Assembly (NCBI RefSeq): GCF_900083545.1
Contig: NZ_LT559262.1
Coordinates: forward strand, 2,079,673 to 2,143,672
From: Alistipes provencensis
Lineage (GTDB): Bacteria; Bacteroidota; Bacteroidia; Bacteroidales; Rikenellaceae
Length of the DNA: 64,000 bases
Direction of reading: 5' to 3'
Shown: positions 1 to 64,000 of the stretch, piece by piece
Position numbering within the stretch: position 1 is the first letter of the stretch
Layout of the letters: each line of letters opens with the position of its first letter
Program-made: the position numbers and the translations under genes
The notes under the pieces: generated by a model
Databases searched by the model: none
What the model saw: only the letters and a program-made list of their open reading frames with translations
What the model was told of the DNA's origin: nothing

Positions 1-1
1 C

Positions 2-517
2 GACCGCGGGGGGCTGATTCTGGGCATCTGCAACGGTTTTCAGGCGCTGGTGAAATCGGGTCTGCTGCCCTACGGACGTCTGGGCATGGTGACCAAGGAT
101 TCGCCGACGCTGTTCCGCAACGACATCAACCGCCACATCTCGCAGATCGTCACGACGCGCGTCGCCACGACCGCTTCGCCGTGGCTCGCGGGCTTCCGGC
201 TGGGCGACCTGCACTCGATCGCCGTCAGCCACGGCGAGGGCAAGTTCGTGGTGAGCGAGGAGCTGGCCAAAGAGCTTTTCGCCAACGGGCAGGTGGCTTT
301 CCAGTATGCCGACGCTGCGGGCAACCCGACGGCCGAGGCGCCGTTCAATCCCAACGGTTCGCAGTACGCCATCGAGGGCCTCGTCTCGCGCAACGGACAG
401 ATTCTGGGCAAGATGGGCCACACGGAGCGTTACGAAACGAACCTGTTCAAGAACATCGCCGGCGAGAAAGAGCAGTCGCTGTTCTCGAACGCCGTCGCTT
501 ATTTCCGGAAAAAGTGA
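2..517 (+). CDS. purL: Phosphoribosylformylglycinamidine synthase, C-terminal glutaminase part (5' truncated by window edge)
   Basis: The frame is open from base 2 and begins inside the glutamine amidotransferase domain. PurL uses ATP and the ammonia released from glutamine to convert FGAR to FGAM, the fourth step of IMP synthesis. The nucleophile motif GICNGFQ is visible, with its Cys codon at 29-31. The other two triad residues are the His and Glu of MGHTER (codons 419-421 and 425-427). The block SHGEGKF is also typical of the class I GATase domain of PurL. Only about 170 residues are present; the large ATP-binding synthetase part lies upstream of the window. Position at the head of the pur cluster supports the call. 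Nothing looks broken; the truncation is only the window edge. Confidence 0.93.
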   Translation, partial: DRGGLILGICNGFQALVKSGLLPYGRLGMVTKDSPTLFRNDINRHISQIVTTRVATTASPWLAGFRLGDLHSIAVSHGEGKFVVSEELAKELFANGQVAFQYADAAGNPTAEAPFNPNGSQYAIEGLVSRNGQILGKMGHTERYETNLFKNIAGEKEQSLFSNAVAYFRKK

Positions 518-548
518 TGGCGTAGTATCCGTCCGTAATCCGGCCGCG

Positions 549-700
549 CTGCGACAAACCCCTCCCGAGGGCCGTTTAAAAAACGGCTTATTAGGAGGTG
601 AGAGCGCAGAAATGGGACTGAACTTAATATCCGGGCATCGCCCTCAAAGCCCGGCTCTTAGCCGGGGTCAGACTTGTAAACGCGGCGTCCCGCCGCGAAT
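549..700 (+). repeat. Dispersed intergenic repeat, copy A (composite form with three hairpins)
   Basis: This fills most of the purL-purC gap. It has the family signature GGGGTCAGACTTGTAAAC (664-681) followed by a perfect hairpin (681-687 with 691-697, loop TCC). Upstream, the short palindrome seen in copies B-D is replaced by a longer block containing two other perfect hairpins: GCCGTTT/AAACGGC (571-577 with 581-587) and CCCGGCT/AGCCGGG (650-656 with 660-666). Related copies lie at 2911-3022, 21795-21875 (reverse) and 42330-42430. Function is unknown. It could be a non-autonomous mobile element or an RNA structure between operon genes. Confidence 0.75.
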
Positions 701-761
701 GCGTGACGGTCGTTAGAGAGAAATGTTACAACAAACAAATAAACTTAAAATCTTGTACACC

Positions 762-1478
762 ATGAAACAGCTCGAAATGCTCTACGAGGGCAAGGCAAAA
801 CAGGTTTTCCGCACCGACGATCCCGATAAGATCATCATCCACTACAAGGATGCGGCAACGGCTTTCAACAACATCAAGAAGGCCACGATCGAAGGAAAGG
901 GCGTGCTGAACAATGCCATTTCGACGATTATTTTCAAGGAGCTCCAGAAGGCGGGCGTCAAGACCCACTATGTCGAGACGATCAACGACCGCGACCAGAT
1001 CTGCCGCCGTGTCGAGATCATTCCGCTGGAGGTGATCGTGCGCAACGTCATCGCCGGTTCGATGGCCCAGCGCCTCGGCATCGAGGAGGGAACGCAGCCT
1101 TCGAACGTCATTTTCGACATCTGCTACAAGAAGGATGAGCTGGGTGACCCGCTGATCAACGACCACCACGCCGTAGCGCTCGGCGCCGCCACCTACGAGG
1201 AGCTGAACGAGATGTACGCTATGACGGCCAAGATCAACGAGGTGCTGAAGGAGCTGTTCCTGAAGATGAACATCAAGCTGGTGGACTTCAAGATCGAGTT
1301 CGGCAAGACGCTCGACGGCGAGATCGTGCTGGCCGACGAGGTGTCGCCCGACACCTGCCGCCTGTGGGACGCCACGACCAACGAGAAACTCGACAAAGAC
1401 CGTTTCCGCCGCGATCTGGGTAAGGTCCGCGAGGCTTACGAGGAGATTCTGGCACGTCTGAAAAAAATCACGGCTTAA
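762..1478 (+). CDS. purC: Phosphoribosylaminoimidazole-succinocarboxamide synthase (SAICAR synthase)
   Basis: PurC joins aspartate to CAIR with ATP, giving SAICAR, in cytosolic purine synthesis. The product starts [16 protein letters not shown], matching the compact PurC family, whose N-terminus reads xLYxGKAK. Internal hallmarks include [14 protein letters not shown] and LVDFKIEFG, followed by [14 protein letters not shown]. Length is 238 residues, normal for the short bacterial form. An in-frame ATG at 723 would add 13 residues ([13 protein letters not shown]) with no family counterpart, so I prefer 762, which follows an AT-rich leader. One base separates its stop from the purF ATG, so the two genes are co-transcribed and probably translationally coupled. 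Confidence 0.95.
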
Positions 1479-1479
1479 G

Positions 1480-2898
1480 ATGATGGAAGTGATCCGCGAC
1501 CGCGAATTGCACGAGGAGTGCGGGGTGTTCGGCATCTACGGGGTGCCCAACGCCGCGTCGCTGACCTACTACGGCCTTCACGCCCTGCAGCACCGCGGGC
1601 AGGAGGGGGCCGGCATCGTCTCGGTGGATGAGAACGGCGCTTTCTACCGCATCAAGGGCGGGGGACTGGTGACCGAGGTTTTCAACGAGGAGAAACTCGC
1701 AACCCTCAAGGGCGCGACGGCCATCGGCCACGTTCGCTACACCACGGCCGGAGGCGGCGGCATGGAGAACGTCCAGCCGTTTCTTTTCCGCCACAACACG
1801 GGTGATTTCGCGCTGGCGCACAACGGCAATATCGTCAATTCGGAACTGCTGCGCCGCCACCTCGAGAACAAGGGAAGCCTGTTCCAGTCGACCTCCGACA
1901 GCGAAATTCTGGCCCACCTGATCAAAAAGGAGACGCGCTACCACGACCGGCCGCGCATCTTCTCGATCATCGACGCGCTGAATATGCTCGAAGGGGCTTT
2001 TGCGTTCCTCATCATGACGGCCAACCGCATCTACGCCTGCCGCGACAAGTACGGCCTGCGTCCGCTGTCGATCGGCAGGCTGGGCGACGGCTGGGTAGTC
2101 TCGAGCGAGACCTGCGCTTTCGACGTGCTGGGCGCGGAGTTCGTGCGCGACGTGGAGCCGGGCGAGATCGTGACGATCGACAAGCAGGGCGTCCGCAGCC
2201 GCGACTATTCGATGTACAAGCGTCACGAGATGTGCTCGATGGAGTATATCTATTTTGCGCGTCCGGACAGCGACATCGAGGGCTGCAACGTCCATGCCTA
2301 CCGCAAGGAGTCGGGACGCCTGCTCTACAAGGAGGCGCCCGCCGAGGCGGACATCGTGGTCGGCGTGCCCGACTCGAGCCTCAGCGCCGCGATGGGCTAT
2401 GCCGAGGCGAGTGGTCTGCCCTATGAAATGGGTCTGATCAAGAACAAATATATCGGCCGGACATTCATCCAGCCCTCGCAGGAACTGCGCGAGAAAGGCG
2501 TGCGGATGAAACTCTCGGCCGTGCGCTCGATCGTCAAGGGCAAGCGCGTGGTGCTGGTCGACGACTCGATCGTGCGCGGCACCACCTCGCGGCGCATCGT
2601 CACGATGCTCAAGGAGGCGGGAGCCACCGAGGTGCATGTGCGCATCGCCAGCCCCCCGATGATCGACCCCTGCTTCTACGGCGTCGACACCTCGACGCGC
2701 GAGGAGCTGATCTCGGCCCGCAAGGACACGGCGGGTGTCTGCGAGGAGATCGGCGCCGATTCGCTGGTGTTCCTCTCGCCCGCGTCGCTGCTGGAGGCAG
2801 GCAACCGCAAGGAGCTTTGTATGGCTTGTTTCACGGGACATTACCCCACGGCGCTGTACCAGTCGCCTGACGAGGCCAACAAAGATGTAAAATGTTAA
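1480..2898 (+). CDS. purF: Amidophosphoribosyltransferase
   Basis: PurF catalyses the committed step of purine synthesis, making phosphoribosylamine from PRPP and glutamine. The N-terminal Ntn-hydrolase glutaminase domain has its nucleophilic Cys in EECGVFGIYG, so the short leader MMEVIRDRELHEE is presumably removed as a propeptide, as in the Bacillus-type enzyme. The PRPP-binding loop VVLVDDSIVRGTTS is intact in the C-terminal half. The cysteines in MCSMEY and ELCMACF suggest the Fe-S cluster found in that subclass. The product has 472 residues, a typical length. The start could be either of two adjacent ATGs (1480 or 1483). A dispersed repeat separates it from purM. Confidence 0.96.
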   Translation: MMEVIRDRELHEECGVFGIYGVPNAASLTYYGLHALQHRGQEGAGIVSVDENGAFYRIKGGGLVTEVFNEEKLATLKGATAIGHVRYTTAGGGGMENVQPFLFRHNTGDFALAHNGNIVNSELLRRHLENKGSLFQSTSDSEILAHLIKKETRYHDRPRIFSIIDALNMLEGAFAFLIMTANRIYACRDKYGLRPLSIGRLGDGWVVSSETCAFDVLGAEFVRDVEPGEIVTIDKQGVRSRDYSMYKRHEMCSMEYIYFARPDSDIEGCNVHAYRKESGRLLYKEAPAEADIVVGVPDSSLSAAMGYAEASGLPYEMGLIKNKYIGRTFIQPSQELREKGVRMKLSAVRSIVKGKRVVLVDDSIVRGTTSRRIVTMLKEAGATEVHVRIASPPMIDPCFYGVDTSTREELISARKDTAGVCEEIGADSLVFLSPASLLEAGNRKELCMACFTGHYPTALYQSPDEANKDVKC

Positions 2899-2910
2899 GA
2901 CATTCCGTTC

Positions 2911-3022
2911 GCAACGCGATAAGCCCCTCCCGAGGGAGGGGTTTGGGGTGGGGTCGGACTTGTAAACACGGCGGGACGCCGTGAATAGTAGGTTCGACAG
3001 CATTCCCGGAGCATGAAATTTA
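2911..3022 (+). repeat. Dispersed intergenic repeat, copy B
   Basis: Lies between purF and purM. It holds a perfect palindrome CCCCTCCC/GGGAGGGG (2924-2931 with 2934-2941, loop GA), then TTTGGGGTGGGGTC and GGACTTGTAAAC, then a second perfect hairpin CACGGCG/CGCCGTG (2967-2973 with 2977-2983, loop GGA). Compared with copy A, the second stem has a C-G pair replaced by A-T on both sides, so pairing is kept while sequence changes. Downstream similarity to copy D continues through GTCGACAGC-type sequence to GCATGAA. Same orientation as the genes. Confidence 0.82.
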
Positions 3023-3040
3023 ATCAAATAGTATTGTTTT

Positions 3041-4066
3041 ATGGCTCAAAGTTATGAAAAGGCCGGCGTGAATCTCGAAGCCGGGTATGAAGTGGTGCGG
3101 CGCATCAAAAAGCATGTGGCTTCGACCTCGCGTCCGGGCGTGATGGGCAACATCGGCGCTTTCGGCGGGATGTTCGACCTCTCGGCCCTGAACGTGAAGG
3201 AGCCGGTGCTCGTAAGCGGCACCGACGGCGTGGGCACCAAGCTCAAGCTGGCCTTCGAGATGGACAAGCACGACACGATCGGCATCGACGCCGTGGCTAT
3301 GTGCGTCAACGACGTACTGGCGCAGGGCGCCGAACCGCTGGTGTTCCTCGACTATCTGGCGCAGGGCCGCAGCGAACCCCAGAAGATCGAAGCCATCGTC
3401 GCCGGCGTCGCCGAGGGCTGCCGTCAGGCGGGCTGTGCGCTGGTGGGCGGCGAGACCGCCGAGATGCCGGGCATGTATGACGAGGGCGAATACGACATCG
3501 CCGGATTCACGGTGGGCGTCGTCGAGAAATCGAAACTCATCGACGGTTCGAAGGTCAGGGTGGGCGACGTGCTCGTGGGCGTAGCCTCGAGCGGCGTACA
3601 CTCCAACGGCTTCAGCCTCGTGCGCAAGATCGTTGCGGACAACTGCCTGAACCTGCGCGAATCCTATCCCGAGTTGTCGAACAAACAGTTGGGCGAGGTG
3701 CTGCTCACCCCGACGAAGATTTACGTCAAACAGGTGCTGGAGGTGGTTCGCAACTGCGACGTGCACGGTATCTGCCACATCACGGGCGGCGGTTTCGACG
3801 AGAACATTCCCCGCATCCTGCACGACGGTCAGGGCCTCGAGATCGAGGAAGGCTCGTGGGAGATTCTTCCCGTGTTCCGCTTCCTCGAGAAGTACGGTCA
3901 GGTGGCCCACCGCGAGATGTTCAACATCTTCAACATGGGCATCGGCATGGTCATCGCCCTCGATGCCGCCGAGGCGCAGAAAGCCATCGGCATCCTCACG
4001 GAGCAGGGCGAGCGGGCTACGGTCATCGGACGTGTAACCGACACCGAAGGTGTCGTCATCCGATAG
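3041..4066 (+). CDS. purM: Phosphoribosylformylglycinamidine cyclo-ligase (AIR synthetase)
   Basis: PurM closes the imidazole ring, turning FGAM into AIR with ATP. The protein belongs to the PurM/SelD/ThiL ATP-binding fold and shows the signature [12 protein letters not shown] near residue 65, [10 protein letters not shown] around residue 140, and [12 protein letters not shown] in the C-terminal half. Its 341 residues fit the family. The start [17 protein letters not shown] is canonical for the family (YxxAGVdieag). The neighbour downstream, purN, starts five bases after the stop, so expression is coupled. The preceding gap contains repeat copy B. Confidence 0.96.
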
Positions 4067-4070
4067 ACGG

Positions 4071-4631
4071 ATGCGGCGCCTTGCGGTTTTCGCCAGCGGC
4101 AGCGGCACCAATTTCGAAGCCATCGTCCGGGCCTGCGAGCAGGGCGAACTGGCTGCCGAAGTGGTGCTGATGGTCTGCGACAAACCCGGTGCGAAGGTGG
4201 TCGAAAGGGCCGCGGCGCACGGGGTCGAGGCGTTTGTCTTCGCCCCGAAGCAATATGCTTCGAAGGCCGATTACGAACGGGAGATCATTGCGCGGCTGGA
4301 TGCCGCGGGCGTGGAGCTGGTCTGTCTGGCGGGTTATATGCGCATCATCGGCGACGAACTGCTGGGTGCCTACGGGGGGCGGATCATCAACATCCACCCG
4401 TCGCTGCTGCCGGCTTTCCGGGGCGCGCACGCCATTGAACAGGCGCTGGAATACGGCGTCAAGGTCTTCGGCGTGACGATCCACTATGTCGACGGCGAGC
4501 TCGACGGCGGGCGCATCATCGCCCAGCGGGCTTTTCCCTACGAGGGCAACGACATCGGGGAACTGGAGTCGATGATCCATGCCGTGGAGTATCCGTTGTA
4601 TATTGAAACTATTAAAAAACTGATCGAATAA
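4071..4631 (+). CDS. purN: Phosphoribosylglycinamide formyltransferase (GAR transformylase)
   Basis: PurN transfers a formyl group from 10-formyl-THF to GAR. The start MRRLAVFASGSGTNFEAI is canonical; an upstream in-frame ATG at 4050 overlaps purM and adds only SSSDRR, so 4071 is preferred. The catalytic region is intact: INIHPSLLPAFRGAHAIEQAL carries the Asn/His pair, and HYVDGELDGGRIIAQ carries the Asp-containing loop. At 186 residues it is normal size. Its last base is shared with the purH ATG. The formyl donor used here is presumably kept available by FolD, encoded at the end of the same operon. Confidence 0.96.
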   Translation: MRRLAVFASGSGTNFEAIVRACEQGELAAEVVLMVCDKPGAKVVERAAAHGVEAFVFAPKQYASKADYEREIIARLDAAGVELVCLAGYMRIIGDELLGAYGGRIINIHPSLLPAFRGAHAIEQALEYGVKVFGVTIHYVDGELDGGRIIAQRAFPYEGNDIGELESMIHAVEYPLYIETIKKLIE

Positions 4632-6160
4632 TGCGAGCATTAATAAGCGTAAGCGACAAAACCGGTGTCGTGGAGTTTGCCAAGGGGCTGCGGGCCTTGG
4701 GCTGGGAGGTGATCGCCACGGGCGGTACGATGAAGCTGCTGGCCGACAGCGGCGTGGAGGTAATCAACATCAGCGACGTCACGGGATTCCCCGAGATTTG
4801 CGACGGCCGCGTGAAAACCCTGCACCCGAACGTGCACGGCGGACTGCTGGCCCGCCGCGACGATCCGGAGCATTTGAAAGCCCTGAAAGATAACCACATC
4901 GAGTTCATCGACATGGTCTGCGTGAACCTCTACCCGTTCCGCCAGACGATCGAGAAGCCCGGCGTGAAGATGGAGGACGCTATTGAGAATATCGACATCG
5001 GCGGTCCTTCGATGCTGCGCTCGGCGGCCAAGAACTGGGCCGACGTGACGGTCGTGTGCGACCCCGCGGACTATGCGCAGATTCTGGCCGAGATCAAGGC
5101 CGGCGGCAACACCGAAAAGGCTACGCGCCTGAAACTCTCGGCCAAAGCCTACACGCATACCGCCGAGTACGACGCGATGATCGCTACCTATATGCGTGCG
5201 CAGGCCGGGCTGAACGAAAAACTGTTCCTCGAGTTCGACCTCGTGCAGTCGCTGCGTTACGGGGAGAATCCCCACCAGTCGGCCAAGTTCTACCGCGAGG
5301 AGAAGGAGGTTCCTTATTCGCTGGCGTTCGCCCGGCAGCTCAACGGCAAGGAGCTGTCGTACAACAATATTCAGGATGCCAACGCCGCGCTGTGCATCGT
5401 GCGCGAGTTCGACAAGCCGTTCTGCGTGGGCCTCAAGCACATGAATCCCTGCGGCGCGGCCACGGGCAAAGACGTCGTCGAGGCGTGGACCAAGGCTTAC
5501 GAGGCCGACAAGGTGTCGATCTTCGGCGGCATCGTGGCCACGAACTGCACGGTGACCCGCGAGGCCGCCGAGCTGATGAAGCCGATCTTCCTCGAAATCA
5601 TCATGGCCCCGAAATTCGACGAGGGGGCGCTCGAAGTCCTCACGGCGAAGAAGAACCTGCGTCTGCTCGAAGTCAATATGGATAAGGGCGACGTCGATCC
5701 CAAACAGTATGTGAGCGTCAACGGCGGCCTGCTGGTGCAGGACCTCGACGTGGCGACGAAGACCGTTACGGCGGATATGTGCGTCACGAAGGCGAAGCCT
5801 GCTCCGGAGCAGATGGAGGACATGAACTTCGGCTGGCACATCGTCAAGCATGTGAAGTCGAATGCTATCGTGGCGGTCAAGGACGGCCGGACGCTGGGCG
5901 TCGGCGCCGGACAGATGAACCGCATCGGCTCGGCGGAGATCGCTCTGAAACAGGCGCATGCCGCAGGCGTCACCGAGGGTCTCGTGCTGGCATCGGACGG
6001 CTTCTTCCCCTTCGACGACTGCGTGACGCTGGCCGCCCGGTACGGTGTGACGGCGATCGTGCAGCCCGGCGGTTCGGTCCGCGATGAGGATTCGATCCGG
6101 ATGGCCGACGAGAAGGGCATTGCGATGGTATTTACCGGCGAACGCCACTTCAAACATTAG
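4631..6160 (+). CDS. purH: Bifunctional AICAR formyltransferase / IMP cyclohydrolase
   Basis: PurH performs the last two steps to IMP. The N-terminal domain (about residues 1-195), with ISVSDKTGVVEFAKGL and NIDIGGPSMLRSAAKN, is the MGS-like cyclohydrolase. The remainder is the transformylase, with the catalytic motif LKHMNPCGAA, and GENPHQSAKFY near the domain junction. The C-terminus ends FTGERHFKH, as in most PurH proteins. Total length is 509 residues, normal. The ATG overlaps the purN stop by one base (TAATG), a sign of tight coupling. Confidence 0.97.
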   Translation: MRALISVSDKTGVVEFAKGLRALGWEVIATGGTMKLLADSGVEVINISDVTGFPEICDGRVKTLHPNVHGGLLARRDDPEHLKALKDNHIEFIDMVCVNLYPFRQTIEKPGVKMEDAIENIDIGGPSMLRSAAKNWADVTVVCDPADYAQILAEIKAGGNTEKATRLKLSAKAYTHTAEYDAMIATYMRAQAGLNEKLFLEFDLVQSLRYGENPHQSAKFYREEKEVPYSLAFARQLNGKELSYNNIQDANAALCIVREFDKPFCVGLKHMNPCGAATGKDVVEAWTKAYEADKVSIFGGIVATNCTVTREAAELMKPIFLEIIMAPKFDEGALEVLTAKKNLRLLEVNMDKGDVDPKQYVSVNGGLLVQDLDVATKTVTADMCVTKAKPAPEQMEDMNFGWHIVKHVKSNAIVAVKDGRTLGVGAGQMNRIGSAEIALKQAHAAGVTEGLVLASDGFFPFDDCVTLAARYGVTAIVQPGGSVRDEDSIRMADEKGIAMVFTGERHFKH

Positions 6161-6164
6161 ACCT

Positions 6165-7412
6165 ATGAAAGTACTGGTTATCGGTTCCGGCGGCCGCGAA
6201 CACGCCATTGTCGATGCGCTGACGCGCTCGGCGCAGGTCGAAAAGATTTACTGCGCACCCGGCAACGCGGGCATTGCCCGGCAAGCCGAATGTGTGGCGA
6301 TCCGCGAAACCGAGGTGGAACGCCTGCGCGACTTCGCCGCGGAGAACGCCATCGGACTGACGGTCGTGGGCCCCGAGGTGGCGCTGGCAGCGGGAGTCGT
6401 CGACTGCTTCAAGGCCGCGGGACTGCGTATTTTCGGTCCCACGAAGGCCGCGGCGCGTATCGAGTCGTCGAAAGAGTTCGCCAAGGAGCTGATGGCCAAA
6501 TACGGCATTCCGACGGCGGGATTCCACGCATTCACCGACTATGCCGAGGCCGTGGCCTATGTCGGGGCGCGTCCGCTGCCCGCGGTGCTCAAATACGACG
6601 GGCTGGCCGCCGGTAAGGGCGTTGTGATCGCCCAGACGATGGCCGAAGCCGAAGCGGCGTTGAAAGACATGCTGCTCGACGACAAGTTCGGCGAGGGCAA
6701 GGTGGTCGTCGAGGATTACCTCGAGGGCCCCGAGTTCTCGTTCATGTGCTTCGTCTCGGGAAACAAGGTGTGGCCGATGGTGCTGGCGCAGGACCACAAG
6801 CGGGCCTACGACGGCGATAAAGGTCCCAATACGGGCGGTATGGGCGCCTATTCGCCCCTGCCGTTCATCACGGCCGAGGACGAACGGTACGCGATGGAGA
6901 AGATCATGCAGCCCGTTGCCGACGCGATGGTCGCCGAGGGGTGTCCTTTCGAGGGGGTGCTCTACGGCGGGCTGATGAAGACCGCGCGGGGTATCGAGGT
7001 CATCGAGTTCAACGCCCGTTTCGGCGATCCCGAGACCGAGGTGGTGCTGCCGCGCCTGAAAAGCGACATCGTCGACATCTTCTGCGCCGTGGCCGAGGGC
7101 CGCGACACCCGGTTGGAGTGGCATGATTTTGCCGCGCTGGGCATCGTGCTGGCTTCGAAAGGCTATCCGGGTGACTACGAAAAGGGCTTCGAAATCAAGG
7201 GCCTCGATACGGTCGAGGGGGCCGTTTACCACATGGGCACTAAGGCCGACGGCGACCGGATTCTTACCAACGGAGGCCGTGTGCTGTTCGTCGTGGGTAC
7301 GGGCAGGGATCTGGCCGAGGCGCGGAAGAATGCGCTGGCCGACGTCGCCCGCATCGACTGCGACAACCTGTTCCACCGCACCGACATCGGTCATTGGGCA
7401 TTTGAAAAATAA
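6165..7412 (+). CDS. purD: Phosphoribosylamine-glycine ligase (GAR synthetase)
   Basis: PurD joins glycine to phosphoribosylamine using ATP, the second step of the pathway. It is an ATP-grasp enzyme. The start MKVLVIGSGGREHAI is the family N-terminus, so upstream in-frame ATGs that overlap purH are ignored. Further marks are KYDGLAAGKGVVIA, the PNTGGMGAYSP loop and IEFNARFGDPETEVVLPRL. Length 415 residues is normal. Four bases separate it from purH and ten from folD. Confidence 0.96.
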   Translation: MKVLVIGSGGREHAIVDALTRSAQVEKIYCAPGNAGIARQAECVAIRETEVERLRDFAAENAIGLTVVGPEVALAAGVVDCFKAAGLRIFGPTKAAARIESSKEFAKELMAKYGIPTAGFHAFTDYAEAVAYVGARPLPAVLKYDGLAAGKGVVIAQTMAEAEAALKDMLLDDKFGEGKVVVEDYLEGPEFSFMCFVSGNKVWPMVLAQDHKRAYDGDKGPNTGGMGAYSPLPFITAEDERYAMEKIMQPVADAMVAEGCPFEGVLYGGLMKTARGIEVIEFNARFGDPETEVVLPRLKSDIVDIFCAVAEGRDTRLEWHDFAALGIVLASKGYPGDYEKGFEIKGLDTVEGAVYHMGTKADGDRILTNGGRVLFVVGTGRDLAEARKNALADVARIDCDNLFHRTDIGHWAFEK

Positions 7413-7422
7413 AACGAACGAT

Positions 7423-8277
7423 ATGATAATCAGCGGAAAAGAACTCTCAGCGAAACTGAAACTCGAAATGGCGGCCGAAGTGGCCACATTCGAAGGCAAA
7501 TACGGGCGTGTGCCCCATCTGGTGGTGATTCTCGTGGGCGAGGACCCCGGCAGCGTGAGCTATGTGACGGGCAAGGCCAAGGCTTCGGCCGAGGTGGGCA
7601 TCCGCAACACCACGATCCGCAAGCCGGAGTCGATCACGGAGGCCGAACTGCTGGACATCATCGCGGCGCTGAACCTCGACGACGAGGTCGACGGCATTCT
7701 GGTCCAACTGCCCCTGCCCAAGCACATCGACGAAGACAAGGTGATCGCCGCCATCGACAAGTCGAAGGATGTCGACGGCTTTCACCCCCTGAATGTCGCG
7801 GCGCTGTGGCAGAAACAGCCCTGTACGCTCCCCTGCACGCCGAAAGGCATCCTCAAGATGCTGCGGGCCGCAGGTGTGGAGATCGCCGGCAAACGCGCCG
7901 TGGTGATCGGCCGCAGCAACATCGTGGGACTTCCCGTTTCGAAACTGCTGCTCGACGCGAACGCCACGGTGACAATGGCCCACAGCCGCACGCGCAACCT
8001 CGCCGAAGTGACGCGCGGGGCGGAGATTCTGGTGGTGGCCATCGGGCGTCCGAAGTTCGTCACGGCCGATATGGTGTCGGAGGGTACCGTGGTGATCGAC
8101 GTGGGCGTCAACCGTGACCCGGAGACGGGCAAACTGTGCGGCGACGTCGATTTCGCCGCCATCGAACCCAAAGCCTCGGTCATCACCCCCGTGCCGGGCG
8201 GTGTCGGGCCGATGACGATCTGCTGCCTGATGGAGAATACGATCGAATGTTTCTTAAATAAAAAGAACCGGAGTTAA
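7423..8277 (+). CDS. folD: Bifunctional methylenetetrahydrofolate dehydrogenase / cyclohydrolase
   Basis: FolD interconverts 5,10-methylene-THF and 10-formyl-THF with NADP, giving the formyl donor that PurN and PurH consume, which fits its place at the operon end. The start MIISGKELSAKLKLEM is preferred over in-frame ATGs inside purD. Family marks include ILVQLPLPKHID, the pyrophosphate-binding GRSNIVGLPVSKLL, and the near-terminal TPVPGGVGPMTICCLMENT. Length is 284 residues. The stop codon lies in the loop of a strong terminator hairpin. Confidence 0.97.
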   Translation: MIISGKELSAKLKLEMAAEVATFEGKYGRVPHLVVILVGEDPGSVSYVTGKAKASAEVGIRNTTIRKPESITEAELLDIIAALNLDDEVDGILVQLPLPKHIDEDKVIAAIDKSKDVDGFHPLNVAALWQKQPCTLPCTPKGILKMLRAAGVEIAGKRAVVIGRSNIVGLPVSKLLLDANATVTMAHSRTRNLAEVTRGAEILVVAIGRPKFVTADMVSEGTVVIDVGVNRDPETGKLCGDVDFAAIEPKASVITPVPGGVGPMTICCLMENTIECFLNKKNRS

Positions 8278-8294
8278 TCCGGTTCTTTTTATTT
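8256..8294. terminator. Bidirectional terminator between folD and the convergent gene
   Basis: A perfect inverted repeat of 17 bp (8256-8272 with 8278-8294) with loop GTTAA. The stem has an A-rich outer end and a GAACCGGA/TCCGGTTC core, so each strand yields a GC hairpin with a U-run. The folD TAA (8275-8277) is in the loop and the stop of the convergent gene (8289-8291) lies inside the right arm, so the structure serves both genes. Confidence 0.92.
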
Positions 8295-9674
8295 GCGGTA
8301 GGTCGCTGTCAGCGTTTCCGGCAGCGGGGCCGACGGGTCGCGCCGCCAGACCATCGCCCGGTCGGTGGCCGCATCGCCCGTTCCGAAGTCGAAGTTGTCC
8401 GGGGTGATGAATTTCGCCGGTATGCTCCCTTCGAACCCGAAACGGCCGTAGAATCCGTGCAGCCACTCCTCGCCGGGCGTCGGGATGAGGAATGCCGCGT
8501 CGTCGCCGCGCTCTGCAATCACCTGCATCGCCTCGCGCATCAGCCGTGACGCCAGTCCGCGCCCCCGGAATGCGGGGTCCGTCGCCACGGCGTAAATGTA
8601 GGTCGTGCGCCCCAGCTCCGTGTCGAAAGGCACGAGGTGGAGCATCGCCGCCGTGCGGCCTTCGACCTCGGCGGTCAGCATCCGGCTGCGCGAATAGTAA
8701 CGCATGATGAACGAGTCGGCGAACTGCTCGTCGTCGCCGAACGATTTCATCCACAAATCCTTGCAGGCCAACTCGTCGGGATGCAGACAGATCGCCGTGA
8801 ACTTGTGCTGGAGGAAAGCGGGGTGGTAGGAGAGTTTGGCTTGCCGCAGCCCCTCCAGCCCGAGGTCCTCCTCGCGGTTGATAAGCGTGAAACGCTCGGG
8901 AAGATGCTGGGCGAAAAGCTTGTTGATGATCGTGAAGGCACCGTCGAACTCCGTCGAGGCTTTCTCGACATGGGTGTCGAACGTGTGGTCGTTGACCGCC
9001 GAGCCGTAGGTGAAGGCCGCCAGCCGGTCGCCGACATAGATGCAGCCGCCGATCAGCCCCAGCTCGCCGAAGTGTTCGAAAGCCCGCTGCATGGCCCGCT
9101 GCTCGGCGCACAATTCCGAAGTGTGCCCCTCGTGCTCCCGCCTCCACGCGCGTTCGAGGGCCATGCAGGCTTCGAAACGGTCGGGCGTCAGGGGCTCGTA
9201 GCGGTAGTCGGGGTATTCGGCCGTGAAACGGTTGATGTGGTTGCGCTTGGGCTGGTAACGGCGTCCGGTGAGGTTGCGCAGGTCGTCGGCATTGTAGATG
9301 TAATCCTCCAATGCGCGGTCCGATTCGAACGCGAAGTGGCAGGGATGTACCTGACGGATTATCTCGCGGCCCTCGTCCGTCAGTCCGATGATCCGCAGCC
9401 GCTGCCCGTGGGCGTGGGCATCTTCGCGCAGGCAGGGGATAATCGCCCCCAAATCGCCCGTGCCGACGGGCTGCATGTAGCCGATGCGCTCGCCGCCGTC
9501 GATCTGGAAGCGGATGACGAGGAATCCGTCGATCTCGGCCCACGCGCTGTGGAACACCGCCTGCCAGCAGTACATGTTGGCGAAGGCGAGGTCGCAGTTG
9601 CAGATGCCCGACGGCATGGTATAGCGCTCGATGACCGCCCGGTCTTCGAGGCGCACGGGTTTGAATTCAATCAT
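8289..9674 (-). CDS. DUF2156 (LPG-synthase-like) - GNAT acetyltransferase fusion
   Basis: 461 residues in two parts. Residues 1 to about 297 resemble DUF2156 proteins, which share the double-GNAT fold of lysyl-phosphatidylglycerol synthases (DLAFANMYCW near the start, then YQPKRNHINRF and INREEDLGLEGLRQAK). From about 298 to 461 there is a GNAT acetyltransferase, with the acetyl-CoA loop ATDPAFRGRGLASRLM at 363-378 and FYGRFGFEG near the end. No membrane segment is visible. It is last in a minus-strand operon and overlaps the sulfatase-fold gene by 8 bp, which hints at envelope modification. Substrates are unknown. In relatives I would expect the two halves as separate genes, but I cannot verify this here. 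Confidence 0.8.
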   Translation of the reverse strand: MIEFKPVRLEDRAVIERYTMPSGICNCDLAFANMYCWQAVFHSAWAEIDGFLVIRFQIDGGERIGYMQPVGTGDLGAIIPCLREDAHAHGQRLRIIGLTDEGREIIRQVHPCHFAFESDRALEDYIYNADDLRNLTGRRYQPKRNHINRFTAEYPDYRYEPLTPDRFEACMALERAWRREHEGHTSELCAEQRAMQRAFEHFGELGLIGGCIYVGDRLAAFTYGSAVNDHTFDTHVEKASTEFDGAFTIINKLFAQHLPERFTLINREEDLGLEGLRQAKLSYHPAFLQHKFTAICLHPDELACKDLWMKSFGDDEQFADSFIMRYYSRSRMLTAEVEGRTAAMLHLVPFDTELGRTTYIYAVATDPAFRGRGLASRLMREAMQVIAERGDDAAFLIPTPGEEWLHGFYGRFGFEGSIPAKFITPDNFDFGTGDAATDRAMVWRRDPSAPLPETLTATYRK

Positions 9675-11580
9675 TGGGGGTGTAACTCTTGCGTTCGATA
9701 TGGCTGTAATATTGCTGGATCAGCGCCCGGAACGACTGCATCAGGCTGTCGGCGGCGGGCGTCGCCGGGCACTCCTGCACCTGCGCGCCCGAATCGTCGA
9801 GCACGACGGCGCCTTCGCCGGTCAGCGCGCGGAACTTCCCGTCGTACGACACCGACCACCGGGGCCGCTGGGGTTCGTTCAGCACGTCGCGTCCGAAGGC
9901 GAAGTAGGGCTCGGTGTTGCCCGTGAGACCCAGCACCGTGGGCATGATGTCCAGTTGCTGCGTAACCTCCCGCACCTCGCCCCGCAGGGCGCCGTCGGGG
10001 GTGTAGATAAATCCGATGATGTGCATGTTGCCGGGGTACGAGCGCGTCTTTTCGGCGAATTTCTCCGACGAGACGTGGTCAGCTACGAATACAAAGATCG
10101 TGCGACGGAACCACTCCTCGTTGCCGAAGTGGTGGAAGAAGCGGCGGAATGCCTGATCGTCGTAGGCCACGCCCTTGTGAATCCGGGTGTAGCCGTCGGG
10201 CAGCGTCGCGGCGTACTGTTCGGGCACGACGAACGGATGGTGCGACGAGAGGGTGAACAGCGCGGCGAAGAACGGTTCGGGCGTCGCCGCCAGCTCTTCG
10301 CCTGTGAATTGCAGAAACGGTTCGTCCCAGATGCCCCAGTAGCCGTCGAAATCCTCCGTACCGTGGCGGGCTTCGTAATCCTCGCGGCTTACGAGCCGCT
10401 CGACGCCCGCCGAACGGGCATAGGCCCCGAAGCCCATCGAACCGCGCTCCGAGCCGCAGAAGAACGCCGTCGCATAGCCCTTGTCCGCCAGCATCGCGGG
10501 CAGTTGGCGGCTCTCGCCCAGCGATTGGGGCATCAACACGAAGGGCGTGCGGAACGACGGGATGCTGCCCAGCACCGAGGGCATGGCTTGGATCGACCGC
10601 GTGCCGTTGGCATACATCTGTTTGAACACCAGTCCGTTCTGCATCAGCGAGTCGAGGAAAGGCGTGAATCCTTTCACCTCCCGGTCGGCATAGACCTCCG
10701 GACAGAGGTAGGCCGAGTGTTCGGCCGACATGCTCTCCATGATGAAGACCACGACGTTGCGGCCCGTGAGGTCTACGGCCGCGCTGTCCGCGGGCTGGTG
10801 CACGGGCGTGAAGTGCTGCGGCAGCTCCTCCGGCGGGAAATATTTCTTGTATTTGACGCTCCCCGCGCTGCCGATGGTGCGCAGGATGCAGAACGGGTTG
10901 CTCAGGATGAGGTTGGCCTTGCCGCTGTCGGCGGTGTAGAGCGTGGCGTTCGACAGCGTGATCGGGCGGGTCATGCGGGTCATGCCGCCGCGCATCCCGG
11001 CGATGCTCAGTCCAACGGCCACGGCGAAGACGGCCGTGTTGCCGATGTAGTAGGCCCATCCGCGGCTGAAGAGGCTCTTCTCCCGCGTCCGGTGGCGGTA
11101 GCCCCATGCCAGCAGGGCGATCAGGGCGATCCACAACAGCACGAGATACCAGTTTTCGGCCATGAATTTCCCGACCAACTGCACCGAATTGTCGTTGTCG
11201 GCGAAGAAAACCTCGTCGGCCGTGAAACGCTTCTGCGTGTAGCGGAAATAGACCGTATCGGCGAGGTTCGTCGCCGCGACCAGCAGGGCGTTGACCGCGA
11301 CATAGTATCCGAACAGCATGGCGCGGTACCAGCGCCGTTCGCGCAGGCGTAGCGGCAGCAGCGACAGCAGGATGAACACCCCGTCGGCATAGACGATCGA
11401 CGCGGTGTCGAATTTCAGCGCTCCGGCCAGCAGCGGTCCCGCTTCGGCCCATGTGAGCGGGCCGAGCTGGGCGGCGTTGTAGAGGTAGAACGCCACGCGG
11501 CAACCCATCAGCACCGCGTAAAGCAGCACGATGCGCCACACGAGCAGCGCCAACGGCGTATGGAGCAGACGCCTCATCAT
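9667..11580 (-). CDS. LTA synthase-family membrane sulfatase-fold protein
   Basis: 637 residues: about five membrane helices in the first 200 residues, then an alkaline-phosphatase/sulfatase-fold domain from about 270 facing the periplasm. The metal and nucleophile residues of LtaS-type enzymes are in place: Glu282 in FIMESMSAE, Thr327 in MYANGTRSIQAMPS, and Asp501-His502 in FVADHVS. The 45-residue spacing from Glu to Thr equals that of LtaS. Such enzymes transfer glycerol-phosphate or phosphoethanolamine-type groups from lipid donors. In Gram-negative Bacteroidota the acceptor is not established, so I give no gene name. Its ATG follows the nadC stop directly, and its 3' end overlaps the DUF2156-GNAT gene. 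Confidence 0.88.
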   Translation of the reverse strand: MMRRLLHTPLALLVWRIVLLYAVLMGCRVAFYLYNAAQLGPLTWAEAGPLLAGALKFDTASIVYADGVFILLSLLPLRLRERRWYRAMLFGYYVAVNALLVAATNLADTVYFRYTQKRFTADEVFFADNDNSVQLVGKFMAENWYLVLLWIALIALLAWGYRHRTREKSLFSRGWAYYIGNTAVFAVAVGLSIAGMRGGMTRMTRPITLSNATLYTADSGKANLILSNPFCILRTIGSAGSVKYKKYFPPEELPQHFTPVHQPADSAAVDLTGRNVVVFIMESMSAEHSAYLCPEVYADREVKGFTPFLDSLMQNGLVFKQMYANGTRSIQAMPSVLGSIPSFRTPFVLMPQSLGESRQLPAMLADKGYATAFFCGSERGSMGFGAYARSAGVERLVSREDYEARHGTEDFDGYWGIWDEPFLQFTGEELAATPEPFFAALFTLSSHHPFVVPEQYAATLPDGYTRIHKGVAYDDQAFRRFFHHFGNEEWFRRTIFVFVADHVSSEKFAEKTRSYPGNMHIIGFIYTPDGALRGEVREVTQQLDIMPTVLGLTGNTEPYFAFGRDVLNEPQRPRWSVSYDGKFRALTGEGAVVLDDSGAQVQECPATPAADSLMQSFRALIQQYYSHIERKSYTPND

Positions 11581-12435
11581 TTATTCGCAGGCTTTCAGCG
11601 ACATGTCGAGCGAGCGGATCTGGTGCGTCAGCGCGCCTACCGAGATGAAGTCGACGCCGCATTCGGCGTAGTCGCGCATCGTTTCGAGCGTGATGCCGCC
11701 GCTCGACTCGGTTTCGCAGCGCCCGGCGACTTTCTCGACCGCCTTGCGGGTCATTTCGGGGGTGAAGTTGTCGAACATGATGCGGTCGACGCCTCCCGCG
11801 GCGAACACCTCGTCGATATCCTCCAGCGAGCGGACCTCGCATTCGATCGGGAGGTTCTTGCCCTTGGCCGCAAGGTATTCGCGCACTCCCGTAATCGCTT
11901 GGCGGATACCGCCTGCGAAGTCGATGTGGTTGTCTTTCAGCAGAATCATGTCGAAGAGTCCCATGCGGTGGTTCTCGCCGCCGCCCAGCTTCACGGCCAT
12001 CTTGTCCAGCACGCGCATCCCGGGCGTGGTCTTGCGGGTGTCGAGGACCTTGGTGTGGAGCCCCTCCAGCTTTTTGACGTAAACGGCCGTCTGGGTCGCC
12101 ACGCCGCTCATGCGCTGCATGATGTTCAGCAGGATGCGCTCGGCCTGCAACAGCGAACGCAGGCGTCCCGAGACATAGAATGCTACGTCGCCGGGCACGA
12201 CGCGGTCGCCGTCATGGAGTATCTGTTCGAACGTCATCTCGGGATCGAGGCGCCGGAGCACCAGCCGGGCGATCTCGATGCCGGCGATGGTGCCCTCCTG
12301 CTTGCACAGCAGGCGCATGCGTCCGTGCTCGTCGGCGGGGATGCACGAGAGCGACGTGTGGTCGCCGTCGCCGATGTCCTCCTTGATGCAGAGTTCGATC
12401 AATTCGTCTACGAAAGGTTTGTATTCGGGTTTCAT
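11581..12435 (-). CDS. nadC: Nicotinate-nucleotide pyrophosphorylase (quinolinate phosphoribosyltransferase)
   Basis: NadC makes nicotinate mononucleotide from quinolinate and PRPP in NAD synthesis. The 284-residue product shows EDIGDGDHTS near the N-terminus, the ribose-phosphate loop ERILLNIMQRMSGVAT, TRKTTPGMRVLDKMAVKLGGGENHR, and LLKDNHIDFAGG, then EVRSLEDIDEV. All are canonical. It sits between a lipoprotein gene (13 bp upstream) and a membrane enzyme whose start touches its stop, without nadA or nadB nearby, so the NAD pathway is split over the genome. No riboswitch is visible in front of it. Confidence 0.96.
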   Translation of the reverse strand: MKPEYKPFVDELIELCIKEDIGDGDHTSLSCIPADEHGRMRLLCKQEGTIAGIEIARLVLRRLDPEMTFEQILHDGDRVVPGDVAFYVSGRLRSLLQAERILLNIMQRMSGVATQTAVYVKKLEGLHTKVLDTRKTTPGMRVLDKMAVKLGGGENHRMGLFDMILLKDNHIDFAGGIRQAITGVREYLAAKGKNLPIECEVRSLEDIDEVFAAGGVDRIMFDNFTPEMTRKAVEKVAGRCETESSGGITLETMRDYAECGVDFISVGALTHQIRSLDMSLKACE

Positions 12436-12448
12436 GGTTCGTGGATAT

Positions 12449-12988
12449 TTATTCTTTGATAATCAGTTTGCCTTCGTATTCCATCCGGTAGGTTTTTTCC
12501 AGTCTGGGGACAGTGCATGTGAAGCTGACACGGCAGTTGACGCCGTCGATCGACCCTTCGACCTCGGTGAGTGTGTAGGAGGGCAGGGGTTGGTAGCCGT
12601 CCTGACCGGGCACGATTGCTTCGGGCACAATGCTTTCTTCGGAAAAAGCGATCGAATTGCCCTTACCGGTGTAGTGGGTATGCGGTATTTTCATTTCGAA
12701 GGGCGGCATACTGGCCGCAAAGCGGGTCTTGTGCATGTAGAGGGAGAAATATTCCGAATCGCCCGAGGGACCTCCGGCGAATTCGAACAGGGCTTCGTCG
12801 TCGGTGTAGGTGTCGCCCGTGTCATCCGTAGCGACCGCGCGGCCGTAGAAGAACATGTTGATACCTTGGAGATGCCCGTCGACGATGCCGTCGTTGGTCG
12901 AGGCGTAACGGATCTTGGGTGCGCCGTCGTCGTCGTTGCAGGCTGCGAAAGCCGCGGCGGCGAACAGGAGGAAGAGGATTTTTTTCAT
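12449..12988 (-). CDS. Small predicted lipoprotein of unknown function
   Basis: I do not recognise the family. The 179-residue product begins with a lipoprotein signal (FLLFAAAAFAAC, lipidated Cys at 16) followed by NDDDG, an acidic start after the Cys that resembles Bacteroidota surface-export signals. The rest is rich in beta-prone segments (for instance TYRMEYEGKLIIKE at the end), suggesting a beta-sandwich. It starts 12 bp after the TonB-dependent receptor gene and is probably co-transcribed with it, so it may be a surface partner of that receptor, though it is far smaller than a SusD. Confidence 0.75.
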   Translation of the reverse strand: MKKILFLLFAAAAFAACNDDDGAPKIRYASTNDGIVDGHLQGINMFFYGRAVATDDTGDTYTDDEALFEFAGGPSGDSEYFSLYMHKTRFAASMPPFEMKIPHTHYTGKGNSIAFSEESIVPEAIVPGQDGYQPLPSYTLTEVEGSIDGVNCRVSFTCTVPRLEKTYRMEYEGKLIIKE

Positions 12989-13000
12989 GCGTCGGTATTT

Positions 13001-15271
13001 TTAGATGTTTATATTCAGGGTGATGCCGAAAGTCCGGGGGCGTCCGCGCTGGACGAACTCGTTGCCGATCGACTTGAAATAGAATACGTTGTAATTCGTT
13101 CCCGAAAGGTTGCGGCTCCAGATGTCGAGCGAATAGCGCTTGTGTTCGAAGCGTACCGAGGCATCCACGAGGGCGTAGAACGGCTGCGAGAGCGAGTTCT
13201 CCTCGTTCCACCAGATACGCCCCGCACAGCGGACCCCGGCCTGCAGGACCAGATCGCCCAGCCACCTTACACCCGTCGGGATGGTCCATGCCGCTCCGGC
13301 CGAAAAGGTGTGCTGCGGAGCGTAGGGAATGCGGTTGTCCTTGAAATCCTCGATGCCGTTGTCGTAACGCACGAACCGGGCGTCGGTGTACCCGTAGGCG
13401 GCGTTGATCTCCAGCGACCGCCACGGCGTGAACTGGATGGCCGCTTCGGCCCCGACGCTGCGCGTGCGGCCCGCATTGGTCATCATGCGGCCCGTGGCCG
13501 TCCCCTCGGGAAATACCGTGAGCTGCTGGTCGCGGACGTCGATCCAGAACACCGCGAAATCGCCCCGCACGGCGCCGTCCACGCATGAGAAATGTCCGCC
13601 CAACTCGTAGTTCCAACTATATTCGGGCTCGTAGGACATCAGGTCGGGTTCTTCATAGGGGATTCCCGAGGCCATCTGCCATTTGATTTTTTCCTGCAGG
13701 ATGTCCGAGAACATCTGCGTGTTGAATCCCCCGGCCTTGTAGCCCCGGGCTATGGAGACGTAGAGGTTGCGCACCTCGTCGAAGCAGTACATGGCCGAGA
13801 ATTTCGGGAGTATTTCGGTGTAGGAATGGGCGATCTCGTTCGTCTCGTCGATGTTGATCCGGATGGGTGCCGGCGCTCCGCCGTTGACACTCAGGGAGTA
13901 GTCCATGCCGGCCTTGCTGTGGTAACGCAGCCGGGTGCGCTCGTAATCGGCGCGGATGCCGGCCGTGAGCCGCCAACGGCCCAGCGTGAAGCGGGATTCG
14001 TGGTAGAGCGCCGCACCGTACGAGGGCATGCGGAAATCGGAATAAAGCGGCAGTTCCTCCGCATCCATCGTGTAGACCAGATCGGGGCTGACGTTGGCGT
14101 TTTTGAGGATCAGCTCCTCGATGCCCGTCCGCTTGAAATGCACCGGGGCGTCCATCGTCCCGTGGCGGTAAAATCCGAATGCCCCGAACAGCCAGCCGTA
14201 GCGGCGTCCGTCGCGCGAGCGGAATACGACGTCCTCGGTGACGGTATGTTCCCGCCGGGCCTGTTTGAGCGTGAAATAGCTCAGGGGCAGGAAATCCTGA
14301 TCGAGGATCATCTCGTCGTCGGAGTACTGGTAGGAGGTGATCGACGAAACGGCGAATTTTTCGGCGTCGTAGCGCACCGTGAGACCGTCGCTGATCGTCG
14401 TGCGGCGGTATGTGCAGGGATCGTTGTAGCTGATCTCCCCGTTGCGGATGACGGTCTGGCCGTCGTGTACGATGTCCTCGCCGACATAGGCATAGGGGTA
14501 GCCGCCCTGATCCAGCACCGAGAACGAGAGGGTGTTGTCGATGCGGAGCCCCTTGCGGTTGCGCCACTGGGTCTTCCAGCGACCGCCGCCCAGCCGCTCC
14601 CAGTCGCACTTTTCGCCCGTGTACTGATTTTCGAAAAAGCCGCCCGTATGGGTGTAATAGCCCGTCACGGCCATGCCGAGATCGGGCGAGAGCTTGTAGT
14701 AGGACGACGCCCGGAAGCGGTAGGAATCCCCGCTGCCGTATTCGGCCGTCAGCCGCACCCCTTCGTACGAGAGCGGCGAGAGGGTGTAGACGTTCACCAC
14801 GCCGCCCATCGTGTTGCGGCCGTAGAGCGTCGACTGGGGACCCCGCAGCACCTCGATGCGCTCGGCGTCGGCCAGCTCCGTGTCGAAATTATCCTTGTTG
14901 AGTACGGGTACGTTGTCGATGTTGAGCCCGATCACCGGCTGGTCAATGCGCGCTCCGAGTCCCCGCACATAGATCGACGAGGTCATGCGCGAACCGTAGT
15001 CCGGGACGTGGAAATTGGGAACCGTCTGCGAGAGGTTTTTCAGCGCTCCGATGTGCCGGCGTTCGATGGCGCGGCTGCCGACGATCGATGCCGCAACGGG
15101 CTGCGACCGTAGTACGAGCCCCTGTTTGATGGCTGTCACCTGCACCTTGTCCACCACGATCACCGTGTCGGCCGCTTCCGTGCCCGACGCCGGTCCCTCC
15201 TCGCCGGAGGTGCGGCCTGCGGTCGTGGCGGCCAGCAGCAGGAGCGGTATGGCTATCAGCTTGCGGTGCAT
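13001..15271 (-). CDS. TonB-dependent outer-membrane receptor
   Basis: 756 residues with a signal peptide (MHRKLIAIPLLLLAATTAG) and a likely TonB box (DTVIVVDKVQV). The plug domain includes SIYVRGLGARID and RIEVLRGPQSTLYGRNTMGG, and the long beta-barrel ends in the aromatic-poor strand GITLNINI. Motifs such as ARGYKAGGFNTQM are shared with siderophore/small-ligand receptors rather than SusC. It lacks the N-terminal carboxypeptidase-like extension of SusC proteins and has no SusD partner. The ligand cannot be told. A LuxR-type regulator gene ends 77 bp upstream on the same strand, and a plausible promoter lies at 15297-15328. Confidence 0.92.
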   Translation of the reverse strand: MHRKLIAIPLLLLAATTAGRTSGEEGPASGTEAADTVIVVDKVQVTAIKQGLVLRSQPVAASIVGSRAIERRHIGALKNLSQTVPNFHVPDYGSRMTSSIYVRGLGARIDQPVIGLNIDNVPVLNKDNFDTELADAERIEVLRGPQSTLYGRNTMGGVVNVYTLSPLSYEGVRLTAEYGSGDSYRFRASSYYKLSPDLGMAVTGYYTHTGGFFENQYTGEKCDWERLGGGRWKTQWRNRKGLRIDNTLSFSVLDQGGYPYAYVGEDIVHDGQTVIRNGEISYNDPCTYRRTTISDGLTVRYDAEKFAVSSITSYQYSDDEMILDQDFLPLSYFTLKQARREHTVTEDVVFRSRDGRRYGWLFGAFGFYRHGTMDAPVHFKRTGIEELILKNANVSPDLVYTMDAEELPLYSDFRMPSYGAALYHESRFTLGRWRLTAGIRADYERTRLRYHSKAGMDYSLSVNGGAPAPIRINIDETNEIAHSYTEILPKFSAMYCFDEVRNLYVSIARGYKAGGFNTQMFSDILQEKIKWQMASGIPYEEPDLMSYEPEYSWNYELGGHFSCVDGAVRGDFAVFWIDVRDQQLTVFPEGTATGRMMTNAGRTRSVGAEAAIQFTPWRSLEINAAYGYTDARFVRYDNGIEDFKDNRIPYAPQHTFSAGAAWTIPTGVRWLGDLVLQAGVRCAGRIWWNEENSLSQPFYALVDASVRFEHKRYSLDIWSRNLSGTNYNVFYFKSIGNEFVQRGRPRTFGITLNINI

Positions 15272-15296
15272 TCTTGAACGGGATTTTTCAGAGCTA

Positions 15297-15328
15297 CAAA
15301 GTAACGGATTTATTTCGAACCGTGCAAT
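15297..15328 (-). promoter_or_regulatory. Candidate promoter of the TonB receptor operon
   Basis: On the minus strand, ATTG (15325-15328) is followed after 20 bp by TTACTTTG (15297-15304). These are one mismatch each from the Bacteroidota -33 box TTTG and -7 box TAnnTTTG. Position is 26 bp before the receptor ATG. Moderate match only. Confidence 0.45.
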
Positions 15329-15348
15329 CCTAATTTATGAGGAGGGAC

Positions 15349-15924
15349 CTACATCCCGTCCGGGTCGGCGTAGCCCGCGGCCAGTGCATAGACCACCAGC
15401 CCTGCCACCGAACGGATACCGAGTTTCTCCATGATGTTGCGGCGATGGGAAATCACCGTCGTCAGCCCGATGCCGAGACGGTCGGCGATCTGCTTGTTGA
15501 TGAGCCCCCGGGCGACGAGCGCCAGCACTTCGGCTTCACGCTCCGAGAGCGGCTGCCCGGCCTGCGGCAACTCCGGCAGGGTGTGTTCCGGACGGCGGAC
15601 GCTGCGCTGCATCTGCACCAGCGCGTGCACGAACTCCTCCTCATCGGTCTGCACGTCGATGCAGTGCATTCCGGCATGCGGCTGTCCGGCCGTGAGCAGG
15701 ATGGTCTTGTGCTGCCGGGCGCGGAAGTAGGCGTTGTGAGCCGCGAAGGTCTGCGCCGCCACGAAATAGTGGATGAACCGCTCCGGCTCCGCTTCGACGA
15801 AATCCTGAAAATCGCGGAACAGCTCGATGCCGGCCTGCGGGATCACCTTTTCCAGAATGGAGCGGAGCCCCGCGCCTACGAGGATGTTGGGGGTCAGGAC
15901 GGCTATGGCGGGGCGCTGCTGCAT
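15349..15924 (-). CDS. LuxR/NarL-type regulator with degenerate receiver-like N-terminus
   Basis: 191 residues, starting MQQRPAIAVLTPNILVGAGL. The C-terminal third is a clear LuxR helix-turn-helix: LSEREAEVLALVARGLINKQIADRLG, then TTVISHRRNIMEKLGIRS. The N-terminus has receiver-like spacing, but where the phospho-acceptor Asp should be (around HYFVAAQTF) there is none, so ordinary phosphorylation is unlikely. The start overlaps the rlmH stop by one base (TAATG), so upstream in-frame ATGs are ignored. The TonB receptor gene follows on the same strand and is the natural candidate target. The signal sensed is unknown. Confidence 0.87.
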   Translation of the reverse strand: MQQRPAIAVLTPNILVGAGLRSILEKVIPQAGIELFRDFQDFVEAEPERFIHYFVAAQTFAAHNAYFRARQHKTILLTAGQPHAGMHCIDVQTDEEEFVHALVQMQRSVRRPEHTLPELPQAGQPLSEREAEVLALVARGLINKQIADRLGIGLTTVISHRRNIMEKLGIRSVAGLVVYALAAGYADPDGM

Positions 15925-16397
15925 TATTCGTGGTGGTAGGGTTCGTTGTTGAGGATGGTGAAGGCCCGGTAGATCTGCTCGGCGAAGATCGCCCGCACGA
16001 TCTGGTGCGAGAAGGTCATGCGCGAGAGCGACAGCTTGGCGTCGGCGCGGGCGTAGACCTCCTCCGAGAATCCGTAGGGACCGCCGATCACCATCACGAG
16101 GCGCTTCACGCCGCTGTTCATGCGTTTTTGCAGCCACAGCGCGAACTCCACCGAGCGGAACTCCGTTCCCCGCTCGTCGAGCAGCGCCACATAGTCGCCG
16201 TCGGTGAGCTGGCGCAGGATGGCTTCACCCTCGGCCGTGCGCTGCTGCTTGACGGTCAGACTCTTGGTGTTGCGCACGTCGGGCAGGGTGGTGACCGCGA
16301 ATTTGCAGTAGAAATTCACGCGCCGGGCATACAGCTCCACCAGCGCGGCGACCTCCTTCGAATCGGTTTTGCCGATGACGATCAGTTCGAGGGTCAT
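15924..16397 (-). CDS. rlmH: 23S rRNA pseudouridine-1915 N3-methyltransferase
   Basis: RlmH is a SPOUT-family enzyme that methylates pseudouridine 1915 in helix 69 of 23S rRNA on assembled ribosomes. The 157-residue product begins MTLELIVIGKTD, and has the trefoil-knot SAM site MVIGGPYGFSEEVYARAD followed by SLSRMTFSHQIVRAIFAEQIYRA and the C-terminal NNEPYHHE, all family hallmarks. Length is typical (about 155). The long in-frame extension upstream reads through the neighbouring nuclease gene and is not coding. Confidence 0.96.
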   Translation of the reverse strand: MTLELIVIGKTDSKEVAALVELYARRVNFYCKFAVTTLPDVRNTKSLTVKQQRTAEGEAILRQLTDGDYVALLDERGTEFRSVEFALWLQKRMNSGVKRLVMVIGGPYGFSEEVYARADAKLSLSRMTFSHQIVRAIFAEQIYRAFTILNNEPYHHE

Positions 16398-16399
16398 TT

Positions 16400-17191
16400 C
16401 TACGACCCGAATAATTCGTTCAGCATACGGGCGAGCCTGTATCCGGCTTTGCGAATCTGGTGTTCTACCAGTGGCACGGCTTGATTCAGAAAATCCTGAC
16501 CCAGCCGTGCATCGGGCTGCGCCCATTCGAACTGCACTTCGCATGTCACGGCGTTGTCGTGGAGCCAGTCGCGCGGCGTGCCTGCTGCAATAGCCCGTTT
16601 TTCGGATTTCCGTACGCGGTCCAGCTCGTCGGCCCATTCACTGACCGACCAGATGCGTGCGGTGGTGATGACCTCATTGTCCCAGACGCTGTGGATATGG
16701 AATTTGTGGGGTTTGTGGAATTTGTCCTCGAACAACACGTTGTAATTTATGTTGTGCGTCGTGTAGATGACGTGTCCGGGGCAGTGCATGTCGCCGACCA
16801 GATGGATGATGTATTTGAGGTTGACGGCTACGGCCGAATCGGGGAGATTTCGGTAGTTTTTCAGGTTTTCGACAGCCTGTTCCAGCCCGTAAATCGCATT
16901 GCCCTTCGGGGTAAGCATCGAATCCTCGTAACATAGTTCGGCGTTGACCGGCACTACATGCCATGCGGAGGTGAAGGCATATTCCGGGGTGTGGCGGTAT
17001 TCGTCCATCCACTTGGCATAATAAACGATAGAGTGGCCTCCGAGGTATTTCTCAATGCGCTTTTTGGCCTTCTTCGTCAAGTTGCGTTCGGCGATTTTGG
17101 CGATGGTCTCATGTCCTTCACGGCCCCATCCGAAAGCACTTCCGGAGCTGAGGAGACCTGCGAAGAAGAAGAGGATCAACAGTTTTTTCAT
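16400..17191 (-). CDS. Secreted S1/P1-type zinc nuclease
   Basis: S1/P1 nucleases are trinuclear-zinc enzymes that cut single-stranded nucleic acids or act as 3'-nucleotidases. The product has a signal peptide (KLLILFFFAGLLSSGSAFG) that would expose Trp22 as the mature N-terminus, as required because its amino group binds zinc. It is followed by WGREGHETIAKIAE and further His/Asp clusters (KWMDEYRH, YIIHLVGDMHCPGH, FHIHSVWDNEV). Length of 263 residues matches the family. It sits 19 bp after a GH2-like gene and two bases before rlmH. A role in scavenging nucleic acids or phosphate in the periplasm is an inference. Confidence 0.93.
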   Translation of the reverse strand: MKKLLILFFFAGLLSSGSAFGWGREGHETIAKIAERNLTKKAKKRIEKYLGGHSIVYYAKWMDEYRHTPEYAFTSAWHVVPVNAELCYEDSMLTPKGNAIYGLEQAVENLKNYRNLPDSAVAVNLKYIIHLVGDMHCPGHVIYTTHNINYNVLFEDKFHKPHKFHIHSVWDNEVITTARIWSVSEWADELDRVRKSEKRAIAAGTPRDWLHDNAVTCEVQFEWAQPDARLGQDFLNQAVPLVEHQIRKAGYRLARMLNELFGS

Positions 17192-17210
17192 AGCGGAGTT
17201 TGGTTATGGG

Positions 17211-18560
17211 TTACAGATCCGTGTTCCACTCCCCGTCGGCGTCGGCATAGATCACCGGACGGGATTTCTCGACCGACTTCAACCACTGATAGGCCTTGTA
17301 CATGTTGTATCCGTTGCCCGAGGGACCGCCCAGCGAGTAGGCGACGACGCAGGTGAAGTTGCGCGAACGGTAATACATCGCCTTCACGCGTTCCAGATAC
17401 TCCTCCGCGAATTTCGGGTCGTTCGACGGCGTTCCCCCGACCGTGCGGTCGCCGCTGTGCTCCGGGGCGTTGATGTTCGCCTGATCGATGACGTAGAGCC
17501 CCAGTTCGTCGCACAGTTCATAGAACCACGCCGGCTGCGGATAGTCCGGGCAGACCGTGTTTTTGCCTTTGGCCTTCAGCGCCCTGAGCTCCGCGAGGGC
17601 CGTCTTGCGGTCGGCGGCGGCGTTGTAGCGGGCCTTTTCCAGCTTGAGCTCCTTGCCCAGCCGCATGATGCGTCCGTCGACGAGCTCGGTCTTGCCGAAC
17701 CCGATCTTCAGGGGCATATACTCCTTGTAGACGCCGTTGCGGCGCGTGAAGAGCATCACCTTGTAGAGCGGCGGGGTCTTGCTCCCGGCCTCCCATTTGT
17801 TGTCGTAGGTGTGGTAGATGAACGGCGAGAAGCGCACCGTGTCGGTCGAGCGGCCCGGAATGGTGATCTCGGTCATGTTGAACTCGAGCAGCTTGCCCTG
17901 CGGCGAATAGATGTCGTAACCCACCGTGACGGGCTCGTCGTAGTTGAACGCATTCTGCGCCACGATCCGCAGGTCCAGCATCCCGAAGTCGCGTCCCAGC
18001 GAGTCGGGCACCAGCCCGATTTCGAAATCGGCGATCGAACGTTTGTTCTGGTAATAGAGGTAGCTGTTTTCGAACGACATGCGGGCGGCGGGGGCTTCGG
18101 CGTCGAGCTGTCGGGCGGGGTTGTCGTTGCGCATCAGCAGTTTGAAGTTGTTGACGCCCTCGCGGATATAGGGGGTCAGGTCGAATTCCGCGGGCGTCAG
18201 CGGGTCGCTGACCTCGGCCACCTGACGGTCGTTGAGCCAGAGCGAGTAGGCCGAGCCGGGATTTTCCAGATGCAGGTAGACCACGCCGTCGGTCCAAGCA
18301 AACGGAATTTCGATCTCCTGCCCGAGAATGGCATAAAGGGGACCTTCGGTCGTAACCGTCACTTCGGGACTGAAAGCCTTCCAGTAAGCTCCGGCTTCGC
18401 GGTTGCGGGCGTCGGCGTCGTGGCGTGCGTCGTAGGGTACGACCTCCGTGCGGTAGATGCGGCCTCCCTGAGAGGTCATCGGAACGGGGTTTCGCTCCTC
18501 TTGGGCCGCAACTGCAAGCGTGCAGGCTGCCAGCGCAGCCGTCAGTATCGTTCGTTTCAT
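17211..18560 (-). CDS. Secreted GH2-like protein lacking catalytic residues (predicted pseudoenzyme)
   Basis: 449 residues with a signal peptide ending at about AVAAQ. The middle region (FAWTDGVVYLHLENPGSAY, LWLNDRQVAEV, EFDLTPYIREGVNNFKL) is the jelly-roll sugar-binding domain of glycoside hydrolase family 2. The C-terminal part resembles a shortened GH2 barrel. Where active enzymes have SxGNE with the acid/base Glu, this protein reads VVAYSLGGPSGNGY, so the Asn-Glu pair is missing. It ends about where the strand before the nucleophile would start. No frameshift is visible, so it is more likely a binding or regulatory protein than a recent wreck. It heads an operon with an S1/P1 nuclease and has an excellent promoter. 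Confidence 0.8.
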   Translation of the reverse strand: MKRTILTAALAACTLAVAAQEERNPVPMTSQGGRIYRTEVVPYDARHDADARNREAGAYWKAFSPEVTVTTEGPLYAILGQEIEIPFAWTDGVVYLHLENPGSAYSLWLNDRQVAEVSDPLTPAEFDLTPYIREGVNNFKLLMRNDNPARQLDAEAPAARMSFENSYLYYQNKRSIADFEIGLVPDSLGRDFGMLDLRIVAQNAFNYDEPVTVGYDIYSPQGKLLEFNMTEITIPGRSTDTVRFSPFIYHTYDNKWEAGSKTPPLYKVMLFTRRNGVYKEYMPLKIGFGKTELVDGRIMRLGKELKLEKARYNAAADRKTALAELRALKAKGKNTVCPDYPQPAWFYELCDELGLYVIDQANINAPEHSGDRTVGGTPSNDPKFAEEYLERVKAMYYRSRNFTCVVAYSLGGPSGNGYNMYKAYQWLKSVEKSRPVIYADADGEWNTDL

Positions 18561-18585
18561 CGTATACAGGGGTGTATAATCCGGA

Positions 18586-18616
18586 CAAAGATAAACAAAA
18601 GTTGGATGGGTTCAAA
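18586..18616 (-). promoter_or_regulatory. Promoter of the GH2-like operon
   Basis: Minus strand: TTTG (18613-18616), exactly 19 bp, then TATCTTTG (18586-18593). Both boxes match the Bacteroidota consensus TTTG / TAnnTTTG fully. It lies 25 bp before the ATG at 18560 and is divergent from the asnS promoter. Confidence 0.85.
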
Positions 18617-18688
18617 ACGGAATCGTATGCAGTTCGGTAAAACAATCCGACTTATAGAAGTGTCGTTACGACACCAAAGGTATTTTTT

Positions 18689-18719
18689 TTTGCCAAATCG
18701 CAAATAATAGCTAACTTTG
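18689..18719 (+). promoter_or_regulatory. Promoter of asnS
   Basis: TTTG (18689-18692), exactly 19 bp, then TAACTTTG (18712-18719): a full match to the Bacteroidota primary sigma consensus. It lies 13 bp before the asnS ATG, so the mRNA leader would be very short unless the second ATG (18751) is used. Confidence 0.85.
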
Positions 18720-18732
18720 TCAATTCAGGAAA

Positions 18733-20139
18733 ATGAGTGAAAAACAAACTATGAAAACGCAAAGAATCGCAGAAATTCTGAAGTCGGGCGTCGTGGACAC
18801 CGACATCGTCGTCAAAGGCTGGGTGCGCACCAAGCGCGGGAACAAGAACGTGGCGTTCATCGCCCTGAACGACGGGTCGTGCGTAAATAATATACAGGTG
18901 GTGGTCGATCTGGCGAAAATCTCCGAGGAGGTGCTCAAACCCGTCACCACGGGCGCCTGCATCCGTGTCGACGGCCGTCTGGTCGCATCGCCGGGCGCGG
19001 GACAGGGCGTCGAGGTGCAGGCCGAAAAGATCGAGATTTACGGTACGGCCGATCCCGAGAGCTATCCCCTGCAGAAGAAGGGACACTCGCTGGAGTTCCT
19101 GCGCGATATCGCCTACCTGCGTCCGCGCACGAACACCTTCGGTGCGGTGCTCCGCATCCGTCACGCCATGGCCTATGCCATCCACGAATATTTCAACAAC
19201 CACGGTTTCTACTATTTCCATACCCCGATCATCACGGCTTCGGACTGCGAGGGTGCCGGCGCGATGTTTCAGGTGACGACGCTCGACCTGAACAACCTGC
19301 CCCGGACCGAGGAGGGGGCGGTCGACTATGCGCAGGACTTCTTCGGCAAGTCGTGCAACCTCACCGTGTCGGGCCAGCTCGAGGGTGAGCTGGGCGCGCT
19401 GTCGCTGGGCCGCATCTATACGTTCGGTCCCACGTTCCGTGCCGAAAACTCCAACACCCCGCGCCATGCGTCGGAGTTCTGGATGATCGAGCCCGAAGCG
19501 GCGTTCTTCGAGCTGGAGGACAACATGGAGCTGGCCGAGGATTTCTTGAAATACCTGATTCGTTATGCGCTGGAACATTGCGCCGAGGACCTCGAGTTTA
19601 TGAACAAGATGTGGGACAAGGGCCTGCTGGAGCGTCTGCACTTCGTTTTGGAGCACGACTTCAAGCGCCTCGACTACACCGAGGGCATCGAGATACTGAA
19701 GGCTTCGGGTCGCAAGTTCGAATTCCCCTGCGACTGGGGCTGTGATCTCCAGTCGGAGCACGAGCGCTACCTCGTGGAGGAGCATTTCAAGCGTCCGGTC
19801 ATCCTCATCAACTACCCCAAGGAGATCAAGGCGTTCTACATGAAGCAGAACGACGACGGCAAGACCGTGCGTGCGATGGACGTGCTGTTCCCCGGCATCG
19901 GCGAGATCATCGGCGGTTCGGAGCGCGAGGCCGACTACACGAAACTCCACAACCGCGTGACCGAGCTCGGTATGAGCGAGCGCGAACTCTGGTGGTACCT
20001 CGACACCCGCCGCTGGGGATCGGCGCCCCACTCGGGCTTCGGGCTGGGCTTCGACCGCCTGCTGCTCTTCGTGACCGGCATGACCAACATCCGCGACGTG
20101 CAGCCGTTCCCCCGGACGCCGCAACACGCCGATTTCTAA
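18733..20139 (+). CDS. asnS: Asparaginyl-tRNA synthetase
   Basis: A class IIb tRNA synthetase that charges tRNA-Asn. The N-terminal OB-fold anticodon domain is seen in [25 protein letters not shown]. Class II motifs follow: motif 2 region [25 protein letters not shown] and motif 3 region [22 protein letters not shown]. The C-terminus [11 protein letters not shown] is typical of AsnS rather than AspS. Length is 468 residues. With the promoter so close, translation may start at the internal ATG of [10 protein letters not shown] (18751). A long imperfect palindrome follows the stop. Confidence 0.96.
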
Positions 20140-20266
20140 CGAAAGCCGTCCGAGTGCGGCACCTTCCGGCTTTCCCTCGCCGTCCGCGACAGTCACATAC
20201 CTGAGTATGCTCCTGCCGCTGCCGACTTCACGAAAACCGGAATCTGTCCGCCCTGAACGACTTTCG
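20140..20266. repeat. 127-bp imperfect inverted repeat after asnS
   Basis: Starts at the base after the asnS stop. The outer arms CGAAAG...CTTTCG (20140-20145 with 20261-20266) are followed inward by further paired blocks: CCGTCC-type and TTCCGG/CCGGAA (20164-20169 with 20237-20242), then GACAGTCACATAC near the centre against GTATGCTCCTGC, with the apex CATACCTGAGTATG. Many mismatches interrupt the arms. It could act as a terminator, protect the mRNA 3' end, or be a small non-autonomous mobile element. The remaining 20267-20347 before rpoN shows nothing I can name. Confidence 0.65.
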
Positions 20267-20347
20267 AAGAATAACCGAGCAAGACCAAACCCGATAAATG
20301 AAGAGACCAAATTCGGAATGCTGAATAATTCTTAATTTGGACCCTAT

Positions 20348-21769
20348 ATGGCTATTAATCAGAAACAGGTACTTTCGCTTCAGCAGAAGCTCTCTCCGCA
20401 GCAGATTCAGATGATCAAGCTGCTGGAGCTGCCCGCCGTGCAGCTCGAGCAGCGCATCAAACAGGAGATCGAGGACAACATCGTTCTGGAAGAAGAGGAA
20501 CGCTCCTCGGAGGACGACGAACAACCCCAGCAGATCTCCGTCGACGAATACCTGCACGACGACGACACGCCGTCGTACAAGAGCCGCATCAACAACTTCT
20601 CGAAGGACGACAAACAGCGCCCGGTCTATCTGACCGAGGGGCGTTCGCTGCAGGAGTATCTGATCGAACAACTGCGCTACCGGAATCTTCCCGAGCGGGA
20701 CATGCGGCTGGCGGTCTATCTGGTCGGGAGCATCGACGAGGACGGCTACCTGCGCCGCGATCTGGAGTCCGTGGCCGACGACATCGCCTTTACGGTGGGT
20801 GTCGAGACCACGGCCGGGGAGCTCGAACGCCTGCTGGACATCATCCACGAACTGGAGCCCGCCGGTATCGGCGCCCGCGACCTGCGGGAATGCCTGCTGT
20901 TGCAGATGGCCCAGATGCCGATCAACACCCGCCCGCGGCGGCTGGCCCGCAAGATATTGACCAACTATTTCGACGAGTTCGTCAAGAAGCACTACGAGAA
21001 GTTGATGGCGCGGCTGCAAATCTCCGAGGACGATTTCCGCGAGGCGATCGCCGAGATCCGCCACCTGTCGCCCAAGCCCGGCAACCTCTACGCCGAGGGC
21101 GGCACGGACACCACGCCCTACATCATCCCGGATTTCATCCTCGATTATCAGGACGGGCGGTTCACCCTCTCGCTGAACTCCTATAACGTCCCCGAGGTGC
21201 GCGTCAACCGCCGCTACATGGAGATGATCCGCGAGATGGTGGGTTCGGACGGCCGCGTCCGGGACAAGGACAAGGAGGCGATCCAGTTCGTGAAGAGCAA
21301 GATCGACTCGGCGAAGTGGTTCATCTCGGCCATCAAGCAGCGCCACGACACGCTGATGCGCACGATGCAGACCATTCTGGACTATCAGGAGGAGTATTTC
21401 AAGGACGGCGACAAGTCGAAGCTCCGGCCGATGATCCTCAAGGACATCGCCGACCGCACGGGGCTCGACGTTTCGACCATCTCGCGCGTGGTGAACAGCA
21501 AATATGTGCAGACGCAGTTCGGGATCATCCTCCTGAAATCGCTCTTTTCGGAGGCCATGCAGACCGATTCGGGCGAGGAGGTGTCGAGCTACGAGATCAA
21601 GAACATCCTGCAGGAGTGCATCGACGAGGAGGACAAGCGCCGTCCGCTGACCGACGAGACGCTGATGGACATCCTCAATTCGAAGGGCTACCGCATCGCC
21701 CGCCGCACCGTGGCCAAATACCGCGAAATGCTCGGGATTCCGGTAGCGCGTTTGAGGAAACAAATATGA
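20348..21769 (+). CDS. rpoN: RNA polymerase sigma-54 factor
   Basis: RpoN directs RNA polymerase to -24/-12 promoters and needs AAA+ activators. The N-terminal activator-interaction region is the Gln/Leu-rich LSLQQKLSPQQIQMIKLLELPAVQLEQRI. An acidic linker (EEEERSSEDDEQ) follows, then the core-binding and DNA-binding domains (DVSTISRVVNSKYVQT). The RpoN box ARRTVAKYR is present near the C-terminus. Length is 473 residues, normal. No sigma-54 activator gene is visible in the window. Confidence 0.97.
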   Translation: MAINQKQVLSLQQKLSPQQIQMIKLLELPAVQLEQRIKQEIEDNIVLEEEERSSEDDEQPQQISVDEYLHDDDTPSYKSRINNFSKDDKQRPVYLTEGRSLQEYLIEQLRYRNLPERDMRLAVYLVGSIDEDGYLRRDLESVADDIAFTVGVETTAGELERLLDIIHELEPAGIGARDLRECLLLQMAQMPINTRPRRLARKILTNYFDEFVKKHYEKLMARLQISEDDFREAIAEIRHLSPKPGNLYAEGGTDTTPYIIPDFILDYQDGRFTLSLNSYNVPEVRVNRRYMEMIREMVGSDGRVRDKDKEAIQFVKSKIDSAKWFISAIKQRHDTLMRTMQTILDYQEEYFKDGDKSKLRPMILKDIADRTGLDVSTISRVVNSKYVQTQFGIILLKSLFSEAMQTDSGEEVSSYEIKNILQECIDEEDKRRPLTDETLMDILNSKGYRIARRTVAKYREMLGIPVARLRKQI

Positions 21770-21794
21770 TGAAGTACCGTCAGATTGCTCTCCG

Positions 21795-21875
21795 CTGCTG
21801 TTGTCGCCGCCTATGGCGTCGTTTGCAAGTCTGACCCACCCCCAAACCCCCGCCTCAGGCGGGGGCTTGTCGCGA
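21795..21875 (-). repeat. Dispersed intergenic repeat, copy C (reverse orientation)
   Basis: Between rpoN and the PAP2-like gene, reading on the minus strand: GCGACAAGC, palindrome of 9 bp (21847-21855 with 21857-21865), then TTTGGGGGTGGGTCAGACTTGCAAAC and the short hairpin CGCC-ATA-GGCG. Same element as copies A, B and D but opposite to the flanking genes, so it is not simply a leader of the downstream gene. It fills most of the 149-bp gap. Confidence 0.82.
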
Positions 21876-21918
21876 CGCAACCGGGATTTCGCCCGGAAGA
21901 TCGCGTGAGATTACATTA

Positions 21919-22539
21919 ATGAATGAAGCAATGGATTATAAAAAACTTTCTACCGGCATATCTTGGGTCCTGCATCCGTTCCTGCTGCCGATCTATATGA
22001 TGGCGGTGCTGCTGACGATGACCACCTTCGCCCATTACCCCTCGAACGTGAAGTTCTATCTGCTGTGGGTGGTGGTGCTCTATGCCGTCGTCATTCCCGT
22101 GCTGGCGCTCGGGGTGCTGCGGTCGCTGGGGCGCATTTCGGACTACCGCGTCGACGACCGGCGCGAGCGGATGCTGCCGCTGCTGGTCGGGGCGCTCTGT
22201 TATATCCTCTGCGCCATCACCATTGCCAAAATCCCTTCGGCGATGTTCCTGCGCAAGTTCATGCTCGCCGCGGCCTGTTGCGAACTGCTGTGCCTCGGGG
22301 TGTCGCTCTATTGGAAGATCAGCCTCCACCTGACGGGCATGGGCGCCGTCGTTGCGCTGCTGGTGGTGATGAACGTCGTGGGCGTGGGCAACATGATGGT
22401 GCCGCTCATGGCGGCCATCCTCTGCGCCGGGGCGCTGGCTTCGGCGCGCCTCTACTTGGGGTGTCACAACGGACGGCAGGTGTTGGCCGGATTCTGCGGC
22501 GGTTTCGCCGTTTCGGTACTCGCCGTACTCTTTTTATAA
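21919..22539 (+). CDS. PAP2-like integral membrane protein
   Basis: 206 residues with about five or six membrane helices. The order of motifs is like phosphatidic acid phosphatase type 2 proteins: RISDYRVDDRRERMLP, then SLHLTGMGAVVAL where the PSGH motif would be, then ASARLYLGCHNGRQVLAGFCGG, which corresponds to SRxxxGxHxxxDVxxG. The usual Asp of the last motif is Gln here and the PSG is altered, so catalysis is uncertain. Such proteins are common in Bacteroidota, and I give no gene name. The start may be the ATG at 21919 or the one at 21931. Confidence 0.75.
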   Translation: MNEAMDYKKLSTGISWVLHPFLLPIYMMAVLLTMTTFAHYPSNVKFYLLWVVVLYAVVIPVLALGVLRSLGRISDYRVDDRRERMLPLLVGALCYILCAITIAKIPSAMFLRKFMLAAACCELLCLGVSLYWKISLHLTGMGAVVALLVVMNVVGVGNMMVPLMAAILCAGALASARLYLGCHNGRQVLAGFCGGFAVSVLAVLFL

Positions 22540-22586
22540 GGTAAAATAAGCTCTCGCAGTCGCTTGCGGCCAGGGATCTCCCTCTC

Positions 22587-22618
22587 GGGGACGGATAGGA
22601 AATCCGTCCCCTTTTTTT
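22587..22618 (+). terminator. Rho-independent terminator after the PAP2-like gene
   Basis: Perfect 9-bp stem GGGGACGGA/TCCGTCCCC (22587-22595 with 22603-22611), 7-nt loop, then seven T. It separates the rpoN region from the polysaccharide utilization locus. Confidence 0.93.
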
Positions 22619-22640
22619 CGTCACTCCTGTTGTTTCGGGC

Positions 22641-22660
22641 GGATGTGTGCGCACACATCC
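22641..22660. promoter_or_regulatory. Perfect 20-bp palindrome upstream of the PUL (candidate operator)
   Basis: Half-site GGATGTGTGC is followed with no spacer by its exact reverse complement GCACACATCC. It lies 66 bp upstream of the -7-like box of the first susC and after the terminator of the previous gene, a good place for a dimeric activator. A second inverted repeat TGATTG-TTT-CAATCA follows at 22673-22687. The binding protein is unknown; the HTCS at the end of the PUL is one candidate. Confidence 0.55.
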
Positions 22661-22699
22661 TGCAGAAATGTATGATTGTTTCAATCAGATGTACGCAAG

Positions 22700-22773
22700 T
22701 TTCAGTCTTCCGGGATGCCTTATTTTAAGTTTGCAGTACCGGAAGAGTGTAATTATTTAAAAATTTAAATAAT
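22700..22773 (+). promoter_or_regulatory. Candidate PUL promoter and structured leader
   Basis: TAAGTTTG (22726-22733) is a full match to the -7 consensus. The -33 region has only TTTC (22700-22703) with a 22-bp spacer, as often seen at activator-dependent promoters. The leader then contains an AT-rich perfect hairpin, ATTATTTAAA with TTTAAATAAT (22752-22761 with 22764-22773). The susC ATG is at 22813. Confidence 0.6.
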
Positions 22774-22812
22774 GGCAAGCTGAAACAAGACAAATAACCT
22801 AAACCAATCAAC

Positions 22813-25800
22813 ATGAGTAAATCTACAAAGTATGCAATTTCCGGAACCGGACGATGGGGCGCACTGCGTTTCGCCGTGTTGGTTCTGGCGCTGTGTCTGC
22901 TGCAGGCGCCGGGAGCCGTTGCCGCGCCGGCTGCGGCGGCGCAGGCCGGGAATGCCGCCTCGAAACACCGTATTCAGGGTACGGTGGTCGATCAGGCCGG
23001 TGCGCCGGTGATCGGAGCCAACGTGATTGTCGAAGGTACGACGACCGGCACGACCACCGATGTGAAGGGCGCCTTCTCGCTGGAGGTTCCCGCCAAAGGT
23101 CGTCTGCAGGTCTCCTATCTGGGCTATGAGACCCAGTTGGTGACGCTGACGTCGCAGACGCAGTATGTGGTGACGCTGCAGGAGAACGCCGCGGCCATCG
23201 CCGACGTCGTGGTCGTGGGCTACGGCGTGCAGCGCAAAGAGAGCGTCGTGGGCGCCATTTCGCAGGTCAAGGGCGACGCTCTCGTGGACTCGGGCGTGTC
23301 GAACATCACCAACGCCCTCGCGGGTAAGCTCTCGGGCGTCACGACGCTCCAGACCTCGGGACAGCCGGGTCAGAACGACGCCGAGATCCTGATCCGCGGC
23401 GTCTCGAGCTTCAGCAACTCCAACCCGCTGGTGCTGGTGGACGGCGTGGAGCGCGACTTTTCGACCATCGACCCCAACGAGGTGGCCAACATCTCGGTCC
23501 TGAAGGACGCTTCGGCGACGGCCGTGTTCGGAGCCAAGGGTGCCAACGGTGTCATCATCGTCACGACCAAGAGCGGTCAGGAGGGCAAGCCGAAGATGGA
23601 CTTCTCGTTCTCGACGGGTTTCGCCGTTCCGATCAACACCCCCAAGCATATCGACTCCTACCGGACGATGTCGCTGATGAACGTGGCCAAGATGAACGAC
23701 CAGCTCTTCGATTCGCTCACCTCGGAGGCGGACCTCAACGAGTACCGCCGTCCCTCGTCGCGCCTCAACGCGCTGCGCTATCCCGACGTGAACTGGCTGG
23801 ACGAAATGACCGACTCGTTCGCCTCGACGATCAACGCCAACTTCAACATTCAGGGCGGTACGCGCTTCGTGAAGTATTTCGCCTCGGTGGGATACGCGCA
23901 CGAAGGCTCCATATTCAAAGGTGTGAACGACGGCAAGATCGACTCGCGCTACTATTACAATAGGTTCAACTTCCGCACCAACGTCGATTTCAACGTCACG
24001 CCCACGACCGTCGTGTCGTTCAAGCTGGGCGGCAACGTCGGCATCAAGAACAAGCCCCAGCCGCAGGACGGCGACGACGGCATGTGGAAATACATCTTCG
24101 GCAGCTCGACGGCCAAATACCCGATGTACTACCCCTCGTGGGTGTTGGAGGAGGTTCCCGATCTGGACTATCCGGGCGTCGTGGAGGACCGTCTGATCAG
24201 CGAGGCCGACCAGACCACGGGCAACCCCTATTACCAGATGATGCGCGGCCGCTTCATCCAGCTCACCGATTCCAAGCTCTTCTCGGACATCATCCTCAAC
24301 CAGAAGCTCGACTTCATCACCAAGGGCCTCTCGGTGCAGGGCAAGGTGTCGCTGAGCACTTATTATAAATATACGACCCTGCGCACCGAGTACGACCGTC
24401 CGGCTTGGTACCTCGATTTCTCGAAGATCGGCACCGACGAGAACGCATGGCGCCGCACGGGCGACAACGGCTATCTCTATGTGCCCAATCCGGTCTATAC
24501 GACGGCCGGCAACGCGCTGCAGGACGGCTACTACCTCGACCTCTATTACGACATCTCGCTCAACTACAACCGCACCTTCGGCCGCCACAACGTGACGGGG
24601 CTGGTGCTCTTCAACCGGCAGGAGCAGGACAAGGGTTCGGATTTCCCCTACTACAACGAAGCGATCGTGGCGCGCGCCACCTACGATTTCGCCCATAAGT
24701 ATCTCGTCGAGGTCAACATGGGTTACACGGGTTCGGAGCGTTTCGCCCCGGGCAACCGCTTCGGTTTCTTCCCCTCGGGCGCTGTGGGATGGGTGGTTTC
24801 GGAGGAGCGTTTCTTCGAGCCGCTGAAACCGTGGTTCAGCAAGCTGAAACTCCGCTATTCGCAGGGTCTGGTCGGCAGCGACTACGCCAACAACCGCTGG
24901 CTCTACATGAGCGAATTCTCGAAGGACTCCAACGGCAACATCGTCGAGGACAAGATCGCCAACAGCTCGGTGCAGTGGGAGCAGGCCATGAAACGCGACC
25001 TCGGCATCGAGATGAGCTTCCTCCGGGACGAACTCCACCTGAGCGTGGACCTCTTCGACGAGAAGCGCGACAAGATGCTCATCTCGGTGGACAACACGAC
25101 CCCGATGTGGATCGGCAATACCTCGAAGGAGCTCAACAAGGGTAAGATCAAGAAGCACGGCATCGAGCTGGAACTCTCTTACCGCAAACAACTGAACAAG
25201 GACTGGACGATCTTTCTGGGCGGCAACTTCTCGTTCAACGAGAACCGCATCCTCTATGCCGACGACGCCCTCTACGCCCTTGCGCACCAGCGCAAGGTCG
25301 GGACGGCCTTGGGTGCACAGCTCAGCGGCGCGTACCTCGTGGGCAACGGCTACCTCACGTCGGTGGACGACATCCACAGCAACTTCCTGCCCGGCAAGGT
25401 CAGCGACGTGGTGGTCGGCGACTACAAGTTCCTCGACTTCACGGGCGACGGCAAGATCGACAAGGACGACCTCGCACGCATGGAGGGTTCGCTCAATCCC
25501 CCGATCGCCTATGCCTTCAACGCGGGTTTCAAGTGGAAGGGCCTCGACGTGAACGTCCTCTTCCAAGGCTATGCCAAGAAATGGGTCAACTTCGACCAGA
25601 TGTACGAATGGGAGTTCTACAAGGGCAACTACCGCACCCACCTTTCGTCGCTCGACTACTGGTCGCCGTCGAATCCCGGCGGCAACCACGGAGCCGTACA
25701 CTACACCGCTTCGTCGCAGGTCAACATGAACTGGTCGGGCTACAATGAGAGTGCGACGACGGGCGGTTACAACGCCAAACTCGCCGGCCGCTCGTGGCGC

Positions 25801-26025
25801 CGCGCCGACTACCTGCGTCTGAAGGAGGTTTCGATCGGCTACACATGGAGCGGTCCGAAGATCAAGCAGGCGCTGGGCGTGCGTGCCCTGAAAGTGTACG
25901 CCACGGGTAACAACCTGCTGACCTTCACCGACCTGCTCGAGGGCGATCCCGAAAACAAGTACCTCGTGTGGGGTCAGTATCCGCAGATGATGACCATCAA
26001 ACTGGGTCTTCAGGTATCGTTCTAA
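22813..26025 (+). CDS. SusC/RagA-family TonB-linked outer-membrane transporter (first of two)
   Basis: 1070 residues. After a signal peptide ending near GAVAAPAAAAQA comes the CarboxypepD_reg-like domain (IQGTVVDQAGAPVIGANVIVEGTT), then a TonB-box-like stretch (ADVVVVGYGVQRKESVVGAIS). The plug holds the SusC signature NPLVLVDGVERDFSTIDPNEVANISVLKDASATAVFG. The barrel ends QMMTIKLGLQVSF with the terminal Phe. SusC proteins import oligosaccharides through the outer membrane together with the lipoprotein SusD that caps them. The partner gene starts 21 bp downstream. It is the first gene of the PUL. Confidence 0.96.
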   Translation: MSKSTKYAISGTGRWGALRFAVLVLALCLLQAPGAVAAPAAAAQAGNAASKHRIQGTVVDQAGAPVIGANVIVEGTTTGTTTDVKGAFSLEVPAKGRLQVSYLGYETQLVTLTSQTQYVVTLQENAAAIADVVVVGYGVQRKESVVGAISQVKGDALVDSGVSNITNALAGKLSGVTTLQTSGQPGQNDAEILIRGVSSFSNSNPLVLVDGVERDFSTIDPNEVANISVLKDASATAVFGAKGANGVIIVTTKSGQEGKPKMDFSFSTGFAVPINTPKHIDSYRTMSLMNVAKMNDQLFDSLTSEADLNEYRRPSSRLNALRYPDVNWLDEMTDSFASTINANFNIQGGTRFVKYFASVGYAHEGSIFKGVNDGKIDSRYYYNRFNFRTNVDFNVTPTTVVSFKLGGNVGIKNKPQPQDGDDGMWKYIFGSSTAKYPMYYPSWVLEEVPDLDYPGVVEDRLISEADQTTGNPYYQMMRGRFIQLTDSKLFSDIILNQKLDFITKGLSVQGKVSLSTYYKYTTLRTEYDRPAWYLDFSKIGTDENAWRRTGDNGYLYVPNPVYTTAGNALQDGYYLDLYYDISLNYNRTFGRHNVTGLVLFNRQEQDKGSDFPYYNEAIVARATYDFAHKYLVEVNMGYTGSERFAPGNRFGFFPSGAVGWVVSEERFFEPLKPWFSKLKLRYSQGLVGSDYANNRWLYMSEFSKDSNGNIVEDKIANSSVQWEQAMKRDLGIEMSFLRDELHLSVDLFDEKRDKMLISVDNTTPMWIGNTSKELNKGKIKKHGIELELSYRKQLNKDWTIFLGGNFSFNENRILYADDALYALAHQRKVGTALGAQLSGAYLVGNGYLTSVDDIHSNFLPGKVSDVVVGDYKFLDFTGDGKIDKDDLARMEGSLNPPIAYAFNAGFKWKGLDVNVLFQGYAKKWVNFDQMYEWEFYKGNYRTHLSSLDYWSPSNPGGNHGAVHYTASSQVNMNWSGYNESATTGGYNAKLAGRSWRRADYLRLKEVSIGYTWSGPKIKQALGVRALKVYATGNNLLTFTDLLEGDPENKYLVWGQYPQMMTIKLGLQVSF

Positions 26026-26046
26026 CCCCAAAAACGCAAACAGACC

Positions 26047-27897
26047 ATGAAACATATATTGACAAAGGTATTGAGCTGGGCGATGCTGGCGGCGGTTGCC
26101 GCGGGCAGCACTTCGTGCCTGAACGAATATCTCGACAAGGCACCCGACGCCGGACTGGACGAAAAGGAGGTTTTCTCGAAGTACGCCAACTTCAAGAGCT
26201 ACTTCAACGCGGCCTACAACGGAGCCAATTTCAACATCAAGGCCCACTATCCGCTGTGGTTCGCCGGCAACAACCAGAAATACACGATGGAGGGCCTTAC
26301 CGACATGTGCGACATGACCCGTATCCAGCGCTGCCAGCCCGGCCGCATGGGCGATGGTTCGACTGTGACCTATGCCACAGGCTACAACAACGAGTCGAAG
26401 ACCGCGAAGGTTCCCTATTCGTGGAAGTCGATCCGCGTGGCCAACATGGCCATCCGCAACATCGACATGCTGCAGGACGCCACCGACCGTGAGAAGAAGG
26501 ACCTGCTGGCGCAGGCTTACTTCGTGCGTGCCTACTGCCATTTCGAACTCTTCCGCCTCTACGGTTCGCTGCCCTACATCGACAAGGTGATGGGCTCGGA
26601 GGACGAGTGGGACCTGCCGCGCCTGTCGGACAACGACATGTTGCAGCGCATCGCCGCCGATTTCCAGACCGCGGCCGACATCTTCGATCAGGCGGGCCTG
26701 ATGCGCCGTGACCCGGCTTCGGGCTCGGGACACCTCTCGGCCTCGGATCAGGACAAGCCCAACGGTGTGACGGCGCTGGCCATGAAGGGCCGTGCACTGC
26801 TCTATGCCGCCAGCCCGCTGAGCAATCCCGGCAACGACATCACCCGCTGGGAGGCGGCTGCCGAGGCCAACTGGACGGCGCTGAAGAGTGCGCTCGACTA
26901 CGGCTACCTCCTGCTCGCCAAGGAGAAGTATACCGACAACTTCTACGGTACGAAATACACCAACGAGCAGTTGTGGGCCTATACGAGCGGCAGCACGACC
27001 AACTACAACAACGACCGCGTGCAGGCTTTCGTGCCCTATTGCTTCTCGAACAACGCCTTCAGCTCGGGACAGTGCCCGACGCAGAATTTCGTCGACAAGT
27101 TCGAGACCGCCGGCGGTTGGCCGCTCAATACCCCCGAGGAGCGTGCCGCTGCGACCGCTGCCGGGCAGTATAACGAGCAGAACCCCTATACGAACCGCGA
27201 TCCGCGCTTCGATTTCGTGGTGATCTACAACCAGAAGCCGGTGCAGGGCTACGGCAACGCCTCGATCTATGTGAACGAGGACGGCAGCCTGCCTTCGGGA
27301 TCGCTGATCCAGAAGCGCAGCGGCAGCGAGGACGGTGTTTCGGAGACCTTCTACTACGAGCAGAAGCGCACGGGCGCCCTTTCGAACAAGGGCGTGCAGA
27401 ACCTGCTGCTGACCGATCCGATCATTCGTCTGGCGGAGGTCTACCTCAACTATGCCGAAGCGGCCAACGAGGCCTACGGTCCCGACGGACTGGCTCCCGG
27501 CGCCACGATGACGGCCCTTCAGGCGCTGAACACGGTGCGCGACCGGGTCGGGATGCCTGCCGTGCTCGACGCCTACACGACCGATAAGGACGCCCTGCGT
27601 CCGCGCATCAAGAACGAGCGCACCGTCGAACTCTGCTTCGAAGGCTACCACTATTTCTGCGACATCCGCCGCTGGAAGGATGCGCCCGCGATCCACCGCA
27701 CGCGGCTGACGGGCATGCGCGTCACCAAACTCTCGGCGGGGGCTACGGCGCAGTATCCCACGGGCTTCCGTTACGAGCGGTTCGAACTGCCTTCGAACCG
27801 TCAGATCGCATGGAAGAACGACGGTATGTACTATGTGCAGTTCCAGACGAGCGACCTGCTCAAAATGAAGAACTATGTACCCAACGAGGCGTGGTAG
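26047..27897 (+). CDS. SusD/RagB-family glycan-binding lipoprotein (first of two)
   Basis: 616 residues. The lipoprotein signal ends AAGSTSC with lipidation at the Cys, and LNEYLDKAPDAGLDEKEVF is the normal SusD start. TPR-like helices that contact SusC follow (NMAIRNIDMLQDATDREKKDLLAQAYFVRAYCHFELFRLYGSLPYID), and the C-terminal portion has IKNERTVELCFEGYHYFCDIRRW. The protein binds glycan at the cell surface and forms the lid of the upstream SusC. Ligand-contacting residues cannot be assigned from sequence alone. Confidence 0.96.
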   Translation: MKHILTKVLSWAMLAAVAAGSTSCLNEYLDKAPDAGLDEKEVFSKYANFKSYFNAAYNGANFNIKAHYPLWFAGNNQKYTMEGLTDMCDMTRIQRCQPGRMGDGSTVTYATGYNNESKTAKVPYSWKSIRVANMAIRNIDMLQDATDREKKDLLAQAYFVRAYCHFELFRLYGSLPYIDKVMGSEDEWDLPRLSDNDMLQRIAADFQTAADIFDQAGLMRRDPASGSGHLSASDQDKPNGVTALAMKGRALLYAASPLSNPGNDITRWEAAAEANWTALKSALDYGYLLLAKEKYTDNFYGTKYTNEQLWAYTSGSTTNYNNDRVQAFVPYCFSNNAFSSGQCPTQNFVDKFETAGGWPLNTPEERAAATAAGQYNEQNPYTNRDPRFDFVVIYNQKPVQGYGNASIYVNEDGSLPSGSLIQKRSGSEDGVSETFYYEQKRTGALSNKGVQNLLLTDPIIRLAEVYLNYAEAANEAYGPDGLAPGATMTALQALNTVRDRVGMPAVLDAYTTDKDALRPRIKNERTVELCFEGYHYFCDIRRWKDAPAIHRTRLTGMRVTKLSAGATAQYPTGFRYERFELPSNRQIAWKNDGMYYVQFQTSDLLKMKNYVPNEAW

Positions 27898-27910
27898 TGT
27901 TAATCGCATA

Positions 27911-30900
27911 ATGAGAAAATTTATGAAACATATCTTGTTTTCACAGTCTAAATACGCTGCGCTGCTGTGCATGCTGCTGATCCTCCCGGCGTGGTTCAGC
28001 CCGGCTGCGGCGCAGGCACGCAAGGCGCAGGCACGGCGGGTCGACGTCTCCGTCGCGGTGGTCACGCCCGACGGGAAGCCGGTCCCCAATGCCGATCTCA
28101 CGGTGGGCGAGGGTGCGCAGCACCTGAAAGCCGACGAAGCGGGCCGCATCGTCTTTTCCGTCGCACCCCGCGATTTGGTGACGGTTTCGGCCGAGGGCTT
28201 CACCCCCGTCCGCGCACTGGGCAGCGCCTTGGCCGAGTCGTCGCTGGTGACGCTGACCCCCGCAATCCTGCTGGCCGGCGAGGACGACGACATTCCGCTG
28301 CCGTATACCACCCTCAAGAAACGCTGGTCGGTGGGCAGCTCGATCGTGATCCGCGGCGAGGAGCTCGAAAAATACTCCTCGACCGACATCCGCAATGCCC
28401 TGACGGGTCTGGCCAGCGGCGTTGAGGTTGCCGAGAAGTTCGGCGGCCCCGGCGTCAATCCGCTGGAGCACATCGGCCAGTACGGCGCCTCGACGCGCGT
28501 CAGCGTCACGACCCGCGGCAAGCAGATGATGTACATGGTCGACGATATCCCCGTGCAGATCGACGAGACGCCGCTCGACCCCCAGCAGATCGAGTCGATC
28601 ACCATCGTCCGCGACGTGCTCGAAAAGAGCCTCTACGGACCTGCGGCCGCCAACGGCATCGTCTATATCAAGACCAAGCGCGGCCGCTACAACGACCGCT
28701 ACCTGACGGTCGACGTCGAGGGCGGCGTGAACACCGTCGACCGCATGCCCGAGTATGTCAGCGGCGCCGACTATGCCCGCCTGAACAACATCGCCCGCAG
28801 CAACAGCGGTCTCGACATGCTCTATTCGCGCGACGACGTGGCGGCCTATGCCAAGAACGATCCCTACGACAAGTGGAATCCGAGCGTCGATTTCCGCGAC
28901 ATGATGCTCAAGAACACGATGTATTACACCAAGGCCAACGTCTCCTCGGGAGGCGGCAACGATCTGGTGCGCTACTTCGCTTTTCTGGGTTACGCCGGTG
29001 AGGACGACATCTACAAGATCGGCCCCGCGGCGAACTACAACCGCGTGAACATCAACGCCAACCTCGACATCAAACTGCACCGCTACATCCGGGCGCGCTT
29101 CGGTCTGGTTTCGACCATGGGTATCCGCAAGTCGTCCAACTACGGTTACAGTTCGAACTACTCGAGCGAGGACGCCTCGTCGAACACTACGCTCGGCGTG
29201 ACCGAGTTCCCCGACATCATCAGCGACATCAACACCACGCCGGGCATCTCGTTCCCGATCTACGCCAACAACGATCCCGATCTGGAATCGCCGTGGTATG
29301 CCGTCTCGTCGCTCTACAAGCAGAATCCCGTGGCCAACATCCTCGAGAACGGCGCCTATACCGAGACCATCCGCAAGGGCCTGATCAACGTGGGCGTGGA
29401 CGTCGACTTCTCGTTCCTCACTCCGGGCCTCACGTCGATGACCTACGGAGCCTACGACGCCACGAACCTCGTGCGTCTGGGTACGGCCGAGGACTATGCG
29501 GCCTACATCCTGAACAAGGGTATCGACGAGAACGGTTACGACGCGATGATTCCCGAGCAGAGCAGCAGCCACAGCGTGAAGTCGATGGCCAACAAGACCC
29601 GGCTGCTCGACTACTTCTCCAACCGCTTCTATTTCGTGCAGAAGTTCGCCTACGACCGCACCTTCGGCCGCCATGCCGTCGCTGCGTCGGCCTCCTACAT
29701 GATTACCAAGCGTTCGCAGAAGTTCATCACCGAGCACCGCCGCGAGATGACCTTCGGCTTCGGCGCCCGCTACGCCTACGACGGCCGTTATCTCGTACAG
29801 GCGGCATGCAGCTATCAGGGAACCTATGCGCTGCTCAACAACCGCTGGTCGGCATCGCCGTCGGTGGGTTTGGGCTGGATCGTCTCCGAGGAGAACTTCA
29901 TGAAGGAGCTCCGCGGCATCGACTTCCTGAAGCTGCGTGCCGAGGGTGGTATCCTCTACTACGACGGTTCGATGTCGGCCAACCGCGACGTCGACAACTA
30001 CAAGTGGGACAGCGACGGACAGAAGTTCGGCCCCCACACGAACAACCAGTGGTTCGGAAGCACCACGAGCAACGCCGTCGACCGGCTCTACGCGCAGATG
30101 CTGGGCAACCCCAACCTGCGTTTCGAGAAGCGCCGCGAATTTACGGTCGGCATCGAGGGTCTTGCCCTCCGCCGCCGGCTGAGCTTCGAGCTCAACTACT
30201 ACAACACGCTCTCCGACGGCCCCGTCACCGAGATGAAGAACGTCCTGCCGCTGCTGGCCGGCATCTCGTCGGGATCGCTCTGGATGAACTACGAGAAGAC
30301 CCGCTATCAGGGCTATGAGCTGGCGCTGGGCTGGCGCGACCGGGCCGGTGACTTCTCCTACTCGGTCAACGGCTGGGCGACGTTCCAGGCTTCGAAGGTG
30401 CTCCGCGCCGACGAGCTCGACTACAAGGACGCCTATCGTTCGAAGGTCGGCTATTCGGCCTCTTCGATCTGGGGCCTGCGCTACATCGGGCAGTTCCAGA
30501 GCGACGAGGAGACGCTCGTAGTGCCGCAGCTCTTCGACGACAAGCTCCAGAAGGGCGATCTCAAGTACGAGGACATGAACGGCGACGGCCAGATCGACGA
30601 CAACGACTTCTGCGTCATCGGCAACTCGACGCCCAAGATGATCTACGGCGTGAATGTCAACCTCCGCTACCGCGATTTCGACCTGACGGTAGTGGGTACG
30701 GGACGCGCTTTCTACGACATCGCGCTGACGAACGACTATTTCTGGAACGGCTGGGGCGACGGCAACTACTCGAAGTACACGCTTCGCAACGCCGGCAATC
30801 CCAACCACCCGCGCCTGACCTACAACAAGGTCAACAACAACTACAAGACCTCGACCTTCTGGCTGGAGGACGGCGGGTTCTTCAAGATCCAGACCGTCGA

Positions 30901-31090
30901 ACTGGGCTACGAACTGCCCGTGCGCCGGCTGGGGATCACCTCGATCCGCCGCATGCGGGTCTACCTGCGCGGCAACAACCTCTGCACCCTCTCGAAGATC
31001 AAGGATGTCGATCCCGAGGCCGTCAGCTCCGGACTCACGAACTATCCGCTGATGCGCACCTTCGTGGCAGGCGTTAAGTTAACTTTCTAA
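27911..31090 (+). CDS. SusC/RagA-family TonB-linked transporter, divergent (second of two)
   Basis: About 1059 residues. The start MRKFMKHILFSQSKYAALL (27911, or 27923 for the inner ATG) gives a good signal peptide ending SPAAAQA; a further upstream in-frame ATG lies inside the susD gene. The N-terminal extension (VDVSVAVVTPDGKPVPNADLTV) is a carboxypeptidase-like domain but is weakly conserved compared with the first SusC, and an atypical linker (GEDDDIPLPYTTLKKRWSVGSS) replaces the usual TonB-box context. The plug contains MMYMVDDIPVQID and ESITIVRDVLEKSLYGPAAANG. The barrel ends RTFVAGVKLTF. It is paired with the SusD gene at 31102. Divergence between the two pairs suggests different ligands. 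Confidence 0.94.
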   Translation: MRKFMKHILFSQSKYAALLCMLLILPAWFSPAAAQARKAQARRVDVSVAVVTPDGKPVPNADLTVGEGAQHLKADEAGRIVFSVAPRDLVTVSAEGFTPVRALGSALAESSLVTLTPAILLAGEDDDIPLPYTTLKKRWSVGSSIVIRGEELEKYSSTDIRNALTGLASGVEVAEKFGGPGVNPLEHIGQYGASTRVSVTTRGKQMMYMVDDIPVQIDETPLDPQQIESITIVRDVLEKSLYGPAAANGIVYIKTKRGRYNDRYLTVDVEGGVNTVDRMPEYVSGADYARLNNIARSNSGLDMLYSRDDVAAYAKNDPYDKWNPSVDFRDMMLKNTMYYTKANVSSGGGNDLVRYFAFLGYAGEDDIYKIGPAANYNRVNINANLDIKLHRYIRARFGLVSTMGIRKSSNYGYSSNYSSEDASSNTTLGVTEFPDIISDINTTPGISFPIYANNDPDLESPWYAVSSLYKQNPVANILENGAYTETIRKGLINVGVDVDFSFLTPGLTSMTYGAYDATNLVRLGTAEDYAAYILNKGIDENGYDAMIPEQSSSHSVKSMANKTRLLDYFSNRFYFVQKFAYDRTFGRHAVAASASYMITKRSQKFITEHRREMTFGFGARYAYDGRYLVQAACSYQGTYALLNNRWSASPSVGLGWIVSEENFMKELRGIDFLKLRAEGGILYYDGSMSANRDVDNYKWDSDGQKFGPHTNNQWFGSTTSNAVDRLYAQMLGNPNLRFEKRREFTVGIEGLALRRRLSFELNYYNTLSDGPVTEMKNVLPLLAGISSGSLWMNYEKTRYQGYELALGWRDRAGDFSYSVNGWATFQASKVLRADELDYKDAYRSKVGYSASSIWGLRYIGQFQSDEETLVVPQLFDDKLQKGDLKYEDMNGDGQIDDNDFCVIGNSTPKMIYGVNVNLRYRDFDLTVVGTGRAFYDIALTNDYFWNGWGDGNYSKYTLRNAGNPNHPRLTYNKVNNNYKTSTFWLEDGGFFKIQTVELGYELPVRRLGITSIRRMRVYLRGNNLCTLSKIKDVDPEAVSSGLTNYPLMRTFVAGVKLTF

Positions 31091-31101
31091 TTGAGACGAC
31101 G

Positions 31102-32916
31102 ATGAAAAGAATATATTATCGGATACTGGCAGTTGCCGCAGTTGGTGCGATGTGCTCGTGCAGCGATTTCCTCGATCCCTATCCCAGCGCCATCCGCTCG
31201 GAGGATTACATCCTGACCAACCCGACGACCATGCAGGGTCTCATCGGCAAGTGCTACGACTACATGGCCCAGAACTACAACGACAACGAGGGCGCCTACC
31301 TCGACTGCGCCACGGACAACGCCGTGCGCACCTCGACGACCGATGTCCTGCGGCGTTTCGCCGTCGGCGTCACCAGCCCCACGAACGACCCGTTCGAGAC
31401 CTATTGGGACCGCGACTACAAGGGCATCTACAACGTCAACATGTTCCTTAAGGACAACCGCGGGCTGAACATGCGTTACATGCTCGACGACCACCTCGAC
31501 GAACTGCTCCGTAACCGCCTCTGGGGCGAGGCCTACGCCCTGCGCGCGTGGTTCCAGTGGGACCTGCTGCAAAAGTTCGGCGGACGCGGCACCGACGGCC
31601 GTCTGCTGGGTTATCCCATCCTGCTCGAACCCGTGCGTGTCTGGGAGATGTCGCCCGAGGAGATGCGCGACCTGCGCTTCGAGCGGAACACCTACGACGA
31701 GTGCGTGGCGCAGATCGTGCGCGACTGCGACTCGGCCTACAAGTACCTGCCGATCGCGCACCGCGATTTTCTGGTGCCGAACGCCGACGACCGCCGGGTG
31801 ATGGGCGCCCAGAACTGGGGCCGTCTCGACGGCATCAGCACCGTGGCCATCAAGGCGCAGCTCTACCTCACATGGGCCAGCCCGCGCTTCAACCCCGACG
31901 GCGACGTGGAGCGCTGGCGGAAGGCCGCCGAATGCGCCAAGGAGGTGATGGATTTCAAGATGACGGTGGACAACGTCGCCGGCGGTTTCTCCGTCGGCCG
32001 GCAGGTCGACTGGTGCGACCCCAACAACCCCGAGATCGTCTACGGCTCGCGCTACAAGTCCTCGAACGACGACATGGAACGCGCTTTCTATCCGGGCGGT
32101 TTTCAGGGCAACGGTGCGATGGGCGCCACGCAGGAGCTGGTCGACGCCTTCGGCATGGCCGACGGCTATCCGGTCGGCGAGTCGCCCAACTATGCCTACG
32201 ATCCCGCGAATCCCTACCTCAACCGCGACCCGCGTTTTTACAGCGTGATTTTCTACAACGGCCGTTCGGTGGTTACGGGACAGACGGGCAAGACCTACAG
32301 TTTCGAGAACTGGTCCAACGGCGGCAAGGACGCAGCCGGCACCAGCTCGAAGAACTCGCTGACGAACTACCATATCAAAAAGTTCGTCTACATGGGCCTC
32401 AACTGGTCCGAGACCTCGGTCAACAAGATGCCGCACTCGAAGTTCTTCATCCGCTGGGCCCACATGGTGCTGGCCTTCGCCGAGGCGGCCAACCGGGTCG
32501 GCGGCCCCAACGCCCCGATCGACGGTCTGACGGCCCGCGAGGCCATCGCCTATCTGCGCAGCCGCACGACCTACGACGGTGCCGAGGGCATCAAGGCCGA
32601 TCCCTATCTGGAGCAGATTTCGCTGGCCGGCAAGGAGGCTTTCGACAAGTTCCTGCGCAACGAGCGCCGTATCGAGACCTGCTTCGAGGGCACATGGTTC
32701 TTCGACCTGCGACGCTGGACGACGACGCTCGGCGAGTTGAACCGCGAGGTGCACGGCGTGCAGGTTACGCGCCAACTGAACGGCGACTTCGTGTATGACT
32801 TCAACCATGCGGTCGAAAAGCGCTCGTTTACATCGGCTTACCTCCCGATCCCCTACAAGGAGATGCTCAACGTCAAGGGCCTCGTGCAGAACGAAGGCTG
32901 GGAGAACTGGCAGTAA
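31102..32916 (+). CDS. SusD/RagB-family glycan-binding lipoprotein (second of two)
   Basis: 604 residues. The lipoprotein signal ends VGAMCSC, followed by SDFLDPYPSAIRSEDYILTNP, the usual SusD start. Core helices include LWGEAYALRAWFQWDLLQKFGGRG, and the C-terminal half has FLRNERRIETCFEGTWFFDLRRW. It starts 11 bp after the second susC. The predicted role is capping and loading that transporter with glycan. Sequence blocks differ clearly from the first SusD, in line with a distinct ligand or a different part of the same polymer. Confidence 0.95.
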   Translation: MKRIYYRILAVAAVGAMCSCSDFLDPYPSAIRSEDYILTNPTTMQGLIGKCYDYMAQNYNDNEGAYLDCATDNAVRTSTTDVLRRFAVGVTSPTNDPFETYWDRDYKGIYNVNMFLKDNRGLNMRYMLDDHLDELLRNRLWGEAYALRAWFQWDLLQKFGGRGTDGRLLGYPILLEPVRVWEMSPEEMRDLRFERNTYDECVAQIVRDCDSAYKYLPIAHRDFLVPNADDRRVMGAQNWGRLDGISTVAIKAQLYLTWASPRFNPDGDVERWRKAAECAKEVMDFKMTVDNVAGGFSVGRQVDWCDPNNPEIVYGSRYKSSNDDMERAFYPGGFQGNGAMGATQELVDAFGMADGYPVGESPNYAYDPANPYLNRDPRFYSVIFYNGRSVVTGQTGKTYSFENWSNGGKDAAGTSSKNSLTNYHIKKFVYMGLNWSETSVNKMPHSKFFIRWAHMVLAFAEAANRVGGPNAPIDGLTAREAIAYLRSRTTYDGAEGIKADPYLEQISLAGKEAFDKFLRNERRIETCFEGTWFFDLRRWTTTLGELNREVHGVQVTRQLNGDFVYDFNHAVEKRSFTSAYLPIPYKEMLNVKGLVQNEGWENWQ

Positions 32917-32943
32917 ATCACAACCTGAAAAAACAGTAAGACA

Positions 32944-33933
32944 ATGAAAAAATACCTGTTTATATTGTCTGCAACCTGCGCATTGACATCGTGTTACGAC
33001 GATTATGTAAAGGATAACGACACGCAGGCCGTGGGTTTTGCCAACCAGACCGACGTCCGCTCGGTCATCGTGGGCGAGGGCATGAAGTTCTCCACGGGCG
33101 TGGCGCTGGGCGGCACGATCGAGAACTCCGTGGACCGTCCGATCAGTTTCGAGATCGACTATTCGCTGGTCAGCGACGCCACGCTGCAGGCGATGAAGAC
33201 CCACGTCTTCTCCTACATCCAGAACCTCACCAAGCCGCTCGGTTCGCTCGAAGCGCTGTCGGCCGAGGAGTATAAGCTGCTGCCCGAGGGCGGCACCGAC
33301 GGCCGTGTGACGATCCGTCAGGGCTCGCATCTGGGGCAGATCTTCATCAAGATCGACTCGGTGAAGTTCCTCGCCGACGCTTCGCGCACGCTGCCCAAAT
33401 ATGTGATTCCCCTGCGCCTGACCGACGGCAACGGCACCGACCTGATGGCCGACAAAGCCACCTCGGTGATCGGCGTGCGGTACGAGAACATGCTCTTCGG
33501 CAACTACTGGCACGGCGGCGAGACCGTCGTGACGGACGCTTCGGGCGCGGAGGTCAACCGCATAGCCTATTACACGACCGTTCCGCAGCCCGAGACGCGC
33601 GTCTGGACGCTGACCACCGTGGCGCCGTTTGAATTGACGGCCAACGCCGTGGGCGGCGAGTTGAACGGCTCGAAAGCCCAGCTTACGCTGACGCAGGGCG
33701 AAAGCGGGGCGATCACGGTGAGTGCCGCGGACGGCGCCGACTATGCGGTCGAGGCCGACGGCGACTGCTCGTTCAACCGGGCCAAGCTGTTGCAGAACCG
33801 CAGGATTTACCTCAAGTACAAGTATGTAAAAGAGGGGCTGACCTACCACGCCACCGATACGCTGACGTTCCGCAACCGCGTGCGCGACGGCGTGAACGAG
33901 TGGCAGGACGAGAACTCCGGTAACTACGAATAG
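32944..33933 (+). CDS. DUF1735-like surface lipoprotein of the PUL
   Basis: 329 residues with a lipoprotein signal ending LTSC (Cys at 17) and an acidic YDDYVKDND start suited to surface export. The first part (AVGFANQTDVRSVIVGEGMKFSTGVALGGTIENSVDRPISFEID) is like the DUF1735 / BT_3987-type N-terminal domain often found right after SusD in PULs. There it forms a beta-sandwich that binds glycans or supports the enzyme complex. The second half has no family I recognise but is rich in beta strands. It lies 27 bp after susD and four bases before the first enzyme gene. Confidence 0.8.
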   Translation: MKKYLFILSATCALTSCYDDYVKDNDTQAVGFANQTDVRSVIVGEGMKFSTGVALGGTIENSVDRPISFEIDYSLVSDATLQAMKTHVFSYIQNLTKPLGSLEALSAEEYKLLPEGGTDGRVTIRQGSHLGQIFIKIDSVKFLADASRTLPKYVIPLRLTDGNGTDLMADKATSVIGVRYENMLFGNYWHGGETVVTDASGAEVNRIAYYTTVPQPETRVWTLTTVAPFELTANAVGGELNGSKAQLTLTQGESGAITVSAADGADYAVEADGDCSFNRAKLLQNRRIYLKYKYVKEGLTYHATDTLTFRNRVRDGVNEWQDENSGNYE

Positions 33934-33937
33934 CCGT

Positions 33938-35389
33938 ATGAAACGACTCATGAACAGACTGACGCTTCTGGCGGCCGCTGTGCTGGCCGTCGGAAGCCTC
34001 GCGGCCAAGGCTCCGGAGTACCGGCAGGTCGAGGCCCGGGAGAATGCGCAGAAGCCCGAGTGGAAGAGCTACGAGGCGAAGACCGTCGACCGCCTTCCGG
34101 GTTTCAACTGTCGGAAAAGCGACCCCAGACAGAGCGTCTACGGCGGCTGGATGGTCGACCGGCAGGAGGCTACCGGGTTCTTCCGCACGCAGAAGATCGG
34201 CGACCGCTGGTGGCTGATCGATCCCGAGGGATGGCCCTACATCCATAAAGCCGTGGCCGTCTTTACGACGGGCGGTTCGGACCGCCAGAAGAAGGCCCTC
34301 GAAGAGAAGTTCGGAACGCCCGCGGCATGGGCCGCCGACCAGCAGGAGATGCTGCGCCGCTACGGTTTCAACGGGCTGGGCGCGTGGTCGGACGTGAACA
34401 CGGTCCGCGAGTCGGAGCATCCGATGCCCTACACGGTGATCGTGAACCCGATGGGCATGTACCGCGGACAGCACCGCAGGCACTTCGGCGGCAAGTACAA
34501 GCAGGCCGGATGGCAGGGTTACCGCTTCGATCTGGCGATGGTCTTCGATCCGGGGTTCGACGCCGTGATCGACCGGGCTATCGCGCCCATCGCCAAATAC
34601 CGGGACGACAAGTACCTGCTGGGCTATTTCACCGACAACGAGCTGCCGTGGGTCAACGACGCGCTGGACCGCCACCTGACGCTGCTGGCGCACGACGAGG
34701 ATGCCTACATCGCCGTCCGCAAGTGGTATGACGAGCGCAAGGGCGTGAAGGACGCTCCGGCGGGTGAGATCACCGATGCCGACCGCAAGGCGTTTCAGGC
34801 CTTCTATTTCGACACCTACATGCGCAAGGTCACCGAGGCGCTCCGCAAGTACGACTCCAACCACCTCTATCTGGGCTGCCGCTTCAACCAGCACCATCAG
34901 GAGATGGCCAGTCCGGAGATCTTCGCCGTGGCCGGCAAGTACATGGATGTGATCTCGATCAACCACTACCGGCTGTGGGAACCCAACGCCGCGTGGATGG
35001 CCAACTGGGAGAAGTGGTCGGGCAAACCGTTCATCATCACCGAGTTCTACACCAAGGGCGAGGATTCGGGGCTGCCCAACAACACCGGCGCCGGATGGAA
35101 CGTCCGCACGCAGGCCGACCGCGGCTGGTTCTACCAGAATTTCGTGACGGAGCTGCTGCGCAGCGGCAACTGCGTGGGCTGGCACTGGTTCACCTACATG
35201 GACAACGATCCCCAAAACCTGAAGACCGACCCCTCGAACCGCGATTCGAACAAAGGTGTGGTCAACTGGGCCTTCGAGCCTTACACCGTACTGTTGGACG
35301 AGATGAAGCAGTTGAACGACTGCACCTACCGGCTGATCCGCCATCTGGACGCGGAGAAGGCTGAAGAAAACCGAAAAACGACCAAATAG
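33938..35389 (+). CDS. Secreted clan GH-A-like glycoside hydrolase, first of a tandem pair
   Basis: 483 residues with a signal peptide (RLTLLAAAVLAVGSLAAKA). The fold reads as a TIM barrel of clan GH-A type: FFRTQKIGDRWWLIDPEGWPY near residue 80, a first carboxylate in GYFTDNELPW (Glu235, likely acid/base), then SINHYRLWEPN and a second in PFIITEFYTKGED (Glu369, likely nucleophile). The arrangement resembles GH50-type agarases (WWL-DP-G, then YF-DNE), but I cannot assign the CAZy family. It is not lipidated, unlike its neighbour. An alternative ATG lies at 33950. The pair shares long identical blocks, so it arose by duplication. Confidence 0.8.
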   Translation: MKRLMNRLTLLAAAVLAVGSLAAKAPEYRQVEARENAQKPEWKSYEAKTVDRLPGFNCRKSDPRQSVYGGWMVDRQEATGFFRTQKIGDRWWLIDPEGWPYIHKAVAVFTTGGSDRQKKALEEKFGTPAAWAADQQEMLRRYGFNGLGAWSDVNTVRESEHPMPYTVIVNPMGMYRGQHRRHFGGKYKQAGWQGYRFDLAMVFDPGFDAVIDRAIAPIAKYRDDKYLLGYFTDNELPWVNDALDRHLTLLAHDEDAYIAVRKWYDERKGVKDAPAGEITDADRKAFQAFYFDTYMRKVTEALRKYDSNHLYLGCRFNQHHQEMASPEIFAVAGKYMDVISINHYRLWEPNAAWMANWEKWSGKPFIITEFYTKGEDSGLPNNTGAGWNVRTQADRGWFYQNFVTELLRSGNCVGWHWFTYMDNDPQNLKTDPSNRDSNKGVVNWAFEPYTVLLDEMKQLNDCTYRLIRHLDAEKAEENRKTTK

Positions 35390-35391
35390 CC

Positions 35392-36867
35392 ATGAATAAA
35401 TCGCTGAAATACCTGCTTTTGATCGCAGCCGCCGCACTGCTGGCCGCCGGCTGTACGGAAGACAAGACCTATGCGCTGCCCGAGGTTTATCCCTCCGACG
35501 GGGGCGACACGCCTTCGGACGTGGAACCGCCCCACGAGGTGCGCGCCCGCAAGAACAAGACCTCGGCATGGGGCGACTACCTCGCCTACACGGTCGACCG
35601 CATCCACGGCTTTACGCCCGGCGAAGACCCCGTCACCGACAAGTACGGCGGCTGGAAAGTCTCCTCGCTGCAGGCGACCGGCTTTTTCCGCACGCAGCAG
35701 ATCGGCGGACGCTGGTGGATGATAACCCCCGAAGGCAACCTCTACATCTGCAAGGGCGTGGCCGTGTTCAGCGCCGGCGGTTCGGACCGTCAGCAGGCCA
35801 AGCTGCAGGAGAAGTTCGGGTCGACCTCGGAGTGGGCCCGTCAGGAGACCTCGATGCTCAAGGCCCGCGGGTTCAACGGACTGGGTGCGTGGTCCAACGT
35901 GGAGACCGTGCGCAAGCTCACCGAGCCGATGCCCTACACGGTGATCGTCAGTCCGATGGGCAAGCTCAACAGCTACATCAAATCCTCGGGCGAAGAGGCC
36001 GGGGCGAGCTGGTCGGGCTGGGAGGGTTATCCCAACGACTTTGCGATGGTCTTCCACCCCAAGTTCGACGAGTATGTCGAGAGCGAGATCTCGACCATCT
36101 CCAAGTACAAGGACGATCCCTACTGCATCGGCTATTTCACGGACAATGAGATTCCGTGGAAGGACTATGCGCTGGACCGCTGTCTGGAGAAGTGGCCCGA
36201 GACGCACATCAACCACAAGAAGGCTCAGGAGTGGCTCGACCAGCGCAAGGGCAAGACCGGGGCGAAGCTCTCCGAAGCTACGGCCGCCGACCGCCGGGCT
36301 TTCATCGCCTACTGTCTGGAGATCTATTTGGAGAAGGTGACCAAGGCGATCAAAAAGTACGATCCCAACCACCTCTATCTGGGCTGCCGCTTCAATCAGT
36401 GGAACTACGAACTGGTGAACGACGAAATGTTCAAGACCGCCGGCAAGTATATGGACATCCTCTCGATCAACCACTATCAGAAATGGGAGCCCGATGCACA
36501 GGCCGTGCAGAACTGGGGCGCGTGGTCCGGGAAGCCGTTCTTCGTGACGGAGTTCTACACCAAGGGCGAGGATTCGGAGCTGCCGAACACCACCGGCGCC
36601 GGATGGAACGTCCGCACGCAGGCCGAGCGCGGCTATTTCTACCAGAATTTCGTGCTGAAACTCATCGAGAGCAAGGTTTGCGTCGGCTGGCACTGGTTCA
36701 CCTATCAGGACAACGATCCCGAGAACCCGAACACCGACCCCTCGAACCGCGACTCGAACAAGGGCATGGTGACTTGGGATTTCCAGTACTATTCGCCCCT
36801 GCTGGACAACATGGAGGAGCTGAACGGCAATGTCTATCAACTGACCCGCTTTTACGATGCGCAATAA
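35392..36867 (+). CDS. Lipoprotein clan GH-A-like glycoside hydrolase, second of a tandem pair
   Basis: 491 residues, paralogue of the preceding gene and starting two bases after it. It differs in having a lipoprotein signal (LLAAGC, Cys21) and an extra Pro/Asp-rich linker (about 27-50), so it is probably displayed on the surface while the first copy is soluble in the periplasm. The putative catalytic residues are conserved: Glu253 in YFTDNEIPW and Glu387 in FFVTEFYTKGED. Shared blocks such as HLYLGCRFNQ and GAGWNVRTQA flank the active site. Substrate unknown. The two copies may split the same reaction between the cell surface and the periplasm. Confidence 0.8.
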   Translation: MNKSLKYLLLIAAAALLAAGCTEDKTYALPEVYPSDGGDTPSDVEPPHEVRARKNKTSAWGDYLAYTVDRIHGFTPGEDPVTDKYGGWKVSSLQATGFFRTQQIGGRWWMITPEGNLYICKGVAVFSAGGSDRQQAKLQEKFGSTSEWARQETSMLKARGFNGLGAWSNVETVRKLTEPMPYTVIVSPMGKLNSYIKSSGEEAGASWSGWEGYPNDFAMVFHPKFDEYVESEISTISKYKDDPYCIGYFTDNEIPWKDYALDRCLEKWPETHINHKKAQEWLDQRKGKTGAKLSEATAADRRAFIAYCLEIYLEKVTKAIKKYDPNHLYLGCRFNQWNYELVNDEMFKTAGKYMDILSINHYQKWEPDAQAVQNWGAWSGKPFFVTEFYTKGEDSELPNTTGAGWNVRTQAERGYFYQNFVLKLIESKVCVGWHWFTYQDNDPENPNTDPSNRDSNKGMVTWDFQYYSPLLDNMEELNGNVYQLTRFYDAQ

Positions 36868-36879
36868 AACCGACCGATT

Positions 36880-38232
36880 ATGAAAACCCTGTTGAAATCA
36901 AAAATAATTCTGCTGCTGGGCATCGTGGCGCTGTGGGGCTGCGAGGAGGATGTGACCCCGCTGCAGCACACTGCGCCGCAGGTAACGTTCCCGGTGCAGG
37001 AGACCTCGCTGACGGCCGTCGTCGGCGATCCGGTGGAGTTCCGGGCCGACATCGAGAGCGGCGACAAACTCACCTGCGGATGGTATGTCGACGGGACGCT
37101 CGAAGCCTCGACCCCCGGAATGACCTATACCTTCAGCGCCCCGGGCGACTACGAGGTGCGCTTCGAGGCCCGCAACGGCGCCGGGAAGATCGAGAAAAGC
37201 TATGCCGTGGAGGTCTCCGACGTGCTGGAGATGCACCTTTCGGTGGGCGACTCGACGCGCATCGTGCGCCGGCAGCTCGACATCCTGAAAGTGATGGCCA
37301 TCGTCGACGCCGGATCGAACGTCACTCACGAGTGGAAAGTGGATAACGTGGTGAAGTCGGACAAGGCTTATTTCGACACGTTCGACCTGCCCGAAGCCAA
37401 GGTCTACACCGTGGCCTACACGGGTAAGAATGCGACGGGAACTTTCCAAAAGAGTTTCGAGGTGCAGGCCACGGAGCGCCCGCTGGAGATCAGTTTCTCG
37501 AACGAGGACGCGACGATCCCCTGCAAGGAGGGAGCTGTCGTGGAGATCATCGCCACGGTGAAATACGGCGGCACGGGCGTGCAGCACGAATGGAAGGTGG
37601 ACGGTGTGACGGTCTCGACCGATGCCGTGTTCAGCCGGGCGTTCGAGAACGGAGGTCCCTACACGATCGCCTACCACGGCGTGAACTCCAAGAATGAGAC
37701 CGTGGACCGCACATGGACTGTGACGATCGTGCCGTCGGGTGCGCTCTTCGAGCATTTCGAGGATTATACCGAGCTGCCCAAGTGGTGGACCCTGAAACAG
37801 AACGATCCGGGTATCCAACTGGCCGACAACCCCAAGCCCGAGGGTATCAATACCAGCCTGAAGGTACTCAGCGACAAGGTGAACGGTACGGGCGGCACGT
37901 CGGGTTATTTCGACCTGAAGCTGAAGGATATCCCGGTCGACAAGATCGACGTGACGAAGTACACGGGCATCCGGTTCAAGGTCTATCTGGGCAAGAACAA
38001 GTATTATCCCCGTGTGGAGTACGCCGGAACCAAGTATGCTTCGGTAAGCAAGCCGCAGTTCAAGGACGAGTGGGAGGTGCTGGAGTACCGGTTCGGTTCG
38101 AACCTCGATGCGACGAAGAATCTGACGTTCCGTCCGCTGCTGCAGGAGAACGGCAGCAATATCGCCTCGGGAGCCGTGACCGAAACCAACACCCGCACGG
38201 TGTATATCGACGATATCGAGTTCTTAGAGTAA
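36880..38232 (+). CDS. PUL lipoprotein with three PKD/Ig-like domains and a C-terminal beta-sandwich
   Basis: 450 residues with a lipoprotein signal (LLLGIVALWGC, Cys21). Three PKD/Ig-like modules follow at about 33-113, 116-197 and 200-284, each with a HEWKVD- or CGWYVDG-type strand and a YTIAY/YTVAY strand. The C-terminal domain (288-450: FEHFEDYTELPKWWTLKQ to TRTVYIDDIEFLE) looks like a carbohydrate-binding jelly roll. No catalytic motif is seen. It is likely a surface glycan-binding protein whose Ig stalk holds the binding domain away from the membrane. It is paralogous to the next gene. Confidence 0.8.
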   Translation: MKTLLKSKIILLLGIVALWGCEEDVTPLQHTAPQVTFPVQETSLTAVVGDPVEFRADIESGDKLTCGWYVDGTLEASTPGMTYTFSAPGDYEVRFEARNGAGKIEKSYAVEVSDVLEMHLSVGDSTRIVRRQLDILKVMAIVDAGSNVTHEWKVDNVVKSDKAYFDTFDLPEAKVYTVAYTGKNATGTFQKSFEVQATERPLEISFSNEDATIPCKEGAVVEIIATVKYGGTGVQHEWKVDGVTVSTDAVFSRAFENGGPYTIAYHGVNSKNETVDRTWTVTIVPSGALFEHFEDYTELPKWWTLKQNDPGIQLADNPKPEGINTSLKVLSDKVNGTGGTSGYFDLKLKDIPVDKIDVTKYTGIRFKVYLGKNKYYPRVEYAGTKYASVSKPQFKDEWEVLEYRFGSNLDATKNLTFRPLLQENGSNIASGAVTETNTRTVYIDDIEFLE

Positions 38233-38238
38233 CCTGAA

Positions 38239-39966
38239 ATGCGAAAAACGATGAAAAAGATAATTTGGATGCAGGCCGTCCTGCTGATGGGACTAACTGC
38301 GCTGTGGGGATGCGGCGACGACGACACGACGGGCGAGCAGCCGGCCGTCATGCCGCAGGTGACCTTCCCCGTCACGGAATCCGCCGTGTCGGCCTATGTC
38401 GACGACGCCGTGCGTTTCGAGGCGGTGATCGAGAGTCCCGGGCCGCTCAGTTGCAACTGGTTCGTCGACGGAAAACTGATGGCCTCGACGGCCTCGATGA
38501 CCTATGTGTTCCGGGCCAAAGGCACCTATGACGTGCATTTCGAGGCTTCGAACACGGTCGGAAAGGTCGAGAAGGACTATTCGGTGACGGTCGAGGGCTC
38601 GCCCCTCGGGATCGAGTTCTCGAACGAGGAGGAGACCATCTCCTGCCTGCCGGGCGAGGAGGTGCTCATCACGGCCACGGTCGTGGCCGGGGACAAGGAT
38701 GTCGTTCACGAGTGGAAGGTCGGCGGCGATGTCGTTTCCTCGACCGCCGAGTTCAAGCACACGTTCGACCGGATGGGGTCGTACACGGTGACCTACCGCG
38801 GCGTGAATGCCGACGAGGTGTCGGTGAACCGTGAATGGACCGTGACGGTCGACGAACTGCCGCTGGAGATCGAATTCTCGGTGACCGATGCCACGATCCC
38901 CTGCGTGCAGGGCAGCGAGGTCGCTATTACGGCGACGGTGAAGAACGGCGGAACGGGCATCGTCCACGAGTGGAAGGTCGGCGACGATGTGGCTTCGGAG
39001 ACTGCGGAGTTCAAGCGGAAGTTCGACGAGGTAGGCACCTTTACCGTGACTTATAAAGGCAAGAACGGCAAGGGCGAGGAAAAAACTTCGTCGTGGACGG
39101 TCGGGGTCGAGGAGAAACCGTTGGAGATCGAGTTTTCGAAGGCCGACGGTTCGACGCTCCGGAGTGCCGCGGGTGACGAGGTGGTCATCACGGCGACGGT
39201 GAAGGGCGGCGGAACGGGCCTCGTGCACGAGTGGAAGGTCGGCAGCGACGTGGTGTCGGCGACTGCGGAGTTCAGGCATACGTTCGACGCCACGGGAACC
39301 TTTACCGTGACCTATAAGGGCAAGAACGCCAAGGGCGAGGAGAAAACCGCCTCGTGGACGGTCGAGGTGAGCGAAGCGGGTGCCGGCTATATGTTCGAGA
39401 ATTTCGAGAAGCGCGATGTAATGCCCGGGCATTTTATCAACGGAAACGCTGCGATAGAGGGCACGACTTTGCAAGAGAATCCTTACAAAACGGCTACCAA
39501 CCCCAGCAACAAGGTGCTCCGCGATTTGTTGCTGAAAGAAAGCCCAACCTCCGGATTCTTCGACATGGGATTCTCGCATCTGACCGACCGGGCAAAATAC
39601 CGGGCAATCCGCGTGAAGGTTTACCTTGGAAAGAATCTCTATTATCCGCATATGCAGATCAATACGCTGCCCAACGGTAAGAAGAACAAGCTGCCCAGCA
39701 AGATCAACGGACAGCCGTTCACAAGCTCGATGACTGCGGAAGACTGGAAGGCGTTGATCAAGACTGATGACTGGAACGTGCTTGTTTACGACCTGATCGA
39801 CTGCGGATATCAAACGGACAACGGTAGCGCCGTGACGAATTTCGGGAATATCACGACCGTACAGTTCCGTCCGTTGTCGAACTTCAATGGCGATGGCGTG
39901 AGTGGCCGCGACGAAGTGACCAACAACCGAACCGTCTATTACGACGATTTCGAGTTCCTCGAATAA
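38239..39966 (+). CDS. PUL lipoprotein with four PKD/Ig-like domains and a C-terminal beta-sandwich
   Basis: 575 residues, paralogue of the previous gene with one module more. The lipoprotein signal ends TALWGC (Cys25 from the first ATG; a second ATG at 38251 is as plausible). Module 1 spans about 39-120. Modules 2-4 (121-379) repeat with a period of 86 residues, each carrying VHEWKVG and a YTVTYRG/FTVTYKG strand. The C-terminal domain (about 383-575, from MFENFEKRDVMPGHF to RTVYYDDFEFLE) aligns with that of its neighbour and probably binds glycan. Codon choice in the C-terminal part looks somewhat less GC-rich than in the repeats, which could mean a separate origin. Confidence 0.8.
   Translation: MRKTMKKIIWMQAVLLMGLTALWGCGDDDTTGEQPAVMPQVTFPVTESAVSAYVDDAVRFEAVIESPGPLSCNWFVDGKLMASTASMTYVFRAKGTYDVHFEASNTVGKVEKDYSVTVEGSPLGIEFSNEEETISCLPGEEVLITATVVAGDKDVVHEWKVGGDVVSSTAEFKHTFDRMGSYTVTYRGVNADEVSVNREWTVTVDELPLEIEFSVTDATIPCVQGSEVAITATVKNGGTGIVHEWKVGDDVASETAEFKRKFDEVGTFTVTYKGKNGKGEEKTSSWTVGVEEKPLEIEFSKADGSTLRSAAGDEVVITATVKGGGTGLVHEWKVGSDVVSATAEFRHTFDATGTFTVTYKGKNAKGEEKTASWTVEVSEAGAGYMFENFEKRDVMPGHFINGNAAIEGTTLQENPYKTATNPSNKVLRDLLLKESPTSGFFDMGFSHLTDRAKYRAIRVKVYLGKNLYYPHMQINTLPNGKKNKLPSKINGQPFTSSMTAEDWKALIKTDDWNVLVYDLIDCGYQTDNGSAVTNFGNITTVQFRPLSNFNGDGVSGRDEVTNNRTVYYDDFEFLE
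38599..39375 (+). repeat. 258-bp in-frame tandem repeats encoding PKD/Ig modules 2-4
   Basis: Three consecutive units start near 38599, 38857 and 39115. The second and third share long stretches almost base for base (for example around GTGACTTATAAAGGCAAGAA at 39048 and its counterpart at 39306). The similarity suggests recent amplification or gene conversion, and offers a substrate for further gain or loss of modules. Confidence 0.8.
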
Positions 39967-39989
39967 GCGGGAGAATACCCGACCCTTTG

Positions 39990-40023
39990 CGGCCTCCGTC
40001 CTGTGACGGGCGGAGGCCGTTTT
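39990..40023 (+). terminator. Hairpin with short T-run inside the PUL (candidate attenuator)
   Basis: Perfect 9-bp stem CGGCCTCCG/CGGAGGCCG (39990-39998 with 40011-40019), 12-nt loop, four T. The T-run is short, so it may be a partial terminator that lowers expression of the GH3 and GH2 genes relative to the binding proteins, or a processing and stability element. Confidence 0.55.
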
Positions 40024-40055
40024 ATGACTCAACAAAAAAAGGCACATTAGTTACG

Positions 40056-42251
40056 ATGAACAGAAAAGCAATCGCCCTGTGGCTGCTCGTGGCGGCGGCG
40101 GGTCTGGCGGGATGTTCCGACCGGGAGGTCTACAGGGACCCCGCGGCGGGAGTCGAAGACCGCGTGGAGGACCTGTTGGGACGCATGACGCTCGAAGAGA
40201 AGGTGATGCAGGTCACGCAGTGGACCTATGGAAAGAACATGAACGTCAATAACGTCGAGACCCAGACCAAGGCCGTGAGCCCGATGATCGGCTCGCTGCT
40301 CTACCGCAGCACCAGTCCGGCGTATTACAACCGGATTCAGCGCAAGGCGGTGGAGGAGTCGCGGCTCGGGATTCCGATTCTGTGCGGCTTCGACGTGATC
40401 CACGGCTACCGCACGATCTTCCCGATTCCGCTGGGGCAGGCCTGCTCGTGGAACGAGGCGCTGGTCGCGGAGTCGTGCCGCATCGCGGCGCGCGAATCGC
40501 GGCTGTCGGGCGTGCACTGGACCTTTTCGCCGATGGTCGACGTGGCGCGCGACGCCCGCTGGGGCCGCGTGTCGGAGGGTTACGGCGAAGACCCCTACCT
40601 GAACGGGATGATGGGTGTCGCGGCGGTGAAGGGTTATCAGGGCGACGACCTGACGGACGGCGGAGCGATCGCCGCCTGCCTGAAACATTTCGTGGGCTAT
40701 GCCCATTCCGACGGAGGCCGCGATTATCACTACACCGAAATCTCCCCGCAGACGCTGTGGGATACGGCGCTCCCGCCGTTCGAAATGGGGGTGAAGGCCG
40801 GCGCCGCGACGGTGATGAGCGCCTTCAACGACATTTCGGGCGTACCCGCGTCGGCCAACCGCTACACGATGACCGACATCCTGCGCGGGATGTGGGGCTT
40901 CGACGGCCTCGTGGTCTCGGACTGGGACGCCGTGAAGCAGCTCGTCGCGCAGGGCGTGGCCGCCGACCGCGCCGAGGCTGCGGCCAAGGCGATCACGGCC
41001 GGGCTGGACATGGACATGGTGGACGATGTCTACCGGGAGAACATGGAGGAGCTGGTCAACAGCGGACGGGTGCCGGAAAAGGTGCTGGACGAAGCCGTGC
41101 GGCGCATCCTGCGTGTGAAATTCCGCCTCGGGCTGTTCGAGAACCCCTATATCGAGGAGCTGCCCGACCAGCAGCGTTACCTTTCGACCGAAGCGCGCGC
41201 CGCGGCGCGTGAACTGGCGGCCGAGAGCATGGTGCTGCTGAAGAACCGGGGCGAGACGCTGCCCGTCGTGGGCGATGTGCGGCGCATCGCGCTGATGGGC
41301 CCGATGGCCGACAACCGCGCGGACCTGATGGGCTCGTGGTGGGGGCAGGGCGAGGCCGACGACGTGGTGACGATCCTCGAGGGCGTGAAGGCCGAGTTTG
41401 CCGGAAAGGCCCGGATCGACTATGTGAAAGGGTGCGATTTCGACGGCGAGGACCGTTCGGAGTTCGCCCGGGCCGCGGCCGCGGCCCGCGGGGCCGATCT
41501 GGTGGTGCTCTGCATGGGCGAGAAGCGCAACTGGAGCGGCGAGAACGCCTCGCGAGCCAGCCTTGCGCTGCCGGCGATTCAGGAGGAGTTCGTGCGCGAA
41601 ATGGCCCGCACGGGACGGCCCGTCGTGGTGCTGCTCTCGTCGGGGCGTCCCGTGGACGTGCGCGGCATCGAGCCTGCGGCCGACGCGCTGGTCGAAATCT
41701 GGCAGCCGGGGACCGAGGGCGGCAGCGCCGTGGCGCAACTGCTTTCGGGCAAGGTCAACCCCTCGGGGCGTCTGGCCATTACGTTCCCGGTCTGCGCCGA
41801 GCAGCAGCCCGTCTACTACAACCAGCGGCAGGCGGCGCGTCCCAAGTCGGGGCGTTACCAGAACCTGCAGCACGAGCCGATGTATCCGTTCGGCTACGGG
41901 CTGAGTTACACGACGTTCGATTACGGGACGGTGCGGCTCGACCGCGAGACCCTGCGCCGCGGCGAACGGCTGACGGCCGAGGTCGAGGGGACCAACGGCG
42001 GGGCGATGGACGGCAAGGAGACCGTGATGTGGTTTCTTTCGGACCCGACGGCCTCGATATCGCGCCCTGTGCGTGAACTGAAATACTTCGAGAAGCAGTT
42101 CATCCCGGCGGGCGAAAGCCGCGTGTTCCGTTTCGAGATCGACCCCGAGCGCGACCTGTCGTTCCCCGACCACACGGGTAAGCGGCTGTTGGAGAACGGC
42201 ACGTTCTACCTGCATGTGAACGGGCAGAAAGTGAAATTCGAACTGATTTAG
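40056..42251 (+). CDS. Glycoside hydrolase family 3 lipoprotein (beta-glucosidase type)
   Basis: 731 residues with a lipoprotein signal (VAAAGLAGC, Cys20); in-frame ATGs upstream of 40056 add no family sequence. The GH3 N-terminal barrel shows GRMTLEEKVMQVTQW, FDVIHGYRTIFPIPLGQACSWNEAL, CLKHFVGYAHSDGGRDY and the nucleophile motif GLVVSDWDAVKQL (Asp289). The C-terminal domain has GEKRNWSGENAS with the probable acid/base Glu, and the fibronectin-like end (MYPFGYGLSYTTFDYG) is present. The layout is that of BglX-type periplasmic exo-acting beta-glucosidases. Exact sugar specificity is not readable. Confidence 0.94.
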   Translation: MNRKAIALWLLVAAAGLAGCSDREVYRDPAAGVEDRVEDLLGRMTLEEKVMQVTQWTYGKNMNVNNVETQTKAVSPMIGSLLYRSTSPAYYNRIQRKAVEESRLGIPILCGFDVIHGYRTIFPIPLGQACSWNEALVAESCRIAARESRLSGVHWTFSPMVDVARDARWGRVSEGYGEDPYLNGMMGVAAVKGYQGDDLTDGGAIAACLKHFVGYAHSDGGRDYHYTEISPQTLWDTALPPFEMGVKAGAATVMSAFNDISGVPASANRYTMTDILRGMWGFDGLVVSDWDAVKQLVAQGVAADRAEAAAKAITAGLDMDMVDDVYRENMEELVNSGRVPEKVLDEAVRRILRVKFRLGLFENPYIEELPDQQRYLSTEARAAARELAAESMVLLKNRGETLPVVGDVRRIALMGPMADNRADLMGSWWGQGEADDVVTILEGVKAEFAGKARIDYVKGCDFDGEDRSEFARAAAAARGADLVVLCMGEKRNWSGENASRASLALPAIQEEFVREMARTGRPVVVLLSSGRPVDVRGIEPAADALVEIWQPGTEGGSAVAQLLSGKVNPSGRLAITFPVCAEQQPVYYNQRQAARPKSGRYQNLQHEPMYPFGYGLSYTTFDYGTVRLDRETLRRGERLTAEVEGTNGGAMDGKETVMWFLSDPTASISRPVRELKYFEKQFIPAGESRVFRFEIDPERDLSFPDHTGKRLLENGTFYLHVNGQKVKFELI

Positions 42252-42329
42252 TAACTTTGCGAACCTACGCAGTATCGGCCGACAGTTGAAAGTCCGGGAT
42301 TGTCCGTGCCCCGACCGGGCGCAATGTAC

Positions 42330-42430
42330 GCCATCTCCCTCCCTGAGGGAGGGTTGGGGTGGGGTCAGATTTGCAAATGACGCCAAAGGCGGCAGGAACG
42401 GCGGTCGACAGCGATTGGGGCATGAATTAT
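42330..42430 (+). repeat. Dispersed intergenic repeat, copy D
   Basis: Between GH3 and GH2. Palindrome CCCTCCCT/AGGGAGGG (42337-42344 with 42346-42353), then TTGGGGTGGGGTCAGATTTGCAAA, then a short hairpin CGCC-AAA-GGCG (42381-42391), then GTCGACAGCGATTGGGGCATGAA, which also matches the tail of copy B. The gap 42252-42444 holds nothing else I can support; a lone TAACTTTG at 42252 has no partner box. Confidence 0.82.
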
Positions 42431-42444
42431 ATAACTTGAAAATT

Positions 42445-44274
42445 ATGAAGAACCTACTATCAATTCTGGTGCTGGCAGGATGCTGTGCGGCGCTGCCCGC
42501 GGCGGCGGGGGAGGAGGCTCCCGCACCGCAGATCGTCAACGTCGCCGACCGCGAAACCATGTCGCTCGATGGACTCTGGAAAACGATCGTCGACCCGTAT
42601 GAGAACGGCTACTACGACTATCGCCGCAAACCGCTGAAAGACGCTATGTCCTACTTTGCCGACGACGATTTCGACAAGGACCGCACCAAGCTCTTCGAGT
42701 ACAATTTCAACACCGACCGCACGCTGCTCGTGCCGGGCGACTGGAACACCCAGCGTCCCCAGCTCTACTACTACGAGGGTACGGTCTGGTACCGCAACCT
42801 GTTCGACTACAAGCCCCGCACGGACCGACGCGCGTTCCTCTATTTCGGGGCCGCGAACTACGAAACGATCGTGGGACTGAACGGCCGCAAGATCGGTAAG
42901 CACGTCGGCGGCTACACGCCCTTCAACTTCGAGATCACCGACAAGGTGCGGGAGGGGCAGAACTCGTTGGTGGTGAAGGTCGACAACAAGCGGCTGGCCG
43001 AGGGCGTCCCGACGCTCAACTCCGACTGGTGGAATTACGGCGGGCTGACGCGCAGCGTTATGATCGTCGAGACGCCGCTGACCTTCATCCGCGACTATTC
43101 GGTGCAGTTGAAAAAGGGCGAGCCGCAGGTGATCGCCGGCTGGGTGCAGCTCGACGGCGCCGAGGCCGAGCAGACGGTGACGGTGGAGATTCCCGAACTG
43201 AAAATATCGAAACGGGTCACGACCGACGCCAACGGTTATGCGGCGTTCGAAATGAAAGCCAAACCGGTCTATTGGTCGCCCGAGAATCCGAAACTCTATG
43301 CCGTGCGGATCGCCGCCGAGACCGACTCGGTGAATGACCGCATCGGCTTCCGCACGATCGAAACCCGGGGCACGAAGATTCTGCTCAACGGCAAAGAGGT
43401 ATTCTGCCGCGGCGTGTCGATCCACGAGGAGGCGCCCTACGGCATGAGCGGCCGCGCTTTCTCCGAAGAACAGGCCCGCATCCTGCTGGGATGGGCCAAG
43501 GAGATGGGCTGCAACTTCGTGCGGCTGGCGCACTATCCCCACAACGAGGCGATGGTCCGTGCGGCCGAGGAGATGGGGCTGATGGTGTGGTCGGAGATTC
43601 CGGTCTACTGGACGATCCAGTGGGAGAATCCCGCGACCTATGCCAATGCCGAGGCGCAGTTGGCGGACATGATTACGCGCGATAAGAACCGCGCCAACGT
43701 GGTGATCTGGTCGGTGGCCAACGAAACCCCGCACGGCGAGGCGCGCCTGAAATTCCTGCGGTCGCTCATCGCCAAGGCCCGCAGCATGGACGACACCCGG
43801 CTGGTGAGCGCCGCCATGGAGAAGACCCGCCTGAAGCCCGACCTGCTGACGGTGAAGGACGATCTGGCCGATCTGGTGGACCTTATCAGCTTCAACCAGT
43901 ATGTCGGCTGGTACGACGGCGAGTCGGAGAAGTGCGACCGGGTGAACTGGACTTTCGACCTCGAAAAGCCGGTCTTCATTTCGGAGTTCGGCGGCGGGGC
44001 GGTTTACGGCCGTCACGGCGAACGCACGGAGCGTTTCACCGAGGAGTACATGGAGGACCTCTACGAGCGCAGCGTCGACATGTTCAAGCGGATGCCCGGG
44101 CTGGCCGGGACCACGCCGTGGGTGCTGAAGGATTTCCGTTCGCCGCGCCGCCAGATGGTCGGCATTCAGGACGACTTCAACCGCAAGGGGCTCGTTTCGG
44201 ATCAGGGAGGCAAAAAGAAGGCTTATTTCGTCATGCAGCGCTGGTATGACGAGTTGGAGAAGCAGTACCAATAA
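42445..44274 (+). CDS. Glycoside hydrolase family 2, predicted beta-glucuronidase
   Basis: 609 residues. The start MKNLLSILVLAGC follows repeat D, while the longer in-frame extension is repeat sequence. The signal may be lipoprotein type (LAGC, Cys13). Domains run sugar-binding jelly roll (WYRNLFDYKPRTDRRAFLYF), Ig-like, then TIM barrel. Acid/base Glu427 lies in VIWSVANETPHGE and nucleophile Glu514 in PVFISEFGGG; FNQYVGWYDG matches the NRYYGWY block of E. coli GUS. The motif NRKG at 579-582 corresponds to the NxKG motif that binds the glucuronate carboxylate in beta-glucuronidases. Some NxKG enzymes also take galacturonate, so uronide specificity is firmer than the exact sugar. It is last in the operon before a strong terminator. 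Confidence 0.88.
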   Translation: MKNLLSILVLAGCCAALPAAAGEEAPAPQIVNVADRETMSLDGLWKTIVDPYENGYYDYRRKPLKDAMSYFADDDFDKDRTKLFEYNFNTDRTLLVPGDWNTQRPQLYYYEGTVWYRNLFDYKPRTDRRAFLYFGAANYETIVGLNGRKIGKHVGGYTPFNFEITDKVREGQNSLVVKVDNKRLAEGVPTLNSDWWNYGGLTRSVMIVETPLTFIRDYSVQLKKGEPQVIAGWVQLDGAEAEQTVTVEIPELKISKRVTTDANGYAAFEMKAKPVYWSPENPKLYAVRIAAETDSVNDRIGFRTIETRGTKILLNGKEVFCRGVSIHEEAPYGMSGRAFSEEQARILLGWAKEMGCNFVRLAHYPHNEAMVRAAEEMGLMVWSEIPVYWTIQWENPATYANAEAQLADMITRDKNRANVVIWSVANETPHGEARLKFLRSLIAKARSMDDTRLVSAAMEKTRLKPDLLTVKDDLADLVDLISFNQYVGWYDGESEKCDRVNWTFDLEKPVFISEFGGGAVYGRHGERTERFTEEYMEDLYERSVDMFKRMPGLAGTTPWVLKDFRSPRRQMVGIQDDFNRKGLVSDQGGKKKAYFVMQRWYDELEKQYQ

Positions 44275-44322
44275 AATCGGTGCCGGGACATGCGCTTTGT
44301 ACGTCAGTCCCGGCAGCGATTC

Positions 44323-44352
44323 GCCGCCCGGTAATTCCGGGCGGCTTTTTTT
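44323..44352 (+). terminator. Strong terminator at the end of the PUL operon
   Basis: Perfect 9-bp stem GCCGCCCGG/CCGGGCGGC (44323-44331 with 44337-44345), loop TAATT, seven T (44346-44352). A further perfect 8-bp inverted repeat TGCCGGGA/TCCCGGCA precedes it (44281-44288 with 44308-44315). The HTCS gene must therefore have its own promoter in 44353-44415, where I see only an imperfect inverted repeat CGAAAATTT/AAATTTCG and no good promoter match. Confidence 0.93.
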
Positions 44353-44415
44353 CGTTCCCGATATCGAAAATTTCCCGAAATTTCGTATCTTGTCGGATGG
44401 ATAGAGAAACCGAGT

Positions 44416-44508
44416 ATGCGTAAATTGATCCTCTTTTTGCTGTTTCTGAGCTGGAATTTCCCCCCCCCCGGCGACTGCCGCCGCGCCTCCGGCTCAAATG
44501 GTATTTAA
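44416..44508 (+). pseudogene. Out-of-frame signal-peptide segment of the HTCS gene
   Basis: ATG at 44416 opens a typical signal peptide, MRKLILFLLFLSWNF, but after the C run the frame reads PPPGDCRRASGSNGI and stops at 44506-44508. Removing a single C would join it in frame to PPPATAAAPPAQ and then MVFKHLGISEGF of the sensor, giving a complete signal peptide with an Ala-rich cleavage region. As written, the sensor would lack its export signal. Confidence 0.8.
44460..44469 (+). repeat. C10 homopolymer tract in the HTCS leader
   Basis: Ten consecutive C between TTT and GG, inside the region coding for the signal peptide. The length is out of frame for the sensor by one base. Such tracts mutate by slipped-strand mispairing and are also prone to sequencing error. 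Confidence 0.9.
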
Positions 44509-47500
44509 ACACTTGGGCATCAGTGAGGGTTTCAACCAAACCAACGTAACCACCCTTTATCAGGACGAGAACGGCACGATCTGGGCCGCGGGCGTCGGCG
44601 GCGTGGTCCGCTACCGCGGATTGCAGACCGAGGAGCCGCTGATGTCCGAAGGTGCCGCGGAGCTGTTCCGCCCGATGAACGTCAAGGGCATCTACGGCGA
44701 GCAGAACGGCCTGATCTATTTCTACCAGCTTCGCAATATCGTCGAATACGACCTGCGGCGGGAGACCTTCCGGCCGCTCTTCACCGATTCTTTGCTCGAC
44801 AGCCGTTCGATTTCGGCCGCGACGGTCCGCGGGGGCCGCGTCTATGCCGCCGCCGGGGACCGCATCGTGGTCGCCTCGCCTGACGGGAAATGCAGCCAGT
44901 TGCTGCTGCCCCCGATGAGCGAGGTCTCGGCGCTGGCCTGCACGGCCGGGGGCGTGCTCTATGTCGGGACGCTCCATTCGGGTTTATACCGCCTCGATGA
45001 ACGCGGCACGGCGGAGTGCATCCTCCCGACGGCCTCGAAGATCAGCAGTCTGTTCGAGGACAGCCGCGGCGATTTGTGGGTCTGCACCCGCAGCGAGGGG
45101 CTTTACCGCCTCGACGCCGGGGGCGGCGTGCGGCGTTTCGTCCACGATCCGCGCCATCCCGAGGGGCTGGCGGACAACTATGTGCGCTGTATCTGCGAGG
45201 ACAGCGAGGGCCGGATGTGGATCGGCATGATGTTCGGACTGGACTGCTACGACCCCGCGTCGGACCGTTTCTATCACTTCGGACGTTCGGATAATCCGCT
45301 TTACGGCATGCGCAACCTGACGGTGGAGTGCATCATGCGCGACCGCCGGGGTGCGATCTGGTTCGGGTCGTTCTATACGGGAATCTCCTATTTCCATCCC
45401 CACGAGGCGCTGTTCCGCGTGGTCCCGATCGAGGGCGAGGACACGACGTGGACCATCGTCGCCGACGTGACGCTCGACCGCCGCGGCGACCTCTGGGCCG
45501 GAACCTCGGACAAGGGACTCTACTTCTACGACCGTGCGCGCCGCCGGGGACGCTTCTTCAACATGGGCAACAGCGGCATCCCGAGCAACAACGTCAAGAG
45601 CATCCGCTACGACGCCGAACGCGACCAGTTGTGGCTGGGAATGTTCATGGGCGGCGTCTGCGTCTACGACATTCCTTCGGGGCGTTTCGAACGCCTGAAG
45701 ATCACCGATCAGGGCGGCGGGCTGGAAAATATCGAGATCGTCCACAGCCTTTCGCGCGAGGGCGATGCGATCTACGCCGGGACCTATGCCGGGGTTTACC
45801 GCATCGACATGAGGACCCGCCGTGCGGAGCGCATCCTGAACCAGCAGCGGGTGTTCAACGTGCTGAGCGGCGGCGACGGGTGGCTCTATGTGGTGACGGG
45901 GCAGGTGAATTTTAGGGTCTACCGCCGCGACGAGGCGGGTCTTTACCAGCTCTATTTCAACCGCGTCGTGCAGCAGGACATGGTGACCTCGCTGTTCCGC
46001 GACGACCGCGGACGGGCATGGGTCGGGACGACCCGCGGCGGGGCGCTGCTGTTCGACCGCGACCGGAAGGAGTTCGTGACCTATGACCGGGCGGCCTGCG
46101 GCATTGCGAGCGACTATGTGAGCTCCATTGCGCAGACCCCCTCGGGGCTGATGGTCTTCGGGACCAATGCCGGGATGTCGCTGGTCGATGCGGACAGTCT
46201 CCGCAGCGAGAATTTCAACATCCGCAACGGATTTCCGCTGCTGTCGCTCGAGAACGGCTGCCTGTGGCGCGGCGAGGGGGACGAGATGCTGGCGGGCGGC
46301 GTCGACGGCATCGTGTCGTTCACGGGGCAGGACCTCGTCCGTGCCGGGCGTGTGCCGCAGTTATTCTTCGCGTCGCTCTCGGTGAACGAGCATCCCGTGC
46401 GGGCCGGCGACCGGACCGGCATTCTGGACGAGGCGATGGCCTACACGAAGTCGATTTCGCTGGGACATAAATACAACATCGTGGACATCGCTTTCGGGAC
46501 CGACAACGCCGCGGATTTCAACCTCGGCGACTATCAGTACAAGCTCATCGGCTACGACGAGGCGTGGCGTCCGCTGCCGGGCAATAACATCCGCTACATG
46601 AACCTCCCGCCGGGGCGTTACCAACTGGCCGTGCAGAGCCGTCCGACCCGCCTGCTCGACGGCGGCGGGCGCATCGAACTCGACATCCGGGTCTACCCGC
46701 CGTTCTACGCCAGCATCTTCGCCTACATCCTCTATGTGCTGCTGATTATGCTCATCACGGCGTGGGTGGTCCGCTACTACTACACGAAAAAGCAGTTGGA
46801 GCAGTCGCTGGCCATGGAGCGTATGGCCCGGGAGCAGCAGGAGCGCATCACGCAGTGGAAACTGGTCTTCTTCACCAACATTTCGCACGAGTTCCGCACG
46901 CCGCTGACGCTGATTCAGGGACAATTGGACCTGCTGGCGCGGCAGGAGCTGCCGGGGGTGCTGAAAGGTTACCTGATGAGCGTCCGCCGCAACGCCCTGC
47001 GGCTGCGCGATCTGGTCAACGAGCTGATCGACTTCCGCAAGCAGGAGCAGGGATACATGTCGCTCAAGGTGAGCCGGCAGGATCTGGTGGCCTATCTGGC
47101 CGAGGTGTGCGGCACCTTCGAGGAGTACAGCGGCATCCGCGGGGTGGAGCTGGACTATGTGCCCGGGATGGCGCGGCTGGAGCTGCCGTTCGACCCCGTG
47201 CAGTTGCAGAAAGTCTTCTACAACCTGATAAGCAACGCATTCAAGCATACCGACCGGGGCGGCCGGATCACGGTGACGCTCGCGGCGGACGACGCGCAGG
47301 CCGTGGTGAAGGTGGCCGATACGGGCCACGGCATCGAGGAGAAGTTCTTCGCGGCGATCTTCGAACGCTTCTACCACAACGAGGCCGACACGCAGGACGC
47401 CGGGGTCGGCATCGGGCTGGCCCTCTCGAAAGGCATCGTCGAACTGCACGGCGGAGGGATCGGTGTCGAGAGCGAGGTGGGCGTGGGCTCGACCTTCACG

Positions 47501-48412
47501 GTGACGCTCCTGCTGAATCCCGATTTCAGCGGCAATTCCAACGTCGAGGTGGTCGAAAAGCAGGAATATCCCCGTCCGGCACCCGTGGCCGACTATCTGC
47601 CCGCTCCCGAACGGATTCCGGGGTCGGAGGAGCTGCCGCGCCTGCTGGTCGTCGAGGACGACGACGAGCTGCGGAGCATGTTCGGCACCATCTTCTCGCA
47701 GTATTACCGCGTGACGCTGGCCCCCGACGGCGAGGAGGGACTGCGGCTGGCGCGCGAGGAGCAGCCCGACCTGATCGTGAGCGACGTGCTGATGCCCGGG
47801 ATGTCGGGAACGGAGCTGTGCGCGGCGGTCAAGCGCGATTTCGGGACCTGCCACATTCCCGTGATCCTGCTCACGGCGCTCTCGTCGCCCGAGCAGCGTA
47901 TCACGGGGCTCGAAAGCGGCGCCGACGACTATGTCTCGAAGCCCTTCGACATGGACGTGCTGATGGCCAAGTGCAACGGCATGGTGCGCAACCGCCGGCT
48001 GTTGCAGCGCAAATTCCTCGAAGGAAATTCCGGACCCGCGTCGGAGACGCTTTCGGGCAATCCGATGGACGAGGCTTTCGTGCGCAAGACGCTGGCGCTG
48101 ATCGGCGACCATCTCGACAGCGAGTCGCTGGGTGTCGGGATGCTGAGCCGCGAACTGGCCCTGAGCCGCACGGCGCTGTTCGCCAAGATCAAGGGCGTCT
48201 TCGGGCAGACTCCCACCGAACTGATCCAAGGCATCCGCCTGCGCGAAGCCGCACGGATGCTGGCCGAATGTCCCGAGCTGAAGATCGCCGAGATCGCCGA
48301 CCGGGTGGGCATCAATTCACTGCAATATTTCGGCAAACTCTTCAAGGCGCGCTTCGGCTGCACGCCGTCGGAATACCGCGCGGCACCCGGAGAGAGCCGG
48401 GAGGGCGCCTGA
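44498..48412 (+). CDS. Hybrid two-component system sensor-regulator (HTCS) of the PUL
   Basis: HTCS proteins fuse a complete two-component system and activate PULs on binding an oligosaccharide. From the internal ATG, 1304 residues are open: beta-propeller repeats up to about 650 (YQDENGTIWAAG, LFEDSRGDLWVCT, CEDSEGRMWIGM), a Y_Y_Y domain (about 658-731), one membrane helix (about 738-762), HisKA with His797 in FFTNISHEFRTPL, an HATPase with VADTGHGIEEK and GVGIGLALSKGIVELHGG, a receiver with Asp1096 in LIVSDVLMPGMSG, and a C-terminal AraC helix-turn-helix. All core residues are intact. The N-terminal signal peptide is out of frame because of the C10 tract. Position directly after the PUL supports it as the cognate regulator. 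Confidence 0.93.
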   Translation: MVFKHLGISEGFNQTNVTTLYQDENGTIWAAGVGGVVRYRGLQTEEPLMSEGAAELFRPMNVKGIYGEQNGLIYFYQLRNIVEYDLRRETFRPLFTDSLLDSRSISAATVRGGRVYAAAGDRIVVASPDGKCSQLLLPPMSEVSALACTAGGVLYVGTLHSGLYRLDERGTAECILPTASKISSLFEDSRGDLWVCTRSEGLYRLDAGGGVRRFVHDPRHPEGLADNYVRCICEDSEGRMWIGMMFGLDCYDPASDRFYHFGRSDNPLYGMRNLTVECIMRDRRGAIWFGSFYTGISYFHPHEALFRVVPIEGEDTTWTIVADVTLDRRGDLWAGTSDKGLYFYDRARRRGRFFNMGNSGIPSNNVKSIRYDAERDQLWLGMFMGGVCVYDIPSGRFERLKITDQGGGLENIEIVHSLSREGDAIYAGTYAGVYRIDMRTRRAERILNQQRVFNVLSGGDGWLYVVTGQVNFRVYRRDEAGLYQLYFNRVVQQDMVTSLFRDDRGRAWVGTTRGGALLFDRDRKEFVTYDRAACGIASDYVSSIAQTPSGLMVFGTNAGMSLVDADSLRSENFNIRNGFPLLSLENGCLWRGEGDEMLAGGVDGIVSFTGQDLVRAGRVPQLFFASLSVNEHPVRAGDRTGILDEAMAYTKSISLGHKYNIVDIAFGTDNAADFNLGDYQYKLIGYDEAWRPLPGNNIRYMNLPPGRYQLAVQSRPTRLLDGGGRIELDIRVYPPFYASIFAYILYVLLIMLITAWVVRYYYTKKQLEQSLAMERMAREQQERITQWKLVFFTNISHEFRTPLTLIQGQLDLLARQELPGVLKGYLMSVRRNALRLRDLVNELIDFRKQEQGYMSLKVSRQDLVAYLAEVCGTFEEYSGIRGVELDYVPGMARLELPFDPVQLQKVFYNLISNAFKHTDRGGRITVTLAADDAQAVVKVADTGHGIEEKFFAAIFERFYHNEADTQDAGVGIGLALSKGIVELHGGGIGVESEVGVGSTFTVTLLLNPDFSGNSNVEVVEKQEYPRPAPVADYLPAPERIPGSEELPRLLVVEDDDELRSMFGTIFSQYYRVTLAPDGEEGLRLAREEQPDLIVSDVLMPGMSGTELCAAVKRDFGTCHIPVILLTALSSPEQRITGLESGADDYVSKPFDMDVLMAKCNGMVRNRRLLQRKFLEGNSGPASETLSGNPMDEAFVRKTLALIGDHLDSESLGVGMLSRELALSRTALFAKIKGVFGQTPTELIQGIRLREAARMLAECPELKIAEIADRVGINSLQYFGKLFKARFGCTPSEYRAAPGESREGA

Positions 48413-48434
48413 CGAACCTCCGGCCGCGATGAAA

Positions 48435-48463
48435 AAAAGCCCCGCTTTACAAGCGGGGCTTTT
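48435..48463. terminator. Bidirectional terminator between HTCS and rclA-like gene
   Basis: Perfect 13-bp stem AAAAGCCCCGCTT/AAGCGGGGCTTTT (48435-48447 with 48451-48463), loop TAC. A-run and T-run flank the GC core, so it works for both convergent genes. Confidence 0.93.
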
Positions 48464-48468
48464 GCGTG

Positions 48469-49858
48469 TCAGGCGAAGAGGTCGTTGAGCGTCTCGCTCA
48501 TGCTCGGGTGGGTGTAGACCGAGTTGCTCAGCTCGCGGGCCGTGATGCCGTGCTTCATGGCCAGTGCGACGGTGTTGATGACCTCGCTCGACTCGGGCCC
48601 GAAGAGCGTACAGCCCAGAATTAGGTCCGTTTCGGCATCGATCACCGCTTTGAAAATCCCTTCCGCGGGTCCCAGAATCCGGGCGCGGGGGATTGTGGAA
48701 ACCGCAATCTTCGTGACCCGGATGTCGAGCCCCGCTTTCCGGGCCTCGGCCTCGTGCATCCCGACGTGCGACAGGGGCGGGGCGATGAAGACCGAGTAGG
48801 GGACCGGCCCCCGGTTGGCCGTGGTGCGGCCACCGTCGCCGAAGAGTTCGTCGCGGATGATGCGGTAGTCGTCGAGCGAGATGTAGGTGAACTGGAGTCC
48901 GCCCGTGACGTCGCCGATGGCGTAGATGTTCGGCGCGGAGGTGTGCAGGTGTTCGTCTACCCGGATCGCGCCGCGTTCGTCGGTTTCGACTCCGGCCGCC
49001 GCGAGGTTCAGCCCTGCGGTGGCGGGCCGCCGGCCCGTGGCCAGCAGGACGCCGCCGGCCCGTGGCCAGCAGGACGGCGTCGGCTTCGACGGCGGTGTCG
49101 GCGCTCTCCTGCGTGACGGCGGCAATCACGCCTTCGGCCGTGTCGCGGAACGAGTTCACCCGGACGTTCAGCCGGAATTCGACGCCCTGCTTTTCGAGCA
49201 CTTCGCGGACGCCGGCGGCGATGTCGCGGTCCTCGCGGGGGATCAGCTCCGGGAATCCTTCGAGCACCGTGACCCGGGAACCGAACGAGGCGTACATCGA
49301 GGCGAATTCCAGTCCGATATAGCCGCCGCCTACGATCACCAGATGCTGCGGCAGGCGTTCCAGCTCCATGATCGAGGTGCTGGTGTAGACTCGCCGGCTT
49401 TCGGCGATGCCCGGGATGGGCGGAAGCGCCGTTTCGGCCCCGGTGTTGATGACGATGTGTTTTCCGCCGATCTCCAGCGTGCCGTCGGCGGTCTTCACCT
49501 CGACGGTTTCCGGGGAGAGGAAACGCCCCTCGCCCGTGTAGACGTCGATGAGGGGGTTGTCGGCCAGTTTGTGGTAGTTCTTGTCGCGGAGCAGGCCGAC
49601 CAGCGCGGTTTTCGAGGCGACGGCCTCGCGGTAGTAGGCCCGCTGCTGGTCTGCGGTCAGCGGATGCCCGGCAGCCGCGAGGGCGGCGCTGTGGATCAGG
49701 GCCTTGGTCGGGATGCAGCCGATGTTGATGCAGGTTCCCCCGTACATTTTGTCCGAGCGTTCGACCATGGCGACGCTCCATTGGTGTTGGGCCAGTTCGG
49801 CGGCGAGGGTCTTGCCTCCTTTGCCGAAGCCGATGATGACGGCATCATACTTTTTCAT
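48469..49858 (-). pseudogene. rclA: RclA-like pyridine nucleotide-disulfide oxidoreductase, frameshifted by a 25-bp duplication
   Basis: The two reading frames, 49858 down to about 49051 and then to 48469, join into one 454-residue protein if one copy of a 25-bp tandem repeat is removed. It opens MKKYDAVIIGFGKGGKTLAAELA, has the redox-active pair GGTCINIGCIPTK, the second Rossmann motif VIVGGGYIGLEFASMYASFGS, and GDVTGGLQFTYISLDDYRI, ending THPSMSETLNDLFA. These blocks match E. coli RclA, a flavoprotein copper(II) reductase that protects from hypochlorous acid, more closely than lipoamide dehydrogenase or MerA. As sequenced, translation runs into an unrelated frame after VEADAVLLATGRR, losing the dimerisation domain. 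It may be a pseudogene, a reversible switch, or an assembly error. Confidence 0.88.
49026..49075 (-). repeat. Perfect 25-bp tandem duplication inside rclA
   Basis: Two exact adjacent copies, 49026-49050 and 49051-49075. On the coding strand each unit begins GTCCTGCTGGCC and ends GGGCCGGCGGC. Because 25 is not a multiple of three, the duplication shifts the frame; the single-copy form reads AVLLATGRRPATAGLNLAAAG, which is the expected family sequence. Confidence 0.95.
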
Positions 49859-49906
49859 AATTTTCCGTATTTAGGACTCCGGGTCTCCCGGGCGCTGTTT
49901 ATAATG

Positions 49907-49938
49907 CAAAGGTCGTAACTCCGCGGCCGCGGAACAAT
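49907..49938 (-). promoter_or_regulatory. Candidate rclA promoter with palindromic operator in the spacer
   Basis: Minus strand: ATTG (49935-49938), 20 bp, then GACCTTTG (49907-49914), an imperfect match to TTTG / TAnnTTTG. A perfect 14-bp palindrome TCCGCGGCCGCGGA (49920-49933) lies inside the spacer, a likely site for a regulator. Between here and the tandem repeats (49939-50084) I see nothing further. Confidence 0.45.
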
Positions 49939-50090
49939 GGCCGGAGCGCCGCAGATGTTGGCGAAAATTCCCGTCGGGCAAATTCCGTGCGGAAACCGCC
50001 TTTTACAAAAATAATTAAAATGAGGCAGGGGTGGTCACCCGCGGGCCGAATTGCCCATATCGGGGACCGATCGGGGGATGGGAAAAAGAG

Positions 50091-50115
50091 ATACGCCGCA
50101 AAAAATGCGGCGTAT
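50091..50115 (-). terminator. Terminator-like hairpin downstream of the SRPBCC gene
   Basis: Perfect 10-bp stem ATACGCCGCA/TGCGGCGTAT (50091-50100 with 50106-50115) with a 5-nt loop. On the minus strand it is followed by CTCTTTTT, giving a usable U-tract for the porX-tsaE-SRPBCC transcript. Confidence 0.75.
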
Positions 50116-50131
50116 TTATAAGTATAGGGGC

Positions 50132-50284
50132 AGTGCCTTACGCCTGCGGGAGCAGCGGTTAGGATCAGAAACGCTTTGGCCTGTGGTTGCCCTTAAAACA
50201 GGCGTCTTACACCTGCGGGAGCAGCGGTTGGGATCAGAAGCGCTCTTAATCTATGGTTGCCCCTAAAACAGGCGTCTTACGCCT
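50132..50284 (-). repeat. Tandem ~70-bp repeats overlapping the 3' end of the SRPBCC gene
   Basis: Two full units (periods 69 and 70 bp) plus a third partial unit. The blocks CTTACGCCTG, GGGAGCAGCGGTT, GGATCAGAA and GGTTGCCC...TAAAACAGGCG recur. On the minus strand each unit holds CAGGCGT-AAG-ACGCCTG-TTTT or a decayed form of it, a hairpin with the TAA stop in its loop. In the promoter-proximal unit this is the real stop and terminator of the SRPBCC gene, so the gene end appears to have been duplicated outward. Confidence 0.8.
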
Positions 50285-50684
50285 GCTGCATGGCTTTGGC
50301 GATGCCTTCGGCGATCTGGTCGATGGCGCCCTGCAGCTTGCCGCCGACCATCATCTTCATCATCATGTTCAGCTCGATGTGCAGGACCAGCCGCATGCGT
50401 GTGTCGGTCTCCGAGACCTTGTGCAGTTGAATCCAGAAGGCGAAATCCATCGGAATTCCTCCGTCGTCGCCTACGATCTTGACGTGTTTGGGCGCCTCGC
50501 GCTCCTCCATGCGGAGGCGGACGGTGAAGCCCTTGGCCTTGAACGAGCAGGTGTCCTCCGTGGCCTGCCACTCCTCGACCCGGTCGGCGACGGCCGGCGT
50601 GAGGTTGTCGAAGCGGCTGATGACCGCATAAATCTGTTCCGCGGGACGCAGAATCTGGTGTTGTTTCGATGTGTACTCTTGCAT
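50277..50684 (-). CDS. SRPBCC/START-like domain protein
   Basis: 135 residues forming a single SRPBCC (polyketide cyclase/START-like) ligand-binding fold: SKQHQILRPAEQIYAVISRFDNLT at the N-terminus, beta strands through the middle (CSFKAKGFTVRLRMEERE), and a long C-terminal helix (KMMVGGKLQGAIDQIAEGIAKAMQQA) that lines the cavity. The ligand is unknown. No signal peptide, so cytosolic. It is 30 bp after tsaE on the same strand and probably in the porX operon. Its stop codon is embedded in a terminator hairpin that belongs to a tandem repeat. Confidence 0.85.
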   Translation of the reverse strand: MQEYTSKQHQILRPAEQIYAVISRFDNLTPAVADRVEEWQATEDTCSFKAKGFTVRLRMEEREAPKHVKIVGDDGGIPMDFAFWIQLHKVSETDTRMRLVLHIELNMMMKMMVGGKLQGAIDQIAEGIAKAMQQA

Positions 50685-50714
50685 TTCTAAGGATTGTGAC
50701 GGATGGGATGTGTA

Positions 50715-51131
50715 TTAATCGATTTCGAACGTGCGGGCCGTGTCGCTGTCGACGGTGATGCGCACCGTCATCACGTTGTCGGGCAGCAGTGGCTCGATCT
50801 TCTCGGGCCACTCCACCAGACAGAGGTCGCCCGAGTAGAAGTACTCCTCGTACCCGAAGTCGAATGCCTCGCGCAGGTCGTTGATGCGGTAGAAGTCGAA
50901 GTGATGGATGCGGCGGTTGCCCTCGCCCTTGTACTGGTTGACGATGGCGAACGTGGGGCTGGTGACGGTGTCCGTGGCACCCAGCTCGGCCGCGATCTCG
51001 CGGATGAGCGTGGTTTTGCCGGCGCCCATCTCGCCGCGGAAGGCCACCACCGTGCGGCGGCCCAGCGAGCGGATGACCGCCCCGGCGACCTGCGGGAGTT
51101 CGTCCTGCGAGGTGATGTGAATGGTTTTCAT
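50715..51131 (-). CDS. tsaE: tRNA threonylcarbamoyladenosine biosynthesis ATPase
   Basis: TsaE is the small ATPase that works with TsaB and TsaD to place the t6A modification on ANN-decoding tRNAs. The 138-residue product has the P-loop RGEMGAGKTTLIREIA at about 32-47, SPTFAIVNQY and HHFDFYRI in the middle, and CLVEWPEKI toward the end, all canonical. Length is normal. Its ATG directly follows the porX stop. Confidence 0.96.
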   Translation of the reverse strand: MKTIHITSQDELPQVAGAVIRSLGRRTVVAFRGEMGAGKTTLIREIAAELGATDTVTSPTFAIVNQYKGEGNRRIHHFDFYRINDLREAFDFGYEEYFYSGDLCLVEWPEKIEPLLPDNVMTVRITVDSDTARTFEID

Positions 51132-52682
51132 TTATTTCTTGGGCTTTAAAACGATGTACGGCACGATCATCTCCTCCATCGAGATGCCGCCGTGCTGGAA
51201 CGTGTTGCGGTAGTAGCGGATGTGGCGGTTGGCGTCGTTGTTGTAAACCAGAAAATCCGTGTTGTAGGCGAAGATGTAGCTCGACGTGAGGTTGCTCGAC
51301 GGAAGCTGCACGTCCTCGGGTTTGAGAATCTCGTACACCTCGCGGGAGTTGTAGGCCAGATTGCGGCCCGTCTTGTAGCGCAGGTTGGCCGAGGTCTCGC
51401 GGTCGCCCGTGACCTTCACGGGGTTGTCCACGCGGATGGTGCCGTGGTCCGAGGTGATGACCACCGTGTGGCCCCGCTCGGACAACAGGCGCAGGATGGT
51501 GTAGAGGTCCGAATGTTCGAACCACGAGCGCGTCAGCGAGCGGAAGGCCGCTTCGTCCTCGGTCAGTTCGCGGATGATGTCGGTCTCGGTACGCGCGTGC
51601 GAGAGAATATCGAGGAAGTTGTAGACGATCACCGAGAAGTCGGCGTCGTAGACCTTTTGTATATTGTCCACCAACTTGCGGCCCTGCTCCGGGCGCACGA
51701 GCTTGTCGAACGAGAACTTCCACGACTTGCCGTTCTGACTCATCAGCCGCTTCAGGAACTCCTCCTCGTACTGGTTCTTGCCGCCCTCCTCGTTGTCGTT
51801 GAGCCACTTGTTGGGCATCAGCTTGTCGATGGCCAGCGGCATCAGCCCCGCGAAGATCGCATTGCGGGCATACTGCGTGGCCGTGGGCAGGATGGCGCAG
51901 TAGAAATCGTCCTGCGCCACGTCGTAATAACCCCTCAGCAGCGACGAGATCGAGCGCCACTGGTCGTAACGGAAGTTGTCGATCAGCAGCAGCGTGGTCT
52001 TCGGGTTTTCGTCGGCCACGGGGAAGATCTTGGTGCGCATGAGCGTGTGCGACATCACGGGGGTGTCGTCCGCGCGTTTGTTGATCCAGTTGTAGTAGTT
52101 GCGGCGCACGAACTTGCAGAACTCCTGATTGGCCTCGGTTTTCTGGTAGGCCAGCACCTCCTTGATGCTCTGGTCGGAGGATTCGCCCAACTCGATCTCC
52201 CATGTGGCGATCTTGCGGTAGATCGAACACCAGTCCTGAAACGTATCGGCCATTTGCAGCGACGAGGAGATGCGCCCGAATTCCGAACGGTAGTCGGCGG
52301 TGGTCTGCTCGGTGACGAGCTGCTGCTGGTGAACGTTCTTCTTGATCGAGAGCAGCACCTGATTGGGGTTGACGGGCTTGATGAGGTAGTCGGCGATCTT
52401 CGAACCCACGGCCTTGTCCATGATGTTCTCCTCCTCGCTCTTGGTGACCATGATCACGGGGGTCGTGGGACGCACCTCCTTGATCTGGGGAAGGGTTTCG
52501 AGCCCCGTCATGCCGGGCATCATCTCGTCGAGGATAATCAGGTCGTAGGCGCCTTCCGAGGCCATGTCTATCGCGTCGTATCCGTTGTTGCAGGTGTCCA
52601 CTTCATAACCCTTCTGCTGCAGGAACAGCACATGGGGTTTCAGCAGTTCGACTTCGTCGTCCACCCAGAGTATTTTGACCAT
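51132..52682 (-). CDS. porX: PorX-type response regulator with PglZ effector domain
   Basis: 516 residues. The receiver domain (1-120) has the acidic pair in LWVDDE, the phospho-acceptor Asp52 in LIILDEMMPG, and Lys in YLIKPVNP. From about 200 the PglZ domain (alkaline-phosphatase superfamily) shows LLLIDNFRYDQW with the metal-binding Asp, and VVITSDHGTIRVDNP with Asp-His. PorX controls the type IX secretion system in Bacteroidota together with the sensor PorY and an ECF sigma factor; its PglZ domain is reported as a nucleotide phosphodiesterase. It is widely kept even in species without obvious T9SS cargo. A textbook promoter precedes it. Confidence 0.94.
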   Translation of the reverse strand: MVKILWVDDEVELLKPHVLFLQQKGYEVDTCNNGYDAIDMASEGAYDLIILDEMMPGMTGLETLPQIKEVRPTTPVIMVTKSEEENIMDKAVGSKIADYLIKPVNPNQVLLSIKKNVHQQQLVTEQTTADYRSEFGRISSSLQMADTFQDWCSIYRKIATWEIELGESSDQSIKEVLAYQKTEANQEFCKFVRRNYYNWINKRADDTPVMSHTLMRTKIFPVADENPKTTLLLIDNFRYDQWRSISSLLRGYYDVAQDDFYCAILPTATQYARNAIFAGLMPLAIDKLMPNKWLNDNEEGGKNQYEEEFLKRLMSQNGKSWKFSFDKLVRPEQGRKLVDNIQKVYDADFSVIVYNFLDILSHARTETDIIRELTEDEAAFRSLTRSWFEHSDLYTILRLLSERGHTVVITSDHGTIRVDNPVKVTGDRETSANLRYKTGRNLAYNSREVYEILKPEDVQLPSSNLTSSYIFAYNTDFLVYNNDANRHIRYYRNTFQHGGISMEEMIVPYIVLKPKK

Positions 52683-52705
52683 ACCGTTGTCGGAATTAAA
52701 GTTTG

Positions 52706-52736
52706 CAAAATTAACGATTTTATTATCAAACGCAAA
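52706..52736 (-). promoter_or_regulatory. Promoter of porX
   Basis: Minus strand: TTTG (52733-52736), 19 bp, TAATTTTG (52706-52713). Full match to the Bacteroidota consensus, 23 bp before the porX ATG. Confidence 0.87.
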
Positions 52737-52960
52737 ATACGCACGGTTTATTGGACGCGGGGCCGGTTTTATCTCTCGGTGTGTAGTATGTCATTGGTAT
52801 GCAGTGTGTTGTATCTTTTCGGGCGGGGCCGGCCGCAGGAGGTATTGATACGAGGGTGCAGAATATTTTGATTTTGGTCCGGGATTTGCCCGGTATTTGT
52901 TATCGTGTTGTGAGCGTGTGAACTACGGCGGCGCATGAAAAAAATGAAAAAATAATGCGG

Positions 52961-52995
52961 TTTGTTGGCGGATATGTAAATAAAACGTATATTTG
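52961..52995 (+). promoter_or_regulatory. Promoter of the HU gene
   Basis: TATATTTG (52988-52995) fully matches the -7 box. TTTG (52961-52964) lies 23 bp upstream, slightly wide; GTTG at 52964-52967 would give 20. The 41-bp leader to the ATG is AT-rich. Between the porX promoter and this one (52737-52960) I see no other feature. Confidence 0.75.
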
Positions 52996-53036
52996 CAGTC
53001 CGAATTGAGCAGAACTTAATTTAAAATCATATAGAT

Positions 53037-53309
53037 ATGACAAAGGCAGATATCGTAAGCGAAATCGCTAAGAGCACCGGCGTTGAGAAGGTGCAGGTGC
53101 AGGCTATCGTCGAGGCTTTCATGGACAGCATCAAGACGTCGCTCACCCAGAAGAACAACGTGTATCTCCGCGGATTCGGCAGCTTCATCGTGAAGAAACG
53201 CGCCAAGAAGGTTGCCCGCAACATCTCGAAGAACACGACGATCACCATTCCCGAGCACAACATCCCCGCTTTCAAGCCCGCCAAGAGCTTCGCAGCGAAG
53301 GTGAAATAA
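53037..53309 (+). CDS. HU-family DNA-binding protein
   Basis: 90 residues, the usual HU/IHF size. The dimerising N-terminal helices are MTKADIVSEIAKSTGVEKVQVQAIVEAFMDSI, followed by VYLRGFGSFIVKKRAKKVARNISKN. The arm region ends ITIPEHNIPAFKPAKSF with the intercalating Pro. HU bends and compacts the chromosome. Which of HU-alpha, HU-beta or IHF roles it plays cannot be told. A strong promoter precedes it and a small basic ribosomal-type gene follows after 37 bp. Confidence 0.96.
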   Translation: MTKADIVSEIAKSTGVEKVQVQAIVEAFMDSIKTSLTQKNNVYLRGFGSFIVKKRAKKVARNISKNTTITIPEHNIPAFKPAKSFAAKVK

Positions 53310-53346
53310 TCACGGATAAATAAAGAACCTCTAAAATCTAAGGACT

Positions 53347-53436
53347 ATGCCAAACGGAAAGAAGCATAAGCGTCACAAGATGGCTACCCACAAGCGGAAG
53401 AAACGTCTTCGTAAGAACCGCCATAAGAAAAAATAA
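53347..53436 (+). CDS. 29-residue AURKAIP1/COX24 (mS38/bS22-like) basic protein
   Basis: A tiny ORF: starts MPNGKKHKRHKMATHKRKKR and ends in a run of basic residues with RHKKK. More than half of the residues are Lys, Arg or His. The KMxxHKRKKRLRKNRHKKK pattern is the signature of the AURKAIP1/COX24 domain, related to mitochondrial ribosomal protein mS38 and mycobacterial bS22. It is therefore probably a small-subunit ribosomal protein. It lies just after HU and ends before a terminator. Confidence 0.8.
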   Translation: MPNGKKHKRHKMATHKRKKRLRKNRHKKK

Positions 53437-53467
53437 GCAGGGTAGCACCTTTGTGCTAGACGATAGA

Positions 53468-53513
53468 TAAAGCTAAAGGGGCCCAGGGTTCTTTTAGCTT
53501 TACCTGTTTTTTT
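53468..53513 (+). terminator. Terminator after the HU - small ribosomal protein unit
   Basis: Stem TAAAGCTAAA/TTTAGCTTTA (53468-53477 with 53493-53502), 15-nt loop, then CCTG and seven T. A smaller hairpin TAGCAC-CTTT-GTGCTA precedes it (53443-53458). The following 53514-53702 before RNase G holds no feature I can support. Confidence 0.82.
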
Positions 53514-53702
53514 GCGATTTTCAGTTTTCAGGGTGTTTTATGTGTCCGCGCCGCTTGCCGGATGCTTTCCGATACCCGCCCCGGCCGGGATTCCCGGCAT
53601 CTATTTTTCCCATTGGAGTTCGCCGCCACTTCACGCCAAAATGCGGTCCAGTACTAATTTTCACACTCCGCGCCCGGAGCCCCGGTGCGCGATACACGAT
53701 AG

Positions 53703-55259
53703 ATGAACAGAGAATTAATCGTTAACGTAAACCCGACCGAGATATCCATCGCGTTGTGCGAGGACAAGGTGCTCGTCGAGCTCAACAAGGAGCAGTGCCA
53801 GACGGGATTCGCCGTAGGGGACATCTACCTCGGGAAGGTGCGCAAGATCATGCCGGGTCTGAACGCGGCATTCGTCAACATAGGGCACGAAAAAGACGCC
53901 TTTATCCACTACCTCGACTTGGGAACGCAGTTTCCCTCGCTGCAGAAGCTCGTCGCCTCGCAGCAGCCCGGAAAACGGGGCCTGCGGGTCGAGAGTATGA
54001 AGCTCGAGCAGCCTGTCGAGAAGACCGGGAAGATCGGCGAATACCTTCAGGTGGGGCAGCAGATCATGGTTCAGGTGGCCAAGGAGGCCATTTCGACTAA
54101 GGGCCCGCGCCTGACGGCCGACATTTCGCTGGCCGGCCGCAACGTGGTGCTGGTTCCCTTCACCTCGAAGGTGTTCCTCTCGCAGAAAATCCGCTCGGCG
54201 GACGAGAAGAAGCGCCTGAAACGCATCGCCGCGGCGGTGCTGCCGAAGAACTTCGGCGTCATCATCCGCACGGCGGCCATGGAGGCCAAGGACGAGGACA
54301 TCGAGCACGACATCCAGACCCAGATCGACCGCTGGCGCAAGACCTGCGCGGCGATCAAGAAAAATGCGGCGTCGGCCCCGGCGCAGTTGATGAGCGAGAT
54401 GAACCGGGCCAACACGATCATCCGCGACTCGCTGAACGGCTCTTTTTCGCAGATCGCCGTCGACGACGAGGCGATGTTCAACGACATCCGCAACTACATC
54501 CGCCAGATCGAGCCCGAGAAGGAGAAGATCGTCAAGCTGTACAAGGGCAACGTACCCATCTTCGACAACTTCGATATTTCGAAGCAGATCAAGTCGCTGT
54601 TCGCCAAGTATGTGTCGCTGAAGCGCGGCGCCTACCTCATCATCGAGCACACGGAGGCCATGAACGTCATCGACGTCAATTCGGGCAACCGCACCAAGGC
54701 CGAGGACAATCAGGAGCAGACCGCCATGGATGTGAACCTTGCCGCGGCGAAGGAGATCGCCCGCCAACTGCGTCTGCGCGACTTGGGGGGTATCGTCATC
54801 ATCGACTTCATCGACCTGCACAAGGCGCAGAACAAGCAGGCGCTGTTCGACGAGATGGTCCAACTGATGTCCACCGACAAGGCCAAGCACACGGTGCTGC
54901 CGCTGACGAAGTTCGGCCTGATGCAGATCACCCGCCAGCGGGTGCGCCCGGTGGCCGTCGAGAGCGTTTCGGACGTTTGTCCGACGTGCAACGGCACGGG
55001 CAAGATCGAGCCGACGGTGCTGCTGGACAAGAAGATCGAAAACCAGATATCGTTCCTCACGCAGGACCGCGGGCAGAAGTTCATCAAACTGGTGGTGAGC
55101 CCCTATGTGGCGGCCTTCCTCCGGAAAGGACTGCTGTCGCTGCGCCGTCGCTGGGAGTGGAAATACAAGGTGCGCCTCGAGATCGCCGAGGACCAGAGCG
55201 TCGGCATCGTGGAGGTGCATTACCACGACAAGAAGGACAACGACCTGATAACGAAATAA
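53703..55259 (+). CDS. rng: Ribonuclease G/E family endoribonuclease
   Basis: 518 residues, the size of RNase G rather than RNase E, with no long C-terminal scaffold. It starts MNRELIVNVNPTEISIALCEDKVLVEL. The S1 RNA-binding domain begins at VGDIYLGKVRKIMPGLNAAFVNIG. The magnesium-binding residues of the DNase I-like active site are Asp324 in VIDVNSGNR and Asp368 in VIIDFIDL. The Zn-link CPTC lies at 426-429. It matures 5S and 16S rRNA and processes mRNA. It is probably co-transcribed with mfd, which starts three bases after. Confidence 0.95.
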   Translation: MNRELIVNVNPTEISIALCEDKVLVELNKEQCQTGFAVGDIYLGKVRKIMPGLNAAFVNIGHEKDAFIHYLDLGTQFPSLQKLVASQQPGKRGLRVESMKLEQPVEKTGKIGEYLQVGQQIMVQVAKEAISTKGPRLTADISLAGRNVVLVPFTSKVFLSQKIRSADEKKRLKRIAAAVLPKNFGVIIRTAAMEAKDEDIEHDIQTQIDRWRKTCAAIKKNAASAPAQLMSEMNRANTIIRDSLNGSFSQIAVDDEAMFNDIRNYIRQIEPEKEKIVKLYKGNVPIFDNFDISKQIKSLFAKYVSLKRGAYLIIEHTEAMNVIDVNSGNRTKAEDNQEQTAMDVNLAAAKEIARQLRLRDLGGIVIIDFIDLHKAQNKQALFDEMVQLMSTDKAKHTVLPLTKFGLMQITRQRVRPVAVESVSDVCPTCNGTGKIEPTVLLDKKIENQISFLTQDRGQKFIKLVVSPYVAAFLRKGLLSLRRRWEWKYKVRLEIAEDQSVGIVEVHYHDKKDNDLITK

Positions 55260-55262
55260 GGC

Positions 55263-58200
55263 ATGGCAACTGCCCGCGAGCAGATGGCGCAGTTCGCCGC
55301 CGGGTCGAAGGCCCTCGGCAAGCTGTGCCGCGAATACAAAAACAGGAGTGCTACCGTCCACCTCGAAGAGCTGGTCGGCGGTGCTCTTTCGTTTTATGCC
55401 GCGGCGGCTGTGGAGAAGACCGGCGGCATACATGTCTTCGTGGCCGAGGACCGCGATGCCGCGGCCTACCTGATGAACGACTTCTACAACCTGCTCGAGG
55501 AGAAGCAGGTTTATTTCTTCCCCTCGTCTTGGAAACGTTCGGCGGCCTACGGCGCCGAGGATGCGCAGGGCGTCGTGCAGCGCACGGCGACGATGAATGC
55601 CGTGCGGGGATTTGCGGGGAAAGGCTATCTGGTCGTCTGCACCTATCCGGACGCCCTCGCCGAGCGGGTCGCCGATGCCGAGACGCTCCAGAAAGGGACG
55701 ATCGCCGTGCGGGTGGGCGACAAAATTTCGATCGAGGTGCTCGAGCAGGCGCTCGTCGACGCCGCTTTCACGCGGGTGGATTTCGTCTACGAACCCGGGC
55801 AGTATTCGGTGCGCGGCGGTATCGTCGACGTCTTTTCCTATTCGGAAAGCAAACCCTACCGACTGGATTTCTTCGGCGACGAGGTGGATTCGATCCGGCG
55901 GTTCAACATTTCGAGCCAGTTGTCGTCGGACAAGTTGGACCGTGTGGAGATCATCCCCGACCTGAACGTCGGGGCCCCGGCCGCGGCGAAGGTCTCCTTC
56001 GTGCGTTTTGCGGGTGCGGAGGCCGCCTACTGGTTCTACGACGCCGATTTTGTACTCCGGCGGGTCAACGACGTGCGCCGCAAGACGCTGGCGGACATGG
56101 AACATCCCGAAGAGATCGACTCGCTGCTCACGAGCCGCAACGGCCTCGTGGCCGACCTGACCGGGTGTCGCGTTTTCGCCTTGCGGGACAATCTGCCCGA
56201 ACGGCCGGCGGTGGAAACGATCCGATTTTCGACAGCCCCGCAACCGAAATTCAATAAGAATTTCGAGATGCTGGCGGACGACATGATCCGCAACGCCCTG
56301 CGGGGATACGACACTTATATTTTATCGGAGAACAAGGCGCAGGTCGAGCGTCTGGAGAATATCTTCCACCAGATCGGCCGCGGACAGGCCGTCGTGCGGT
56401 CGCTGTCGACGACCCTGCACGAAGGGTTCGTGGACAACGACCTGAAGCTGTGCCTCTATACCGACCACCAGATCTTCGACCGCTACCAGCGTTACCGCAT
56501 CAACGGCGAGATCCGGCGCGACGAGCAGATGACCGTCGCCGAGCTGAACCAGTTGCGTCCGGGCGACTATGTGGTGCACATCGACCACGGGGTGGGGCGT
56601 TTCGACGGGTTGGTGAAGATCGCCGCGGGCGACGGCCGCATGCAGGAGGCGATCAAGCTGGTTTACAAGGACGGCGACGTGTTGTTCGTCAACGTCCATT
56701 CGCTCCACCGCATTTCGCGCTACAAATCGGGCGACGGCGAGCCGCCGAAGGTTTACAAACTGGGCAACGGCGCTTGGCAGAAACTCAAGAACGCCACCAA
56801 GAAGGCCGTCAAGGATATTTCGCGCGAACTGATCGCCCTCTATGCCAAGCGCAAGGCTTCGAAAGGATTCGCCTTCTCGCCGGACAGCTACCTGCAGCAC
56901 GAGCTGGAGGCCTCTTTCAAGTGGGAGGACACGCCCGACCAGCAGTCGGCCACGGCGGCCGTGAAGAAGGACATGGAGTCGGACCAGCCGATGGACCGGC
57001 TGGTGTGCGGCGACGTGGGCTTCGGCAAGACCGAGGTGGCGATCCGCGCGGCGTTCAAGGCCGCCGTCGACGGCAAGCAGGCCGCGGTGCTGGTGCCGAC
57101 GACGATTCTCGCCCTGCAACATTACCGTTCGTTCACCGAGCGCCTGCGCAATTTCCCGGTGCGCGTGGAGTATATCAACCGCACCAAATCCACGAAGGAG
57201 GTCAACCAGATCCGCGAGGACCTCGCGGCGGGCAAGATCGACATTCTGATCGGCACCCACAAGATGCTGGGCAAGGGGATCGTCTTCCGCGATCTGGGAC
57301 TGCTCATCATCGACGAGGAGCAGAAGTTCGGCGTTGCGGCCAAGGAGAAGCTCACGCAGATGAGCGTCTCGGTCGATACGCTGACGCTCACCGCCACGCC
57401 GATTCCGCGCACGCTGCAGTTTTCGCTGATGGGCTCCCGCGACCTGTCGGTCATCTCGACCCCTCCGCCCAACCGCCAGCCGATCCTCACCGAGTCGCAC
57501 GTCTTTTCGGAGGAGATCATCCGCGACGCTATCGAGGCGGAGCTCGCGCGCGGCGGGCAGGTCTATTTCGTCCACAACCGCGTCGAGGACCTCGCGGCCC
57601 TGCAAGGGCTCATCACGCGCATCTGCCCGAAGGCCCGCGTGGCCGTGGGGCACGGCAAGATGCCCGCCGAGCAGTTGGAAAAACTCATCATGGACTTCAT
57701 CTACGGGGAGTTCGACGTGCTGGTCTCGACGACGATCGTCGAGAACGGCATCGACATTCCCAACGCCAATACGATCATCGTCGACAACGCCCAGAACTTC
57801 GGCCTGAGCGACCTGCATCAGTTGCGCGGCCGCGTGGGACGTTCGAACCAGAAGGCTTACTGCTACCTGCTCTCGCCGCCCGACGAACTGCTGTCGTCCG
57901 ACGCGCGGCGGCGTCTGCGGGCCATCGAGGAGTTTTCCGATCTGGGTTCCGGGTTCAACATCGCCATGCAGGACCTCGACATCCGCGGAGCGGGCAACCT
58001 GCTGGGGGCCGAACAGAGCGGGTTCATCGCCGACATCGGGTTCGAGACCTACCAGAAGATCATGAACGAAGCCGTCGCCGAGCTGCGCGCCGAGGGGCTG
58101 AACGTCCCGGGGCTGAGCGACGGCGAACAGGACGTGGTGGAACAGATGCATTTCATCGACGACGCGCACATCGACATCGAGGTCGAAGCGGCGCTGCCGG

Positions 58201-58601
58201 ACGCCTATGTGGCCCAGCAGGCCGAGCGCCTGAAACTCTACCGCGAACTCGACTCGACGAAGGACGAGGAGGCTTTGCAGGCTTTCGAGAGCCGTCTGGC
58301 GGACCGTTTCGGGCCCCTGCCGCGCGCCGCGAAGGAGCTGCTCAGCGTCGTGCGCCTGCGCTGGGAGGCCATCCGTCTGGGCATGGAGCGCGTGAAGGTC
58401 AAGAACGGGCTGATGATCGTGCATTTCGTGGGCGAGGAGAATTCGCCCTATTACAAGAGCGAGACCTTCATGACGCTGTTGCAGCGGGTTACCAAACACC
58501 CCGACCGATTTGTGCTCAAACAGCACAATAATCGGCTGGCGATGACCGTTAGGAATGTCAAAGACGTCGAGGACGCATACAAAACGCTGCAGCAACTTTG
58601 A
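55263..58601 (+). CDS. mfd: Transcription-repair coupling factor
   Basis: Mfd removes RNA polymerase stalled at DNA damage and recruits UvrA. The 1112-residue product has the N-terminal UvrB-like module (YFFPSSWKRSAAYGAED, then SVRGGIVDVFSYSESKPYRLDFFGDEVDSIR), the RNA-polymerase-interacting domain (LRPGDYVVHIDHGVGRFDGL), and the RecG-like translocase with P-loop CGDVGFGKTEVAIRAAF, box LIIDEEQKFGV, TATPIPRTLQFSLMGSRDLSVI and QLRGRVGRSNQKAYCYLL. The C-terminal TRCF domain is present. Length and order are normal. It overlaps coaX by four bases. Confidence 0.97.
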   Translation: MATAREQMAQFAAGSKALGKLCREYKNRSATVHLEELVGGALSFYAAAAVEKTGGIHVFVAEDRDAAAYLMNDFYNLLEEKQVYFFPSSWKRSAAYGAEDAQGVVQRTATMNAVRGFAGKGYLVVCTYPDALAERVADAETLQKGTIAVRVGDKISIEVLEQALVDAAFTRVDFVYEPGQYSVRGGIVDVFSYSESKPYRLDFFGDEVDSIRRFNISSQLSSDKLDRVEIIPDLNVGAPAAAKVSFVRFAGAEAAYWFYDADFVLRRVNDVRRKTLADMEHPEEIDSLLTSRNGLVADLTGCRVFALRDNLPERPAVETIRFSTAPQPKFNKNFEMLADDMIRNALRGYDTYILSENKAQVERLENIFHQIGRGQAVVRSLSTTLHEGFVDNDLKLCLYTDHQIFDRYQRYRINGEIRRDEQMTVAELNQLRPGDYVVHIDHGVGRFDGLVKIAAGDGRMQEAIKLVYKDGDVLFVNVHSLHRISRYKSGDGEPPKVYKLGNGAWQKLKNATKKAVKDISRELIALYAKRKASKGFAFSPDSYLQHELEASFKWEDTPDQQSATAAVKKDMESDQPMDRLVCGDVGFGKTEVAIRAAFKAAVDGKQAAVLVPTTILALQHYRSFTERLRNFPVRVEYINRTKSTKEVNQIREDLAAGKIDILIGTHKMLGKGIVFRDLGLLIIDEEQKFGVAAKEKLTQMSVSVDTLTLTATPIPRTLQFSLMGSRDLSVISTPPPNRQPILTESHVFSEEIIRDAIEAELARGGQVYFVHNRVEDLAALQGLITRICPKARVAVGHGKMPAEQLEKLIMDFIYGEFDVLVSTTIVENGIDIPNANTIIVDNAQNFGLSDLHQLRGRVGRSNQKAYCYLLSPPDELLSSDARRRLRAIEEFSDLGSGFNIAMQDLDIRGAGNLLGAEQSGFIADIGFETYQKIMNEAVAELRAEGLNVPGLSDGEQDVVEQMHFIDDAHIDIEVEAALPDAYVAQQAERLKLYRELDSTKDEEALQAFESRLADRFGPLPRAAKELLSVVRLRWEAIRLGMERVKVKNGLMIVHFVGEENSPYYKSETFMTLLQRVTKHPDRFVLKQHNNRLAMTVRNVKDVEDAYKTLQQL

Positions 58602-59338
58602 ATTTGGTCGTGGACATAGGCAATACCCTTGTCAAACTCGCCGTTTTCGACGACGGGCGGCTCGTTGCACAGCATTGCGTGGAGCGGCTGCTGCCGCCGA
58701 TGCTCGACGAACTGCTCGGGGGCCGCAGGGCCGCCAAGGCCGTGGTGGCCTCGACGCGCGGCGAAGCGGACGACGTGGTGGAGACGGTGCGTCCTTTTGC
58801 GGATTACCTGCTGGAGTTCACCTCGCAAACCCCCGTGCCGATAGGCAACGCCTATCATACGCCCGAGACGCTGGGCCGCGACCGGCTGGCCGCCGCCGTG
58901 GGCGCCACGGTGCTCTACCCGGGCCGCGACGTGCTGATCGTGGACTTCGGAACGGCGGTGACGATCGATTTGGTGACGGCCGACAACACCTTCCGCGGAG
59001 GCTGTATCTCGCCGGGGATGAAGACACGCTTCCGGGCGCTGCACGACTATACGGCCAAACTGCCGCTGTGCGGGCCGACCGAGGACGAACGATTGCAGGG
59101 ACTCACCACCGAAGAGGCCGTCCGGCTGGGGGTGATGAACTCGCTGACCTTCGAAATAGAGGGGTATATCGCCCGGATGCGGGAAAAAATCGACGATTTA
59201 TGCGTTATTTTTACCGGCGGGGATGCGAAATACTTTGCGAAAAGAATTAAAAACACGATATTTGCAAATTGTAATCTCGTCTTTTGCGGATTGGATAGAA
59301 TATTAGAGTATAATGCAAGTGAAGAACACCTTGATTAA
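58598..59338 (+). CDS. coaX: Type III pantothenate kinase
   Basis: CoaX phosphorylates pantothenate, the first step of coenzyme A synthesis, and is insensitive to CoA feedback. It starts at a TTG that overlaps the mfd stop (TTGA), because the family N-terminus MNLVVDIGNTLVKLAVFDDG begins exactly there and no ATG fits. The ASKHA-fold motifs are DIGNT, VDFGTAVTIDLVT with the catalytic Asp region, and GGCISPGMKTRFRALHDYTAKLP. The end of the protein (FTGGDAKYFAKRI) is also typical. 246 residues is normal. The next gene starts inside its last 26 bases. Confidence 0.93.
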   Translation: MNLVVDIGNTLVKLAVFDDGRLVAQHCVERLLPPMLDELLGGRRAAKAVVASTRGEADDVVETVRPFADYLLEFTSQTPVPIGNAYHTPETLGRDRLAAAVGATVLYPGRDVLIVDFGTAVTIDLVTADNTFRGGCISPGMKTRFRALHDYTAKLPLCGPTEDERLQGLTTEEAVRLGVMNSLTFEIEGYIARMREKIDDLCVIFTGGDAKYFAKRIKNTIFANCNLVFCGLDRILEYNASEEHLD

Positions 59339-60692
59339 GCTGATTGTCGCGGCCGTGGCGATAGTCCCCGCTGCCGTTGCAGCCCAGACAAGCAGTATTA
59401 ACGCATTCTCGCCCTATACGATGTACGGCATCGGCGAACAGAACACCCCCGGTACGCTGTCGATGCGCTCGATGGGCGGTGCGGGTGTGGCCATGCGTAT
59501 GCCGGGTACGCTCAACCTGCTCAATCCCGCGGCGTACAGCGCGGCTCCGCAGAAGACCTTCCTCTTCAACTTCGGGTTGGAGGGACAGAACTACTACAAC
59601 TCGCAGAAGGTGGCCGGGGAGTCCAAGCGTACGGCGTACAATACGTTCAACTTCCACGACATCGCCTTTCAGATGCCGCTGGCCAAGAAACTGGGACTGG
59701 GATTCAGCCTGACGCCTTACAGTTCGGTGGGTTACCGGACCAAGTACTACCACGAGTACGATCCGAACGACCCGGTGTACGGCAATGTGGGTAATATACA
59801 GTATAACTATCAGGGCGAGGGCGACGTGACGGAGGTGAAGCTCGGCATCGGCTGGGAGGTATTCAAGAACTTCTCGATCGGCGTGGCCGCCCAGTACTAC
59901 TGGGGCGATATCGACCGCACGTTCGTGATGACCCCGACGGCGATCGTCGGCGAAGGAACCTTTACCTCGACGGTGGGGACCGACAATTACAGCATCTCGA
60001 GCATCAAGGGGCAGGTCGGCGTGCAGTGGGCCGCGATCCAGAACCGGAAGCGTATTCTGACCGTCGGAGCCGCTTATGATTTCGGCGGGGACCTGAACCC
60101 GGAGGTGACCAAACAGCTCTACATCGGCGACCTTTACAACACCATCGTCAAGGGCGATACGACGCACCTGAAACTGGTGCTGCCGAGCCAGTTGGCTGCG
60201 GGACTTACCTATCAGACCGAGAAATGGGTCATCAGCGCGGATTACGTCTACCAGAACTGGGGCGGCCGCAACAAGGGTTACGAAATGACGGGCGTGAGCG
60301 GCAAGGGCGACGAAAAGACCTCCTACAAGGTCGCGTATACCAATACGAGCACGTTCAAGGTAGGTGTGGAATACACGCCGAACCGGTATGACATACGTCA
60401 TTTCCTGAAGCGCTGGTCCTACCGGGCGGGTTTCCGCTACGGCAGCTACAACCAGACCTTCAACGGCGACCGGCTTGCGCAGTACGCCGTGACGGCGGGC
60501 ATCGGGATTCCGGTGAAGCTATGGGCCGTCTCCGGAATCGACGTGGGTGTCGAGTACGGCCGCCGCGGTTACAACGTGGCCGACCGGTTGGGACTGGTCC
60601 GGCAGCAGTATTTCAAATTCGCGGTGGGCTTCACGCTCTTCGCGGGTCAGGAGAACGGCGAATACTGGTTCATGCGTCCCAAATACGAATAA
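59313..60692 (+). CDS. Outer-membrane beta-barrel protein (OmpP1/FadL-like)
   Basis: 459 residues with a signal peptide ending PAAVAAQ. The mature part begins SINAFSPYTMYGIGEQNTPGTLSMRSMGGAGVAMRMPGTLNLLNPA, an arrangement common to FadL/OmpP1-like proteins of Bacteroidota, followed by alternating aromatic strands and a C-terminus AGQENGEYWFMRPKYE. FadL-type channels import hydrophobic compounds, but no substrate can be assigned. It overlaps coaX, so they are co-transcribed. Confidence 0.8.
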   Translation: MQVKNTLIKLIVAAVAIVPAAVAAQTSSINAFSPYTMYGIGEQNTPGTLSMRSMGGAGVAMRMPGTLNLLNPAAYSAAPQKTFLFNFGLEGQNYYNSQKVAGESKRTAYNTFNFHDIAFQMPLAKKLGLGFSLTPYSSVGYRTKYYHEYDPNDPVYGNVGNIQYNYQGEGDVTEVKLGIGWEVFKNFSIGVAAQYYWGDIDRTFVMTPTAIVGEGTFTSTVGTDNYSISSIKGQVGVQWAAIQNRKRILTVGAAYDFGGDLNPEVTKQLYIGDLYNTIVKGDTTHLKLVLPSQLAAGLTYQTEKWVISADYVYQNWGGRNKGYEMTGVSGKGDEKTSYKVAYTNTSTFKVGVEYTPNRYDIRHFLKRWSYRAGFRYGSYNQTFNGDRLAQYAVTAGIGIPVKLWAVSGIDVGVEYGRRGYNVADRLGLVRQQYFKFAVGFTLFAGQENGEYWFMRPKYE

Positions 60693-60730
60693 GACAGGCA
60701 AACAACACAAAACAAAAATTAATCTGACCG

Positions 60731-62068
60731 ATGAAAAACGTTAAATTCCTGCTTTCTGCCGTCTGCGCGCTCTTTGCAGTCGCGGCGATGGCGCAACAAG
60801 ATTTCAGCGACCCGAAGTATGCGGCTTGGGGGGATACGCCCGAGGAGCGTCAGCAGAACATTCTGAACAGTAACTTCCTCAAGGAGTCGTGCGACAACAA
60901 GGACTACAATGCCGCCGCACACTACCTCAAGGAGCTGCTCGACAAGTGCCCGAAGGCTTCGGAGAATACTTTCGTGCGCGGCACCACACTCTATAAGAAC
61001 AAGATCAACCGTGCCAAGAGCCTCGATGAGAAGAACATGTACATCGACTCGCTGATGCTGATCTACGACCTGCGCAACGAGTACTTCGGCGATCATCCGA
61101 AGCGCGGCACGGCCTACATCCTCGACCGTAAGGCCCGTGAGTACCTGATCTATAAGCCTGCCGACCGCAAGGGCATCCGTGAGGCGTTCCGTGCGGCCCT
61201 CGAGGCCGGCGGCGAGAGCACCGATCCCGAGACCGTAGTGGCTTATTTCTCGAACCTCTGCGACGACTACAAGAATACCGACGAGGTGATGCCCGACGAG
61301 ATTATCGCCGAGTACGACCGCCTGACGCCGTTCTTCGAGAAGAACCCCGAGGCTGCCGAGTACAAGAGCCAGTTCGACGCCGCATTCGGACTGAGCGGCG
61401 CCGCCAGTTGCGAGAACCTCGAGAAGCTCTTCCGCAGCAAGTTGGAGGCCAATCCCGATGACGAGGCGCTGCTGGCGCAGGCCGTGGGTCTGATGTCGCG
61501 TGCCAAGTGCGACGGCGACTACTACTTCTCGATCGCCGAGAAATACTATCAGGTAAAACCGTCGTCGGAGACGGCGATGTTTCTGGCTCAGGCATTCCAG
61601 AATAAGAAGGATTTCACGAAGGCCAAGACTTACCTGAACGAGGCGCTGGAGGTGGAGAAAGATCCCGCCGAGCGTCAGAAGCTGCTCGTGCGCATCGCAC
61701 TGGTGGGTCTCGTGTCCAATGACATCCCGGGTGCCGCCGCCGCTGCGCGTCAGGCCCGCGACCTGAATCCCGAGGACGGTGTTCCCTACTTCGTGCTGGC
61801 ACAGTGCTACGCTTCGTCGGCTGCGGCCTGCGGCGGGTTTACCGGACAGGCGACCTATTGGGCTGCTTACGACACGATGGCCAAAGCCGTCGAGCTGCTG
61901 CCGAGCGATTCGGAATACCTCGAACACGCCAAAACCTCGATGAGTGCATTCCGCAGCCGCTTCCCCAGCTCGGAGGAGTGCTTCTTCAACGAGCTTCAGG
62001 AGGGCGCACGCTACACGGTGAACTGCGGTACCGCTGCCGGTATTTCGACCACCGTGCGCACCCGCTAA
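60731..62068 (+). CDS. Periplasmic TPR-repeat protein of unknown function
   Basis: 445 residues with a signal peptide (KFLLSAVCALFAVAAMAQ). The rest is helical with TPR-type repeats, clearest in the C-terminal half (SETAMFLAQAFQNKKDFTKAKTYLNEALEVEKD; ARQARDLNPEDGVPYFVLAQCYASSA). Several Cys residues are present. Such proteins are conserved next to lptC in related genomes as far as I recall. A scaffold role in the envelope is plausible but not shown. It starts 38 bp after the outer-membrane protein gene. Confidence 0.78.
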   Translation: MKNVKFLLSAVCALFAVAAMAQQDFSDPKYAAWGDTPEERQQNILNSNFLKESCDNKDYNAAAHYLKELLDKCPKASENTFVRGTTLYKNKINRAKSLDEKNMYIDSLMLIYDLRNEYFGDHPKRGTAYILDRKAREYLIYKPADRKGIREAFRAALEAGGESTDPETVVAYFSNLCDDYKNTDEVMPDEIIAEYDRLTPFFEKNPEAAEYKSQFDAAFGLSGAASCENLEKLFRSKLEANPDDEALLAQAVGLMSRAKCDGDYYFSIAEKYYQVKPSSETAMFLAQAFQNKKDFTKAKTYLNEALEVEKDPAERQKLLVRIALVGLVSNDIPGAAAAARQARDLNPEDGVPYFVLAQCYASSAAACGGFTGQATYWAAYDTMAKAVELLPSDSEYLEHAKTSMSAFRSRFPSSEECFFNELQEGARYTVNCGTAAGISTTVRTR

Positions 62069-62089
62069 GCCGTTCCAACGGGGTTTCCG

Positions 62090-62842
62090 ATGGGAAAACG
62101 CACTGCAAGATATCTCAGGGTAGCACTCTCCGTAGCGGGGAGTGCTATCTTGCTATTCTCTTGCGGGGAGCCCGACGCGGCCGCATCGGGTTCCGCAGAG
62201 ACGATGATGACCGAGTACAGCGAGAACCTCTCGGTGGTGATGTCGCAGAACGGCCGCCGTTCGTACCATTTCCTGACACCGCTGCTCGAAGGTTATTCGC
62301 AGGCCCGCGAACCCTACCGCGAATTTCGCAAGGGGGTGAAGATCACTACCTATAAGAACGATTCGCTTTCGGAGGTCGACGCCGTGCTGACGGCCAACTA
62401 CGCCATCTATTACACCGACCGCGAACTGTGGGAGGCCAAGGGTAATGTCGTGGTCGAGAAATCCGACGGCAAGACGCTCTATACCCAGCAGTTGTTCTGG
62501 AATTCGCGTACCAAGAAGATTTACTCGAACGTCGATTCGAAGATCGTGCAGAACAACGGCCGCGACGTCTTTATCGGCGAGGGATTCGAATCGGACGAGG
62601 AGTTCAAGGACTGGCGTTTCCGCCGGATGAAGGGCCGGATGGAGGTCGAGATGAAGCAGGCTGCCGACTCCACGGCGACGGATTCCACGGCCGTGCGGCC
62701 TGTGCGCCCGCAGCCCGAAACCCCGGAAACCGCCGAGGCCGCCCGTACGGAGGAACCGTCCGGGGATTCCCTGAAAGTTCTCCCGGTAGCCCGGACAAAA
62801 CCCCGGCCGGAAGAGGGGCAGGGCCGGAAAACCCTAAACTGA
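62090..62842 (+). CDS. lptC: LptC-like lipopolysaccharide export protein
   Basis: 250 residues with an N-terminal lipoprotein-like signal (AGSAILLFSC, Cys25) in place of the usual membrane helix. The LptC beta-jellyroll is seen in YREFRKGVKITTYKNDSLSEVDAVLTANYAIYYTDRELWEAKGNVVVEKSDGKTLYTQQLFWN, followed by KIYSNVDSKIVQNNGRDVFIGEGFESDEEFKDW. LptC passes LPS from the LptB2FG transporter to LptA. A 60-residue Pro/Glu/Thr-rich tail of low complexity follows the domain; its role is unclear. It lies five bases before the CNNM gene. Confidence 0.85.
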   Translation: MGKRTARYLRVALSVAGSAILLFSCGEPDAAASGSAETMMTEYSENLSVVMSQNGRRSYHFLTPLLEGYSQAREPYREFRKGVKITTYKNDSLSEVDAVLTANYAIYYTDRELWEAKGNVVVEKSDGKTLYTQQLFWNSRTKKIYSNVDSKIVQNNGRDVFIGEGFESDEEFKDWRFRRMKGRMEVEMKQAADSTATDSTAVRPVRPQPETPETAEAARTEEPSGDSLKVLPVARTKPRPEEGQGRKTLN

Positions 62843-62847
62843 AAACG

Positions 62848-64000
62848 ATGTTATCCACTGTCATCCTGATCGTCGTGATGCTGTTGCTGTCGGCCTTTTT
62901 CTCGGGGATGGAGATTGCCTTTACGAGCAAGAACCGCCTCAAGCTGGAGATCGACCGCAAGCAGAGCCGCGTGTTCGACCGGATCGCCGCGGTTTTCGCC
63001 CGCCATCCGGGGCAGTATATCACCACGATCCTCGTGGGCAACAACATCGCGCTGGTCGTCTATTCGCTTTCGATGTCGCTGCTCCTGCGTACCACTTACG
63101 GCGCGCTGGGGTGGGACCATCTGGCTCAAAGCGGCTCGGTGGTGGCCGATACCGCCATCTCGACCGTCATCATCATCTTCTGCGCGGAGTTCCTGCCCAA
63201 GTCGGTTTTTAAGAACAATCCCAACTTCTATTACCGCACGCTGGCGCCGGTAATCTATTTTTTCTACATTCTCCTTTATCCGATCGCGCGTTTCACGACG
63301 CTGCTTTCGCACGGCATCCTGCGCCTGATGGGTCGCCGCGTCGAGGAGAAGGACATCACGCCGAGTTTCGACCGCGAGGACCTCGCGGCGCTGCTCGACA
63401 CGAACAATTCGGAGGCGCATTCCGAACCCGACAACGAACTGAAACTTTTCCAGAACGCACTGGATTTCGCCGATCTGCGGGTCCGGGACTGCATGGTCCC
63501 GCGTGTGGACATCGAGTCGGTGGATGTCGACGACACCACGATCGAACAGCTCACGGCGCGGTTCGTCGATTCGAAATATTCGCGCATCTTCGTCTGGCGC
63601 AAGTCGGTCGACAACATCATCGGTTATGTCAATTCGAAGAGCCTTTTCACACGTCCCGCGCAGATCGCCGACGTGATGATGGAGGTCAATTTCGTGCCCG
63701 AGACGATGCCCCTGCAGGCGATGCTGGAGAATTTCATCAAACACCGGTCGAACATCGCCGTCGTGATCGACGAGTTCGGCGGCACGGCCGGCGTCATCTC
63801 GCTGGAGGATGTGCTGGAGCAGATTTTCGGCGAGATCGAGGACGAACACGACATCCCGGATCTCACGGAGAAACAGGTCGGCCCCGACGAATATGTGCTT
63901 TCGTGCCGTCTGGAGGTGAAGTATCTCAATGAAAAATACAACCTTGGCATCGAGGAGAGCAAGGAGTACGACACGCTGGCCGGACTGATCATCTTCAACT
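62848..64000 (+). CDS. CNNM/CorC-type membrane protein with CBS domains (3' truncated by window edge)
   Basis: The frame is open from ATG 62848 to the window end, 384 residues so far. The DUF21 (CNNM) membrane domain spans about 1-170 (LSAFFSGMEIAFTSKNRLKLEID, LVGNNIALVVYSLSMSLLL, IIIFCAEFLPKSVFKNNP). A CBS pair follows (DLRVRDCMVPRVDIESVD, SRIFVWRKSVDNIIGYVNSKSLF, FGGTAGVISLEDVLEQIFGEIEDEHD), and the start of a CorC_HlyC domain (DEYVLSCRLEVKYLNEKYNL) reaches the end of the window. The family is linked to magnesium and cobalt transport; in Bacteroidota the gliding protein GldE is a relative, but nothing here decides between them. Confidence 0.92.
   Translation, partial: MLSTVILIVVMLLLSAFFSGMEIAFTSKNRLKLEIDRKQSRVFDRIAAVFARHPGQYITTILVGNNIALVVYSLSMSLLLRTTYGALGWDHLAQSGSVVADTAISTVIIIFCAEFLPKSVFKNNPNFYYRTLAPVIYFFYILLYPIARFTTLLSHGILRLMGRRVEEKDITPSFDREDLAALLDTNNSEAHSEPDNELKLFQNALDFADLRVRDCMVPRVDIESVDVDDTTIEQLTARFVDSKYSRIFVWRKSVDNIIGYVNSKSLFTRPAQIADVMMEVNFVPETMPLQAMLENFIKHRSNIAVVIDEFGGTAGVISLEDVLEQIFGEIEDEHDIPDLTEKQVGPDEYVLSCRLEVKYLNEKYNLGIEESKEYDTLAGLIIFN

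Follow-up and report, generated by a model that had tools for sequence, protein, structure and literature searches.

An HTCS gene of Alistipes provencensis carries a run of ten C within the coding region of its signal peptide, and a gain or loss of one unit in this tract changes the frame in which the gene, intact in other respects, is read. We consider it probable that the C10 run is a homopolymeric contingency (phase-variation) tract, in which nine C would be the ON length and ten C the OFF length, and that the assembly caught the gene in the OFF state. Phase variation by slippage is the best explanation because ten C are found in two assemblies, the signal peptide is by all indications ancestral, G/C tracts of exactly nine form a class of their own in the genus, these tracts are enriched in HTCS genes, and several of them differ in frame between two closely related species.

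A C10 Tract Within the HTCS Signal Peptide

Positions at this locus refer to the window, that is, the whole 64,000-nt stretch that was analysed, in which the C10 tract is the sole run of seven or more C or G. With ten C, translation from ATG 44416 gives MRKLILFLLFLSWNFPPPGDCRRASGSNGI and ends at the stop at 44506-44508, after 30 residues. The 1304-residue HTCS frame is open from ATG 44498 to 48412; it extends 5' to a stop at 44447-44449, with no ATG, GTG or TTG ahead of 44498. Read with nine C, the sequence becomes MRKLILFLLFLSWNFPPPATAAAPPAQ-MVFKHLG, in which a good signal peptide and an Ala-rich cleavage region are fused to the sensor. The initial annotation had described a signal peptide put out of frame by the tract and had stated that one C fewer would give a continuous protein running through the Ala-rich region into the intact sensor; the tract count and frame translation confirm the former, and the nine-C reading the latter. 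Pfam places all the HTCS domains in one protein (Reg_prop, Y_Y_Y, HisKA, HATPase_c, receiver, and AraC-type HTH). To judge from its reading frames, the assembly shows a frame-shifted HTCS gene and not a functional HTCS.

The features of the locus are listed in Table 1. The HTCS gene adjoins a SusCD-containing PUL, with two SusC/SusD pairs, PKD proteins, a GH3, and a GH2 upstream. The TCGTATCTTG box that precedes the gene looks like a Bacteroidetes -7 promoter element and may serve as such for the HTCS gene. As a separate observation, the window carries 25 bases at 49026-49050 that are absent from the sister species. This insertion, apparently a tandem duplication, breaks the gene of a pyridine-nucleotide-disulphide oxidoreductase (48.4-49.9 kb, minus strand) into two frames.

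Table 1. Features of the HTCS locus and the adjacent PUL (window positions).
Feature	Position	Strand	Basis or remark
SusC	22813-26025	+	Pfam
SusD	26047-27897	+	Pfam
SusC-like	27971-31090	+	Pfam
SusD (second pair)	31102-32916	+	Pfam
PUL-associated: BT_3987-like N-terminal domain protein, two proteins without Pfam match, two PKD proteins	32944-39966	+	
GH3 glycosidase	39987-42251	+	
GH2 glycosidase, directly 5' of HTCS	42286-44274	+	
Conserved TCGTATCTTG box, 24 nt 5' of ATG 44416	44383-44392	+	Identical in four species
Truncated 30-residue frame made with ten C	44416-44508	+	Translation
Signal peptide n- and h-region (MRKLILFLLFLSWNF)	44416-44459	+	Same start and in-frame signal peptide in relatives
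C10 tract	44460-44469	+	Ten C by count; nine C, in frame (proposed ON length); ten C, out of frame (proposed OFF length)
c-region and cleavage region, ATAAAPPAQ in nine-C frame	44470-44497	+	Comparison with sister species
HTCS body: Reg_prop propellers, Y_Y_Y, HisKA, HATPase_c, receiver, AraC-type HTH	44498-48412	+	Pfam

A Class of Exactly-Nine G/C Tracts in the Genus

The C10 tract is longer than expected by chance and is one of about 120 long C or G runs in the genome, nearly all of them exactly nine, which variously preserve or disrupt the frame of genes for sensors, transporters, and lipoproteins. In 744 kb of the genome, we counted 30 runs of six, none of seven, one of eight, 24 of nine, two of ten, and one of eleven, while the Markov expectation is about 77 at seven, 20 at eight, and 5 at nine. 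Across the whole genome, there are 109 C9/G9 tracts vs. 7 C7/G7 tracts and only seven C10/G10 tracts. In a 1.36-Mb subset, selected in part for the presence of tracts, 89 of the 101 tracts have a length of exactly nine. Nines outnumber sevens in most genomes of the genus, whereas they are fewer than sevens in nearly all of 78 genomes from other Bacteroidales families. Exactly-nine G/C homopolymers are thus a discrete, genus-wide class, with a gap at seven and eight. A scan of IMG/VR for the tract, with its length left flexible, gave no match.

The tracts follow the replichore, with C on the strand of positive GC skew in 90 of 98 cases (92%), and in 92 of 100 cases an A or T stands immediately 5' of the C tract. 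About one third of the tracts are found outside any recognisable coding sequence and share the length of nine; some general mutational process that favours nine must therefore be at work. Since such a process makes tracts, not each tract is a switch.

Tracts in HTCS and Other Genes

Nine of the 17 Reg_prop (HTCS) genes in the genome have a tract of at least nine in their open frame. These genes hold 10 tracts in total, compared with 2.2 expected by gene length (Poisson p about 1e-4), and the enrichment persists when the window gene is left out (p 3e-4); runs of four to six in the same genes are not, or hardly, enriched. Apart from the C10 tract, every HTCS tract in this genome has a length of nine and leaves the gene in frame. 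A second species (G054) has a tract in four of its six HTCS genes, although the two species are not fully independent since at least one of the G054 tract genes looks orthologous to one here. The HisKA domain (Pfam) is found in 10 of 72 tract genes vs. at most 1 of 73 length-matched controls. One HTCS gene (L281; C5:3355000-3364500) has two G9 tracts within a single open frame.

With regard to position, 16 of 51 in-gene tracts fall within the first 150 nt, compared with 4.6 expected. Tract genes are not enriched in signal peptides (39/77 vs. 40/76 length-matched genes), and the enrichment in SusC, scored by the Plug domain, is weak (14 of 72 tract genes vs. 10 of 73 controls), so that no claim is made from it. 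It was initially proposed that slippage would act here on the glycan sensor rather than on a surface structure. This holds at the present locus, but it does not extend to the whole class, as tracts are also present in genes for SusC and surface lipoproteins.

Tract Length and Frame Differences Between Two Species

We were able to align 33 tracts with those of the sister species, Alistipes sp. Zagget8 (G086). Most are nine in both, and several differ by one or two. Two genes have a tract of ten and are out of frame in the present genome, and have nine and are in frame in the sister species: a SusC gene (C5:2424228) and a lipoprotein gene (C5:1917857). Two further SusC genes show the reverse. 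At C5:1539453 (L181; G086 orthologue L154), the tract is nine and in frame within the signal peptide here, and ten and out of frame in the sister species; at C5:1377869, nine G are in frame here and the sister has ten, out of frame. For a secreted protein (C5:1228655), the two species again differ, the gene being in frame where the tract is nine and out of frame where it is ten. As the two species are about 8-10% diverged, these differences between putative ON and OFF states need not be fast or reversible. It is worth noting that the tract in the signal peptide of the SusC gene at C5:1539453 has the same anatomy as the C10 locus of the HTCS gene.

Other cases depart from a simple nine/ten relationship. 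A SusC gene (C5:2724409) has eleven in both species, and a flanking indel leaves it in frame in the present genome and out of frame in the sister. An HTCS gene of the sister species (L016, 5702-5712) is out of frame through a C11 in its kinase region, and a tract of nine would keep its frame. The gene of a multi-pass membrane protein (C5:2647715) is out of frame at C9, with the same tract length in the sister species, and the genes at C5:1698285 and C5:2578154 are in frame with ten. Therefore, nine is not the universal ON length.

Conservation of the Locus and Alternative Explanations

The HTCS signal peptide, one base out of frame in this assembly, is in frame in orthologues. In two of the same genus (G042 and G167), which are without a C tract, an ATG in the equivalent position opens a frame that continues unbroken across the signal peptide into the sensor. 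Likewise, 13 more distant HTCS loci (Bacteroides, Coprobacter, Pedobacter, Sphingobacterium, and others) encode an in-frame signal peptide directly before the conserved start of the propeller; a Tannerella HTCS was left out of this upstream comparison because its contig ends at that point. The TCGTATCTTG box is identical in all four close orthologues, and the upstream ATG is also conserved. Judging from these relatives, the signal peptide is ancestral.

The nearest relative, Zagget8, was assembled separately and is 92% identical in DNA. It shares the ATG, encodes an almost identical signal peptide, and has exactly ten C, so that the tract is ten in both species compared (two species, one assembly each). 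This shared length is the main weak point of the proposed switch, as it also fits a fixed frameshift or recoding.

A fixed frameshift would mean that the tract went from nine to ten C in the common ancestor, and that the sensor has since been inactive or cytoplasmic without switching back. Ten C in both species is what this predicts, yet the 1304 codons are still open in both and bear the marks of constraint: 326 codons differ between the two sensor genes, 223 of them synonymously, and 241 of the 378 base differences are at third positions. The gene is therefore not decaying, and the pattern indicates that its body is under purifying selection in both tract-bearing species. Between the tract and ATG 44498, moreover, there are three differences from the sister species, two of which are synonymous in the nine-C frame and none in the ten-C frame, which fits translation in the nine-C frame. 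Similar tracts also change length between the same two species. We therefore regard a fixed frameshift as unlikely.

Recoding, in the form of +1 ribosomal slippage at CCC-C or of RNA polymerase slippage, would yield a constant low amount of full-length sensor. CCC-C is a +1 slippery sequence when tRNA-Pro lacks m1G37, and recoding would predict a conserved C10, as found in the two species. However, the nine-long, in-frame tracts in the other HTCS genes of the genome argue against it, and slippage at CCC-C is inapplicable to the roughly two thirds of in-gene tracts that consist of G when read on the coding strand. We consider recoding quite unlikely. The phase switch is favoured over both explanations because the downstream frame is constrained, the segment behind the tract carries the signature of the nine-C frame, and other tracts of the class differ between putative ON and OFF lengths.

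A sequencing or assembly error, with a true length of nine, is very unlikely. Homopolymers are error-prone, but ten C in the independent Zagget8 assembly argue that the tract is not random assembly noise and rule out error as the main explanation; in addition, the assembly is not generally inflated, given the predominance of exactly nine among the 101 sampled tracts. The probability that translation natively begins at the internal ATG 44498, and that the signal peptide ahead of it is a product of chance, is close to nil: the frame is indeed open without a stop from this codon, but an internal start occurs in none of the HTCS relatives with readable upstream sequence, all of which have an in-frame signal peptide at the same point, and, with the conserved box and upstream ATG, these orthologues rule it out as the native start. 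Sequencing error and orthologues that start at the internal ATG without a signal peptide were the two objections raised in the initial annotation, and neither of them holds.

The Proposed Switch and Its Implications

In the switch that we propose, slipped-strand mispairing at replication would add or remove a C in the tract. With nine C, the modal tract length in the genus, translation from ATG 44416 would produce the full HTCS with its signal peptide, and the propeller sensor would be exported (ON). With ten C, translation would end after the truncated peptide, leaving at most an unexported protein made from 44498 (OFF), and the adjacent SusCD/GH3/GH2 PUL would not be inducible. The reversibility, the switching rate, and the effect on the PUL are inferred steps of this model. 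A phase switch of the PUL, as first suggested from the sequence, thus gains from the apparently ancestral signal peptide, the signs of purifying selection, and the one- or two-base differences between putative ON and OFF lengths at related tracts, and is weakened by the ten C that both species share at this locus.

The chances appear evenly balanced that these tracts together constitute a genus-wide slippage phasome, in which exactly-nine G/C tracts are selectively retained in HTCS genes, and also in SusC and lipoprotein genes, such that a population would pre-diversify its glycan sensing and import. For gut Bacteroidota, the induction of PULs is commonly regarded as a deterministic response to sensing. 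Were HTCS sensors to switch ON and OFF by slippage, clonal populations would include cells that are blind to a glycan, which would bear on niche partitioning, on colonisation experiments, and on the reading of "pseudogene" sensors in assemblies. Such a phasome, if real, would be the first case in Bacteroidota of PUL regulation switched by homopolymers.

Comparison With Known Phase-Variable Systems

In the open-access literature, we found nothing on homopolymer switching of HTCS or PULs, or on homopolymer phase variation in Alistipes. Phase variation of glycan-import genes is itself known from gut Bacteroidota: in Bacteroides, SusC/SusD, capsule, and other loci are subject to invertase-mediated phase variation (reviewed in PMC11868660). 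That mechanism is site-specific DNA inversion and not homopolymer slippage, and the reading frame of the sensor is not its target.

Slippage at G/C tracts is also known from other phyla. Campylobacter jejuni, whose strain NCTC11168 contains 29 polyG/polyC loci with a length of at least seven (PMC4965091), resembles the present genome in its many G/C tracts of at least seven, which range from 8 to 12 in length and turn genes ON or OFF by frameshift (PMC4965091). By contrast, its targets are mainly surface-modification genes, whereas the tracts here are nearly all nine, strand-biased, and enriched in HTCS genes. A polycytidine tract is also present in mga of group A Streptococcus, where slippage likewise affects a C tract in the gene of a transcription regulator (cited in PMC11868660); mga is a different type of regulator in a different phylum.

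The closest precedent appears to be bvgS, the sensor kinase gene of Bordetella pertussis. Virulent strains have six C in this gene and avirulent strains seven, the extra C in the coding C tract truncating the sensor histidine kinase and turning its regulon off (PMC1891110, citing Stibitz, 1989). The candidate HTCS switch would work in the same manner. In the bvgS case, the six-C tract lies inside the protein, a hybrid sensor kinase that regulates virulence in a Proteobacterium, whereas in the HTCS gene ten C lie in the signal peptide of a glycan sensor, and the genome holds many related tracts. Overall, the principle is known from the C6/C7 tract of bvgS, while a glycan sensor of Bacteroidota as its target and a class of tracts of exactly nine appear to be new in the open-access literature searched.

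Follow-up and report, generated by a model that had tools for sequence, protein, structure and literature searches.

A perfect 25-bp tandem duplication breaks the reading frame of an rclA-like gene in the assembled genome of Alistipes provencensis. We consider it probable (roughly 55%) that this duplication is an overlap between contig ends that was left uncollapsed where a draft assembly crosses a GC-rich gap. The same contig contains a demonstrable error of this kind; the step from there to the rclA site being a join is one that we infer. The gene lies in a 64,000-nucleotide stretch that was analysed as a whole (the window), to which the coordinates below refer unless a contig or locus is named.

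An rclA-like gene split by a 25-bp duplication

The features of the locus are as follows.
48469-49858, minus strand: the whole rclA-like gene, encoding a flavoprotein whose two halves match RclA.
49051..49858, minus strand: N-terminal part, 269 true-frame residues, with the FAD- and NAD(P)-binding region, K13, K16, C43 and C48.
48469..49056, minus strand: C-terminal part in the shifted frame, with the rest of the FAD domain, the dimerisation domain and the HPSMSE active-site motif.
48317..49858, minus strand: the frame as assembled, 513 aa, comprising the 269 true residues and then a tail that is read out of frame and extends into the convergent gene.
49051..49075, minus strand: first-read 25-bp copy, in frame with the N-terminal half (from sequence and translation).
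49026..49050, minus strand: second 25-bp copy, out of frame for the N-terminal half and in the register of the C-terminal half.
44498..48412, plus strand: hybrid two-component regulator (HTCS) that converges tail to tail on the rclA-like gene, an arrangement shared by the closest relative.

Run on the window, Tandem Repeats Finder called a 25-bp repeat (49026-49084, period 25), and an exact search returned two perfect copies spanning 49026-49076. No exact tandem repeat with a period of at least 12 arose when the window was shuffled 20 times. The identical adjacent units of the preliminary description are thus confirmed by two methods. With 25 extra bp, the rclA-like frame is lost after about 269 codons. 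In a profile search the upstream half (49051-49858) corresponds to positions 1-253 of NF040477 and the downstream half to positions 243-438 of 441, and matches to the E. coli RclA structures (6kgy/6kod) show the same two-half split. Profile and structure therefore agree with the earlier view of a mid-gene frameshift between halves that match RclA from end to end.

RclA is the top-scoring family for this gene, above the HOSCN reductase MerA. The halves score 309 and 274 bits separately against NF040477, short of the curated cut-off of 740 for a full-length member, and the intact orthologues of two relatives (see below) reach 581 and 591 bits. Comparison of the translations with the residues given in PMC11107202, from which the numbering and the two lysines typical of HOSCN reductases were taken, shows that the CxxxxC pair, K13/K16 and the His-Glu pair are all encoded across the two halves. 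C43 and C48 lie in a GGTCINIGC motif, and the His-Glu motif is HPSMSE. As assembled, the gene product would be null. A redundant second RclA in the same genome was considered and rejected, the only other family match being a distant relative (172 bits).

Single-copy relatives and purifying selection

RclA is an accessory gene in this lineage: of 180 genomes in the genus, 3 (this one included) have an RclA-like gene at this level, as do 7 of 268 in the family. Alistipes sp. Zagget8 (G015; 89% DNA identity), which has the same convergent neighbour, and Alistipes montrealensis (G011; 83%) both carry one copy of the 25-bp unit and an uninterrupted frame of 454 aa; the gene measures 1365 bp in these relatives versus 1390 bp in the window. 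Comparison with close relatives, which had been proposed as a check, thus bears out the expectation that the single-copy form is an open frame.

Outside the repeat, dN/dS relative to Alistipes sp. Zagget8 is about 0.19 in the N-terminal part and 0.10 in the C-terminal part. Changes assigned to the window branch comprise 14 synonymous and 9 nonsynonymous in the former, and 19 synonymous and 1 nonsynonymous in the latter. Decay elsewhere in the gene was sought as the sign of a fixed pseudogene; the gene is otherwise intact, with no further stops or frameshifts outside the repeat and with its codon-position bias preserved. Judged from these substitutions, the gene outside the repeat is under purifying selection, suggesting that it still works or lost its function only very recently.

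Sister duplications and a faulty join in the same assembly

The rclA duplication has counterparts elsewhere in the genome, of which we sampled 1.43 Mb (38%), so that genome-wide counts are extrapolations. Two more exact two-copy duplications of at least 20 bp were found in this sample, and the join described below lies on the same contig.
L175:19722-19802 (G000:C5:2419722-2419802): 40-bp perfect duplication, shifting the C-terminus of a ROK-family gene.
L226, C5:463899-463982: 42-bp in-frame duplication.
L281:6301 (G000:C5:2756301): lone N at a bad join.

The 40-bp duplication joins the ROK-family frame to that of the sedoheptulose 7-phosphate isomerase gene downstream, and Alistipes sp. Zagget8 has a single copy at this site and an intact ROK-family gene. 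The 42-bp site is single-copy in both relatives, as judged by match length. At all three junctions (25, 40 and 42 bp) extra homology is limited to 0-1 bp, making them blunt, and the local GC content of the three sites falls at the 100th, 97.8th and 99.6th percentiles (101-bp windows). The remaining tandem arrays of the sample are imperfect, with at most 96% matches versus 94-100% at the three sites. In a small comparison, no exact two-copy duplication of at least 20 bp was found in 419 kb of A. montrealensis or 317 kb of Alistipes sp. Zagget8. Genome G152 was tried as a tandem-repeat control and set aside as not comparable, since its matches are mostly multi-copy arrays.

Next to the lone N lie a perfect 181-bp duplication and a 126-bp piece identical to sequence at C5:981304, 1.77 Mb away. 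In Alistipes sp. Zagget8, the sequences on either side of the join overlap within a single uninterrupted stretch, and a different contig holds the match to the 126-bp piece. This site is demonstrably an uncollapsed overlap with a chimeric insert; thus, the process behind this contig left exact duplications in place. The draft state of the assembly is also evident from the unplaced contigs C3 and C4 (L271, L272): they hold lpxC, nusA, infB and a 5S rRNA end, part of the core genome that the main contig lacks.

Taken together, the three exact duplications with one copy at each site in relatives, their blunt junctions and extreme GC content, the imperfection of the other arrays, the lack of such duplications in the stretches of the two relatives, the lone-N misjoin, the draft state of the assembly and the purifying selection on the rest of the gene all argue for an uncollapsed overlap at the rclA site. 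Replication slippage usually leaves longer direct repeats at its junctions, and short-read coverage tends to fall away at extreme local GC. Two contig ends would have overlapped by 25 bp at a very GC-rich, hairpin-prone spot, and the overlap would have been written out twice instead of being merged, giving a false frameshift in a functional gene. The living strain would then carry the one-copy gene of its relatives and, as far as its sequence predicts, make a normal RclA-type reductase. Against this reading, the rclA site carries no N, and the assembly is 99.9% complete with the window in a 3.79 Mb contig. Moreover, three duplications here versus none in two relatives is a small count.

A possible random mutation at a GC-rich site

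The main rival is a recent random loss of function, in which a GC-rich hairpin provoked slippage or template switching during replication, so that the 25 bp were duplicated and rclA was inactivated, with no regulatory purpose. We regard this explanation as a serious one, though somewhat doubtful. Tandem duplication is a real class of mutation, and an independent example, a perfect 11-bp duplication (GGATGTACGCT twice, at about nt 1225), is present in the rclA-like gene of a Bacteroides metagenome bin (L061), although this record is a short-read bin. It shifts the C-terminal frame, and its site is unrelated to that of the 25-bp duplication. The exactness of the copies, the single copy in relatives and the lack of other decay favour a fresh mutation, as do the accessory status of RclA and the presence of a few other broken RclA genes. 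The preliminary description had read a very recent event from the identity of the copies. Recency is indeed one route to identical copies, but an uncollapsed assembly overlap is another.

The site itself offers a biological route, namely an imperfect 9-bp repeat (7/9) at the edges of the 25-bp unit and a short GC-rich hairpin-forming sequence at its end. DNA folding gave z-scores of -1.5 and -0.9 for the two-copy form and positive values in a relative, so a stable hairpin beyond chance is weakly indicated and was not retained. Exact junction homology amounts to only 1 bp, which speaks against slippage, and the two GC-extreme sister duplications together with the proven misjoin make the artefact at least as likely. 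If the mutation is real, losing rclA may have no effect on fitness or confer a slight advantage, whether in culture or in the gut, and low-rate collapse back to one copy can occur, as at any short tandem duplication. A scan of viral contigs did not find the two-copy junction.

Test for recurrence across RclA loci

The preliminary description had proposed a reversible off state. As a contingency switch, the gene would flip between an on state with one copy and an off state with two, often enough to be useful, so that cells of one population would differ in oxidant defence. In favour of this idea, the frame is open with a single copy, the rest of the gene is conserved, and passages of PMC4243769 and PMC4022640 cite Waite (2001, 2003) for reversible duplications inside pneumococcal capsule genes. 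Were the locus a switch, the repeat should recur at this site or tandem duplications should be enriched in the gene, and neither was seen. Among 80 RclA loci, 73 are open by a simple frame-length test, and the repeat at the 25-bp site is absent from all other loci examined, including both Alistipes relatives. Only one of the 80 (the 11-bp case above) has a tandem duplication, elsewhere in the gene. The gene is interrupted by a run of N in L088 and, with no exact tandem repeat, in L053, L069, L075, L084 and L103; these last five interruptions may be sequencing errors. Frame-shifting tandem duplications number 1 in 109 kb inside rclA versus 5 in 851 kb of flanking DNA, and no enrichment in rclA was found across the 80 loci. 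Furthermore, phase-variable products are typically surface structures, whereas the RclA-type enzyme is cytoplasmic.

Thus, with at least three exact, blunt, GC-extreme duplications and a misjoin in the assembly and no recurrence at the site, the off-state proposal is not upheld, and we consider a contingency switch very improbable. Slimmer still is the chance of its broader form, in which the duplication is real and the strain is a mixture of one-copy and two-copy cells, turning the oxidant-defence enzyme on and off by duplicating and collapsing the 25-bp unit, a GC-rich sequence that would be one of several switching sites across the genome. A fixed, decaying pseudogene, to which the interrupted frame would otherwise point, is the least probable explanation and is disfavoured by the absence of decay outside the duplication (further stops, frameshifts or loss of codon-position bias) and by the 19:1 ratio in the C-terminal part.

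Neighbouring features

A C10 tract (44460-44469, within 44415-44520) lies behind a signal-peptide-like start (ATG 44415) and throws that start out of register with the HTCS gene, which begins at 44498. The distance of about 4.6 kb between this tract and the 25-bp duplication had been given correctly. The closest relative also has C10 here (L115:7686), likewise out of frame. The tract is a better candidate for phase variation than rclA; it belongs to a separate convergent gene, and nothing ties it to the 25-bp duplication. Runs of at least 9 G or 9 C are frequent, numbering 22 in 1.15 Mb of this genome (for example, L126:17857), 21 in 0.4 Mb of G152 and 8 in 0.4 Mb of A. montrealensis. The DNA that separates the rclA-like gene from the next gene on the minus strand contains a 69-bp imperfect repeat (2.2 copies, 87%; 50137-50286), and Alistipes sp. 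Zagget8 has a 64-bp repeat (2.3 copies, 90%) at L115:14915-15059.

Implications

If the duplication is an artefact, annotators would label a working gene for defence against host oxidants as a pseudogene, and a reference-type assembly is flagged as holding uncollapsed overlaps at GC-rich spots. A real but random duplication would simply be a loss-of-function allele of the ordinary kind. The duplication would gain importance only if switching were observed.

Comparison with known systems

E. coli RclA (6kgy/6kod; NF040477) is a HOSCN/Cu(II) reductase of reactive chlorine defence. The Alistipes gene is predicted to be of the same type, both halves having RclA as their top family and structure match and encoding GGTCINIGC, K13, K16 and HPSMSE. 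It differs in being split by a frameshift as assembled and in that even the intact Alistipes orthologues score below the family cut-off. In the immediate neighbourhood, no rclB, rclC or rclR was noticed; these genes are restricted to proteobacteria (PMC7527725).

In the pneumococcal capsule genes cap3A, cap8E and tts (Waite 2001, 2003, cited in PMC4243769), as in the present case, an exact tandem duplication in the coding frame shifts that frame, and loss of one copy would reopen it. For a 9-bp insertion, a passage of PMC4022640 quotes reversion at a rate not exceeding about 1e-5. Switching in the capsule genes was observed in culture, whereas here there is one assembled genome with signs of assembly error, and the site recurrence or in-gene enrichment that would mark a cap3A-type system was not found for the rclA-like gene.

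The third comparison is with uncollapsed contig overlaps. Unlike the N-marked artefact, the rclA site is without N, its join being deduced. The likeness lies in an exact, blunt, two-copy duplication at a GC extreme, absent from relatives and matched elsewhere in the assembly by sister cases and by faulty joins, with the N-marked 181-bp example in the same contig.
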